Source: a virus. From it: a stretch of 43,506 bases of DNA. A program made the position numbers and the translations under genes. The stretch covers positions 1 to 43,506 of the IMG/VR virus record IMGVR_UViG_3300025133_000227. One strand, 5' to 3'. The notes beneath the pieces were generated by a model. The model did not search any database. It was not told the DNA's origin and saw only the letters and a list, made by a program, of their open reading frames with translations. Shown in pieces: positions 1 to 43,506 of this stretch (within the stretch, counting starts at the first letter, position 1; each line of letters begins with the position of its first letter).

Positions 1-391
1 ATTTAGAGACATAAATCTCTCCTTGAGCTATTCTTGAGTAACTTGTACTATCTTTTTCTACCATTTCCCAAAATCCATCAAAATCATCATCTAAAAGCTC
101 TGTCCATTGGGCATATAAAAAAAGTTTAACCGTATAGACTGTGCCTGTATCATCAGAAAGAAGCCTTCCTATAGTTGCTTGGTTTGCTTCAGTCACTTCA
201 GTCCTATACGGGCTCCCAGAAGTACCATCCCCAAGTGTACTACCTCCAAAATCAGTAGCTCCTGTAAAATCTTTAGAAATTGTTACCATATAACTTTTAT
301 TCGCAGTCTCAGAGTCAAGAGTCACAGTCATTTCATAATCTGCGCCTTGTAATATCTCTATATTAGCAAACGTTTTTGTCGTTTCAGGCAT
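1..391 (-). CDS. Partial virion structural protein (3' end cut by window edge)
   Basis: This leftward reading frame starts at an ATG at 389-391 and runs off the left edge with 130 codons and no stop. It is the next gene after the 79-aa gene in the leftward structural operon, with an 8-bp gap. The product is rich in Thr, Ser, Asp and Gly, and has several WTELLDDDFDG-like aromatic/acidic stretches. It has no signal peptide and no membrane segment. I do not recognise a family. Position and composition suggest a tail or head-tail protein. The leftward fragment at the right window edge (43308-43506) could be its C-terminus if the genome is circular. Confidence 0.75.
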   Translation of the reverse strand, partial: MPETTKTFANIEILQGADYEMTVTLDSETANKSYMVTISKDFTGATDFGGSTLGDGTSGSPYRTEVTEANQATIGRLLSDDTGTVYTVKLFLYAQWTELLDDDFDGFWEMVEKDSTSYSRIAQGEIYVSK

Positions 392-399
392 TTACTTCC

Positions 400-639
400 C
401 TAATATAAAAATACTAGATTTGCTGAATCAGCTTGTGTAGCACATATTGGATAAATATGCCCTGCTAACATACCAGTAAAAGTAATTTCTACCCCAGCCA
501 CATATATCTGATGAGCTGCAGCTGTTTTAGCATACACCGCTCTACATGGGTCGTAAGCAGTATCTGCTGAAATTTCTACCGCCTTTATATAAGGCGCAGT
601 ACTTTCATCTACTGTGTAGTCTTGTAATCCTTTAGCCAT
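400..639 (-). CDS. Small structural-operon protein, 79 aa
   Basis: A complete 79-aa frame beginning MAKGLQDYTVDES, with a good AAGGAG site just upstream of its ATG. It lies 10 bp downstream of the 168-aa gene and 8 bp upstream of the next leftward gene, so it is part of the same transcript. The sequence is mostly beta-prone (ITFTGMLAGHIYPI) with no charged tail, membrane span or catalytic motif. Small single-domain beta proteins at this place in phage late operons are often decoration or connector proteins, but nothing here proves that. Function unknown. Confidence 0.75.
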   Translation of the reverse strand: MAKGLQDYTVDESTAPYIKAVEISADTAYDPCRAVYAKTAAAHQIYVAGVEITFTGMLAGHIYPICATQADSANLVFLY

Positions 640-649
640 TTCTTTCTCC

Positions 650-1156
650 TTATCTTAATTCTGCGTATTCGACTGCAACAGCTTCACCAGTAGCATCGTC
701 AGTTAAAATCCAATCACCAGCTCCAGGTGTAGGTAAAAATATTCCTTGACCTGATTCTAGTACTGCTATTGCAATATCTGCGTTACCTGCACCTGCGTCA
801 CTACCATCGCTACCAGCGTTAAATTCAGTATGCGTAACTCTTCTTGAAATTGTAACTTTTGTAGTCGTTTCAGATGTCGTGCTTAAACCACTATCATATT
901 TAAATCCAGTATGCTTAATCCATAGTCCATCAGTGCCAGCTACTGTCGCAATTGTATTTGAACTTGTTCTACTTTGCTTATGACCTGCAGCATTGCTACT
1001 CCAAGTTGGAGCTGTGCCTGTCCAAACCGAATCTGATTTTGAAGCAGAAAGACTTCTCCCTATATCAGCCTCTATTGCTTCATGCACAATACCTTCAAAA
1101 ACAGTATTTGTTTGTATTGGTGTTACGCTAACTGCGTAATCTATTCTTCCTGCCAT
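650..1156 (-). CDS. Hypothetical phage structural protein, 168 aa
   Basis: A 168-aa product rich in Ala, Gly, Ser and Thr with alternating beta-type sequence, as is common for small virion or tail proteins. It starts at ATG 1154-1156 and lies between the 157-aa and 79-aa genes with gaps of about 10 bp. The C-terminal third (AVLESGQGIFLPTPG onward) reads as a compact beta domain. There are no Cys pairs, signal peptide or membrane segment. The position downstream of portal, capsid and connector-like genes suggests a tail or head-completion role. The family is not recognised. Confidence 0.75.
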   Translation of the reverse strand: MAGRIDYAVSVTPIQTNTVFEGIVHEAIEADIGRSLSASKSDSVWTGTAPTWSSNAAGHKQSRTSSNTIATVAGTDGLWIKHTGFKYDSGLSTTSETTTKVTISRRVTHTEFNAGSDGSDAGAGNADIAIAVLESGQGIFLPTPGAGDWILTDDATGEAVAVEYAELR

Positions 1157-1167
1157 AATATATCCTT

Positions 1168-1641
1168 TTATTTAACTGCACTAAAACTAGATTGAGCTAT
1201 ATAAATCTTATTTTTATTGCTTTCATTCTTAGAAACCTTCTTGTGAAAATTTCTCATGTAATATTCTTTCTTTTCTAAATCGCCATCTCTTTCAGCAACC
1301 ATAGCTCTTAAGTAATCAACAATAGCTAAAGAGAGAACTCTATTTAAATTTAAATGACTTAACTCTGTAGGTGAAGTTACTTCAGTTAAGCTTGCATATG
1401 CAGTACTTTCAGGGTCTTGAACTACAAAAGGCTTTACAAGAGCAGTATATTCTACTCTTAAACCATTTGCTATTGTTTCATCTGGGTACGAAACGCCACT
1501 TGTAGTTGAACTACTTGGGATAACCATTTTATAACCATCCAAAGTAGCTATTTCTCCATCTAGCCGAGATGTTATTCTATACACTTCAAGAACTTTTCCT
1601 TGATGATAATACGCAAATGATTTATTAGCTTGATAACTCAT
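1168..1641 (-). CDS. Hypothetical head-tail or tail protein, 157 aa
   Basis: A complete 157-aa frame. The N-terminal half is beta-rich. The C-terminal half contains a helical stretch (about residues 95-140) with many charged residues ending in YYMRNFHKKVSKNES. A beta domain followed by a helical tail occurs in head-completion and tail-terminator proteins, but I cannot assign the fold from sequence. Its ATG overlaps the stop of the 92-aa gene by one base, so the two are probably translationally coupled. Confidence 0.75.
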   Translation of the reverse strand: MSYQANKSFAYYHQGKVLEVYRITSRLDGEIATLDGYKMVIPSSSTTSGVSYPDETIANGLRVEYTALVKPFVVQDPESTAYASLTEVTSPTELSHLNLNRVLSLAIVDYLRAMVAERDGDLEKKEYYMRNFHKKVSKNESNKNKIYIAQSSFSAVK

Positions 1642-1919
1642 TATGGATTTGTATCCTCTACTACATTAGGTCTAGAAGTAATTCTTTTAATTCTTTTATA
1701 TTTATTATCATCTGAGGTGTCTAGTATGCTAATACTTTTAAGAGAAATCATATCAGTAGGTAAATAATAATCTCTAGTGCCTTCTGTTAATGCTTGTTTT
1801 TCAACTTTAGTCACAATATCTGTAGATGATTGAATTTGAGTAATTGCATCTTTTATAAATGCAATAGCAAGAGATGTATCTCTGGTATTAGCTCTTTCCA
1901 TTATTTCCAAAATAGTCAT
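1641..1919 (-). CDS. Hypothetical connector-like protein, 92 aa
   Basis: A 92-aa protein with a helical N-terminus (MTILEIMERANTRD, then FIKDAITQIQSS) and a beta-rich second half containing REYY-like and PTDMISLKSISILD segments. Its ATG overlaps the TAA of the 686-aa gene (TAATG), and its own stop touches the next gene, so it is tightly coupled on both sides. Helix-then-beta proteins of about 90-200 aa next to capsid genes are often head-tail adaptors. That is only a positional inference here. Confidence 0.7.
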   Translation of the reverse strand: MTILEIMERANTRDTSLAIAFIKDAITQIQSSTDIVTKVEKQALTEGTRDYYLPTDMISLKSISILDTSDDNKYKRIKRITSRPNVVEDTNP

Positions 1920-3979
1920 TATGTCGATGCCCCTTGTTCTTTACGTTGACTTGATTGTTGTGGCTCAGGAGCAGTTATAGAACCAGTAATTGCACTTAAT
2001 TCGTTAACAGCTCGTTGATAATACATCCCACTAGTTTGTATTGATTGTTGACTTTTTGAAGTATAGACTTGAGCAGCTTGTAATTTAGTCGTTGCTTCTT
2101 GTAAGTATTTATTAGCATCTGCTAATTCAGCTTGAAACTTTTGATTCCTAGCCCCAACAATTTGACCATAATTTTGCATATCCAAAGTAAATTGCTGAAC
2201 TTGTTTTTCCATATCTTTACTAGCCTTACCTATTTCAGCTTCATATTTTGAAATCTCACTAGAAATTCTTTGTCCTTCTTTTTGGACTTCTGCTTGATAT
2301 ACTTGCACATCTAAAGTAAAAGTTTGAATTGATTTACTTAAACTTGCTTGATACCTAGCAATCTCAGAATCAACTCTAGTTTTCTCTTTTGAAAGCTGAG
2401 CATTATAAATAGATACATCAACACCTGTCCTTTGTGCCTCTTTTTGTATCTCTGCTTGATAAGCAGCAACATCTGCTTGATATTTTGAAATGGATTTTGA
2501 AACTTCTCTTTCATATTTAGCTAAAGAAGAACTCATTCTTCCTGATTCCTTTTGAACCTCAGCACTATATTTTGTTATATCAGATTTTATTCTTGAATCT
2601 TCTTTTGACACAGCTGCATTATGCTTGTCTAACTTAGATTTTATTCTATTTGCTTCTTTTTGAACCTCTGATGAATATTTAGATATATCATTTTGATATA
2701 TACTCATTCTCTCACCTAATTTAGCAGAAAAAGCTTCTAATTTAGTTTTTTCCTTTTGAATAGCAGCCCCAGCTCTTTGCAATTCTATATTTGCAACTCC
2801 AACTGTTGAGTTAACCATTTCAGAATCTTCATCAGCCAACCATCCTTCGGCAGTTGTTGTATAAGCCCCACCACTAGCGTCATCAATTAATTTTTCTGCT
2901 TTTGTTAATGCATCTGTAATAGAAGTATTATCTAAAGAATGAACTCCTTCAGTTGGCTTAGTAACTGTAGTCGGAGATGAAAAATCAGATGGCAATGCTT
3001 CAGCCAATGAAAAACTACTAGGAAGAGAGCTTGAAATAGAAAAATCTGAAGGAAGAGGACTAATTATTCCATCGAAAGATGGTAAAGAAGAAGATATACT
3101 AAATGTTGTAGGCAACGCAGCGGATACAGCAATATCCGATGGAAGACTATCACTAAAACTAAAAGTTGGTAATGCCCTAGAAAGAACTATAGATGATGGC
3201 AATGAACCTGATATACTAAAAGTTAATGTACCACTTGGCTCAGAAGGTAAAATTATTGATGGAATATTACTTTTATAATTGTTAATTATTGTAGTAACAA
3301 TTGCATCTATTTGAGTTTTACATAAATCTCTATAAACAGAAGATAATCTAAAATGGTCAAGAGAAGCAGCATAAAATAATACTATATTCTCATATTCTGT
3401 CAATATCCAACTATCTGTATTCTCATCAATAATAGGAGGAGCAGAATAAACTATTACTCCTTTATCACCTGCTTTAGCCGCTATATTTTCAGAGATTCCA
3501 CCTAAAGGAGTATATGTTTGCTGACTGTCAGTGGCATTATAATCAGGGTCAGGCTTTATATATATTTTACCACTTAATTTATAAAATTTTGGAAACATCT
3601 TAGTTGCACTAAGCAAACTAGATGATTCGTCAAATATATGAATGTTTTTATCAGGAGATTCAGCCGCTACTCTCTTTTTCCCTCTATAATAATCAGTTGT
3701 TACAGAATTTAATGTTACAGACGTAGTTGTAGCTCCATCGTAACGGTAAACTGCTAATATTTTATCATATGCAATAGCAGAACCTTGACCTAAAGACTCA
3801 TAGTTATTAGTATCCACAGAATCCCAACCATTTACTTCAGTCTCGGACGCAATTGTCCATAAAAATTTTTCTGGTAAAGCCGATAGTAAAAACTTTGAAC
3901 CAGCGTTAATATATGGAACTAAATATCTAGACTTACTATCGTTCCCAGTAATATTATTTACTTTTTCCCAAATCTTCAT
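1919..3979 (-). CDS. Modular virion protein: adaptor-like head, SLPS repeats, long coiled coil (686 aa)
   Basis: Three regions are visible. Residues 1 to about 240 form a globular domain with a helical start (MKIWEKVNNITGND) and a beta-rich middle, resembling the connector-like proteins nearby. Residues about 245-340 hold a run of short repeats built on SLPS/ALPS followed by hydrophobic and Phe/Ser residues (such as SISSSLPS and LAEALPSDFS). Residues about 395-645 form a long coiled coil with degenerate repeats on the theme Y-x-A-E-V-Q-K-E and KY-x-x-E-V-x-K. The C-terminus is Gln/Ser rich. The layout suggests a fibrous tail or connector-associated protein that oligomerises through the coil. 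Enzymatic motifs are absent. Confidence 0.8.
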   Translation of the reverse strand: MKIWEKVNNITGNDSKSRYLVPYINAGSKFLLSALPEKFLWTIASETEVNGWDSVDTNNYESLGQGSAIAYDKILAVYRYDGATTTSVTLNSVTTDYYRGKKRVAAESPDKNIHIFDESSSLLSATKMFPKFYKLSGKIYIKPDPDYNATDSQQTYTPLGGISENIAAKAGDKGVIVYSAPPIIDENTDSWILTEYENIVLFYAASLDHFRLSSVYRDLCKTQIDAIVTTIINNYKSNIPSIILPSEPSGTLTFSISGSLPSSIVLSRALPTFSFSDSLPSDIAVSAALPTTFSISSSLPSFDGIISPLPSDFSISSSLPSSFSLAEALPSDFSSPTTVTKPTEGVHSLDNTSITDALTKAEKLIDDASGGAYTTTAEGWLADEDSEMVNSTVGVANIELQRAGAAIQKEKTKLEAFSAKLGERMSIYQNDISKYSSEVQKEANRIKSKLDKHNAAVSKEDSRIKSDITKYSAEVQKESGRMSSSLAKYEREVSKSISKYQADVAAYQAEIQKEAQRTGVDVSIYNAQLSKEKTRVDSEIARYQASLSKSIQTFTLDVQVYQAEVQKEGQRISSEISKYEAEIGKASKDMEKQVQQFTLDMQNYGQIVGARNQKFQAELADANKYLQEATTKLQAAQVYTSKSQQSIQTSGMYYQRAVNELSAITGSITAPEPQQSSQRKEQGAST

Positions 3980-3998
3980 TTAATACCTTATAATCTGC

Positions 3999-4017
3999 GG
4001 GGGGAATAAATCCCCCC
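3999..4017 (-). terminator. G6/C6 intergenic hairpin, weak terminator or mRNA processing/stability element
   Basis: In the 57-bp gap after the 146-aa gene there is a perfect 6-bp GGGGGG/CCCCCC stem with a 7-nt AT-only loop. No T-run follows on either strand, so it is not a canonical intrinsic terminator. It lies just downstream of the capsid and decoration genes. A stability or attenuation element that keeps capsid mRNA abundant relative to downstream genes would fit. Such hairpins are known behind capsid genes in other phages. Confidence 0.5.
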
Positions 4018-4036
4018 ACATTAATGATTATTTGTG

Positions 4037-4477
4037 TTATGCAGTTACTATTTCAACTACGTCAGAACTAAGAGCTGCACCGTTTTCAACGTACCATACT
4101 TCTATGTCACATTTACCTGCGGTTGCAGCTGCAGTAGCTACAATACTATCAAAAGTATCATCAGCCGCTAAAACATAAGCACCTTTATCTGATGGGGATA
4201 AAACCACACCAACAGTTACGCTTCCTTTAGCAGTTGCTGCTATTAATTGAGATGAACCTGTAAAGCCAAGTGAAAACGTTGCACTACCACCTGAAGTCAT
4301 AGCTTCAGTTACAGTAGCAGAAACACCAAGAATGACATCTCCTTTACTGAATGTATGTATTGCGTCAGTTCCTACAGCTTGAGCACCAAAGTCAAGTCTC
4401 ATTTTCTTTACTTTAACACGAGAAACATCCGATACTAGACCGTCTGCTTTGTTTTGTCCGTACATTGGATTAGCCAT
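4037..4477 (-). CDS. Probable capsid decoration or stabilising protein, 146 aa
   Basis: A 146-aa, Ala/Thr/Ser/Val-rich, almost all-beta protein that follows the major capsid gene by 15 bp. After a short polar N-terminus (MANPMYGQNKADG) it contains repeated V-x-V and A-x-V strands, including KGDVILGVSATVTEAMTSG and a KCDIEVWYVENG strand near the C-terminus. The small beta-sandwich appearance and the position right behind the coat gene are typical of phage head decoration or head-fibre proteins. No sequence family is recognised. It has a good AAGGAG site and is followed by the G6/C6 hairpin. Confidence 0.7.
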   Translation of the reverse strand: MANPMYGQNKADGLVSDVSRVKVKKMRLDFGAQAVGTDAIHTFSKGDVILGVSATVTEAMTSGGSATFSLGFTGSSQLIAATAKGSVTVGVVLSPSDKGAYVLAADDTFDSIVATAAATAGKCDIEVWYVENGAALSSDVVEIVTA

Positions 4478-4492
4478 TATTCATTACTCCTT

Positions 4493-5971
4493 TTAAGTAG
4501 TCCAGATAGCATGGGCTTCGGGCATATGAATTTCCAAGCCAGCTTCTGTTTGGATTAAGTCGACTCTACGGTCAACGCCACTATTTTCAAGAGTTTGAAC
4601 ACCAACATAAACTGATGTATCACGATTTTGTCCATTACCAACTAGAGGTCGGTAAGCACAATATCTCATATTGACACCAAGTAAGCCAATGTTAGTTCCG
4701 TCAAGGTGAATATTTCTAGCAACTTGCATATCTCCATAAGGAGTGGAAATTGTTGAAATATCAACACCAAAGACTTTACGTTTCCCAATCATTGACATAT
4801 CAGCACGAGCTAGTGAGTTTCCACCACCAGAAACGCTTTGAGTTGCACCGTCAACGTAAGGCTGAACTTGACCAAGATTGTTAGCAAAGTAACCACTTAA
4901 CTTATGTAACCAGTTGTAAACAGCTGTGCTACAAAAGAAAACAGTTGCATTTGCATTGTTATATCTAGGGTCTAGGAAAGCACTCATGTCATCAAGAAAA
5001 TCATCTTGTGATTTTGTTGCGACTGCTAGAGAGAATTGATTACCAAATCCACTAATGTAGTTAATAACACCATCAGTATACCAAGCAGAGTCTGCCGTAC
5101 TTGCTGTGCCATTAAACAATAAAGATTGCTCAATATCGTATTTGTGTTCAATCAGTTTCTCTTTCCATACTCTTGCCCATTCGCTAGAATCATACTTCAG
5201 AACAGTTGCTCTTGCAGTATTATCCATAGCCATTGAAGTTTTCCAAATCTGAGTATTTCCATATCCAGTTTTGAAAGGTTGGTCTTTCCATGTTTCAGGA
5301 TAACCACTACCTTGCGAGTGAGCAGTACCAATAACGTAAGAACGTTTTACTGCTAGGGCTTCTTGAGATTGATTACCAATACCTGAATCTTCACTATGCT
5401 TATAAGTAATGTGAAGAGATGATGGTGTTCTGATTACTGCACCAGTTAATACTACCATATTAGCTACAGCTGCATCTTCTACTGCGTCTACTCTGAAAAC
5501 ATAGTAATCAGTAGCAGCTTCAGCGCCAATTGCACCTGCTCCTGTTGGTATCTTAACTAATTGACCAGGTACGAAAAAACTAGGTTTTGTACCAGATGCA
5601 CCAATTGCGATAGCCGTTGCTCCATACACAGAGCCTCTGTTGCCTGCGATTTCATAATCGCCTGCCATTGTTACTTTTGTGGTAGCTGCCGTCATTGCAC
5701 CGTCTTGTGCGGGGGCACTACCATCAGAACTTCCTCCGTAGCTATAAGCATAACGCTTATGGAAGGAAGGTCGTCTCTCAGTAAATTTAAACTGAGGGTC
5801 GTCACATGGTTTCTTAGACAGTTTTGAAACTAAACGGAAGAATGGGTCTTGGGCTATTGCCAGCTCAGAAACCCTACTTCCGAAGTTATATTTCCGTCTA
5901 AGGTCACCAGTCGAAAGACTACTATTATCATCAGCAACACCTAAGTTGCCCAGATTAAATAAATCAGCCAT
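4493..5971 (-). CDS. Major capsid protein, 492 aa
   Basis: This is probably the coat protein that assembles the icosahedral head. The evidence is its place directly after a scaffold-type gene and the portal, its length (492 aa), and its N-terminal region. There, an LRRKYNFGSRVSELAI segment followed by AQDPFFRLVSKLSKKP is a pattern I associate with capsid proteins of podovirus-like phages from environmental genomes. The rest alternates helix and strand with many Ala, Gly and Asn, compatible with an HK97-like fold carrying insertions. The start ATG has AGGAG about 8 bp upstream. No maturation protease is recognised nearby. Confidence 0.85.
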   Translation of the reverse strand: MADLFNLGNLGVADDNSSLSTGDLRRKYNFGSRVSELAIAQDPFFRLVSKLSKKPCDDPQFKFTERRPSFHKRYAYSYGGSSDGSAPAQDGAMTAATTKVTMAGDYEIAGNRGSVYGATAIAIGASGTKPSFFVPGQLVKIPTGAGAIGAEAATDYYVFRVDAVEDAAVANMVVLTGAVIRTPSSLHITYKHSEDSGIGNQSQEALAVKRSYVIGTAHSQGSGYPETWKDQPFKTGYGNTQIWKTSMAMDNTARATVLKYDSSEWARVWKEKLIEHKYDIEQSLLFNGTASTADSAWYTDGVINYISGFGNQFSLAVATKSQDDFLDDMSAFLDPRYNNANATVFFCSTAVYNWLHKLSGYFANNLGQVQPYVDGATQSVSGGGNSLARADMSMIGKRKVFGVDISTISTPYGDMQVARNIHLDGTNIGLLGVNMRYCAYRPLVGNGQNRDTSVYVGVQTLENSGVDRRVDLIQTEAGLEIHMPEAHAIWTT

Positions 5972-6033
5972 TTGACTTGCTCCTATTCTATTTAGGGTTT
6001 AGCAGATGGCTAATAGTCTAATTCATTTAGCTA

Positions 6034-6897
6034 TTAACCAAATGCGTGTTCTAGTTCCTTGTCAACCCCTAGTATAGAATCGAAAATTTGAGCATCTTCT
6101 GAAGTCTCTACTTTTGTAGAACCTTTAGTCGCAAGTGATTTTGGTCGTTGTTGAGTCTCTTGAACTTTACGAACGGCATTTCCACTAGCAGATTTGGCGA
6201 TGTTTTCTTCTCTTAAACCTCTGTTCTTCAGATAGTATATATCATCCAAAGATAATGATTGATTTTCTGCAAATGTTTTAAAGTCATTCCATTCAGAATC
6301 ATTCATATCATGCTTAGATTTAAAATCTGATAACTGTCTTTCAAGAGTAAACTCTTTCTTTTGTTTATCAAGTTCATTATTAAGCTTTCTTTGAACAACT
6401 CCATCAATAGTAGCATTTAACACTTTTGCTGAATCACTATCAGGATTACCAACTGCTTCATCGGGGTCAAAAATAAAATCTTCACCAAGATTCATTTTCT
6501 CAACCATACTTTGTGGGGCTTGACCACCACCGTCAAAATAGCCTTTCACATGAGAGACTAAATTGGGGTCTTTACGCATTTCATCAAGTATAGGTAAGTA
6601 TGGTTCGAGTTCAGACAAACGTCGGTTAAGACGTTTACCCTCTGCACTAGAATCTGAATACCTTTTTTTGAGAGTCTCGATGTCCTCTTGCTGAGCTTCG
6701 CCAGTTAGTTCTTCTACTTCTTGTGTGTTATCACCTTGAGTTTCTGAGGCTGTTGAAGTTTCATTTTCAATATTGTCTACAATTGCACCATTGACTTCTT
6801 GCTCTAATTGACCAAAAAAGTCATCTTGTGCATCATCTGAAATAAAACTTTCGGGGGCAGAATTTACTTCTGCGTTGCCTACTTGTGCTTCTTCCAT
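6034..6897 (-). CDS. Scaffold protein, 287 aa
   Basis: A 287-aa, highly charged, helix-rich protein between portal and capsid genes, the usual place for the internal scaffold that guides procapsid assembly. It has an acidic N-terminus (about residues 1-80, many Glu, Gln and Asp), a helical middle with the heptad-like stretch KKRYSDSSAEGKRLNRRLSE, and a basic patch near residues 230-260 (KSASGNAVRKVQETQQRPKS). A basic C-terminal region is common in scaffolds and contacts the coat protein. No protease motif is visible, so cleavage of the scaffold cannot be inferred. Confidence 0.75.
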   Translation of the reverse strand: MEEAQVGNAEVNSAPESFISDDAQDDFFGQLEQEVNGAIVDNIENETSTASETQGDNTQEVEELTGEAQQEDIETLKKRYSDSSAEGKRLNRRLSELEPYLPILDEMRKDPNLVSHVKGYFDGGGQAPQSMVEKMNLGEDFIFDPDEAVGNPDSDSAKVLNATIDGVVQRKLNNELDKQKKEFTLERQLSDFKSKHDMNDSEWNDFKTFAENQSLSLDDIYYLKNRGLREENIAKSASGNAVRKVQETQQRPKSLATKGSTKVETSEDAQIFDSILGVDKELEHAFG

Positions 6898-6927
6898 TTA
6901 TATAGCCTTTATTTTAATTTGTTGAAT

Positions 6928-9138
6928 TTACTTTTTTTCTTTGCTATCTTGCAAATTCTTTTTTCTATCTTCATCTAAAACTTTTCTGTAATATTTTTGT
7001 TGAGCTTTTGTCTCCATCATATCTCTGTCTACCTCTTTAGAGCCTGTCTCAATATTATGTCTAATACCTGCTTGTACTAATTGTCTGCTTAGAGTCTCTA
7101 TTGTTCCATCTTTATCTTTTACAGCTTCATCTAATTGCTCTACTTGTTTTTGCAACTGAGCAACCATAGATTTTCTTTCAATTATATTTTCTTTCCCTCT
7201 TACATCTGTCTCAGCTAACATAGCAATATCATCAATAAGACCAGCTTGATACCATCTAAAATACTCTTCAATTAATGCCCATCTATTTACTGGCATAGAA
7301 GCACCAGCTACAATTCTAATATCAAACCTTGAACTTGCATAATCAGACCACTTATTTATTTCTTCCCCATAATCATTATAAATAGGGATATTAATTCTTG
7401 TTTCTTTTTCAACATAATCACCGCCAGCATTAGGTTGAACTATTCTAAATACTTTATCAACAGTATAATGAGTTTGTGCAATTTCTTTGAATGCGATTCC
7501 AACTTGCTCCAAAGCAGGTTCTAAAATAGAACCCATCCATGCTTTAATTCTCCTTGTTCCAAATTCATCATTAGCTAAAAGACCTCTATATGTATCTGGC
7601 TGCTGTGTAGTAAAACCCATCATAGAACTTGGTATCCCAGCAATATATTCCATATCGGACTTACCTTGCTCTGTAATAGTATAAAAAGCATTATTAATAG
7701 CGGCAGGTAAAATTGGAGTTGGTGGAGTAAATCCTTGTCTATATTTCAATAAAGCACCTGGAGCAGATGAGTATTGTTCCCACTCGTCTTCAGGAACAGA
7801 GCCCTCTTCATACATCCATCTAAGATTTGAAGCCAAATTTGCATTATGAATCATTACTTGATGAGCTTTATTAATCTCTTGTTGTTTGCCAATCATTGGA
7901 GATACAGCTGACATAGGATAAGGAGTTCCTGTATATAAATAAGGAACAGGTATGATTGGATATTCACGAATAGGTAATATATATTCGTATAATGTTATGT
8001 CCGAACCTAACGTACAAGTAATCTTAACTCTTGTCTCAAAATACTCTGATTCATTTACAATAGAAGCACTTATTTCTTCGTCTTGAATTAAAATTTCATA
8101 CTCTTCTTTACTTACTACCTTTTCTTCAACCTTATTTAATCTCTCTTGAGTAGCATATTCAATTTCAGCTCTTTTTTGTTGTATACCGTCTCTTAGTGAG
8201 TCTTGTGCTTTTTTAATTTCTAATTCAGCTCTATCTCGTATTATTTCTCCAGCATTTAAGGCATTCTGAATCTGTATTATTTTTTCTTTGGTAGCAACAG
8301 CTATCTCATCTTCAAATTGCTTTAGCTTTTTATTAGCTACCATTTTTATATTATCTATATCTTCTTTAGTCGGATATACTTTAACGCTTAGATTGTAATA
8401 TGGAACACGAATTTTTTCATAACACTCATGATATGGGATTAAATCATCCTTATCGCCCTCAGGAGAAACAGTAGTTATAATATCTTCAGGTATAATTGCA
8501 CTAGACTCTCCTCTATCTGCTTGAGAATAAGCATCGATTGAACCCTGCTCACTGGCTTTATTTACTTTTCTAATATCCTCAGGAAACATTGATTTTAACT
8601 GTTCTCTCGCTAAAACTTTTCTAATAATGATAAAAGAAGCATCTCTGTAAAGAAAATCACGGCTCATTGGGTCTGGGAAGACATCAAAAGGGTCTATTTT
8701 CTTAAAAACAACATCCCCTTTACCATTATCTAAATCTTGGTCAATATCTATAAAGAAATATCCCATCCCCTTAGTAAGTGAATCTAATATTACATTCCCA
8801 TAAACTGCTTTACCATTTGATAAACTCCAGCAATATTCAGATATGTCGCTATGGACTTGTGCTATATTTGTATCGCTTCCCTCAACCGCCACAGCTTTCC
8901 ACTTTGGGTTATTTGCTGTAACAAAATATTTCATTGTTTCTATAATAGGTGTTATTCTATTAATCTCAAAAGTAGGCATCCCTGATTCTTTCAATGAATC
9001 CTTTTCTTCTTCAGTCAATTGTTCATTAAGATAAAAATCATACCCTTTTTGACTTTCTGATTGCCATTTTATTCTCTCTTGAGAATTGGCAGTACTCCAC
9101 ATTTGATATATTCGTTCAGATTTTTTAGTTCTAGCCAT
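6928..9138 (-). CDS. Portal protein, 736 aa
   Basis: The dodecameric portal at the DNA-entry vertex. Support comes from its position between TerL and scaffold, its length near that of P22-type portals, and the wing/stem-like region with DMEYIAGIPSSMMGFTT followed by YRGLLANDEFGTRRIKAWM. Residues about 265-360 form a charged coiled-coil insertion (KKLKQFEDEIAVATKEKI and following), longer than in most portals. A second coil near residues 650-690 (MVAQLQKQVEQLDEAVKD) resembles a barrel helix at the C-terminus. The ATG follows AAAGG. It is separated from TerL by 21 bp. Confidence 0.88.
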   Translation of the reverse strand: MARTKKSERIYQMWSTANSQERIKWQSESQKGYDFYLNEQLTEEEKDSLKESGMPTFEINRITPIIETMKYFVTANNPKWKAVAVEGSDTNIAQVHSDISEYCWSLSNGKAVYGNVILDSLTKGMGYFFIDIDQDLDNGKGDVVFKKIDPFDVFPDPMSRDFLYRDASFIIIRKVLAREQLKSMFPEDIRKVNKASEQGSIDAYSQADRGESSAIIPEDIITTVSPEGDKDDLIPYHECYEKIRVPYYNLSVKVYPTKEDIDNIKMVANKKLKQFEDEIAVATKEKIIQIQNALNAGEIIRDRAELEIKKAQDSLRDGIQQKRAEIEYATQERLNKVEEKVVSKEEYEILIQDEEISASIVNESEYFETRVKITCTLGSDITLYEYILPIREYPIIPVPYLYTGTPYPMSAVSPMIGKQQEINKAHQVMIHNANLASNLRWMYEEGSVPEDEWEQYSSAPGALLKYRQGFTPPTPILPAAINNAFYTITEQGKSDMEYIAGIPSSMMGFTTQQPDTYRGLLANDEFGTRRIKAWMGSILEPALEQVGIAFKEIAQTHYTVDKVFRIVQPNAGGDYVEKETRINIPIYNDYGEEINKWSDYASSRFDIRIVAGASMPVNRWALIEEYFRWYQAGLIDDIAMLAETDVRGKENIIERKSMVAQLQKQVEQLDEAVKDKDGTIETLSRQLVQAGIRHNIETGSKEVDRDMMETKAQQKYYRKVLDEDRKKNLQDSKEKK

Positions 9139-9159
9139 ATGTACCTTTACCTGATGTCA

Positions 9160-10728
9160 TTACGAAACTAACCAACCTTTGGCTTTTCTTTTTGGTCTAT
9201 ACCACTCTCTAGTTTTTTCTTTTTTCTTCATATTTGGCGGGAAAGCGTGTAAAAGTGAATAAAACAGTGTCTCTATGGTGTCATCATGTGCCATTCTCGG
9301 GCCAAATGTAACAATTTCATGCTCTAAATCAAACATATTTTCTCTTAAATGTATATTTCCTGTACTAAAACGACCAGAAAGACCCGAATATATCTTATTT
9401 CTCTTCTCTCTTCCCCCTGGTTTCTCTGGAATAACGCTAATATCAAATTTGTTTTCTATTCTTCTTCTTTCATTTAATGCCTGGAAAACAGACCTATTCA
9501 TAGCAACATCCTCAACAGTAGATGATATACAATGGTATTTTTGATGCATATCCATTATATAATCAACTACACCCTTTTTCCCTATAATCTTATCTCCACC
9601 ATCCCTACCTGCTAAAGTAGGTATTGACCTATGCCTTTCATACTCCAAAACATACACATCATTCTCAGGAGTAAGAGCTACTGCCATTATAACTGAGAAA
9701 TCAGCATTTTTAGTATTAATATCCGTTGCAGGGTCACAACCAACAAAGATATTGACAGGAATTTTTTCTCCTTCAATAGTGATGTAATTGACCCCATCTT
9801 CATGTTTGTAATATCCTTTCCAATACTTTATGTATTTTCTACCCCAAACTGCTTCGTCCTCATTTTGTACCTCAAGCTCATATTCTTGATAGTACCCATG
9901 TATTCTGCCTGCCTCCTCGTATTCCTTCTTCATCACATTTAATCTTTTTCGAGGGAAATATGACTCCCACAATACTCCTCCTGGCATTTCAGGTTGAGTA
10001 GATTTATAACTAATCACATCCCAAGTGTAATCATCTTTATTCTCTGCTTTTTCATAACCATCTAATATGTTTTGACATAAACTATCAAAATGGACAGGGG
10101 TTCCTGCAAATATTAATCTTCCACTATGCAAATCAAGAGCAGGCTTTACACCATTATATACAATATTCTTAATTTTTTCTCTTGCATCTTGAGTCACAGT
10201 ATTTGTTTCACTCTCCGTATCGTCAAGAGCTACTACATCATATCGTTTTCCTAGATAATTTTCCCCTCTTACACTCGACAGATTAGAGCGACTAATTAGC
10301 TTTGCTCCAGTAGTAGTAACAATATCAGTTTCAGTCCACTTTTCTCCAACAACATTACCAAAATAATATTGGATTACCTCATTAGATGAGAAGTGTTGTT
10401 TAATATATTGAAGATTTAATATAGATTTTCTATGATTATCGGACACCCAAGCTATAAACATTAACTCATCTGGCTTCTTAAATAGAATCTTATTCATAAG
10501 ATAAGTTTTAAATAGCTGAGTTTTACCACTTCCTCTGGGTAGAATTAATGCTAAAGACTTAGTAGTAGGTTCTAATAACGCATCTCCTATCTCGTAATGG
10601 AATGGAGGGGATTTAGATTTGCCAAAATCGCCAGGAAGGAAAAGCTTACCAAATGCAATTAAGTCAGTTCTGGCTAATTCTAATACTTTTTCGGCTTCAG
10701 AGACATCTCTGGAGTTAATATTAGCCAT
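9160..10728 (-). CDS. terL: Terminase large subunit (ATPase and nuclease), 522 aa
   Basis: The DNA-packaging motor and headful/cos nuclease. The N-terminal ATPase has a Walker A at residues 64-70 (PRGSGKT) and a Walker B at about 165-171 (DVVALDD, followed by T-E-S). The C-terminal RNase H-like nuclease shows three acidic positions: D332 in FVGCDPATD, E406/D407 in STVEDVAM, and D482/D483 in MAHDDTIET. Length and motif order are normal for TerL. It overlaps the 83-aa gene by 8 bp and precedes the portal gene. Confidence 0.95.
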   Translation of the reverse strand: MANINSRDVSEAEKVLELARTDLIAFGKLFLPGDFGKSKSPPFHYEIGDALLEPTTKSLALILPRGSGKTQLFKTYLMNKILFKKPDELMFIAWVSDNHRKSILNLQYIKQHFSSNEVIQYYFGNVVGEKWTETDIVTTTGAKLISRSNLSSVRGENYLGKRYDVVALDDTESETNTVTQDAREKIKNIVYNGVKPALDLHSGRLIFAGTPVHFDSLCQNILDGYEKAENKDDYTWDVISYKSTQPEMPGGVLWESYFPRKRLNVMKKEYEEAGRIHGYYQEYELEVQNEDEAVWGRKYIKYWKGYYKHEDGVNYITIEGEKIPVNIFVGCDPATDINTKNADFSVIMAVALTPENDVYVLEYERHRSIPTLAGRDGGDKIIGKKGVVDYIMDMHQKYHCISSTVEDVAMNRSVFQALNERRRIENKFDISVIPEKPGGREKRNKIYSGLSGRFSTGNIHLRENMFDLEHEIVTFGPRMAHDDTIETLFYSLLHAFPPNMKKKEKTREWYRPKRKAKGWLVS

Positions 10729-10972
10729 TATTTAATTTAAATTTATCTTTATTTGGTAGTTTTCTAGTGTCAAGCACTTCTTTAATATATTCTTTAAACA
10801 TCTCTGCTCCTTTAAATCTTGGAGGAGGGTATATCTTGTCTTCATTTATCATAAAGAATCTACACATATTGCCTAAGTCCTCAAACGAGACTGGATTATT
10901 ATAATATAACAATATTTCATCTTCAGGGTGTTTTTTACCTTGAACTACAGTCCATTTTTTAATTACACCCAT
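10721..10972 (-). CDS. Hypothetical protein between phosphoesterase and TerL, 83 aa
   Basis: An 83-aa protein beginning MGVIKKWTVVQGKKHPEDE, with an acidic-basic mix and an YPPPRFKGAEMFKEYIKEV helix. It overlaps TerL by 8 bp and abuts the 344-aa gene by one base, so it is translationally coupled to both. Position suggests a packaging accessory. No domain is recognised. Confidence 0.75.
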   Translation of the reverse strand: MGVIKKWTVVQGKKHPEDEILLYYNNPVSFEDLGNMCRFFMINEDKIYPPPRFKGAEMFKEYIKEVLDTRKLPNKDKFKLNNG

Positions 10973-12006
10973 TATTTTTTACTCCTTTTCCAAGTCAAAT
11001 ATTCAGCGCCCTCATTTGGTTCAAATATGGTCGTTATAAGTCGAGGGTCGTTATCTGCGTATTGAGGGTCGATAATTGTGACTGGACATTTGAATACATT
11101 TTGGTCAGGCAATCCCTTGTCTTCAGCGTATCTATCCATTTCTTTATAAGATGCGATTCTAAGTGCATGGGATATTAGTCCACTTGAAGGGTCTTTCAAT
11201 ACTTGGTATCCACTAACATGGGTATGTCCTGCCGTTAGTACATGGTCACGCCAGCCCATTTGTATTGCTTTTACTAGCCCATGAGCAGTATTCCACATTG
11301 AATGACCTGCAAAATTATGTCTTGCATTTATTCTAACTTGCTTTTTATTGGGGAATATTAAGTTCATCCTTACACCATTATTACTAAAGATTCCATTACT
11401 TTGGCTGCACATCCATTCTAATGGGTCACCTGCCCCACTCCAAGCATCATGATTACCTCCAACTAAGTATAACCAATCAACTTTTGAAATAAAATGTTCA
11501 GTTAATCGCCAAGATTCTTTAGCTGAAGAAGATTGTTCTCCATAAAGACGGGCTAATCTACCAATCCAGTTGTTCTGATTGTCTCCAATGTTACCACCAA
11601 ACATCCCCTCTGTCTTTTGAATTAACTCTGCGTGCATTAAAAGTTCTGCAATATTAGTACCATCATCATCTATATGGGGGTCACCGAAATGAGCAATCCC
11701 AACAGGCCCATCCATATTGATTTTAACATTAATAAGATTCTCAGCATTTTTTGCTTTACTCTTTAATGCATACTTTTTAATCCTATTTTCAATCAAATCA
11801 CCTATTGGCTCATTACCTGTAGGAACATCTTCGACTGTAAAGTCTTCAATTAACTTCTCTTTATTAACAATAGATTTCCATTTACGGATTGTCCTTATAT
11901 GAACACCCATTATTTCAGCTGCATACCTATTATTATATTCATTAGCTAGCTGAGTCGCTTTTTTATAATCGTTTATACCAAATTTTCTATGATTTTGTGT
12001 ACTCAC
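10972..12006 (-). CDS. HTH-fused calcineurin-like metallophosphoesterase, 344 aa
   Basis: A probable metal-dependent phosphoesterase or nuclease. The metal-binding motifs of the calcineurin-like superfamily are present in order: GDPHIDDDG (D109, H111), GDN (141-143), GGNHD (183-187), HNFAGH (H230, H235) and GHTH (260-263). Residues about 11-47 look like a helix-turn-helix (KKATQLANEYNNRYAAEIMG, then RTIRKWKS), so a DNA-binding head is joined to the enzyme. The start is GTG at 12004-12006, preceded by GAAGGAGA, and overlaps the TerS-like gene. Related enzymes in phages lie next to terminase genes. The substrate (DNA ends, branched DNA or nucleotide) is not known. Confidence 0.85.
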   Translation of the reverse strand: MSTQNHRKFGINDYKKATQLANEYNNRYAAEIMGVHIRTIRKWKSIVNKEKLIEDFTVEDVPTGNEPIGDLIENRIKKYALKSKAKNAENLINVKINMDGPVGIAHFGDPHIDDDGTNIAELLMHAELIQKTEGMFGGNIGDNQNNWIGRLARLYGEQSSSAKESWRLTEHFISKVDWLYLVGGNHDAWSGAGDPLEWMCSQSNGIFSNNGVRMNLIFPNKKQVRINARHNFAGHSMWNTAHGLVKAIQMGWRDHVLTAGHTHVSGYQVLKDPSSGLISHALRIASYKEMDRYAEDKGLPDQNVFKCPVTIIDPQYADNDPRLITTIFEPNEGAEYLTWKRSKK

Positions 12007-12767
12007 TTACTCTCTCCTTCAGTTAGTTCTTTTCTTTCAGCCTGTGCCAGTTGTTTTGGAGAAAAACCTTGAAACATACCAACGATACCTACATCTCGTT
12101 TAGTAGTAGGATTCGATGTCCCAATAATTTTACCTAATTCTTTTAAAGATTGGAGGACTACATTCTCCTCTTCTCCTGTATCTGCTAATGCTTTTAGCCT
12201 GCGAAGTACATATTCGTGGTCAATGCCAAGCCCTTTTGCTATATCAACAACACCTTTTTCTACTTCATTCATAATTCTCTCCTGTTTTAATAGTAGAACT
12301 GCCTTCTTTTTTGCTTTATTGAAATCATTTTCTTTGTATATGTTTTGGACAGCACTTACAGCATCCTTACCTACAATAACTTCAGTAGCAAATAGCTTTT
12401 CTTTTTTAGTAATATTTTTTCGTTTTTTAAAATTATCGTTAGCCCTCTTTAAATTCTTAGAAAATGTATACCTATTTGGGTGCATATCAAAATCTGTGTC
12501 CATCTCAGTTTTATCATTTAGTAAAAATGTACCAACAACAGTTCTTACATAGCCTTTATGTGCTTTCCAATTTTTTCTATCTGATGGATGTGATATGTCA
12601 CTTCTTTTTAATATTTCGACAACTCCTCCATCGTCTGCAATCACCCAATCTCCCTCTTGTGGGTCGTCTTTCCACTTTTTAACAGTTGTATGTTTCTTTA
12701 TTTTCTTAAATTCAGCAATATTATCATATACAAAATGTTTTTTGCCCTTTATTTCTTTATAATTCAT
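12003..12767 (-). CDS. Probable terminase small subunit-like protein, 254 aa
   Basis: The second half (about residues 115-215) has the layout of terminase small subunits: ITKKEKLFATEVIVGKDAVS, an NIYKENDF stretch, KKKAVLLLKQERIMNEVEKG, then a second helical unit. This is the N-x-x-x-A helix-turn-helix plus oligomerisation pattern. The first about 110 residues are extra and beta-rich with Trp and Asp, not typical of TerS. It is four genes upstream of nothing else but small unknowns, and two genes upstream of TerL, which supports a packaging role in DNA recognition. Assignment is by pattern, not by motif. Confidence 0.6.
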   Translation of the reverse strand: MNYKEIKGKKHFVYDNIAEFKKIKKHTTVKKWKDDPQEGDWVIADDGGVVEILKRSDISHPSDRKNWKAHKGYVRTVVGTFLLNDKTEMDTDFDMHPNRYTFSKNLKRANDNFKKRKNITKKEKLFATEVIVGKDAVSAVQNIYKENDFNKAKKKAVLLLKQERIMNEVEKGVVDIAKGLGIDHEYVLRRLKALADTGEEENVVLQSLKELGKIIGTSNPTTKRDVGIVGMFQGFSPKQLAQAERKELTEGESK

Positions 12768-12960
12768 AACCCTTCTTCTTTAGCTTTTCATTCTCAGTAG
12801 CCAAAGAATCAATTAATCGGAGTACTTTTCTAGGAATAACATACGCAGAACCATCTATATCAATGATTCCCTTGCCGTCATCTCCAATAGACATACTCTC
12901 TAAAGCCTCCTCTAGCTCTTCAAACGTCTTGTTTGATAGATTATTTATTATCTCAGCCAT
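12757..12960 (-). CDS. Small leftward-operon protein, 67 aa
   Basis: A 67-aa acidic protein (MAEIINNLSNKTFEELEEAL start, with IIDIDGSAYVIPRKVLRLID in the middle, and a KLKKKG end). It looks like two helices around a short hairpin. It overlaps the TerS-like gene by 11 bp. No family is recognised. The promoter-proximal position could mean a regulator or a packaging accessory, but there is no direct sign of either. Confidence 0.65.
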   Translation of the reverse strand: MAEIINNLSNKTFEELEEALESMSIGDDGKGIIDIDGSAYVIPRKVLRLIDSLATENEKLKKKGYEL

Positions 12961-13012
12961 TGTAGAATCTATAACTGCCCACGTTATATATACAAATTAT
13001 AAAAAAAATATT

Positions 13013-13177
13013 TTATGTACGCCAGGAGTGTATTTTATCTAAAGACGCTTGGAGATTTTTAAAAGTAATTTTATCAGAATAAAAAGCTTCCATGACTTTA
13101 TTTTTCTTCTCCACCTGAATATCCTCCGTCTCCACTTCCAATAAAACTCGGACAAAATATTTTTCATTATCAGTCAT
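13013..13177 (-). CDS. Promoter-proximal small protein, 54 aa
   Basis: A 54-aa frame starting MTDNEKYFVRVLLEVETEDI and ending in DKIHSWRT, stop TAA at 13013-13015. It is the first gene of the leftward unit. AGGAG about 10 bp before the ATG gives a credible ribosome binding site, and a second AGGAG touches the ATG. Composition is charged (Lys, Glu, Asp) and amphipathic, with no Cys and no membrane span. It fills most of the gap before the divergent control region. Unknown function. Confidence 0.6.
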   Translation of the reverse strand: MTDNEKYFVRVLLEVETEDIQVEKKNKVMEAFYSDKITFKNLQASLDKIHSWRT

Positions 13178-13436
13178 CTCCTGCCAACTCCTACTACTGT
13201 ATATTACTGTCTATTGTATACTAGAATCTATTATTAAATCCCACCCGCGCACCCCGAAGCTACCCCTATTGTCAAGTGCAAATCAAGACTAAAAGTAAAA
13301 AATTCCGAAAAAAATGGAGGCAAATGCGGTGTACACATATTCACTGGGGGGGACGCCTTGAGTTGGGTTTTCCCTTCTCATGATTTTCGTTGGAAATCAT
13401 TTCACCTCACTTTAGTCAGAAAAGGAGTATCATATT
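13178..13436. promoter_or_regulatory. Divergent control region between leftward and rightward operons
   Basis: About 260 bp without a credible gene, between oppositely oriented transcription units. It should contain promoters for both arms. No perfect sigma70-type -35/-10 pair is visible. Weak candidates are TTGACA near 13270-13280 on the minus strand and TTGAGT near 13359 on the plus strand. A GGGGGGG run lies near 13346, and a hairpin is at 13380-13400. The early rightward genes may instead use a phage-specific polymerase (see the 3007-aa protein). Confidence 0.6.
13380..13400 (+). promoter_or_regulatory. 7-bp hairpin upstream of first rightward gene
   Basis: A perfect inverted repeat ATGATTT / AAATCAT around a 7-nt loop, about 37 bp before the first rightward start codon. 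In an intergenic control region such a symmetric site may be an operator, an mRNA leader hairpin, or part of a phage polymerase promoter. No second copy was found elsewhere, so repeats do not help to choose between these. Confidence 0.45.
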
Positions 13437-13781
13437 ATGGCTTTAGAGAAAACCTATATGGGACGAGTTAGTTCCAAGAAGAATGGTTGCTTTTATAGTG
13501 CGAATCAATCATTTATGGGTATTAGTGCACTCCCTACCGAAGATAGTGCGAAGTTACAACCTCTTTATATTGGTCACACTTCACCATCTTCATTCGTTGC
13601 GAAGTATCCTCGTTTGATAGTTACGCTTCAAGACGATGGTAGTGTTGAAAACATCGAAAGAGATGTAGTATTTGTTGATGCCAATGGTGAAGACCATAGT
13701 GCATTAGATGCTATGACCAACGATGGTTCAACTCCTCAAGCACGAGATAGTGAAGACGATGATGAGGATGGCGTAGCGTAG
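13437..13781 (+). CDS. First rightward-operon protein with acidic tail, 114 aa
   Basis: A 114-aa product with a strong AAAAGGAG site 8 bp before the ATG. Residues 1-90 look like a compact beta-rich domain (MALEKTYMGRVSSKKNGCFY start, PRLIVTLQDDGSVENIERDV in the middle). The C-terminus is a very acidic tail, ARDSEDDDEDGVA. Acidic tails on small early proteins are seen in single-stranded-DNA-binding proteins and in DNA-mimic inhibitors of host proteins. Either is possible, but a canonical SSB with a DDVPF tail is encoded elsewhere (21150-21737). As the first gene after the control region it is probably expressed earliest. Function unknown. Confidence 0.8.
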   Translation: MALEKTYMGRVSSKKNGCFYSANQSFMGISALPTEDSAKLQPLYIGHTSPSSFVAKYPRLIVTLQDDGSVENIERDVVFVDANGEDHSALDAMTNDGSTPQARDSEDDDEDGVA

Positions 13782-13795
13782 TATTTCAAGGGTTT

Positions 13796-13831
13796 GGGTT
13801 GTGCTATTGAAACAAATAGATAGTATAGCCC
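13796..13831 (+). ncRNA. 12-bp hairpin just after first rightward gene
   Basis: Positions 13796-13807 pair without interruption with 13820-13831 (12 bp, three of them G-U) around a 12-nt loop. It starts 14 bp after the stop codon. There is no T-run after it, so it is not an intrinsic terminator. It looks like the first element of the structured stretch that continues to the tRNA, or an RNA-processing site separating the first gene from the rest. Confidence 0.55.
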
Positions 13832-13846
13832 ATTCTCGAAACATTT

Positions 13847-13924
13847 AGTTAGAGAAGAGTATTTGCATAGTTGCTTGATTACCACACAAAGCGAATGATT
13901 GCTCTTCTCAACTATTGTTTTTTT
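13847..13924 (+). terminator. Branched stem followed by T7, possible terminator
   Basis: AGTT-(A)-GAGAAGAG at 13847-13859 pairs with CTCTTCTC-AACT at 13902-13913, giving 12 bp with one bulged A, and encloses a 42-nt apical region that can fold further. A TTTTTTT run at 13918-13924 follows 4 bp later. The T-run suggests an intrinsic terminator, but the large apical region is unusual. It may instead be a processed small RNA with its own terminator. Confidence 0.45.
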
Positions 13925-13936
13925 AGGAAACAAGGT

Positions 13937-13985
13937 AGAAATCAGAGATTTCTTCAATATCTTTTATTTTAGGTGTCTTCGACAC
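13937..13985 (+). repeat. Two tandem short hairpins with 3-nt loops
   Basis: AGAAATC-AGA-GATTTCT (13937-13953, 7-bp perfect stem) and GTGTC-TTC-GACAC (13973-13985, 5-bp perfect stem) lie within 50 bp. Between them the sequence is T-rich. Short stems with three-base loops are the geometry of N4-type virion RNA polymerase promoters, although they can equally be RNA elements. The stretch from 13985 to 14046 shows no ORF or further clear stem. Confidence 0.4.
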
Positions 13986-14062
13986 AATATTATATCGCTT
14001 CGCTCATCATTGTACCAATAAACACGCTTTAAATAACTTTCTAACTAAAGGAGATTACCACA

Positions 14063-14176
14063 TTGAGCTTAATATTTGATGTTTATGCTAAAGTATGGGT
14101 AGTTATAGTTCAAGGGACTGACCATTGGCTATACTTTTCCATCTCTAGACAGCAATGTTTAGATTATATGGCATAA
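14063..14176 (+). CDS. Small protein, 37 aa, TTG start
   Basis: A 37-codon frame with a strong AAAGGAG at 14047-14053, 9 bp before a TTG start, and stop TAA at 14174-14176. The product begins LSLIFDVYAKVWVVIVQGTD (first residue read as Met) and ends SRQQCLDYMA. Alternating hydrophobics followed by a helical end look like a small folded protein and not noise. It is flanked by structured non-coding DNA on both sides. Not recognised. It could be a leader peptide. Confidence 0.5.
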   Translation: MSLIFDVYAKVWVVIVQGTDHWLYFSISRQQCLDYMA

Positions 14177-14460
14177 CGTGGGCAACCACATGAATAAGAT
14201 TCGGAGTTCTATTTTAAGGGTAACTTGGCAACAGAATGACCCTTACACAAAGATGAATAGTGTAGTATTACCATTAGTATTTAGATAATGGTTCATCAAA
14301 TCTTTGATAAAGTTATCATTATGGTAAGTCGACAACCGTACCGTGCAGCGGACTTTCAGTATCTCTAATAGAGTATAGCTGATGCTTGACACTATTTAAG
14401 GAACAACTTAGTGAATCATAAGTAATGAGACTTTATCATAATCTTTTTATAATAAACAAG
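14177..14460 (+). ncRNA. Structured non-coding segment with nested helices
   Basis: No gene is seen here, but stems are dense. GTGG-GCAA-CCAC (14178-14189, GNRA loop) directly follows the 37-aa stop. TAAGGGT/ACCCTTA pairs 14215-14221 with 14239-14245. A nested set has TTACCA/TGGTAA (14268-14273 with 14322-14327) enclosing TAATGGT/ATCATTA (14286-14292 with 14315-14321), which encloses ATCAA/TTGAT (14295-14299 with 14304-14308). The helices meet end to end, as in a folded RNA. It may be a separate RNA or the 5' part of the large RNA downstream. Confidence 0.5.
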
Positions 14461-14472
14461 GAGACGCTATCT

Positions 14473-14697
14473 ATGGATAATATAATCAAAGGTTGTTTCG
14501 GTGCATTATTTGGCATCGCAGTGTATATGACAATTGCTGTTGTATTACAAATCACTGGTGTTGTAAATTTCAATGACGGTATACAAACGGTAACAATATC
14601 TAATTGGATATTTGTTGGTTTAATAGGTATGTGTTTTACATTACTATTATTCTCGTTTTATTTCTTATACAAGTGGTATGAGAACATATCAATATGA
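14473..14697 (+). CDS. Two-span membrane protein, 74 aa
   Basis: The ATG at 14473 is chosen because AAGGAG lies 9 bp upstream. An upstream in-frame ATG at 14425 has no such site. The product has two hydrophobic spans, about residues 8-27 (GALFGIAVYMTIAVVLQITG) and 44-66 (FVGLIGMCFTLLLFSFYFLY), joined by a short polar loop, with a charged end KWYENISI. Two close spans in a protein under 80 aa are compatible with a holin, but also with an early inner-membrane protein, and no lysin is near. It lies just before the tRNA-like gene. Confidence 0.7.
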   Translation: MDNIIKGCFGALFGIAVYMTIAVVLQITGVVNFNDGIQTVTISNWIFVGLIGMCFTLLLFSFYFLYKWYENISI

Positions 14698-14711
14698 ATA
14701 AAATAAAAGAT

Positions 14712-14782
14712 AGCGGTGGAGGATTGGTATCCTATCTGGTCTCATAAGCCAGACTTCGTGAGTTCGATTCTTACCCCCGCTA
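14712..14782 (+). tRNA. tRNA-Met-like gene, anticodon CAT, imperfect
   Basis: The anticodon arm is canonical: CTGGT / GCCAG stem and a 7-nt loop with T33 before anticodon CAT (14743-14745). The T arm GTGAG-TTCGATT-CTTAC is also canonical. The D arm has the expected AGG/CCT stem and GG in the loop, and TGGAG before it resembles initiator tRNA. The acceptor pairs AGCGG with CCGCT, but its registers on the two sides differ by about two bases relative to the normal 7-bp stem, or else contain a T-C mismatch. CCA is not encoded. It could be a functional phage tRNA-Met/Ile2 or a degenerate, tRNA-like domain of the adjacent RNA. Confidence 0.75.
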
Positions 14783-14785
14783 CTG

Positions 14786-15875
14786 ATGATTCTAACGAAT
14801 GTCAATCTCATGTGGTAAGCCTGAGAAAGTGTAAAGTAAGATATCACTATAAAACAAACCAATAATGTACTAAAATAAATAATTGGTCTTACAAAAATTT
14901 GTCTTACTCAGACATTAAATGAGTCGGCTGCATATAGTCGTTAGATAAACCGAGTAATCGGTATAAAGTGGAAGCATCTTGAAGAGATGTTATAAGCGAT
15001 ACTATTTATAGTATTTGAGTATGCAATTGGGTTATATGTAAGGCTAAAGTTAAGTCTCTTTGAGCGGCTAAGTCTTATATTTGTGCTTGGGTAAAGTACA
15101 ATGAGGTAGTGATACCAATAAGAGAACCCATAGTAAATGGCATAAGTGTGCGAGCAGTTGCTATTTATAGTCGATATATGTTATCTTGTCGAAAGATTAA
15201 GATAATAGTTGTCAAGACCATATTCTATGTTTGTCGCAAAACATAAGTATAGGAGGTAGTCGTAGTATACTTGCTCGAAAGAGTGAGAACTACAATCAGC
15301 AGCACTACCTTCACCATACCCTTCTTTACCAATTAAGATTGGCAGGCTATACCTGCTATTCATAATAATAAAGAAAATCAATAGTCTGTTGACGGTTGAG
15401 AGCATAGGACACTTTACCTCTGAAACAATGAGGTGCATTAAATCCGAAAGATTTGATGTTCATGGTGAAAGCTCAGGTGACTTTATAAGTCTTAGGCGGT
15501 CGGCAGACTTGCACTGTAGTTATTAACTGTGTAGATAACTTAACCGATACGAGTGATGAGCGTTACTCATTGTGTCTGACAGGATACTAATCGCAAGATT
15601 AGTGGATAAAAGAGGGAAACAATAATCCTCTCAAAGACTTGTCGCTAATGACTGTAATCTCAGGTCAATCAAATTTGGATGTGTGGTAATCCGAGGGGAT
15701 ATACAGCTACCTTAAGCTGTGAAGTTAATCAAACAAAGGCTATTGCCGAAATAATGATGTGGGGACTCTCACTCATTTAGTGATACGATATCGAGGATTG
15801 CTCTGCACTCTACAATATGTGAACAACTGAGTAGATGATGTGAAGGGACTCGGCATTATATCCCCAAACTTTTTT
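14786..15875 (+). ncRNA. Giant structured non-coding RNA candidate (GOLLD/ROOL-like class)
   Basis: About 1.1 kb without a plausible gene, on the coding strand of its neighbours, between the tRNA-like gene and the phosphatase. Many perfect helices exist. GNRA-capped ones are ACCGA-GTAA-TCGGT (14949-14962), GGTA-GTGA-TACC (15105-15116), a 10-bp stem with GAAA at 15181-15205, CTTGCTC-GAAA-GAGTGAG (15270-15287) and ACTAATC-GCAA-GATTAGT (15586-15603). Others are at 14999-15014, 15081-15101, 15219-15253, 15329-15342, 15435-15459 (10 bp), 15611-15631 and 15703-15720. A three-tier arm (15252-15260 with 15303-15311, then GTAGT/ACTAC) holds one GAAA hairpin. GGGGATATA (15695-15703) pairs with TATATCCCC (15857-15865) to close the 3' domain. 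T7 follows at 15871. Size, density of tetraloops and neighbouring phage tRNA match giant phage RNAs; the family itself is unproven. Confidence 0.7.
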
Positions 15876-15897
15876 TAATCAAATTAGGAGAATGCTA

Positions 15898-16386
15898 ATG
15901 ATAGCAATAGTGAACAAAGAAAATGATACAGTGTATGAAAATGATGTAATTATAAGGAATGAGCCCGCGATAATGTGTGATTTAGATGGAACTTTAGCGT
16001 TAAAGCATAAAGGCAGAACTTGGTATGATGCCAGTACTTGTGACAGAGATTTAATAAATATGCCAATACTTGAAATATGTAGTGCATTCGCAAAGACTCA
16101 TCATATAGTATTTTGTTCAGGCCGTGAAGATATGTACAGAGAAGAAACTCGTGTATTTTTAAAGAAATGTTTTCACGATTTCATTGAAGGTCATGATTAC
16201 TCATTATTTATGAGAGAAAGTGGTGATTATAGAAAAGATTCTATAGTAAAACATGAAATATATCTTAAATCTATTAAAGATAAATGGGATATACTGTTTG
16301 TACTTGACGATAGAACTCAAGTAGTAACAATGTGGCGTAATGCACTCGATTTAACTTGCTTACAAGTAGCAGAAGGAAATTTCTAA
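15898..16386 (+). CDS. Polynucleotide 3'-phosphatase (HAD family, T4 Pnk C-terminal-like), 162 aa
   Basis: A HAD-superfamily phosphatase that should remove 3'-phosphates or 2',3'-cyclic phosphates from nucleic-acid ends. Motif I is CDLDGTLA (nucleophile D28, acid D30), motif II is FCSGRED (S74, R76), the Lys motif is in RKDSIVKHE, and motif III is VLDDRTQVVTMW (D137, D138). The closing CLQVAEGNF matches the phosphatase half of T4 polynucleotide kinase. The N-terminal kinase half is absent. I choose ATG 15898 because AGGAG lies 7 bp upstream, while ATG 15892 would be only one base from it. It follows the structured RNA directly. Confidence 0.88.
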   Translation: MIAIVNKENDTVYENDVIIRNEPAIMCDLDGTLALKHKGRTWYDASTCDRDLINMPILEICSAFAKTHHIVFCSGREDMYREETRVFLKKCFHDFIEGHDYSLFMRESGDYRKDSIVKHEIYLKSIKDKWDILFVLDDRTQVVTMWRNALDLTCLQVAEGNF

Positions 16387-16664
16387 TGTTAATGCAACTA
16401 ACTCAATACAAATCAATGCATAAAAATGGATGGAATATATCATTATGCAAAGGACTAATAGATATTGTATACGATGAAGCATTTTTTGGCATTACATGGG
16501 AAAGAGGAAACCTATCATATCATATGTTCTTCAGATATGGAGAATTTAACTATTTTGAAATATATAATAACGATACAGACAGGGTAGAATATTGTAGTGA
16601 TAAAAATTTGATGAAAGAACATAATGAATTTATGTTTATAGTTGATAGATGTAAAGAAAGGTAA
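16386..16664 (+). CDS. Hypothetical early protein, 92 aa
   Basis: Begins at ATG 16386, overlapping the phosphatase stop by one base, with AGAAGGAAA upstream. A second ATG two codons later is also possible. The product has many aromatic residues (FFGITWERGNLSYHMFFRYG, then YFEIYNN) and looks like a small beta protein with a helical charged end. No family is recognised. The tight coupling to the phosphatase could mean a joint role, but this is only position. Confidence 0.75.
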   Translation: MLMQLTQYKSMHKNGWNISLCKGLIDIVYDEAFFGITWERGNLSYHMFFRYGEFNYFEIYNNDTDRVEYCSDKNLMKEHNEFMFIVDRCKER

Positions 16665-16670
16665 ACAATT

Positions 16671-16862
16671 ATGAAAAATCTAACAAAAGATGAAATACTT
16701 TCATTGTATGTTGATAAAGTTTCAGAGTTAAAGAAGTTCATACGATTAGGATATATGAATGAAGATACTGATATATTCAAAGATATAACAGAACTAGAGA
16801 TGCTTGAAACTGTAATGGGATATAATAATGAATTAAAAGAAGAGGAAATAAATGAAACTTAG
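16671..16862 (+). CDS. Hypothetical early protein, 63 aa
   Basis: A 63-aa helical, acidic product (MKNLTKDEILSLYVDKVSEL start), ending NELKEEEINET. It starts 6 bp after the previous stop with AAAGG upstream, and its 3' end overlaps the next gene by 11 bp. Two or three helices are likely. No motif points to a function. Confidence 0.7.
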   Translation: MKNLTKDEILSLYVDKVSELKKFIRLGYMNEDTDIFKDITELEMLETVMGYNNELKEEEINET

Positions 16863-17175
16863 ACAATCACAATCTGCAAGCCAAATACAAGCTTTAAAAG
16901 AAGTCGACCCAGATGAATATATATGGCTGGACTTAGGCTGGTTTGATATTGGTGTTAGCAATGATGAGGGCTACTCAAAACAATTTATCTCAGTTGGTAA
17001 ATATGCATTAGAACCATACGTCAGTGATGAGTTCAAAATAGATATTGTCCAGATAATTGAGAAGTTTTACTACACAAACTCACAAGAGTCTCATCACGAA
17101 GACGAGCAATATTTTGAATGGAATGGTAAACTTGTAGATTATACAAACAAAAGAAGGAGAAACAGATATGCCTGA
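16852..17175 (+). CDS. Hypothetical early protein, 107 aa
   Basis: A 107-aa product with MKLRQSQSASQIQALKEVDP at the start, an aromatic-rich core (YIWLDLGWFDIGVS) and a basic end (NKRRRNRYA). GAAGAGGAAAT precedes the start inside the preceding gene. It overlaps both neighbours by a few bases. Mixed alpha/beta composition and no recognisable domain. Confidence 0.7.
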   Translation: MKLRQSQSASQIQALKEVDPDEYIWLDLGWFDIGVSNDEGYSKQFISVGKYALEPYVSDEFKIDIVQIIEKFYYTNSQESHHEDEQYFEWNGKLVDYTNKRRRNRYA

Positions 17176-17389
17176 TATACATGACATGGAATTGGATGCA
17201 AGACCATCAGACCAAGAACTATATGGTAACGACAGTGATAAAGCTGACTGCTCACATAAAAATACCACATATCAAGCAAGAGAATATGATACGAATATTA
17301 GCGAAGGCATATCATGTGATGATTGCGGTAAAGAATTAGACCTGTTAGACTATGAACCAGATGAAGATACAATGAGAGGTGATAGATGA
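17168..17389 (+). CDS. Small zinc-ribbon-like acidic protein, 73 aa
   Basis: A 73-aa very acidic product with a possible metal site: C-x-H (residues about 28-30, CSHKN) and CDDCG near residues 51-55, separated by about 20 residues. C-x-H ... C-x-x-C is a common zinc-ribbon arrangement in small phage proteins. The ends are rich in Asp and Glu. AAGAAGGAGA precedes the ATG. The stop overlaps the next start (ATGA). Confidence 0.7.
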   Translation: MPDIHDMELDARPSDQELYGNDSDKADCSHKNTTYQAREYDTNISEGISCDDCGKELDLLDYEPDEDTMRGDR

Positions 17390-17715
17390 AACGTAAATCT
17401 TATGAAAGAAATAGAAGATTAATAGGGCAAACACACCCAAAATATGATAAAAGGAGACAAAGAATGTCAATTAGCGTAACACAAAAAGATTTTTTAAAGT
17501 TTGAAGAAGTTCGAGAAAGTGGAACATATAATATGTTTGACCCACAAGCAAGAGAAATGACAAATTTAAGCAAAGAACAGTGGTTCACAATAATGCGTGA
17601 TTATGATAAATTGAAAAAAGCATGGACAAATGAACCACCTGTTATTACTGGAGATAAAGACACTGATTCATTACTTGAAGACGAAAGGACAAATAATGAA
17701 ATTAATGAAAAATAA
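17386..17715 (+). CDS. Hypothetical early protein, 109 aa (alternative start at 17464)
   Basis: From ATG 17386 (ATGA overlap with the preceding stop, GAGGTGAT upstream) the product is 109 aa. A second ATG at 17464 has an even better AAAAGGAGA site and would give 83 aa starting MSISVTQKDFLKFEEV. The first 26 residues are very basic (KRKSYERNRRLIGQ...). The conserved-looking core is DFLKFEEVRESGTYNMF followed by NLSKEQWFTIMRDYDKL, a pattern I have seen in small unnamed phage proteins. Both starts may be used. No function is known. Confidence 0.7.
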   Translation: MKRKSYERNRRLIGQTHPKYDKRRQRMSISVTQKDFLKFEEVRESGTYNMFDPQAREMTNLSKEQWFTIMRDYDKLKKAWTNEPPVITGDKDTDSLLEDERTNNEINEK

Positions 17716-17911
17716 GCAGGACGACATTGTTATTGAAAGATTAAAAGAAATATCAATGGCAGAAATAAAGAGCAAATACCCTGATAAAATTGTTGATGCG
17801 TATGTTGAGGGAGGAAGATTAGTTGTCGTTTTGGATAAATGTCGTTTAAAATTTGATGAAAGAGTACCTCAAAAAGACGGAAATGTCTACGGTGCCATTC
17901 ATCGCAAATAG
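17696..17911 (+). CDS. Hypothetical early protein, 71 aa
   Basis: ATG 17696 is chosen because AAAGGA lies 7 bp upstream. The upstream in-frame extension overlaps the previous gene too far. The product begins MKLMKNKQDDIVIERL and has VEGGRLVVVLDKCRLKFDER, a small alpha-plus-beta unit. It overlaps the previous gene by 20 bp. Not recognised. Confidence 0.7.
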   Translation: MKLMKNKQDDIVIERLKEISMAEIKSKYPDKIVDAYVEGGRLVVVLDKCRLKFDERVPQKDGNVYGAIHRK

Positions 17912-17920
17912 GAGATTACT

Positions 17921-18556
17921 ATGGGATTCGATTTAACTGGGTTAGACCCAACAATAAACACAGAACATTTACAAGAATATAATGACATATTGAAATTATA
18001 TGGTAAAGATGGATGGTTAGATTGGTCAATGGATATACCTGAAGCTACTACAGATAGGTATTTTGAATTACAAGACCAATTTAGAGAAGATAATCCAGGC
18101 AGTTATTTTCGTAATAATGTCTGGTGGTGGAGACCGTTATGGGACTTTGTATGTAATACTTGTGATGATTTCTTGAGTGAAAAAGATATGGAAAGTGGAA
18201 ATTATAACGATGGTAGAAAGATAGCAAAATATAAAGCTATAAAAATCGGAAAAAGACTGTCTGAAAATCTAGCTGATGGGACTGTTGATATGGTACATAG
18301 AAGATATGAATTAGCAAAAGCAAAAGCAGATGTTCATAATAAAAAAGTTAAAAAAGAAATGGATAAAATCAGTAAAAATTGCAAAGCTAAACATGGTGAT
18401 GACTTAGTACCTGCTGATTATCCAGAGCCATATCGTACTCAATGGAAAAAAGCTCAGAATAAAGAAAACTGGATATCTCACTATCCATTTAATGTAGATA
18501 ATGTTAAAGCATTTGCTACATTTTGTCAACAGAGTGGAGGATTTATAATATGTTAG
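17921..18556 (+). CDS. Conserved-type phage protein of unknown function, 211 aa
   Basis: Starts MGFDLTGLDPTINTEHLQEY with GGAGAT upstream of the ATG. The first third has many Trp and Asp (WLDWSMDIP, then RNNVWWWRPLWDFVCNTCDD), and the middle is helical and basic. The opening MGFDL..G..P and the WWWRPLW segment recur in unnamed proteins of many phages. The role is not known. There is one CNTC pair, but no second pair to make a zinc site. Confidence 0.75.
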   Translation: MGFDLTGLDPTINTEHLQEYNDILKLYGKDGWLDWSMDIPEATTDRYFELQDQFREDNPGSYFRNNVWWWRPLWDFVCNTCDDFLSEKDMESGNYNDGRKIAKYKAIKIGKRLSENLADGTVDMVHRRYELAKAKADVHNKKVKKEMDKISKNCKAKHGDDLVPADYPEPYRTQWKKAQNKENWISHYPFNVDNVKAFATFCQQSGGFIIC

Positions 18557-18648
18557 GAATAGCAACATATATAATACTGTTCAGTTTACTAATGTGGTTA
18601 ATATGGGCAATGATGAAAGTAGCAAAGGACGAAAGAAATGAGAAATAG
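18550..18648 (+). CDS. Tiny membrane protein, 32 aa
   Basis: A short frame with a very good TGGAGG site 6 bp before the ATG at 18550. The product is a single hydrophobic span (ATYIILFSLLMWLIWAMM, about residues 5-22) with a positively charged end. It overlaps the preceding stop and the next start, as its neighbours do. Tiny single-span proteins are common in phage early regions. The role is unknown. Confidence 0.6.
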   Translation: MLGIATYIILFSLLMWLIWAMMKVAKDERNEK

Positions 18649-18961
18649 AGTAAAAAAACTATTAGCTGAAAATGTTAAATATCAGAAGTCTGATTTGACC
18701 TTAATGGCACGAATATGGTTTGATGACCTTAAAGCGATACATTATAGCGGTGACATAAAAGCTGTATCGGCTGTTCATTTTTTGAACTATTTAGTTGAAG
18801 GTCATCTAACTCAATGGGAATCTGCTACAAGAATAAGAAGAAAACTTCAAGCTAAACATAAAGAGCTTAGAGATGAAGATACTTATAAAGGCAGAAAAGA
18901 AGAAGAAACTAAGTGGAGAGATAGGTTCTCTCCAATGGCAATGAACGAACCACACCTTTAA
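18638..18961 (+). CDS. Hypothetical early protein, 107 aa
   Basis: A helical, basic 107-aa protein. AAAGGACG lies 7 bp before the ATG, inside the tiny membrane gene. The central part (LMARIWFDDLKAIHYSGD, then RIRRKLQAKHKELR) is a pattern present in unnamed phage proteins near replication genes. The stretch of charged helices could bind nucleic acid, but no defined motif is visible. Confidence 0.7.
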   Translation: MRNRVKKLLAENVKYQKSDLTLMARIWFDDLKAIHYSGDIKAVSAVHFLNYLVEGHLTQWESATRIRRKLQAKHKELRDEDTYKGRKEEETKWRDRFSPMAMNEPHL

Positions 18962-19026
18962 TAGCGATTTGTCTTTGAGTTAAGTCCTATTATTGTTAAA
19001 TTTAGACCTAATTTCGTGGAGGAAAT

Positions 19027-19770
19027 ATGAAAGATATTACTGGTTTTGTTGAGTCTGCATATGCAGATTGGTTAACTGAAAAAAATACAAAAAATCGTGA
19101 AAAGTATAAAGAGCATCAAGGTATTTATAGTGCTTCATCGGCAGGAAGTTGCTTTAGAAAACAATATTTAAAGAGCAAAAATCTTCCCGAACCACCCCTT
19201 GAAAAAAGGGTTATGAGATTACTTAGATTAGGTACAATAGTTCATGAAGATATCCAAGAGAGCTTAAAGAATTACTTTAGGCGTACAGATACAAAATTGA
19301 AATTGTACATTGAACATCAAATAAAAATACCTGAAATAAACGTTATTGGTCACTTAGATGCTGCTATTTATGATAGAGAACAAGAGCATATAAAACTCTA
19401 TGATATTAAAACATCTGCTTCATACAAATGGAGGATGAAGTTTGGCAGAAATAAAGAAAAGAATGGTAGTGTCAATTATAATTTACAGCTAGGAACATAT
19501 GCATTTGGTTTAGGTGAAGAGCTTGAAACAACCAATATTGATATGAGCATATTATGGTATAATAAAGATACAAGTGCTTTTAGAGAAGAAAGGTTACCTG
19601 CTGAATGGATTGGTAGTGCTATTGAATATTGGGAAGAAGTAAATGACACATTAGAAGATGTATCATCTGATAATGGAGCAGAACTAATTCCTGGTAGCTA
19701 TGGTACACCTATGATGAATTGGGAATGTAGATATTGTGGCTTTAAAGATATACACTGTCAAGGTATATAG
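19027..19770 (+). CDS. PD-(D/E)XK nuclease, Cas4/RecB-like with Fe-S cysteines, 247 aa
   Basis: A probable ssDNA/dsDNA exonuclease that resects ends for recombination. Nuclease residues in order are H73 (IVHED), D111 (IGHLDAAIYD), D126-I-K128 (LYDIKTS) and Q154 (YNLQLGTYAFG), the RecB-type core. Four Cys, C42 in SAGSCFRKQYL and C234, C237, C244 in ECRYCGFKDIHC, have the arrangement that holds a 4Fe-4S cluster in Cas4 and AddB. GTGGAGGAA precedes the ATG. It is followed within 250 bp by a strand-annealing protein, so exonuclease plus annealer form a phage recombination pair. No CRISPR array is nearby. Confidence 0.88.
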   Translation: MKDITGFVESAYADWLTEKNTKNREKYKEHQGIYSASSAGSCFRKQYLKSKNLPEPPLEKRVMRLLRLGTIVHEDIQESLKNYFRRTDTKLKLYIEHQIKIPEINVIGHLDAAIYDREQEHIKLYDIKTSASYKWRMKFGRNKEKNGSVNYNLQLGTYAFGLGEELETTNIDMSILWYNKDTSAFREERLPAEWIGSAIEYWEEVNDTLEDVSSDNGAELIPGSYGTPMMNWECRYCGFKDIHCQGI

Positions 19771-20015
19771 TGAAACAGGTAAATGATAGAATGGTATTCC
19801 ATATAAGTAAAGATGATACAGTAAACAATCTTATGATAAAGTTTTCAAACAGAGCAATAGTTTCTAATAAAAAGCATGGTGACAAAATACACGAAGTTGA
19901 AAAATCAACTGAACAATGGGTCACAGAGGCATTAGAAGAAGCTATGGATATGTGTGTTTACTTACAAAGATTATTAGAAAAAATAAAAGAAGAGGAGGCG
20001 TGGAATAATGGCTAA
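19770..20015 (+). CDS. Hypothetical protein, 81 aa, GTG start
   Basis: Starts GTG at 19770, overlapping the nuclease stop, or ATG 19791. The second half is helical (STEQWVTEALEEAMDMCVYL, then QRLLEKIKEEE) and resembles the E-x-x-E-x-D helices of MazG-like nucleotide pyrophosphohydrolases, but the protein is short and the metal-binding acidic set is incomplete, so I do not assign it. Coupled to the next gene by an 8-bp overlap. Confidence 0.65.
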   Translation: MKQVNDRMVFHISKDDTVNNLMIKFSNRAIVSNKKHGDKIHEVEKSTEQWVTEALEEAMDMCVYLQRLLEKIKEEEAWNNG

Positions 20016-20607
20016 TGATTTAGCATTAACCAATGTGAACTTGGATATAATTCAAGATTCACTTAAAAATATTACAAATCAGCATAAAAATGTCGGGAAA
20101 ATAGAAACACCAAAAGGCTTAGTAAAGAAAAAAATGGGATTTGATTATGTTGAACTGTCATACATGAAAAAAATAGCAAATGAACAATTTCCTGGATGGA
20201 GTTGGACTATAATAAAGTCAGAAGCTCTAGGTACTGCAGCTTATGTAGTTCATGGCAGATTAAGATGGTTAGATAATGGTCTATGGCGTGATGGAGATAT
20301 GGTGGCTGCTCATAGGATTCAAACTAAGCGTGGCTCAGAAGAGTTTGTAGAAATTGGTAATGATATTAAATCAGCTAATACAGATTGCATGAAGAAAGCA
20401 TTCAATGTCTATATGGACATAGCAGCTGATGTATATCGTTCCGATGACCCTACATTAGATGATGAGCAGGCAGCTAATTTAACATCAGTGGCTTTAAGTG
20501 TTGATGATGAACAGTTTGAAAAGGTTAAATCGTTAATAGAAAATGGAACTATAAATAGTGGTAACTATAAAGCAAGTTTGGCAAAACTAGAAAGGTTGGC
20601 AGGATGA
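20008..20607 (+). CDS. Rad52-type single-strand annealing protein, 199 aa
   Basis: Likely anneals complementary single strands during phage recombination and replication. The N-terminal about 150 residues read as the Rad52/Sak fold: FDYVELSYMKKIANEQFPGW, a strand with TAAYVVHGRLRWL, and the helix EIGNDIKSANTDCMKKAFNV, in which the A-x-x-D-x-x-K-K-A pattern is characteristic. The C-terminus (residues 150-199) is a flexible tail with a helical end. GAGGAGG lies before the ATG. The gene sits between the Cas4-like nuclease and SSB genes, which supports the call. The exact annealing family (Rad52, Erf, RecT) is judged by pattern only. Confidence 0.7.
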   Translation: MANDLALTNVNLDIIQDSLKNITNQHKNVGKIETPKGLVKKKMGFDYVELSYMKKIANEQFPGWSWTIIKSEALGTAAYVVHGRLRWLDNGLWRDGDMVAAHRIQTKRGSEEFVEIGNDIKSANTDCMKKAFNVYMDIAADVYRSDDPTLDDEQAANLTSVALSVDDEQFEKVKSLIENGTINSGNYKASLAKLERLAG

Positions 20608-20873
20608 TAGAAATAGATTCAAGTAGTTTTAATAATGAATTACTAGAAAGAGGATTGGTCTATTCTGTTGGGACTAATGATGGTAAAGTATTTGAAAGAA
20701 TAGTATACAAAGGAACAAGAAATATTATGGGTAAAAACATAATGTGTTTTGAAACTGAAAATAAAGAATCAGTATCTATTAACCCAAGTTACTTTTCATA
20801 CTCAATAGAAGATAATGGTCACTTTCCTATGCCTGAAGATTTTAATAATAACAAGGAGACTCATAATGGGTAA
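20604..20873 (+). CDS. Hypothetical protein between annealing protein and SSB, 89 aa
   Basis: An 89-aa product (MIEIDSSSFNNELLERGLVY start) that overlaps the annealing protein gene (ATGA) and the next gene by 8 bp. The middle is beta-rich (SVGTNDGKVFERIVYKG). No domain is recognised. It may be part of the recombination module by position. Confidence 0.7.
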   Translation: MIEIDSSSFNNELLERGLVYSVGTNDGKVFERIVYKGTRNIMGKNIMCFETENKESVSINPSYFSYSIEDNGHFPMPEDFNNNKETHNG

Positions 20874-21138
20874 ACTAACAGTAGCAGAAGCAGAAGCTCT
20901 GCAAAAAGAAGGTGTTTTAACAAAAGCATCTTTACAGGAAATGCAAGATAAAGGTCTTGTTTCATCTAGAACTCGTAATGAAAAGAGAGTTGTTAAAACT
21001 GCCAGTGGCACATTTGTAACGCCTCAATTCTATTTTCAAGGATTAAATGGTGCTGACTATAGCAATAAGATGACTGAGCTAAGAACAAAAGTCACAACTT
21101 TAATAAACGAATACACAACAACAATCAAAACTAATTAA
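20866..21138 (+). CDS. Hypothetical protein upstream of SSB, 90 aa
   Basis: The ATG at 20866 has AAGGAGA at 7-8 bp. The product starts MGKLTVAEAEALQKEGVLTK and is helical, then beta-rich with a KTASGTFVTPQFYFQG stretch, and ends in a helix. The start resembles small coiled regulators, but no motif identifies it. It is 11 bp from the SSB gene. Confidence 0.75.
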   Translation: MGKLTVAEAEALQKEGVLTKASLQEMQDKGLVSSRTRNEKRVVKTASGTFVTPQFYFQGLNGADYSNKMTELRTKVTTLINEYTTTIKTN

Positions 21139-21149
21139 GAGGTGATACT

Positions 21150-21737
21150 TTGATTAATATGACAGACACTGTTTACGATGTTAGCACAGATGGTATAATT
21201 GCAATAGCCCCAGGTACATATCCTGCTCATGTAAGTTCATTTGAAGGAAGAACTGTTCAAACCAAATTTGGTGAACAAAAAGTCTTCAATATAGAATTTC
21301 AAATAGCGGATGAAGTATCTAAAATGACTATCATTAAACATGGATATGTAGAAGATGAACTAATGCCAGTTGAAGATGAAGATGGTAATGAAGTAAAAAT
21401 ATCAGCTTCATTTATGAAAGGGAAAAGGTTCAAATCTAAGGGGATATGGTTAACAGAAAATCCAGGAGAAGGTGAAGGTTGGAGAAATAGAACATATGTT
21501 GAGTTCTTTCAAGGACTTGGCGTTCAGTTTCCCGAAACAAAGGACGGTAAAACACAATTAGCAGAAGTAGAAGAAGAAGATATAATAGGTCTTCCTGCTT
21601 TAGCTAAACTAAATAGAGAGTTCTATGAAAAAGATGGAGAGAAACGCTCTACTTGGAAAGTATTTACTGCCACTAATTGGAAGGATGGTCAAAGATTAGC
21701 AGCTGATGAAGTCAGCTCTGATGACGTTCCTTTCTAA
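21150..21737 (+). CDS. ssb: Single-stranded DNA-binding protein, 195 aa
   Basis: Coats ssDNA during phage replication. The strongest sign is the extreme C-terminus SSDDVPF, which matches the bacterial SSB tip that recruits partner proteins. Residues about 15-170 are beta-rich, consistent with an OB-fold, e.g. GTYPAHVSSFEGRTVQTKF and RSTWKVFTATNWKD, though the family is diverged. An acidic linker precedes the tip. The start is TTG 21150 or ATG 21159, both downstream of GAGGTGAT. Both starts give the same domain. Confidence 0.72.
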   Translation: MINMTDTVYDVSTDGIIAIAPGTYPAHVSSFEGRTVQTKFGEQKVFNIEFQIADEVSKMTIIKHGYVEDELMPVEDEDGNEVKISASFMKGKRFKSKGIWLTENPGEGEGWRNRTYVEFFQGLGVQFPETKDGKTQLAEVEEEDIIGLPALAKLNREFYEKDGEKRSTWKVFTATNWKDGQRLAADEVSSDDVPF

Positions 21738-21740
21738 ATG

Positions 21741-21852
21741 CGACTAGATTAGTCGTATATACTTGAGGCTAGGTATTGCCAGTATGTTCCAACAAGGTGC
21801 ATCTAAACAATAAAACAAGAGGGTGGCAGCATATGCTATGGCTCTAGCCTCA
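21741..21852 (+). ncRNA. Structured intergenic RNA upstream of 84-aa gene
   Basis: In the 132-bp gap after SSB, CGACTA-GAT-TAGTCG (21741-21755) is a perfect 6-bp stem with a 3-nt loop. Then TGAGGCTAG (21764-21772) pairs perfectly with CTAGCCTCA (21844-21852) as a 9-bp closing helix around about 70 nt. Inside, GCCA/TGGC (21778-21781 with 21839-21842) and an AGCATATGCT palindrome (21828-21837) can form further helices. The 9-bp helix ends before the GGAG of the next gene. It could be a riboswitch-like leader or a small RNA. Not matched to a known class. Confidence 0.5.
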
Positions 21853-21869
21853 TTAATTTGGAGAACCAC

Positions 21870-22124
21870 ATGAAAATAAAAACATTAGTAAAACGAGCAT
21901 TAAAAAATGGATTTAAATCCAAGCCAGCTCCTGGATATAAGTATTTAAAAGACATTCCAGTGGGCTCTTTATTCAAAACAAGTAGTGGAACACGAGGAAT
22001 ATTATTAGATTCCAACGTTAATGCAAGAGTAGTAATTACATCAACACCTATAAAAGATAATCCTGATTCGTATCTTGGTAAAAGAATAATTTCTAATATG
22101 ACAGAAATAAAGGAGATTAAATAA
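21870..22124 (+). CDS. Hypothetical protein, 84 aa
   Basis: ATG 21870 is chosen because GGAG lies 7 bp upstream. The product (MKIKTLVKRALKNGFKSKPA start) is basic at the N-terminus and beta-rich after, with SGTRGILLDSNVNARVVITS. It may be a small SH3-like or OB-like domain. It lies just after the structured leader and overlaps the next gene by one base. Not recognised. Confidence 0.7.
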   Translation: MKIKTLVKRALKNGFKSKPAPGYKYLKDIPVGSLFKTSSGTRGILLDSNVNARVVITSTPIKDNPDSYLGKRIISNMTEIKEIK

Positions 22125-22258
22125 TGGAATGGTTAATAACAATAACAGGTTCTTTAGTATGGATTGCAGTATCTTTTGTAATAATATTTTTTAGCATAAT
22201 TAGTATAATAACATTAGCAGAACATTGGATTAAAAATGGCTATTTTAAAAAACTATGA
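22124..22258 (+). CDS. Small membrane protein, 44 aa
   Basis: A short frame with AAAGGAGA 7-8 bp before the ATG, overlapping the preceding stop by one base. One long hydrophobic span (about residues 5-31; SLVWIAVSFVIIFFSIISII) and a basic tail. It probably sits in the inner membrane. The function is unknown. Confidence 0.6.
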   Translation: MEWLITITGSLVWIAVSFVIIFFSIISIITLAEHWIKNGYFKKL

Positions 22259-22400
22259 AGATAAATATACAAAGGCACATAAAAGATTAAAATATATGTA
22301 TAAGTATAACTATAATACTGATTTTAACGATGAAACTGACTTAAAAACCCCAAGAAAATATAAAAACAGAAAGAGGCTTGACAAAGAAAAAGTGTATTGA
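22236..22400 (+). CDS. Small basic protein, 54 aa
   Basis: A frame overlapping the end of the 44-aa membrane gene, starting MAILKNYEDKYTKAHKRLKY and ending RLDKEKVY. Lys, Tyr and Arg make up most of it. No strong ribosome binding site is visible directly before the ATG, so expression may depend on coupling. It could be a small nucleic-acid-binding protein. Moderate confidence that it is coding. Confidence 0.45.
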   Translation: MAILKNYEDKYTKAHKRLKYMYKYNYNTDFNDETDLKTPRKYKNRKRLDKEKVY

Positions 22401-22698
22401 CTGTTGGCAAACAAAGATACTAATTAAACTTTGTAAGATTGAGCATCTGATACAGGTATGTGGCAGGTGCTCTCTCTTTCTAAACCGAGGAGGAATCATG
22501 AAAGAAGAAGATAGAAATCTCCACGACTGGAGAAAAAGTCCTAAAGGGAGATTCCCCTATAAAGATATTGATGACCCAAAATACATTGCTGATAGAAAAG
22601 CATTATTTGAAGAAAATGGGAATGGATGGTGGTGGTATCAAGGAACTTCCCTAGGAAAACTAATAGGAAAGAAAACTGATGCCGAACAGAAAAGCTAA
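22378..22698 (+). CDS. Zinc-binding-type protein, 106 aa (TTG start; alternative ATG at 22498)
   Basis: From a TTG at 22378 the product starts MTKKKCIDCWQTKILIKLCK and contains two Cys pairs, CIDC (residues 6-9) and CGRC (about 28-31), which look like a zinc knuckle. A much better AGGAGG site precedes an in-frame ATG at 22498, which would give a 66-aa protein (MKEEDRNLHDWRKSPKGRFP start) without the Cys pairs. Either two forms are made from one frame, or only the short one is real. The C-terminal part is Trp- and Lys-rich. Confidence 0.6.
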   Translation: MTKKKCIDCWQTKILIKLCKIEHLIQVCGRCSLFLNRGGIMKEEDRNLHDWRKSPKGRFPYKDIDDPKYIADRKALFEENGNGWWWYQGTSLGKLIGKKTDAEQKS

Positions 22699-22810
22699 AG
22701 CCCGTAAAAGGGAAAAAATAAAGAAAAACGCCCAGCTGAGTCGGCTGGGGAGAACATCTAATCAAGTTAAAAAAAGGAGGCAGAAGAATGCCAAGAAAGA
22801 AAACAAATGA
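22679..22810 (+). CDS. Small very basic protein, 43 aa
   Basis: A 43-aa product consisting largely of Lys and Arg (MPNRKAKARKREKIKKNAQL start). The MPNRKAK opening is familiar from short proteins in many phage genomes. It overlaps the preceding gene's end by 20 bp and the next start by 4 bp. It probably binds nucleic acid. The target is unknown. Confidence 0.6.
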   Translation: MPNRKAKARKREKIKKNAQLSRLGRTSNQVKKRRQKNAKKENK

Positions 22811-23004
22811 GTAAAATGGGACAAATACACGATATGGCTATGAACGAAAAGACAGAAGAACTTGAAGATTATTTTCAATTATTAGGATGGAGACCAGGAG
22901 CATCGGTTGATGGAGCAAAATATTTCATAGAAGCAGCTAAAGAAATAAAAGATAAAGAAAAAAAGCCACTGTTTAAAGATATGGAAGAAAGTGACAGTAC
23001 TTAA
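22807..23004 (+). CDS. Hypothetical protein, 65 aa
   Basis: A 65-aa acidic helical product (MSKMGQIHDMAMNEKTEELE start). It lies behind a very strong AGGAGG at 22775-22780, whose nearest ATG (22788) opens only an 8-codon frame ending at 22814, so translation could pass from that mini-frame to this gene. It overlaps the next gene by 14 bp. Not recognised. Confidence 0.65.
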   Translation: MSKMGQIHDMAMNEKTEELEDYFQLLGWRPGASVDGAKYFIEAAKEIKDKEKKPLFKDMEESDST

Positions 23005-23392
23005 TTATAAATGTCCATGTTGTGGATACACTAAAAAATCATCTAATACTTTTAACCCATCAAGACTAATAGCAAAACTAAAAAGAAAACGCTCAAGATT
23101 CACTAAAAGTATAATGAGAAAAGTTGTTAGTAGTATAACAACAAACATCCCAAGTGAAAATGATATAATAAAAGAATATTATTTTTATCAAGGGGTATCA
23201 CAGGTTTCAGACGAAATTGTAAAATATGGAATTCAACAATATCTAAATGGTAATTATTACTATAAAGGTAAAGGGTTTAAATATTTAACACAAATAATTC
23301 TGAATCACAATTCAAATAAAGATAAACAAAAACAGTTTGAAAGACGGATGATTGGTAAGCCACCATCTGTTGTAAAACTAAAGGAGGATTAA
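22991..23392 (+). CDS. Zinc-knuckle protein of unknown role, 133 aa
   Basis: Starts GTG at 22991 (GAAAGTG context). The N-terminus MTVLNYKCPCCGYTKKSS holds a CPCCG metal-type knuckle. The rest is basic, with KRKRSRFTKSIMRKVVSSIT and many Lys, and has several Tyr-rich stretches. Only one Cys cluster is visible, so a full zinc ribbon would need a partner. It could bind DNA or RNA. It overlaps the DUF932 gene by one base. Confidence 0.65.
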   Translation: MTVLNYKCPCCGYTKKSSNTFNPSRLIAKLKRKRSRFTKSIMRKVVSSITTNIPSENDIIKEYYFYQGVSQVSDEIVKYGIQQYLNGNYYYKGKGFKYLTQIILNHNSNKDKQKQFERRMIGKPPSVVKLKED

Positions 23393-24168
23393 TGTCAATT
23401 GAATCAACGTTGTTTCCCGTAAAAGAATACCCTGCTAACTTTGCTTATAATAGTGAAGCTGGCATAAGTGATGTAAATGTAAATACAGGTTATAAGTTTA
23501 TAGTACGAGAAGATACTAACCAGGTATTGAGCTGTATGACAGATGAATATAAGCTAGTACCTAACTCCCAAATAGTAAAGGCAGCTGAACCAATCTTAAA
23601 GCAGCATAAAGCAAAATTACGAGAAGCAGTTAGTTTAGGCGATGGACAGCGTACAATATGGAAATGGTCATTACCAAATTCGCTAATAGAAATTAGTAAA
23701 GGCGATGAAATGCATCCTGAGGTCATAATTAAAAATAGTTATGATGGAAGTTTGCAAGTTCATATATTGTCAGGTGCTTTTAGGCTAGTTTGTAGCAACG
23801 GTATGATTATAGGTAATATAATTGAAAAGTATAATTATAAGCATAATATTGGAAATGTCAATTTAGATAACTTAGAAGAAGTAATCGTTGATGTCATTGA
23901 GAAAACAGAAGAAGAAGGCAGACAACTACCATTACTAAAAGATACTAAACTCAAACAGTCTCACATAATCAAGCTTATAGAACTCTTCCCTTCCACAATG
24001 TCAGTGTTCATTGCACGGTATATGATTGCAAACAAGCCAAAAACATATTGGGATTTGTACAATGTTGCTACATATATCAATACACATAAAATGAATAGAA
24101 AATACAATACAACCCACCAATTAGAAAACAAATTGTATTCATCAGTAAAGAAATGGGCTACTGCATAA
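23392..24168 (+). CDS. DUF932 (phage/plasmid-like) protein, 258 aa
   Basis: This matches the DUF932 family found in phages and plasmids. The YKFIVREDTNQVLSCMTDEY opening, then KAKLREAVSLGDGQRTIWKW, and the central GAFRLVCSNGMIIGN are features of that family, in which the V-C-x-N-G-M motif is the most recognisable. The function is not established. Members are often near replication and recombination genes, as here (SSB upstream, methylase and helicase downstream). AGGAGG lies before the ATG. Confidence 0.8.
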   Translation: MSIESTLFPVKEYPANFAYNSEAGISDVNVNTGYKFIVREDTNQVLSCMTDEYKLVPNSQIVKAAEPILKQHKAKLREAVSLGDGQRTIWKWSLPNSLIEISKGDEMHPEVIIKNSYDGSLQVHILSGAFRLVCSNGMIIGNIIEKYNYKHNIGNVNLDNLEEVIVDVIEKTEEEGRQLPLLKDTKLKQSHIIKLIELFPSTMSVFIARYMIANKPKTYWDLYNVATYINTHKMNRKYNTTHQLENKLYSSVKKWATA

Positions 24169-24171
24169 TAG

Positions 24172-24999
24172 ATGTCATCATTCAAATGGTCTGACTGCCC
24201 TGTCATAATACCCTATTATGGTGGAAAATATCAGCTAAGTAAGGTTTTAGTACCTATGATACCAGAACATAAAAGATACATTGAAGTATTTGCAGGCGGT
24301 CTTTCAATGTACTTTAGAAAAGTTAATGCAAGCCTTAGTATAGTAAATGATTTTGATAACGATATTGCAAACTTATACCATGTTATATGTGAAGACTTTG
24401 CTGCATTTAAAAAATATTGCAGAATGATACCTAAATCAAGACATCTGCTTTATAATTTTAGATTAGAATTAAATGATAAACATATGGGAGAATTTCCAGA
24501 TTACAAAAGAGCAGCTAAATACTATTATATAATAATGAATACTTTCAACAACAACTATTTCTGTCCAATGTCAAAAGAAGATGATTGGGACACAGATGTA
24601 TTGGATTTCATGCATTACGGTAGAACTAAACTATTGCACACAGTTATAGAAAATCTTGATTTCAGAGAATTACATAAGCGTTATCCAGTCAAAGATGGTG
24701 ATTTTTGGTACTATGACCCTCCATATATAAAGGCAGGAGAAAGAAGTGATTACTATTTTCATTCATTTAAAGAAAAAGACCACGTAGAATTGGCAGAATT
24801 AGTTAAAACAATAGACAAAGCAGGTGCAAACTTCATGATAAGCTATGATGATAGAGAAATAGTAATGGAACTGTATAAAGAATTCTTAATCAAAAAGATA
24901 CCAGTGAAATATTCAGGGCAAACTCAAAAAAGAGATTATAAGAATGAAATAGTAATTACTAACTACGAACCTGCTAATCAGCAGATGAGTTTAATTTAA
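24172..24999 (+). CDS. DNA adenine N6-methyltransferase, Dam/D12 class, 275 aa
   Basis: Transfers a methyl group from S-adenosylmethionine to adenine in DNA. The D12-class motifs are present: PYYGGK (residues 14-19), the FAGG SAM-binding turn (40-43), and catalytic DPPY (182-185). VNDFDNDIANLYHV between them is also characteristic. The length is normal for the class. The recognition site cannot be read from sequence. Phage methylases can protect the genome from host restriction or time packaging. It starts 4 bp after the DUF932 gene, with a weak ribosome binding site, so it may be coupled. Confidence 0.9.
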   Translation: MSSFKWSDCPVIIPYYGGKYQLSKVLVPMIPEHKRYIEVFAGGLSMYFRKVNASLSIVNDFDNDIANLYHVICEDFAAFKKYCRMIPKSRHLLYNFRLELNDKHMGEFPDYKRAAKYYYIIMNTFNNNYFCPMSKEDDWDTDVLDFMHYGRTKLLHTVIENLDFRELHKRYPVKDGDFWYYDPPYIKAGERSDYYFHSFKEKDHVELAELVKTIDKAGANFMISYDDREIVMELYKEFLIKKIPVKYSGQTQKRDYKNEIVITNYEPANQQMSLI

Positions 25000-25008
25000 G
25001 GAGGATAT

Positions 25009-26385
25009 ATGGGACTAAAAACATTTCCCAATTCAATAGAAGCAGAAGAAGCTGTTATTGGTGCTATTTTATTAAAAGGTAATGAAATATTTAAAAAATG
25101 TAATGGATGGATAAGAGATGGAGATGCATTTTATAACAATAAGACAAAGCTAATTTGGGAAGTTTGTAGTGAAATGCATAGAAATGGTGAAGCAATAGAC
25201 ACTGTTACAGTATCTCAGAATTTAAAAGACAAAAAAGATATGACATCAAATTCAAATCTAGATATGTTTTATTTAACAGGATTACCAGAAAAAGTACCAA
25301 CAGTCGCTAATATAGAACATTATGCTAGGATTATTTGGGAAAAGTACATCAAAAGAGAATCAATAAAATCCGCACATAAACTTTACAGTACAAGCTTTGA
25401 TAAACAAGAAGAAAAAGCAGAACAATTATTGCATGAACACGCAAGATTAATTAATGAATTATTAGAAATAGCACCAAGTAAAAAGAGAGATATATCAGAA
25501 ATTGTTAATGAAACAATAGATACTCTTAAAACAGGTAAGAATATTATAAAGTTTGGTTATGCTCCATTAGATAATATAGCAGGTGGGATGACTAGGAAAG
25601 AAATAACAGTTATTGGTGGTAGACCTGGACATGGTAAGACGACACTTACTACTAATCTGACGATAAGTTTGCTAAAACAAGGATATAAGGTGATGCTTTT
25701 CAATCGTGAGATGAGTAACGCAGAAATGATGAAGAAGTTCTTTGTTATGGAAAGCGATGGATTATCATATCAGGATTTGCGTGTAGGTGATATTGAAAAA
25801 GGCAGAATAGAAACTATTGAACTAATGGCAGGTGATATTAAAGAACAATTAAAGAATTTAATTATGTATGACGATATAAGGACTCTAGATGATGCAATAA
25901 GAGAGATACAAAGAGAAAAACCCGATGTTGTTATCGATGATTATATACAATTAATTAAAGTCGCCAATAAAAAAGGTAAAGATAGAAGATTTGAAATTGA
26001 AGATATACTAACAGAATATAAATGGGTGTGCAAAAAAGAAAATTGTAGTGCTATACTTGTATCACAATTAAATAGAGAAATAGAAAAACGACTAGAGCCA
26101 AGACCTAAGATGTCTGACTTTTCAGAAAGTGGTGCTATTGAGCAAACTGCTGAGACAGCTCTATTCGTATTCTATGGTTACAACTTCGATGATGAAAAAT
26201 ATGACAAGAATGAAATAGAAGTAATATGCGATAAAGCAAGATATGGTAAAGTAGGTACATATGTAATGGGATTCAATGGCAGTAAATGCAAGTTTTATGA
26301 CAGTGGAGACATGGCAAGAATGGAACAAAAAAGATTGAAAAATAAGAACACAGTTAAAATAGACAGTTCGAGAGCAATGTTCTAA
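25009..26385 (+). CDS. dnaB: DnaB-family replicative helicase, 458 aa
   Basis: A hexameric 5'-3' helicase at the replication fork. The N-terminal domain (IEAEEAVIGAILLKGNEIF and following) matches DnaB. The RecA-type core has Walker A GGRPGHGKTT (203-212), Walker B DVVIDDYIQL (306-315), then SQLNREIEKR and GAIEQTAETAL, the DnaB motif 4 region. No separate primase or polymerase was recognised, so host primase and polymerase are probably used. AAGGAGG lies before the ATG. Confidence 0.93.
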   Translation: MGLKTFPNSIEAEEAVIGAILLKGNEIFKKCNGWIRDGDAFYNNKTKLIWEVCSEMHRNGEAIDTVTVSQNLKDKKDMTSNSNLDMFYLTGLPEKVPTVANIEHYARIIWEKYIKRESIKSAHKLYSTSFDKQEEKAEQLLHEHARLINELLEIAPSKKRDISEIVNETIDTLKTGKNIIKFGYAPLDNIAGGMTRKEITVIGGRPGHGKTTLTTNLTISLLKQGYKVMLFNREMSNAEMMKKFFVMESDGLSYQDLRVGDIEKGRIETIELMAGDIKEQLKNLIMYDDIRTLDDAIREIQREKPDVVIDDYIQLIKVANKKGKDRRFEIEDILTEYKWVCKKENCSAILVSQLNREIEKRLEPRPKMSDFSESGAIEQTAETALFVFYGYNFDDEKYDKNEIEVICDKARYGKVGTYVMGFNGSKCKFYDSGDMARMEQKRLKNKNTVKIDSSRAMF

Positions 26386-26594
26386 TGGATGTTACAACAG
26401 CAACAATAAAATTATCAAAAAACGAAATAGAACAATTAGTAAAAGCAGTTGTATTAAGACTAGATGTCGGATATGCTTTAGGAAAAGATAAAGAAAAAGA
26501 ATCCTACAATAAATTAAAAGAAGATTTGCTTAAAATTGGCAAACAGATAATTGAAGGTGAGCAGATAAACGAAGTAAATACAAATAGATTATAA
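26385..26594 (+). CDS. Hypothetical protein between helicase and resolvase, 69 aa
   Basis: A 69-aa helical product (MDVTTATIKLSKNEIEQLVK start). The start overlaps the helicase stop, and its own stop touches the resolvase start, so it is coupled on both sides. Basic and acidic residues alternate. It may be a replication accessory, but no motif shows it. Confidence 0.75.
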   Translation: MDVTTATIKLSKNEIEQLVKAVVLRLDVGYALGKDKEKESYNKLKEDLLKIGKQIIEGEQINEVNTNRL

Positions 26595-27088
26595 TGAGAA
26601 AAGCTATAAACAGAACCAAAGGAAATATACACATTATAGGCATAGACCCTGGTAAAAGTGGAGGAATTGCAAGGATAATAACACGAGATGAATATACAAT
26701 AGGCAAACAAGAATATTGGACTGCATACAAATGCCCTAAAACAATTAATGAAATGACAGATATACTTAAAACTTTTAAGACGTTTGCTATAAAACCTAAA
26801 TGTTTTCTGGAAAGTGTACACGCATTCCCAACAGATGCTAGAAGCAGTGCGTTTAAATTCGGTATGAATTTTGGCATCTGGCAGGGAATATTATCTGCTT
26901 TAAATATAGAAATAGAATTTATCACACCTCAAAAATGGCAAAAACACTTCGCACCATTGCCTAAAATCAAAAAAGATAGAAAAAATAAATTAAAACAAAT
27001 AGCTATAGAAAAAACACAAATTAAAGCTACGCTAAACACAGCTGATGCTTTATGTATTGCGGTATATGGTTATGAAAACAGCATTTAG
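26594..27088 (+). CDS. RuvC-like Holliday-junction resolvase, 164 aa
   Basis: An RNase H-fold endonuclease expected to cut branched DNA. The first strand motif is IIGIDPGKSGG with the metal-binding D18. E73 lies in FLESVHAFP, and the last acidic residue in NTADALCIA (D151). PQKWQKHF is a familiar part of phage RuvC-type proteins. The length is normal. It closes the recombination/replication module and may also trim DNA for packaging. Confidence 0.85.
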   Translation: MRKAINRTKGNIHIIGIDPGKSGGIARIITRDEYTIGKQEYWTAYKCPKTINEMTDILKTFKTFAIKPKCFLESVHAFPTDARSSAFKFGMNFGIWQGILSALNIEIEFITPQKWQKHFAPLPKIKKDRKNKLKQIAIEKTQIKATLNTADALCIAVYGYENSI

Positions 27089-27164
27089 AGTAGGATTAAT
27101 TATGTTACCATTTATTCTTATATATACAATAGTAGCTATTATACTTAGAATAATTTTTAATTAA
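27072..27164 (+). CDS. Tiny membrane protein, 30 aa
   Basis: A 30-aa frame at the end of the rightward operon, inside the 3' end of the resolvase gene and running to the convergent junction. It is nearly all one hydrophobic span (VGLIMLPFILIYTIVAIILR). No strong ribosome binding site is seen, so coding status is moderate. The TAA overlaps the stop of the convergent leftward gene. No terminator hairpin separates the two operons. Confidence 0.4.
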   Translation: MKTAFRVGLIMLPFILIYTIVAIILRIIFN

Positions 27165-30100
27165 TCAAGATATTCTTCAACAATCCAACCTATACCTTTA
27201 TCAACAGGTCGACCAGGAATGTAGTCGACATCTTTCGGCATGATGGGGGAAAGCGATTTTTTGATATTCCTTGCCTTTTCCTCATCATCCGAATCCTTTA
27301 ACATTGACAATAATAGTAAAAAATTATCATATGTCCATGTCACCCCATAGCCAACCATAGTTCTTCTCATATAATAATCAAATAAATCTTGAATATCATC
27401 ATCATCTTCTCCCCAACCAAAAGATAATGCTAGTAATGTATTAGGAACTAAAAGTGATAAAGATATTAAATCTGAAGTCATGCCCCCAAGAGTCCTTACT
27501 CCAGGTAATGCATAAATCGCATTCCTAACTCCAGGAACATATTTAGCAGCAGCAAATGGCCCGAATACTATTAAATCAAATATAGATGTAAGAACACCTT
27601 GTATTGCCATCCAGCTTCTAAATGTAGCCACTTCAGGATGTGTTGTTCTTAATTCAGTCTGAGGATATTTTCTATACCTAAAAGTCATACCTAACAATCT
27701 AGTCATAGTCTTAACAGATGATTCCTTTTCACCTTCCTCCGTTGTTTTTTGCAACTGTTGAAAGGCTGAATTAAACTTATCTAAATCAGCCGCAAATTTT
27801 TGCATACCAAAATACTTAAATTTTGTTAAAAATGCTCCTACCTCACCTCTACTAATTTCACCAATATTTTCACGACCCACACTAAAAGCAGTTAATTGTA
27901 CATATTGTCTACCAATCTCTATCGCAGCTTCTAAATCTGTTCCTTCTAATTGGTCTAATGGAACTTGAGGTATTAAATCAGCTTCCATAGCAGAAACAAT
28001 TCCTGCCATAAACTGCCATGTTCTTAATTTTGTCTCGGTTACTCCCATTGATAAATTAAATTCTCTTTGCAATTGCCCCCAACTCATCCATGTTCTACCC
28101 CAAACCTTATATGGAATATTTTTAACAGTTGCTTTCATATCGTACTGTTTTTCAATAGCATAATTTGCAAAAGTATTAACAAACCTTTTTACCTTTTTCT
28201 GTCTTCTTATTTTTTGTCTTTTCTTTATTCTTGCACTAGGCGATAATTCACCTGCGCCAGGAATGTTCTCAGCTTCTATAATTAGATATTTCCTCAATTC
28301 TCTTAAAGCTGCGTTTTTATTTTTTCCACTACTAATATCTTTCCAATATTTAAGTATAGCCATAACAACTTTATCAGCTTGTTTTTCAGTTAAATCCATA
28401 TCAGTTGCTTTTTTAACCAAGCCTTGCTGTATAAATTCACTAAAGTCTACAATCCCAGATATCCTAACCAATTTATCAACTGCTTCTTTCTGTTGATTCA
28501 TGATTTTTCTTGCTTTTTGCATAGTTTTTATACCAAGATGAAAATATCCTTCTTGTATTGCAGTATAGTTTAAAATAGCCGAAGAACCTCTTCTGAGGTG
28601 CATACCTGTAATCCAACTATTAAATGTTCTTATCTTTCTAGACAAAGTATCAGTAGAAACATTAACAAGTGGTACTTTATTAAGGAATACTGTCACATTT
28701 GCTAAATCAATAGGAACTCCCATAAAGCTAGACCTAGCAGTTGGGTCATTATTAATGCCTTTGTATTGAGAAACTATCGCATCTTTAACAGAGTTAGACT
28801 TAGCCATTCTTAAAGATTTTAATAATTCAACAGAAAGTTTATTTCTTTGCAACCCACTAAACATTCTATTCAGATATTCTGAGTAAACAAGCTTATCTGC
28901 CCTTTGATTCCTAACATCAAATGAGTTTGTAATTCTTTTTAAAGGAGCAACATCTCTCGCTAGTGGCACTATATTACCTTTAATATCTTGAGGATACTCA
29001 TCAAATCTATCTCTTATCATTTCCATTCTAGCAAGTTCACTGTATAAAGACTTTTCTTCGTTTTTAGCTTTTCTGTAAATCTCTTGAAGTCCCATATCTT
29101 TTTTATCTGACATATAAGCTGCTCTAGCAGTATTTAATTTAGATTCTGCTGTCCTATGTCTAATTTTAGCTTCATTCAAAGCCTCTTCCCACATAACATT
29201 TTGAAAATAATCTTGATTATATATGATAGGAAACGTCCCTGTCTTCTCTTCAAAGCCCTGCATACCAAAAAAGTAAGGGTCTAATATAGAATAAGAGCCA
29301 AAAGCATCTACTATATACTTTAAATCGGCTTGTTGTTCTTTAGATAAATTTTGAAATATTTCCTCTTTTTCAACGTTTCGAGATTCCAATAAAACTCTGA
29401 TTTCATCATTGTCTAATCCTGGAAAATATTGTTTCAATTCAATCATTAATTGATTATGAGCTTTCTCAAACTCTTTTTTAGCATATCTAAAAACTTCTTC
29501 ATGGACTCCTATTGCCTTATCATATAGGTCTGTTATAATATCAATATTATCCTTGCTTGACATAAACTGTTCAACCATTTGGACATAAGTTTCATCTATA
29601 AAGAAAGACCTATGAAACCTGTCCCTTTCACCTTTTTCCTCTCTGGTTAATTTTCGTGTTTCATTTCTCTTTTTTAAATATTCCCTAAAGGTTACAGGAT
29701 TTTGATATTTATAAACATAATCACCTGTTGACTCATATGTTAACCATCCACCTTTGTCATCTGGAACTCTATCGTAGGTTGAATGAATCATATATTCCAT
29801 TCTACTTTTATCCCAAATAACCCATCCTGACAATAATCTATTAAAGAAATCAATAGCTTTCTCATCAGCATATTCTAAACTCTCTCTAAATTCCTCACTT
29901 AAAACATCTGGTCTAGAAGCAAAAGCCTCAAACATCTCAAATACTTTATTCATACCATAAGTTCTAGTCTTAGATAGCTTATCAAATGCAGTATCTTTAA
30001 ATGAGTTTTTCTCCAGAAACCTGTTAATATGTTTTGTAATATCTGATGTATAGCTAACTATACTTTTAGCCATATTATATATAGCCCCACTTGCATCTGA

Positions 30101-30766
30101 TTTCGCAAGTCCCAATGCAGTCGAAACTTCTAATCTAAATTTCCCAAGAACACCTTTTAATTTTTCGCCAAAACCATTTTCAACTATCTCAGATGCTCGA
30201 TTGTATAAAAACCTTAAAGAACCCAAAGAAAGGGATGAATAATTAAAGCCACCCATTTGTAAATGGATAGATTTTAAAATCTCATTGGTTGGGTCATAGC
30301 CTTTATATTCAATGCCATGCTTATCTGCAAAATCTTTAATTTGCTTTTCTTCTTTTTCATTATAGGATTCTTTATAATCAGGAAGCGTTTTTAAAAGTTC
30401 CTTACTTGCTGCAATATCTTTAATTATAGCAGTTTTCTTTTGAGTTTTTATTAATTGTATAAGTGCTAAATCATGAATCATCTCACGAATTTGAGGATTA
30501 GCCTCTAAAACAGCTAATAAATCAAGAAGTACACCATTCCTCTCTGCGTCTTTACCATACTCCCTGTTAAGAAAATCTTGCTTTTCTTTATTGGTGACTG
30601 CTGCGCCACTTCCTTGAATAATCCTTTTAAAAAACTCTCTTACACTGCCCACCATATCTCTATCTTCTTGAGACATATTTATATTATTATAAAATATTCT
30701 CTCCTCTTTGTTATCATGAAGATTTTGAGCATTCAATGTCCCCTTTTTTACATCACATGATTTCAT
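27161..30766 (-). CDS. Large internal-virion/polyvalent-type protein, 1201 aa
   Basis: A 1201-aa product, mostly helical and Lys/Glu-rich. The C-terminal part (about residues 950-1020, WQFMAGIVSAMEADLIPQVP then FLTKFKYFGMQKFAADLDKF) resembles the C-terminal 'large polyvalent protein-associated' segments of giant phage proteins. Residues about 1075-1145 contain hydrophobic spans (VLTSIFDLIVFGPFAAAKYV, then SDLISLSLLVPNTLLALSFG) that could enter a membrane. Together with the 3007-aa protein, whose stop abuts its start (TAG-ATG), it looks like a protein injected with the genome. No enzyme motif was found. Confidence 0.75.
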   Translation of the reverse strand: MKSCDVKKGTLNAQNLHDNKEERIFYNNINMSQEDRDMVGSVREFFKRIIQGSGAAVTNKEKQDFLNREYGKDAERNGVLLDLLAVLEANPQIREMIHDLALIQLIKTQKKTAIIKDIAASKELLKTLPDYKESYNEKEEKQIKDFADKHGIEYKGYDPTNEILKSIHLQMGGFNYSSLSLGSLRFLYNRASEIVENGFGEKLKGVLGKFRLEVSTALGLAKSDASGAIYNMAKSIVSYTSDITKHINRFLEKNSFKDTAFDKLSKTRTYGMNKVFEMFEAFASRPDVLSEEFRESLEYADEKAIDFFNRLLSGWVIWDKSRMEYMIHSTYDRVPDDKGGWLTYESTGDYVYKYQNPVTFREYLKKRNETRKLTREEKGERDRFHRSFFIDETYVQMVEQFMSSKDNIDIITDLYDKAIGVHEEVFRYAKKEFEKAHNQLMIELKQYFPGLDNDEIRVLLESRNVEKEEIFQNLSKEQQADLKYIVDAFGSYSILDPYFFGMQGFEEKTGTFPIIYNQDYFQNVMWEEALNEAKIRHRTAESKLNTARAAYMSDKKDMGLQEIYRKAKNEEKSLYSELARMEMIRDRFDEYPQDIKGNIVPLARDVAPLKRITNSFDVRNQRADKLVYSEYLNRMFSGLQRNKLSVELLKSLRMAKSNSVKDAIVSQYKGINNDPTARSSFMGVPIDLANVTVFLNKVPLVNVSTDTLSRKIRTFNSWITGMHLRRGSSAILNYTAIQEGYFHLGIKTMQKARKIMNQQKEAVDKLVRISGIVDFSEFIQQGLVKKATDMDLTEKQADKVVMAILKYWKDISSGKNKNAALRELRKYLIIEAENIPGAGELSPSARIKKRQKIRRQKKVKRFVNTFANYAIEKQYDMKATVKNIPYKVWGRTWMSWGQLQREFNLSMGVTETKLRTWQFMAGIVSAMEADLIPQVPLDQLEGTDLEAAIEIGRQYVQLTAFSVGRENIGEISRGEVGAFLTKFKYFGMQKFAADLDKFNSAFQQLQKTTEEGEKESSVKTMTRLLGMTFRYRKYPQTELRTTHPEVATFRSWMAIQGVLTSIFDLIVFGPFAAAKYVPGVRNAIYALPGVRTLGGMTSDLISLSLLVPNTLLALSFGWGEDDDDIQDLFDYYMRRTMVGYGVTWTYDNFLLLLSMLKDSDDEEKARNIKKSLSPIMPKDVDYIPGRPVDKGIGWIVEEYLD

Positions 30767-33700
30767 CTAACAATACCTCTTTATATCTAGTTTAGACCTA
30801 CTGATTATAGAATTAATTGGAGCTAAATCAAATTCTGAATGTTTTAGTTTTCCTGCATCTGTTGTATAGTCTCTATCCCTTTTATTAATTTCCTCATAAA
30901 GAAAACGATGATAATGTTCAAGATATTCACCCACAACGCTATTATCAATTAACTGAAGTCGTTTGGTGTCACTACTAAATGGAGGAAGAGTCCCTATTTC
31001 TGCAACCTGTCTAAGCTGACCACCAACAGCCCTATCGTATCCCTCAAGAAAAGCATATGCACCAGCTCTTTTTTCTTTATTAGTAAGCTTTCTAAACTGT
31101 GGGGAGAAATCTGTAGCAAAATTTATCATTTCCTCGTTTGTATTCCATCCATCAATGCCAATACTTTCAGCCTCTTCCATATTTTTAAACATTCTTGCAA
31201 ACTGATTCCCCATTCTTTTCCCATAATCAACACCTTTTTCTACTTTAGCACTTGTCATCTCATCTCGCATCTTATCTTGCATCTGAGAAATTGCATAGAC
31301 ATGAGCACTAAAATATACATTTTCATTTAATATATGGGGACTTCCAGCCCACGACGGGTTTTCTTTTGAATATTTTTCCCAAAATTTTGCAACCTCAGTT
31401 GCTATCATTTCAGTAGGATGTAAAACAAAATTTGTACCTTCACGTTTAAATGAAGTTTTTCTAATAACACCAGCTAATTCTTCAAAATCTAGCCCTGAGA
31501 ATATATTATTTTTACTATCTGTAAACTTTTTCAATAAAACAGAAAGAGAAATACTATTAGAAAGAGTATGTGCACCTCGCTGATGGTCTCTGCCTCTTCT
31601 TATATCAGCCGCTGGTTTTAATTCACTTAATAAACGAGTAATAACTTGCACATCACCTTCTGTCAATGGTTTTCCATCGCTTCTTTTAAACATCTTTGAA
31701 CGAAAATCAGTCATTTCATAATTCCAACCTTCCAATAAAAGAAACTCAACATTATCAACAGCTGCTTGTAAATAAACTCTTAGTAATTCACTAAATGTGT
31801 CTGTAATTCCACTCCCAGAAACTACCTTGTTGCCATCTTTCCTTTCATCTGTTATCTTATCATTTAATCCAACTAATTGTAATTGATAAGTATTTCCTTT
31901 TGATTGTTTTATTTCAACATAATTAAATGTTTGTTGTAAAATACCATAATAGAGAGCTGCGTTTGCAATCTCTGGGACAGCTTTTTGTCCCCAAGTAATA
32001 GCCTCAATTAATTTATATAAATCTTCTCTTCTGCTTAAATCATAAGACTTTTTACCTTTTTGATATTTCTTTAAATCAACAGCCTTTACATCCAACGCTT
32101 CATATGTTGATACAAATAATTCTTCCATTCTTGGAGAAAGTTTTTCTAAATTAACCTTGTCGCCATCCCCATCACCTTCTAAATCTTTAAATATAAGAAG
32201 AGGATGTAAATGTACTTGACCCTGCCTATTATGAAGCTCTTTTACAGTAACCATATTAGCTCCACCTAAATGAGAAACAGGCGAACGAGTGATTAGCATT
32301 TTATAATTAGCAGTTTCTAGCCATTCATTTATTGCATCCATTCCATGTCGTTGAAGTGTTTTGAAATCTCTCGTATCATTATGACTATCAGAATCTTCCA
32401 TATAGGCTTTAATAATATTAGAAGCATCTTGTATTGAAACTCTTGCTTCAAGATATTCTAATTCCCCTGTATAATCAACAAGAACATCTCCCATCATACC
32501 TGGCTGTCCTTCTAGACCAAGAGCTGGAAGGTTTAGTTGAGTCTGGACAATTTTATCAAGAAGAGTACTTCCAAATTTATGCATACCCAAACCATTTTTA
32601 AACATTTCATGAGCAACATCGGGGAGAGCATTAGGGCTCGCAGATAGCCTTCTAAAAAATTCAGCGATATTTTGTTGAGCATTTCTTCTATTTGTAGCTT
32701 GTCCTAATAAGAAAACTTTTCTTAATTTTTCTCTTATCTTTGGGAACACCCCTTCTTTCCAAGCCTGTAATATTTCCTGATTATGCATATAGTTATATAA
32801 TTGCATAACCCCCTTTGCCGAATCGTGGGTCTTATCTTCCATATTCAGTAAGCCAAAAGCTGTTCCTGGGATTGAGAAATTTCTTCCAGCACTAAATTCC
32901 CCTCCAAAAATCTTAGCTTCATCATCTGTTAATAAAACATCAATATCTTTACCTTCAGAATCTTTTATATATCCTGCTGCATCTATTTCAGCTACTAATT
33001 TTTGATTAGACTTTCCATAGTTTTCATAAATCTTAACAGGGTATGGGGGTCGAAAATGCTTGTGCTTTACAAATAGTTTATCAAGGTTTTCATTTATCGT
33101 CTGAATTACTGTTTTTACCTTAGACGTTCCAGGCTTCATACCAAAAGCTTTTATCATAGCTTTAATTAATCTGGTGGATGTTAAAGAAGAACCATCTAAT
33201 CTATATTTTTTATTTCCCCTAGAAACCTCATATAACGATTCTACTTCTACCTCTTTTCCATCTCTTTCAATAACAAAAGATGCTTTATCTTTATTAAATA
33301 TATGTCCGACAGCAACTGGCATATTCTTAGAAACAACACCAGGGGTCAATGGGAGTTTTATCCTTTTAAAAACCTTTTCCCCTTGCTCTTTTAGATAGCC
33401 AGGAAACATTCTTTCCATAGCCTCATGCCTTGCAATTTCCTCTGCTCTAAATAAATTTATATCAACTCCCTCAATACCTTCAAATCTAAGTCCTAAAAAA
33501 TTATCAATCTGTTTTTTGGTTAATTCTTTATCATCCCAATAAGCCTCTGCATTTTTACCATTCTCAATATGCTCTTTGGTTAACTTAATAATTGCATATC
33601 TTTCTTTTTCACCCCTATTTAGTACAATCATCATTCCTTGTTTTCTTAACGCCTTTTGAAGCTTAATTAAATCTTTCCATTTAAAGGAATCATATTTATC

Positions 33701-36700
33701 CTCTAGACCGTAACCAAATTGTGTTCTTATTTTTATATCCTCACCATGAATCCAGACTATATCTGATATATTTATATCGTTCTCTATTAATGTTCTTACT
33801 TCATGAGAAGGATTAGTCTTGCCCCCAGTAACTGGCCCCTTTTGAGTTATTGTAAAACTTCCATCTAATTCAATTAGAAGTTCATAATGAGTTTTATCCT
33901 GTTTTTCTGATTCTTCAGTCCCTACTTCATTATTAGTACTCGACCTATTGTTCAAACTGTTGTACAGTCTTATAGAAAACATTTTCTTTGTGTCTGTAAA
34001 GCTTTCATAAGGCATTCTTAACATACTTGCAACAGCTTCATGAAAAGTTTCAACATCAGAGTTTTTTGATTGAAATACTAAGTAAGATATATCTGTATTA
34101 CTAAACACACCAAGACCTCGCACTTGAGTAAAGCTGTTTTTCGATAGAACTTTTAAATCTTGATTTCTATCAGAAATAGTCAATAATTGATTTATCTCTT
34201 CTGAAAGGTCATCAAAGTATCTTTTTGAATCATCCATTATAATTTCAAGTTGAATATCTCTAGTTTCTGAATTTTCTGGATATTTCCTATCAATCAACCA
34301 TTGTTCTAAAATTGGTTCATACAAGGAGTTCATATCTTTTTTGTAAAGTCCCTCAAGATAATGAGTTATTAATGCGTGTTCTTGCTCAATGCTTACTCCT
34401 TCAGCTCTATACCCTTGCTTTGTTGAATATGACTTAAAAGCTCTATAGCCATTCTCAAAAGTATTATATACCTGCACCCATGTACCTGAGTTCTCTGGTA
34501 TCTCCTGGAGTCTTTCCTTGCCTGTCTTTTGAACTGTTTGCTTTGCTATGCTATCTTGATAAAACTTTTCAGCTAAATAGTCCCCAACCTGTTCTTTCTT
34601 TATATTCCCAAACGCTTTTCTAATACTTAACCAAAATTGCTTTAACCAAATACCAATTCTTTTAGAAATAGACTCTACTTGTATTCTATTTGCATAATAT
34701 TCACCTATATATTGAACAAGTCTTTCTTCTGCTTTTTCTAAAGTATCTCCCTCCATCATAAATTTTTGGATACCTTTTTGGATAATAGGCATATCTCTTA
34801 ATAAATCAATATATATATGTGCATATTCATGTGGAATCGTATCAAGCGTCCCCCTTGTTAAGCTCCAATAAGCAATATCATCTATTGCTTTTCCTGCTAT
34901 TTCCCTACCATACCTATCATAAACTCTCTCAACAGCTTTTGGGGTAATAAATGGAAATTGCTTTTTAAGTCTTGATGCTATCTTAGCAGCTAATTCTTTA
35001 TTATTATCTATTCTTTGACCTTCAGTAAATTCTTGTAATTTCTCATTTGTATCATTATTCTCAATAGCACCTTCTCTATTGATAATATGATTAAGTTCTT
35101 CATAACTACGACCTTGCCCAGGTTCTATTAATTGATGTGGTATAACTACTTTTTTAGCTGCCCTTGTAATTGCAGTATAAAGCCACCTAACCCTATTCAC
35201 AAGGTCTTTGCCAAAATTCATTTTTTCAAGTATATACACATTATCCCATTCACTCCCTTGAGACTTATGGGCAGTGACAACATATCCATAGGTATTAATA
35301 TTGACAGTGTTACCTAACTTAAGTTTTCCTTTTTTAGTTTGCATCATCCAATTTTCATATTCCGAGAAAAGCATTCTTCTATCTTCCTCTGTAATCATTT
35401 GACCGTGCAAAGATGGTTCTTTCACATCAGGTGCAAAGAAATGATTTTCACCTTTTGAATTTATATAGGGATATAAAGTAACAGGCAACTCTTTCCATTC
35501 CATTTGATTGGTTTGATAATTCCACACTTGTTTATTATAATGGACAACAATTGGGTCAAAAATTTCGCTTACCTCTCCTTCGTTCTCAAAAATTTCACCA
35601 TTTTTCCTTCCATGTTGGGCATTATTAATAACTATTATTCTTTCATCGTCTTGTATAACTTTATCTTTAGCTTTACTCCCATACTTTCTATTCCTAGTTC
35701 TACGATTTTGTTCTACTCTTGAGTCATTTGTAGCAACAATCATAATAGAATCTTCACCATCTATAATATCCTGATAAAATTGCTCTTTCACTTCATTCCT
35801 ATCTAGGATAACAAAATCATCTGTTGATGACTTTGGAAGCACTATCTCTTTTTTTATTCTTAAAGCAGTAGCTACTTTTATAATAGCACTTTCAGCTGCT
35901 TGGCGAACAACCTGGGTAAGCTGTATTCCTAGCTTTTTATGACGAGCCATTAAATGAGGGTCACCGCCAACAGGGGCTAACTGAAATCCATCCCCAATTA
36001 ATATAAGTTTAGCACCAGTACTTAAAATAACATCTTGTAAATCTTCCCAAAGCTCTTCACTAATCATTGAAGATTCGTCAATAATTATAAGATTATTTGA
36101 ATCATAAGTATCAGGCTTTAATTCCCATTGACCAGTTGCCTCGCTTGGCTCTCCATAAAGCATACTGTGTATTGTAGAAAAATTACTATCATATCTGCTT
36201 CTCTTTACACCATCTATTGTCATTACAGACTTTTCTTTTAATCTCAATACTGCCTTATTAGTAGGAGCAATGACATCAATAGTATAGCCATTTCTAGAAG
36301 CATAGTTTACAATGTTCTCAACAATTGTTGTTTTACCAGTCCCAGCATAGCCAGCAAAAACAAAAGGCGTATTTATACCTTCTATTTTCTTCCCTACTCT
36401 AGAAAGAAAATCTACTATTTTAGTTAAAACATTTTTCTGACCACTTGTATAAGTAAAACCATCTGAATCGATTCTGTCGTTAAGTATGTTATTATCAGGA
36501 TTCTTTTCAAATTTCTTCTTAATAATTTCATCATCAATAGTAGGCTCTGGCTCATTTGTTTTCTCTTTTAGATTTTCTTTAGACTCTTCAACCTGATTTT
36601 CAGGTTTAGACTTTTCCATCTCAGCTTCCGCTTCTTTTCTATCTCTCTCCTCTAATCTTTTTTGGGCTTTAGCCATTTCAAGAACATTTGTTGGGGTATG

Positions 36701-39700
36701 TCTAACAGTCTTTTCTTCTGCTGCGGGCTTTTCATATAAAGCTTTTATAGCAGCTTCGCCTTCTTTAGTTATACCAAAAGGTCTTAATTTTGATTTAGGT
36801 CTTGCTCCTATTCCTGCATAATTATTAGATAAAACGGGTGCTTCAGCTTTTACAAATTTTTTCCCATCCCACTTATTCCATTCATTTTTAGCTAAATTAA
36901 AAACATGAATATCTTTTACACCTAAATCAATAGCCATTTGAACAGCCCAACCTGTTCCACCTTTTACTTGAGTGTCTTGAGTTTCTAAATGACCAACTGC
37001 TACAACTTGGTCTACATCTTTAACTTGATAATAATTTCTTCTAAGTAAATTTCTTACATCCTCCTTTTTTGGAATTTTTCTTTTTAGTGTCTTATTAGCC
37101 TTTTTAAGAAATGTATCAGCCTTCCTTAATTGCTCTGGTAATAGCTTATACCTATTTTTACTCTTAGTTATATGACCCTTAAAAGAAAATGCTTTTACAA
37201 CATGACCTGCTGCTTTGGCAAATTTCTCAAATATAGTATCAGCTCCCTGAGCACCCCCAGAATGTAAAATAGGCTTACCTTTAGGAATCTCTTTAGCTTT
37301 TTTAGGAGAAGTCCTTTCTAATATCCTTGTCAAAGCAGTGGCTTGGTTTACGCCACCTTCTTTAGAAAACATATCAGTAAGCTTCTTGCCTTTAGACTTC
37401 TCTCTTAAATCTTCTATTAAATCTGGGTTTTCATCTGCCCATCTGTCCCATAATGCTTGATACTCAGCGTCTAAATCTTTATTTTTATCTTTAGGGGCTT
37501 TCCCTTTCCCCTGACTCATTGATGCATATCCCTTGACGTTTACTTGATAATGATGCTCAATGCTTTTTCCATCAGATAATATTGCATTAAAAGCAGAGAA
37601 TCTTGCGTCACCTCTAGTGGTAACTTCATAAGTTTTCTTTTTTGGTAATTTTTGATGAACTTCTTCTTTTTCATCTTCAAATAATTCTGGATGTTCTGCT
37701 CTATCGTGGGCTTCTACAGCTTCTTCTACTTTTTTAGATTTTTCTAAATCATCTATTTCGCTTAATAAAGCTTTTTTATTTTTTTGCTTGACATTCTCAA
37801 TGCCTAATCCCTGCGCTCTTTTTCTTAACTTAGGAAGTGTTTCTGGCGTTATATCTAATGCACCAGATTCTTCCTCTTCTTGAGTTGGAGGTTCATCAAC
37901 AATTTCATCTTTAACTGGTTCATCTGTAATTTCATCTACTCTATTGAGTATTGATAAACTGGCTTTTTCAAGTTGTGTTGGGTCGCCTTCATCTACAGCT
38001 GCTATCCCAGTTTGAAGTTTATCTATTTCTTCATCTGTTAAATCATCAACAACCTCATCATCTACCTTTACAGTAAATTCTCCCTTACTATAATTTACCT
38101 TTACTCTATCTAATCCTTTTTTAGTAGTTTTTTTCTTAGGCTTTTTTTCTTTCTTTGGAGGGAGTTCAGTCTCTTCGGCTTTCTCAACTTTTATTTCATC
38201 AGTAATGTCAAGAGCATCAGCTTCTTCGTCTATTTCATCTACTATCTCATCAGATGGAGCTTCTTCTATTAGAGAGTCTTCGTATAGCTTTTCAAGTCTA
38301 TCAACATCTACCTCCTTATCATAAGCCTTAATAAGCTCGAATAAATCAAACCTTTTATTTTCACTCATATCACCGAGTAAGTCAATATTCTCTTCTAAAG
38401 CCTTACTTATTTCATCAGCAGCGCCTTTGGGGTCATCTCTATATGATTTTTGAAGCTCTTCAGCTATTTCTTTTTCCTCTGGAGTCAGATTATCATAAGA
38501 ACCTATAAAAGCACCCAAACTAACTCTAGCATTAGATTTAGATATAGGCTCAGCTTCCTCTTCTGCTTGGCTTTTTTGTTCCTCAAATATTTCTTCTTTT
38601 ACATCTTCTGAGGTTTCAGACATTACTTGTGCAATTCTTGTCTTTCCACTAAGAGCAGTTTTAGCCCCAGGCAATAACCCCATAGTAATACCCATAGCAG
38701 CCCCTGAGTAAGCAGATTCAACAGCTTCAGGTGTAAACATTTGCTTATGTAAATATTTTAATGCAGATTCAGGAACCTCTTCATATCCTCTTTTATTATA
38801 ATAATTTATTAATTCAGATGTTAAATATTGACTCCACTCAGTCCCAGATTCTAAAATAGCCTGTTGAATCATTGGTTTTGTGATAGTTCTACCTGTTTGT
38901 AAAGCCCCTTGCTTTTGAAGAGCATTTATCATCCTCTCTTCAAACATTTTTCTATTCTTAATTGAGCCAATACCTAATCGCTTTTTAAAAGTACCATAGG
39001 GTATATATTCAAGTATACCAGACGCAACAGCATAAGCAGCCCCTGATATTCCAGCGACTTTATTTGCTTGTTTTAAATCAACACCCTTTTCTAATAAATA
39101 TTGTATAGTGCTATTGTATTGCTCAGAACCTTCTAGCCCACCCATAGTAGCCATAGTACCAGCAGTTCTTATTTTTTCAGATGCTTTTACAAATTTAGTT
39201 GCACCAGATACTGCAGTTGAGCCTTTCTTAGCTGCTGATATAGCCTTAAAACCACCAGTAGCAGCTCTCAGTGCAGTGCCACCAATGCCATAAGTTACAA
39301 GATTTAAACCAACATCTACTGCTAGCATAGCAGCTATTGATGGAGCAGCTTGAGCAAGACCTCGTTGAAACATTTGAGGTTGTAAGAAATTCTGAAGACT
39401 GATTGGCTCATCTTCCATCCAATTTAAATAACCTTGAAGCTCAGGGTCTCTCATTCTTATTCTTGTGTCTTCAAGAGACTTTTGACGTAATTCTTCGCTA
39501 TATTCTAATAAATCTTGATTCCCTGTTAGCGCAGCAAGTCCACCAACAGCTGCTGATGGTATATTTGCCAACATTTCTTTGGCTTGGAATACAGAAAATT
39601 GTGTATCGCTTCCTCTTTCGCTGCCTTTTATTTTATATAAATTAGATAAAGATTCTTTATTAAATAAATCTCTATGTTCAGGATAATATCCTAAATATTC

Positions 39701-39790
39701 TCTTGCTAAATAATCATCCCCAACATTAGATAATTCAGGTCGCTGCCCTCTTATAATGTCAGCGTACTCTTTTACAGTTAAATTCTGCAT
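30767..39790 (-). CDS. Giant polyvalent virion protein with SLOG, SF1 helicase, metallopeptidase and RNA-polymerase-like domains, 3007 aa
   Basis: Domains in order. Residues 1-400: helical region with hydrophobic stretches (AAPSIAAMLAVDVGLNLV), as in internal virion proteins. 400-780: disordered acidic/Lys-rich linkers. About 780-1010: SLOG/Rossmann domain, with SGGAQGADTIFEKFA and NYAGIGARP. About 1110-1570: SF1 helicase, Walker A GYAGTGKTT (about 1145-1153), Walker B IIIDESSM (about 1235), LIGDGFQLAPV, VTAHKSQGSEWD (about 1507) and YTAITRA (about 1540). About 1650: HEYAH zinc-metallopeptidase motif. 2316-2545: RNA-polymerase-like region, with K2320 and K2326 in EDKTHDSAKGV, RSPVSH (2502-2507), HLHPLL (2528-2533) and D2540/D2542/D2544 in DGDGDK. 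A later helix LQAAVDNVEF could be a bridge-helix equivalent. The assignment to a virion-injected polymerase is inferred. Confidence 0.85.
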   Translation of the reverse strand: MQNLTVKEYADIIRGQRPELSNVGDDYLAREYLGYYPEHRDLFNKESLSNLYKIKGSERGSDTQFSVFQAKEMLANIPSAAVGGLAALTGNQDLLEYSEELRQKSLEDTRIRMRDPELQGYLNWMEDEPISLQNFLQPQMFQRGLAQAAPSIAAMLAVDVGLNLVTYGIGGTALRAATGGFKAISAAKKGSTAVSGATKFVKASEKIRTAGTMATMGGLEGSEQYNSTIQYLLEKGVDLKQANKVAGISGAAYAVASGILEYIPYGTFKKRLGIGSIKNRKMFEERMINALQKQGALQTGRTITKPMIQQAILESGTEWSQYLTSELINYYNKRGYEEVPESALKYLHKQMFTPEAVESAYSGAAMGITMGLLPGAKTALSGKTRIAQVMSETSEDVKEEIFEEQKSQAEEEAEPISKSNARVSLGAFIGSYDNLTPEEKEIAEELQKSYRDDPKGAADEISKALEENIDLLGDMSENKRFDLFELIKAYDKEVDVDRLEKLYEDSLIEEAPSDEIVDEIDEEADALDITDEIKVEKAEETELPPKKEKKPKKKTTKKGLDRVKVNYSKGEFTVKVDDEVVDDLTDEEIDKLQTGIAAVDEGDPTQLEKASLSILNRVDEITDEPVKDEIVDEPPTQEEEESGALDITPETLPKLRKRAQGLGIENVKQKNKKALLSEIDDLEKSKKVEEAVEAHDRAEHPELFEDEKEEVHQKLPKKKTYEVTTRGDARFSAFNAILSDGKSIEHHYQVNVKGYASMSQGKGKAPKDKNKDLDAEYQALWDRWADENPDLIEDLREKSKGKKLTDMFSKEGGVNQATALTRILERTSPKKAKEIPKGKPILHSGGAQGADTIFEKFAKAAGHVVKAFSFKGHITKSKNRYKLLPEQLRKADTFLKKANKTLKRKIPKKEDVRNLLRRNYYQVKDVDQVVAVGHLETQDTQVKGGTGWAVQMAIDLGVKDIHVFNLAKNEWNKWDGKKFVKAEAPVLSNNYAGIGARPKSKLRPFGITKEGEAAIKALYEKPAAEEKTVRHTPTNVLEMAKAQKRLEERDRKEAEAEMEKSKPENQVEESKENLKEKTNEPEPTIDDEIIKKKFEKNPDNNILNDRIDSDGFTYTSGQKNVLTKIVDFLSRVGKKIEGINTPFVFAGYAGTGKTTIVENIVNYASRNGYTIDVIAPTNKAVLRLKEKSVMTIDGVKRSRYDSNFSTIHSMLYGEPSEATGQWELKPDTYDSNNLIIIDESSMISEELWEDLQDVILSTGAKLILIGDGFQLAPVGGDPHLMARHKKLGIQLTQVVRQAAESAIIKVATALRIKKEIVLPKSSTDDFVILDRNEVKEQFYQDIIDGEDSIMIVATNDSRVEQNRRTRNRKYGSKAKDKVIQDDERIIVINNAQHGRKNGEIFENEGEVSEIFDPIVVHYNKQVWNYQTNQMEWKELPVTLYPYINSKGENHFFAPDVKEPSLHGQMITEEDRRMLFSEYENWMMQTKKGKLKLGNTVNINTYGYVVTAHKSQGSEWDNVYILEKMNFGKDLVNRVRWLYTAITRAAKKVVIPHQLIEPGQGRSYEELNHIINREGAIENNDTNEKLQEFTEGQRIDNNKELAAKIASRLKKQFPFITPKAVERVYDRYGREIAGKAIDDIAYWSLTRGTLDTIPHEYAHIYIDLLRDMPIIQKGIQKFMMEGDTLEKAEERLVQYIGEYYANRIQVESISKRIGIWLKQFWLSIRKAFGNIKKEQVGDYLAEKFYQDSIAKQTVQKTGKERLQEIPENSGTWVQVYNTFENGYRAFKSYSTKQGYRAEGVSIEQEHALITHYLEGLYKKDMNSLYEPILEQWLIDRKYPENSETRDIQLEIIMDDSKRYFDDLSEEINQLLTISDRNQDLKVLSKNSFTQVRGLGVFSNTDISYLVFQSKNSDVETFHEAVASMLRMPYESFTDTKKMFSIRLYNSLNNRSSTNNEVGTEESEKQDKTHYELLIELDGSFTITQKGPVTGGKTNPSHEVRTLIENDINISDIVWIHGEDIKIRTQFGYGLEDKYDSFKWKDLIKLQKALRKQGMMIVLNRGEKERYAIIKLTKEHIENGKNAEAYWDDKELTKKQIDNFLGLRFEGIEGVDINLFRAEEIARHEAMERMFPGYLKEQGEKVFKRIKLPLTPGVVSKNMPVAVGHIFNKDKASFVIERDGKEVEVESLYEVSRGNKKYRLDGSSLTSTRLIKAMIKAFGMKPGTSKVKTVIQTINENLDKLFVKHKHFRPPYPVKIYENYGKSNQKLVAEIDAAGYIKDSEGKDIDVLLTDDEAKIFGGEFSAGRNFSIPGTAFGLLNMEDKTHDSAKGVMQLYNYMHNQEILQAWKEGVFPKIREKLRKVFLLGQATNRRNAQQNIAEFFRRLSASPNALPDVAHEMFKNGLGMHKFGSTLLDKIVQTQLNLPALGLEGQPGMMGDVLVDYTGELEYLEARVSIQDASNIIKAYMEDSDSHNDTRDFKTLQRHGMDAINEWLETANYKMLITRSPVSHLGGANMVTVKELHNRQGQVHLHPLLIFKDLEGDGDGDKVNLEKLSPRMEELFVSTYEALDVKAVDLKKYQKGKKSYDLSRREDLYKLIEAITWGQKAVPEIANAALYYGILQQTFNYVEIKQSKGNTYQLQLVGLNDKITDERKDGNKVVSGSGITDTFSELLRVYLQAAVDNVEFLLLEGWNYEMTDFRSKMFKRSDGKPLTEGDVQVITRLLSELKPAADIRRGRDHQRGAHTLSNSISLSVLLKKFTDSKNNIFSGLDFEELAGVIRKTSFKREGTNFVLHPTEMIATEVAKFWEKYSKENPSWAGSPHILNENVYFSAHVYAISQMQDKMRDEMTSAKVEKGVDYGKRMGNQFARMFKNMEEAESIGIDGWNTNEEMINFATDFSPQFRKLTNKEKRAGAYAFLEGYDRAVGGQLRQVAEIGTLPPFSSDTKRLQLIDNSVVGEYLEHYHRFLYEEINKRDRDYTTDAGKLKHSEFDLAPINSIISRSKLDIKRYC

Positions 39791-39796
39791 ATAGGC

Positions 39797-40432
39797 TTAT
39801 TCGCCTTTATAATCTTTTAAATTCTTCTTATTAAATCTTGCTTTTCTAGTTTTCAACTGTGTATTAAGAATTTCCAATGCTCTTTCTCTATTCCTCAACC
39901 TTTCTTCACCAGTCGAATCCCCCCTACCTACATTTCTAAAATATTTATTATGAATTTCTTTTCTCTCTTGACGAATATCAGACATTTCTTGATTTAATAC
40001 CCCCAAAGAAGACTTTTTATCATAAGTATTAAAGACCCAATCTAAATCCCAGAACGGAACTTCACCTTCTTTTGCCTCCCAAAGAGTCTTTCTTTCATCA
40101 TATTCTTCTCCCAATTTAGAATATCGAGAAGAAGCTGAACGAAAATTTGCCATATCTTTCTTTAAAAGTTCATTTAGAGAATTAATAATTGGTTCTTTTT
40201 CGCCTAGCCACGCAGAATCCTCTTTAAATTCAGCATCTCTAAACAATTCACTTCCTTCGTAATTAACAGTATCTTTTTTCATTCCTCCTTGTCCTGCCCA
40301 AATTGCATAATCTTCCTTAAAAGACTCAGGTACCCAATTAGAAGCATCATCTGGGTATTCTTGTAAATCTTGTTGATACTTTAGAAATCTTGTAGAATCC
40401 TGTTTTGTATATTCTTTTTTATCTTGGGGCAT
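39797..40432 (-). CDS. Hypothetical virion-cluster protein, 211 aa
   Basis: ATG 40432 is chosen because TTGGAG lies about 6 bp upstream. An in-frame TTG four codons before it is less likely. The product is helical and charged (MPQDKKEYTKQDSTRFLKYQ start), with a Trp-rich middle (WEAKEGEVPFWDLDWVFNTY) and a basic end. It overlaps the 483-aa gene by 14 bp. The position just before the giant polyvalent gene suggests an internal virion protein. Not recognised. Confidence 0.75.
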   Translation of the reverse strand: MPQDKKEYTKQDSTRFLKYQQDLQEYPDDASNWVPESFKEDYAIWAGQGGMKKDTVNYEGSELFRDAEFKEDSAWLGEKEPIINSLNELLKKDMANFRSASSRYSKLGEEYDERKTLWEAKEGEVPFWDLDWVFNTYDKKSSLGVLNQEMSDIRQERKEIHNKYFRNVGRGDSTGEERLRNRERALEILNTQLKTRKARFNKKNLKDYKGE

Positions 40433-41870
40433 CTTTTTCTCCAAACTGCTCTAGCCAATATGCTTCCCTATCGGCTCTTCTCTTTATTCTTGAACTAATA
40501 TCAGTTTCTAAATCATCTTTAGATATTTTATCTACTCTTCTAATGAAACTATCCATTCCAATTACCTCCTCTAATAGATGGCGAAAATGTAGGTTTTCAT
40601 CTTCATCACCTGTGTCTATTGCATGGATTCTCATATAACCAAGAGTCTTCCGACCAGCATCTGTCTCAACAGGTCTGTTATCTGTAAAATATCTAACTAC
40701 TGCGTTCATATTTGGGGTTTTCTTATGTACTTCTGTTTTAATATCTAAATCACTAGCATAATCTTCATTATTAAATGTGATATGCTCATTAAAATTGTCA
40801 ACACCTTTTAATAAAGACTTCATCTTATTGGTATTATCTCTATGTACATTTTTTCTGCTTTTTTCAAATTTAAAAGAATTAGCAGGCACAGAAGTAAAAT
40901 TCCAACCAATTTTCTTTTGAATTGATTTATCTAATTCACTCTCAAAATAGCTTCTCATGTTCTGTGATATTGTTTGACCTTCAAGTTCTTGTTCGTCTAA
41001 TCGTAATTTTTCATCATCTTTTAATGATTTAGATTGAGTATCTCTACCTGTTTTTTTATCTTCACCGATGAACTGAGGTATCTTATCTAATAATTCTTTT
41101 ACTTCTTCTATATTCTCATTCTGACTAAATTGCATCAGTCTAATGGCTTCACTAAGATTTGATGTCGCTCTGTCAGAGCCGCTAACATCAAGGATTGCTT
41201 GTTTATCGGTAGTAAAATGTTTTAAAGCACTAAAGACTGCTCTTTTATCATCGTGCATCTGTATAAGAGGTTGGAAATGGTCATTAACTTTATCCCCACC
41301 AGCATCTAAATAAGATTTTCTAAGATTATTAACATTATTTATAAAAAATTGAGTATCTTTTAAATTCCATTTTCCTTCAAGCCTATCATCATCTCCTAAA
41401 TCTTCTATTAGCTCTTGAACGTTTCCTAAAGATTCTTTTAAAAACGCAGATTTCTCTGCTGTCTGAAGAGCTGTGCTAAATTTCATATTCATAGCATCTA
41501 TATAATTCTTTGCTCTAGGGTCACCATCTTGATTCATAGAATGAAGACTCTCCATTAAACCAGGTAGAGCTTTTTTTGCCTGCATAATCTCTTTAATATT
41601 TAAATCATCTCTTATCGTTTTATCCTTTGTATCGCCCTCTAAAAGAAACTCAGCAAATTCAGCAGCCGCAGTATCTATATCTAAAGCCTTTGATGCCCAT
41701 TCTTTATCTTCTCTTGTAAGTTGTCTATTTATTGCAATATTTGGGTCTGCTTTAGTATTTCTATCTATAGCTTCATTTAAAAGTCTAAAATCCTCTGCCT
41801 CGGTATAAGGATTTAATCTTTCTTGTGCTCTAAGTTTTGCTTCGTATCTTGACCCTATAGTTTGTGGCAT
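40419..41870 (-). CDS. Hypothetical internal-virion-type protein, 483 aa
   Basis: A 483-aa, helical, highly charged product (MPQTIGSRYEAKLRAQERLN start). No signal peptide, membrane span or Cys. Long Glu/Lys helices in residues 60-330 suggest a coiled rod. In podoviruses, proteins of this kind between tail genes and giant proteins are often core or ejection proteins. That is positional inference. It is 5 bp from the preceding gene and overlaps the next. Confidence 0.75.
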   Translation of the reverse strand: MPQTIGSRYEAKLRAQERLNPYTEAEDFRLLNEAIDRNTKADPNIAINRQLTREDKEWASKALDIDTAAAEFAEFLLEGDTKDKTIRDDLNIKEIMQAKKALPGLMESLHSMNQDGDPRAKNYIDAMNMKFSTALQTAEKSAFLKESLGNVQELIEDLGDDDRLEGKWNLKDTQFFINNVNNLRKSYLDAGGDKVNDHFQPLIQMHDDKRAVFSALKHFTTDKQAILDVSGSDRATSNLSEAIRLMQFSQNENIEEVKELLDKIPQFIGEDKKTGRDTQSKSLKDDEKLRLDEQELEGQTISQNMRSYFESELDKSIQKKIGWNFTSVPANSFKFEKSRKNVHRDNTNKMKSLLKGVDNFNEHITFNNEDYASDLDIKTEVHKKTPNMNAVVRYFTDNRPVETDAGRKTLGYMRIHAIDTGDEDENLHFRHLLEEVIGMDSFIRRVDKISKDDLETDISSRIKRRADREAYWLEQFGEKDAPR

Positions 41871-41875
41871 AATTT

Positions 41876-42439
41876 TTATCCTGCTTTGTAATCTGATGTA
41901 CCAGTGAATTTCTCAAGAAATGTATCTGGCGTTGATAGAATGCTTGATACAGTTGTATCCATTTCATGTTCAATTTCATCTATTTGTTTTTTAGTATTTA
42001 AACTTATAGATTGTTTTGTAAAGTTTTGTTCTTGAACAATTTGGTCAACTGTATCTTCATATTTATCATATACTCTTGTTCTTGTGTTGTCAACTGCCGC
42101 TGTTGCAGATTCATCTATTGCAAAATCGCCTGATGTAATTGCAAATTCTGAAGCTTTAACTGTATCCATTAGACTGTCTTGACCAGATGTGGTAGCAGCT
42201 TTCATCATACTTTCAGACTTTGCTTGATTTTGTTGTTTAGCTAAATCTGTTTCTTGACCAACTCTTTGTTTTTGTGCATGAGATACCTGAGTAGCTGCGT
42301 CTAAAGCATCTTTAGTATCATCTTCATCAGGCCCTCCGAAAATAGCACTACCAACTTTAGCAGTTGTGCTAATGAGAAATCCTGCAGTAACAGGGTCTAT
42401 AAAAGCGTATACTTGGACAAATTCAAATAGTTCAGTCAC
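41876..42439 (-). CDS. Hypothetical internal-virion-type protein, 187 aa, GTG start
   Basis: GTG 42439 is chosen because AGGAGG lies 8 bp upstream. A TTG two codons earlier is too close to that site. A hydrophobic N-terminus (VYAFIDPVTAGFLISTTAKV) is followed by a long helical, Gln/Ala/Lys-rich body (QVSHAQKQRVGQETDLAKQQ) and a Thr/Ser-rich tail. This layout (membrane-active start plus helices) is seen in small ejection proteins of podoviruses, which is only a suggestion here. The gene overlaps the end of its upstream neighbour by 8 bp. Confidence 0.72.
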   Translation of the reverse strand: MTELFEFVQVYAFIDPVTAGFLISTTAKVGSAIFGGPDEDDTKDALDAATQVSHAQKQRVGQETDLAKQQNQAKSESMMKAATTSGQDSLMDTVKASEFAITSGDFAIDESATAAVDNTRTRVYDKYEDTVDQIVQEQNFTKQSISLNTKKQIDEIEHEMDTTVSSILSTPDTFLEKFTGTSDYKAG

Positions 42440-43247
42440 TGCCAAATCCTCCTCTATGTTTTGCTCTCATAAGATTCCCACCTCCCCATGGATGACCATA
42501 AGGATTACTTGGGTCTATTTCTTCACTATATGAAAAATCATTAGTTGGATTTATATCATTATTCTTACTTTCATCTAACATAGTTTTTCTATCTGTAGCT
42601 GAAGCATTATTAAATTCTTTTGTGTTCATTATGGAACTCATTGGTCTATTCAATTTCTGAGAGAATGGAAGGTTATTATTGATTAATACTTGGGGATGCT
42701 CAGAAGCTCCTTCATCAATACTTTCCTTTATTACCTCAGTAGCATTTCCAACAGCAGCATTTTCTTCAAACTTCTCAACAGGGGCAGGTGTACCATATAA
42801 AGATGAAAGTTTAGTCCCTGATTGTTTCATATCTAAAAGCGACTCTGTTACACGAGGGCTTTCACTATTTCTAATCTGACCGATTGATTGTAATTCTTCT
42901 GTCGTATATGTTCTGCCTTCTTCATTCTTATAAGTTGCCTCATCTCTTTCGCTAAAATTTAATTTCTGTGACCAATTTTTAAAAAAACTTTTATTTCTAG
43001 TCGTCTTTCCTTCATCATTTTTATCAAAGACACCTAAATTCAGTTCTTCCAACTCAACACCTGCTTCTTCCGCCCCTGTCTCAATATTTTTATTTTTAGC
43101 TTTTGTAGGAGATGTCTTTACAGCATAAGCACCAAGCAAATCATCTATCTCTTCTCCAATTATATTAGCAGCAGCAGCTTTTCCTTGTTTGCCCTTTATC
43201 GACCTTACTTGTTTGGCAAGTTTTCTTCTTGATGCAACTATACTCAT
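42432..43247 (-). CDS. Hypothetical structural-cluster protein, 271 aa
   Basis: A 271-aa protein with a basic start (MSIVASRRKLAKQVRSIKGK), a long polar, low-complexity middle rich in Glu, Asn and Ser, and a Gly/His-rich end (HPWGGGNLMRAKHRGGFGSD). AAAGGAT precedes the ATG. Low-complexity polar sequence suggests a flexible linker protein in or on the virion. Family not recognised. Confidence 0.72.
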   Translation of the reverse strand: MSIVASRRKLAKQVRSIKGKQGKAAAANIIGEEIDDLLGAYAVKTSPTKAKNKNIETGAEEAGVELEELNLGVFDKNDEGKTTRNKSFFKNWSQKLNFSERDEATYKNEEGRTYTTEELQSIGQIRNSESPRVTESLLDMKQSGTKLSSLYGTPAPVEKFEENAAVGNATEVIKESIDEGASEHPQVLINNNLPFSQKLNRPMSSIMNTKEFNNASATDRKTMLDESKNNDINPTNDFSYSEEIDPSNPYGHPWGGGNLMRAKHRGGFGSD

Positions 43248-43307
43248 TTTTATATCCTTTTATCCCGTTACTAAATTTAACACTTTATTATACATACTTT
43301 CATCTCT

Positions 43308-43506
43308 TTAAAATCCTCCTCCATCTTGGTCGTAGACTGTGAGAGTCCCATTCGCATTAGACTCACTTGTAACATGAATATTGCCAGCAGCACTCCCACC
43401 AGAAGTATTACAATAAAACCTTTCCCAACAATTGTTTGCCTCTACCACCTGCATCATTTCCATAAAATCTGTACTAGCAGGGCTTCCAGGTGTTACTGAG
43501 AAAGAT
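43308..43506 (-). CDS. Partial virion protein (5' end cut by window edge)
   Basis: A leftward frame without a start, entering at the right edge and ending TAA at 43308-43310. 66 codons are present, beginning SFSVTPGSPASTDFMEMM and ending VYDQDGGGF. The Gly/Ser/Asn/Thr-rich beta-type sequence is typical of tail or head-fibre ends. If the genome is circular, this could be the C-terminal end of the gene cut at the left edge. The joined frame would miss one base at the exact junction, so this remains a hypothesis. Confidence 0.7.
   Translation of the reverse strand, partial: SFSVTPGSPASTDFMEMMQVVEANNCWERFYCNTSGGSAAGNIHVTSESNANGTLTVYDQDGGGF

Follow-up and report, generated by a model that had tools for sequence, protein, structure and literature searches.

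A putative single-chain, two-barrel RNA polymerase within a giant and most likely virion-borne protein of an uncultured virus

To our knowledge, injected two-barrel RNA polymerases have been solved for only a few phages. The RpoC polymerase is a multisubunit enzyme with β and β′ on separate chains. The eukaryotic QDE-1 and RDR2, cellular RNA interference enzymes that use RNA templates, gather both barrels in a single chain, and the polymerase of phage N4 is T7-like (palm fold) and unrelated to double-psi barrels. Among phages, the closest solved structure to the locus described here is gp66 of the crAss-like phage phi14:2 (PDB 6VR4; gp077 in KC821624), a giant one-chain protein whose annotation lists it as a virion component on mass-spectrometry evidence. 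The ejected polymerase reportedly transcribes the first phage genes in phi14:2, and the same has been proposed for P23-45 (PMC7886860, PMC10770324). In P23-45 gp96, a two-barrel polymerase is joined to a giant virion protein that also contains metallopeptidase and membrane domains (PMC10770324), and the N4 virion RNA polymerase and the polyvalent proteins are giant ejected chains in which a polymerase and an MPTase domain are accompanied by diverse fused effector domains (PMC5512222). Here we analyze P0001, a giant protein of an uncultured virus, of which the C-terminal third (about residues 2030-2970) is very probably a single-chain two-barrel RNA polymerase of the crAss/QDE-1 kind. The assignment is computational, and is drawn from the homology of the catalytic segment, the conservation of its Asp triad, the fold of a sister family, and cargo domains in common with the crAss-phage proteins.

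The DNA analyzed (hereafter the window) is the whole of record IMGVR_UViG_3300025133_000227, 43,506 bases in length. The record is probably incomplete, since it has no terminal repeat and both of its ends cut through genes. One strand encodes TerL, the portal and a likely capsid protein and, at the far end, P0001 and its neighbor P0002, while the opposite strand carries DnaB, other replication genes and small genes. PHROGs analysis assigns the TerL to phrog_38 and the portal to phrog_156, as opposed to phrog_6681 and phrog_6547 for the phi14:2 proteins, and BLASTP reports no similarity between the window and phi14:2 proteins for TerL, portal, and the capsid candidate compared. Judged by TerL and portal, the phage would therefore be placed outside the Crassvirales, and its record of 43.5 kb (possibly incomplete) contrasts with the about 100 kb of the crAss-like phi14:2. 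Between the P0001 gene, on its upstream side, and the record end, three genes encoding 483, 189, and 271 residues (40419-43247, minus strand) had no counterpart in the relatives compared; their products are perhaps fast-evolving virion proteins. Elsewhere, the window harbors a full-length GOLLD RNA at 15252-15666 on the plus strand (RF02032, 200.8 bits, E 2.3e-55), near a tRNA-Met gene (14712-14783), as well as a polynucleotide kinase-type phosphatase (HAD_PNKP, E 4e-44; 15892-16386, plus strand) and a DUF932 protein (23392-24168). Early promoters were sought between 12.7 and 16.5 kb, where promoter-like matches do not exceed those of shuffled sequence and no convincing repeated element was found.

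The P0001 protein comprises, from its N-terminus, a region with hydrophobic stretches, a phrog_9995 domain, a SLOG/DprA-like domain, an SF1 helicase, a metallopeptidase-like domain, and the RNA polymerase core (Table 1). The SLOG domain, helicase, HEYAH region, and polymerase core all lie within one ORF, as in the phage-encoded polyvalent proteins, whose several effector or enzymatic domains frequently include an HEXXH metallopeptidase. The helicase is 24% identical to that of the crAss cr118_1 polymerase protein. The phrog_9995 family also occurs as a small hypothetical protein of phiKZ-like jumbo phages, to which the copy in a window relative (contig G010, below) is 50-60% identical. Neither Pfam nor PHROGs reports a match of P0001 to palm-fold RNA polymerase families, and a T7/N4-type polymerase was rejected on that ground. 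No other RNA polymerase gene is recognized among the window proteins scanned, as the original prediction had stated. Past the polymerase barrels, the conserved C-terminal block is possibly the trigger-loop region, judging from its position.

Table 1. Features of the P0001-P0002 locus in the window
Feature	Residues	Position	Strand	Basis or remark
P0001, giant protein ORF	1-3007 (3007 aa)	30767..39790	-	ORF list, domain searches
N-terminal region with hydrophobic stretches	69-515	38246..39586	-	25% identical to G011a N-terminus, E 4e-22
phrog_9995 domain	717-826	37313..37642	-	E 7e-28; 66% identical in G010
SLOG/DprA-like domain	838-979	36854..37279	-	phrog_768, E 4e-17; 42% identical to crAss cr109_1 counterpart
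SF1 helicase, Dda/RecD-like	1043-1550	35141..36664	-	phrog_325, E 2e-71; Pfam AAA_30, UvrD_C_2
Metallopeptidase-like domain	HEYAH at 1654-1658	34556..35071	-	47% identical over 178 aa to G011a (HEYAHIY)
Candidate barrel B (β-like)	2200-2330	32801..33193	-	K2226 (VKTV), K2242 (VKHK), K2293 (DDEAK); alignment
DKTHDSAKGV		32807..32836	-	rejected as catalytic lysine pair
Barrel A (β′-like) core	2490-2560	32111..32323	-	R2502-x-P2504, D2540/D2542/D2544; conservation, PDB profile search
Predicted Mg2+ site, Asp triad D2540-G-D2542-G-D2544	2540-2544	32159..32173	-	sole invariant columns of A4 (15 sequences)
Candidate bridge helix	2588-2621	31928..32029	-	long helix past barrel A in both models; low confidence in window model
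Conserved C-terminal block (AVDN...FKRSDGKPLT)	2670-2760	31511..31783	-	37% identical to G011a
P0002	1201 aa	27161..30766	-	directly downstream of P0001; homologues in same place in G010 (E 7e-9) and G011a (E 2e-8)

A segment like the catalytic one of RNA polymerase β′ had been predicted in P0001 from the sequence alone, and the three elements are indeed present, as R2502-S-P2504, H2529-P-L2531, and D2540-G-D2542-G-D2544, the last being the only DxDxD of the protein. The interval first assigned to them (32179-32842) stops at residue 2538, with the Asp triad (32159-32173) just beyond. The proline is separated from the first aspartate by 36 residues in the window and 35 in a sister phage, which fits the 33 residues of E. 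coli RpoC. Such a motif might be a chance DxDGD in a protein of unrelated fold, for example as part of a calcium-binding loop, and among 20,000 shuffles of P0001 a DxDGD alone does occur in 4.7%; RxP-(30-40)-DxDGD occurs in 0.12%, and the complete RxP/HPL/DxDGD order in none. As for HPL, it is part of the segment that the window shares with RpoC, but it does not define the family: among the homologues the window alone possesses it, and it was rejected as a family feature.

The tblastn search against 50,697 phage records did not return any match, either for the window segment or for the sister family, nor did the scanning of viral contigs by octamers with the window segment or the search of the contigs of TerL relatives with this segment and with P0002. 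A DNA pattern for GDGDGDK retrieved at least 119 stretches in viral contigs, most of them devoid of an RxP context, as a chance motif would be. One stretch, L225, exhibits RSP at the correct distance ahead of the triad and belongs to a 44 kb contig, G010, encoding a giant protein of 2,623 residues that is 24% identical to P0001 residues 2042-2964 (E 1.5e-43). The second relative, G011a, is a giant protein of 2,856 residues that reads HRQP...DGDWDGDH, i.e. the textbook DWDGD, and resembles P0001 at the N-terminus, in the HEYAH region (47% identical), and in the C-terminal block. In place of the P0001 cargo, it has a nuclease domain of PD-(D/E)XK-like type that shares 37% identity with crAss-phage proteins bearing the annotation RNA polymerase subunit. 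In both relatives, the next gene after the giant gene encodes a P0002 homologue, and the R, the P, and all three aspartates are kept, so that a loss of the aspartates among homologues, which would have told against the prediction, is not observed. When viral contigs were finally scanned with the alignment of all three sequences, these two relatives were again the only matches. The contig of G011a, G011 (L235-L241; IMGVR_UViG_3300030329_001359, 111 kb), has the TerL/portal/capsid set twice, along with two giant polymerase proteins that differ in type (2,856 and 2,993 residues), and looks like two related phage genomes joined, through assembly or truly.

The profile of the window, G010, and G011a sequences (A2) was searched with hmmsearch against 177,635 distinct PDB sequences. 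It reports ten matches, all with RNA polymerase β′ and in exact register on RxP...DxDGD (E 0.17-0.27). No single E-value is significant, and the notable part is the exclusivity to β′ together with the correct register; the ten entries being closely related, they weigh as about one observation. The same search with alignments A1, A3 (sister family), and A4 (joint) found no polymerase, and mixing families seems to dilute the profile signal.

Structural support comes from a family of syntenic sister phages. These share with the window a TerL 57% identical, a DnaB 55% identical, and homologous genes across most of the genome. The locus equivalent to that of P0001 encodes a giant protein of 3,045 residues and a partner of 936 residues (L049:5390-8197), neither of which shows BLAST similarity to P0001 or P0002. 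A partner gene accompanies the giant gene in the relatives examined (1,201 residues in the window, 936 in the sister), and its product is possibly a second ejected protein. The sister giant protein reads RTP...DHDYDK, and screening DNA for sequences encoding E(G/A)DxDxDKxN led to further proteins of its type, forming groups down to ~25% mutual identity. Their alignment shows little or no variation at the R, the P, the triad, and DKxN, and conserved lysines are found upstream in KPI, GKT, and DSAxK. The AlphaFold model of this family (A3, 15 sequences) reaches a pTM of 0.71, with the barrel A fold present near pLDDT 90 and a long helix (residues 608-643) past it. Foldseek analysis against the PDB returns first 6VR4, the phi14:2 virion RNA polymerase (E 1.6e-9, probability 1.00), followed by QDE-1 and RDR2, then by eukaryotic RNA polymerases; P23-45 gp96 is not among the structural matches listed. 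In agreement, hhalign of A3 against a set of eight polymerases from crAss phages and related sources (90.2%, E 1.5e-6) yields an alignment that begins at the upstream lysines and continues through the triad, the crAss enzymes reading RIP...DFDIDK or similar. Many crAss-phage proteins are also matched in the BFVD viral predicted structures, where close relatives (30% identical, TM 0.78) appear as well. The sister alignment found no match in GTDB genome contigs and therefore gives no host hint. With the syntenic proteins modelled as a polymerase fold, the PDB profile search returning β′ only, and the R, the P, and the triad standing at fixed spacing in the homologues, a chance DxDGD is largely refuted and scarcely credible, and the β′-like barrel originally proposed for P0001 is supported by conservation, profile search, and syntenic structure alike.

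How the window itself connects to these families depends on alignments. The window trio and the sister family align by hhalign in register at RxP...DxDxDK (E 0.0076). With the crAss polymerases, the trio is also in register, at a level that is not significant (P 0.16), and hhalign with the single phi14:2 sequence gives no match. In the joint alignment of 15 sequences (A4), the three aspartates are the only invariant columns, and R2502, P2504, K2226, K2293, and K2545 are near-invariant; R2502 and P2504 are present in every homologue covering the site, crAss and RpoC aligning in register. The model of the window segment is weak (mean pLDDT 43.6, pTM 0.31). The top 50 Foldseek matches listed for it consist entirely of RNA polymerase chains, predominantly bacterial β′, and include AR9 phage and cyanobacterial chains (probability 1.00), a result that is not independent, since sister sequences dominate the underlying alignment. 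One may ask whether P0001 retains a degenerate polymerase-like domain, a fold without activity serving as a structural or DNA-binding part of an ejected protein. The extreme overall divergence of the sequence and the non-Gly fourth residue of the sister DxDxD would agree with such a decay, although the missing glycine is not a sign of loss, since the active crAss enzyme also has DFDID. Against it stand the three aspartates as sole invariant columns across families, and R2502, P2504, K2226, and K2293 as invariant or nearly so; we consider a degenerate domain very unlikely.

Two barrels in one chain, with the β-subunit lysine pair of barrel B placed at K2320 and K2326, formed the second part of the original prediction. 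The two-barrel plan is well supported for the sister family, and for the window it is indicated by alignment, the model of the latter being too poor to judge barrel B. The B-before-A order is consistent in the alignment, and the sister-crAss hhalign alignment covers both regions. The lysine pair, in turn, did not withstand comparison: EDKTHDSAKGV is present, but no homologue has K2320, and between G010 and G011a, the window-type relatives, the former retains K2326 and the latter does not. Instead, K2226 (VKTV) and K2293 (DDEAK) fall on conserved lysine positions of every relative covering them, while K2242 is kept in G010, and in G011a too if a gap is shifted. These lysines align with KP..GKT..DSAxK of the sister family and with QPxK..K..VKVG of the crAss polymerases. 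Sequence comparison therefore suggests that K2226 and K2293, possibly with K2242, fit barrel B better than K2320 and K2326.

The resemblance to the crAss-like virion polymerase that had been predicted thus extends, with 6VR4 as the closest solved structure through the sister model, to the general architecture. P0001 and phi14:2 gp66 are both giant one-chain proteins in which a lysine region precedes RxP and DxDxD, although the window itself exhibits no significant pairwise or direct profile similarity to gp66. Some crAss polymerase proteins possess the same helicase, DprA-like, and metallopeptidase-like domains as P0001: cr118_1 is one chain of 4,646 residues that combines an HExxH motif with the polymerase, a region possibly of phrog_9995 type (E 0.002), and the helicase. 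The order differs, being cargo, peptidase, polymerase in P0001, and peptidase, polymerase, cargo in cr118_1. In P23-45 gp96, the polymerase is instead N-terminal, clampless, and part of the tape measure of a long-tailed phage. N4 offers a functional parallel, and the window TerL is weakly N4-like. P0001 also fits the polyvalent-protein idea (PMC5512222), in which cargo is exchanged on an ejected chain while, here, the polymerase and the partner gene stay constant.

Taken with its fused domains, the gene context indicates that the putative polymerase of P0001 is most likely virion-borne. It could otherwise be a two-barrel polymerase made after infection for middle or late genes, comparable to P23-45 gp64, since two-barrel phage polymerases outside the virion do exist (PMC10770324). 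Yet the P0001 gene is located among the late structural genes, on the strand of TerL, portal, and capsid, the giant chain with its N-terminal and peptidase-like regions is typical of ejected proteins, and the nearest proteins by fold and cargo are those of crAss phages, the phi14:2 one being an annotated virion protein; synthesis for middle or late genes is therefore unlikely. As a virion-borne enzyme, P0001 would be synthesized late and packaged into the particle, to leave it before the DNA or together with it. D2540, D2542, and D2544 in barrel A would bind the catalytic Mg2+ ions, and K2226, K2293, and perhaps K2242 in barrel B would face the triad. The ejected polymerase would transcribe the first phage genes as the DNA enters, with no need of the host enzyme. 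Pulling in, protecting, or processing the DNA may be aided by the helicase and the DprA-like domain, and the peptidase-like domain may release parts by self-processing.

The injected-enzyme design is therefore probably found also in an unrelated group of smaller phages. Its occurrence in phages with unrelated head genes implies that it has moved between lineages or predates the crAss-like phages. We tentatively envisage, as a possibility still short of even odds, that crAss/QDE-1-type virion polymerases occur widely among small phages of a separate lineage, in which polymerase, SF1 helicase, DprA-like domain, and peptidase are ejected as one chain coupling DNA entry, protection, and first transcription. 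If so, these very diverged families would help to bridge the distance separating phage polymerases from those of RNA interference. They already provide new diverged sequences for relating phage polymerases to the eukaryotic RNA-interference enzymes, and P0001 suggests a phage able to begin transcription without the host enzyme.
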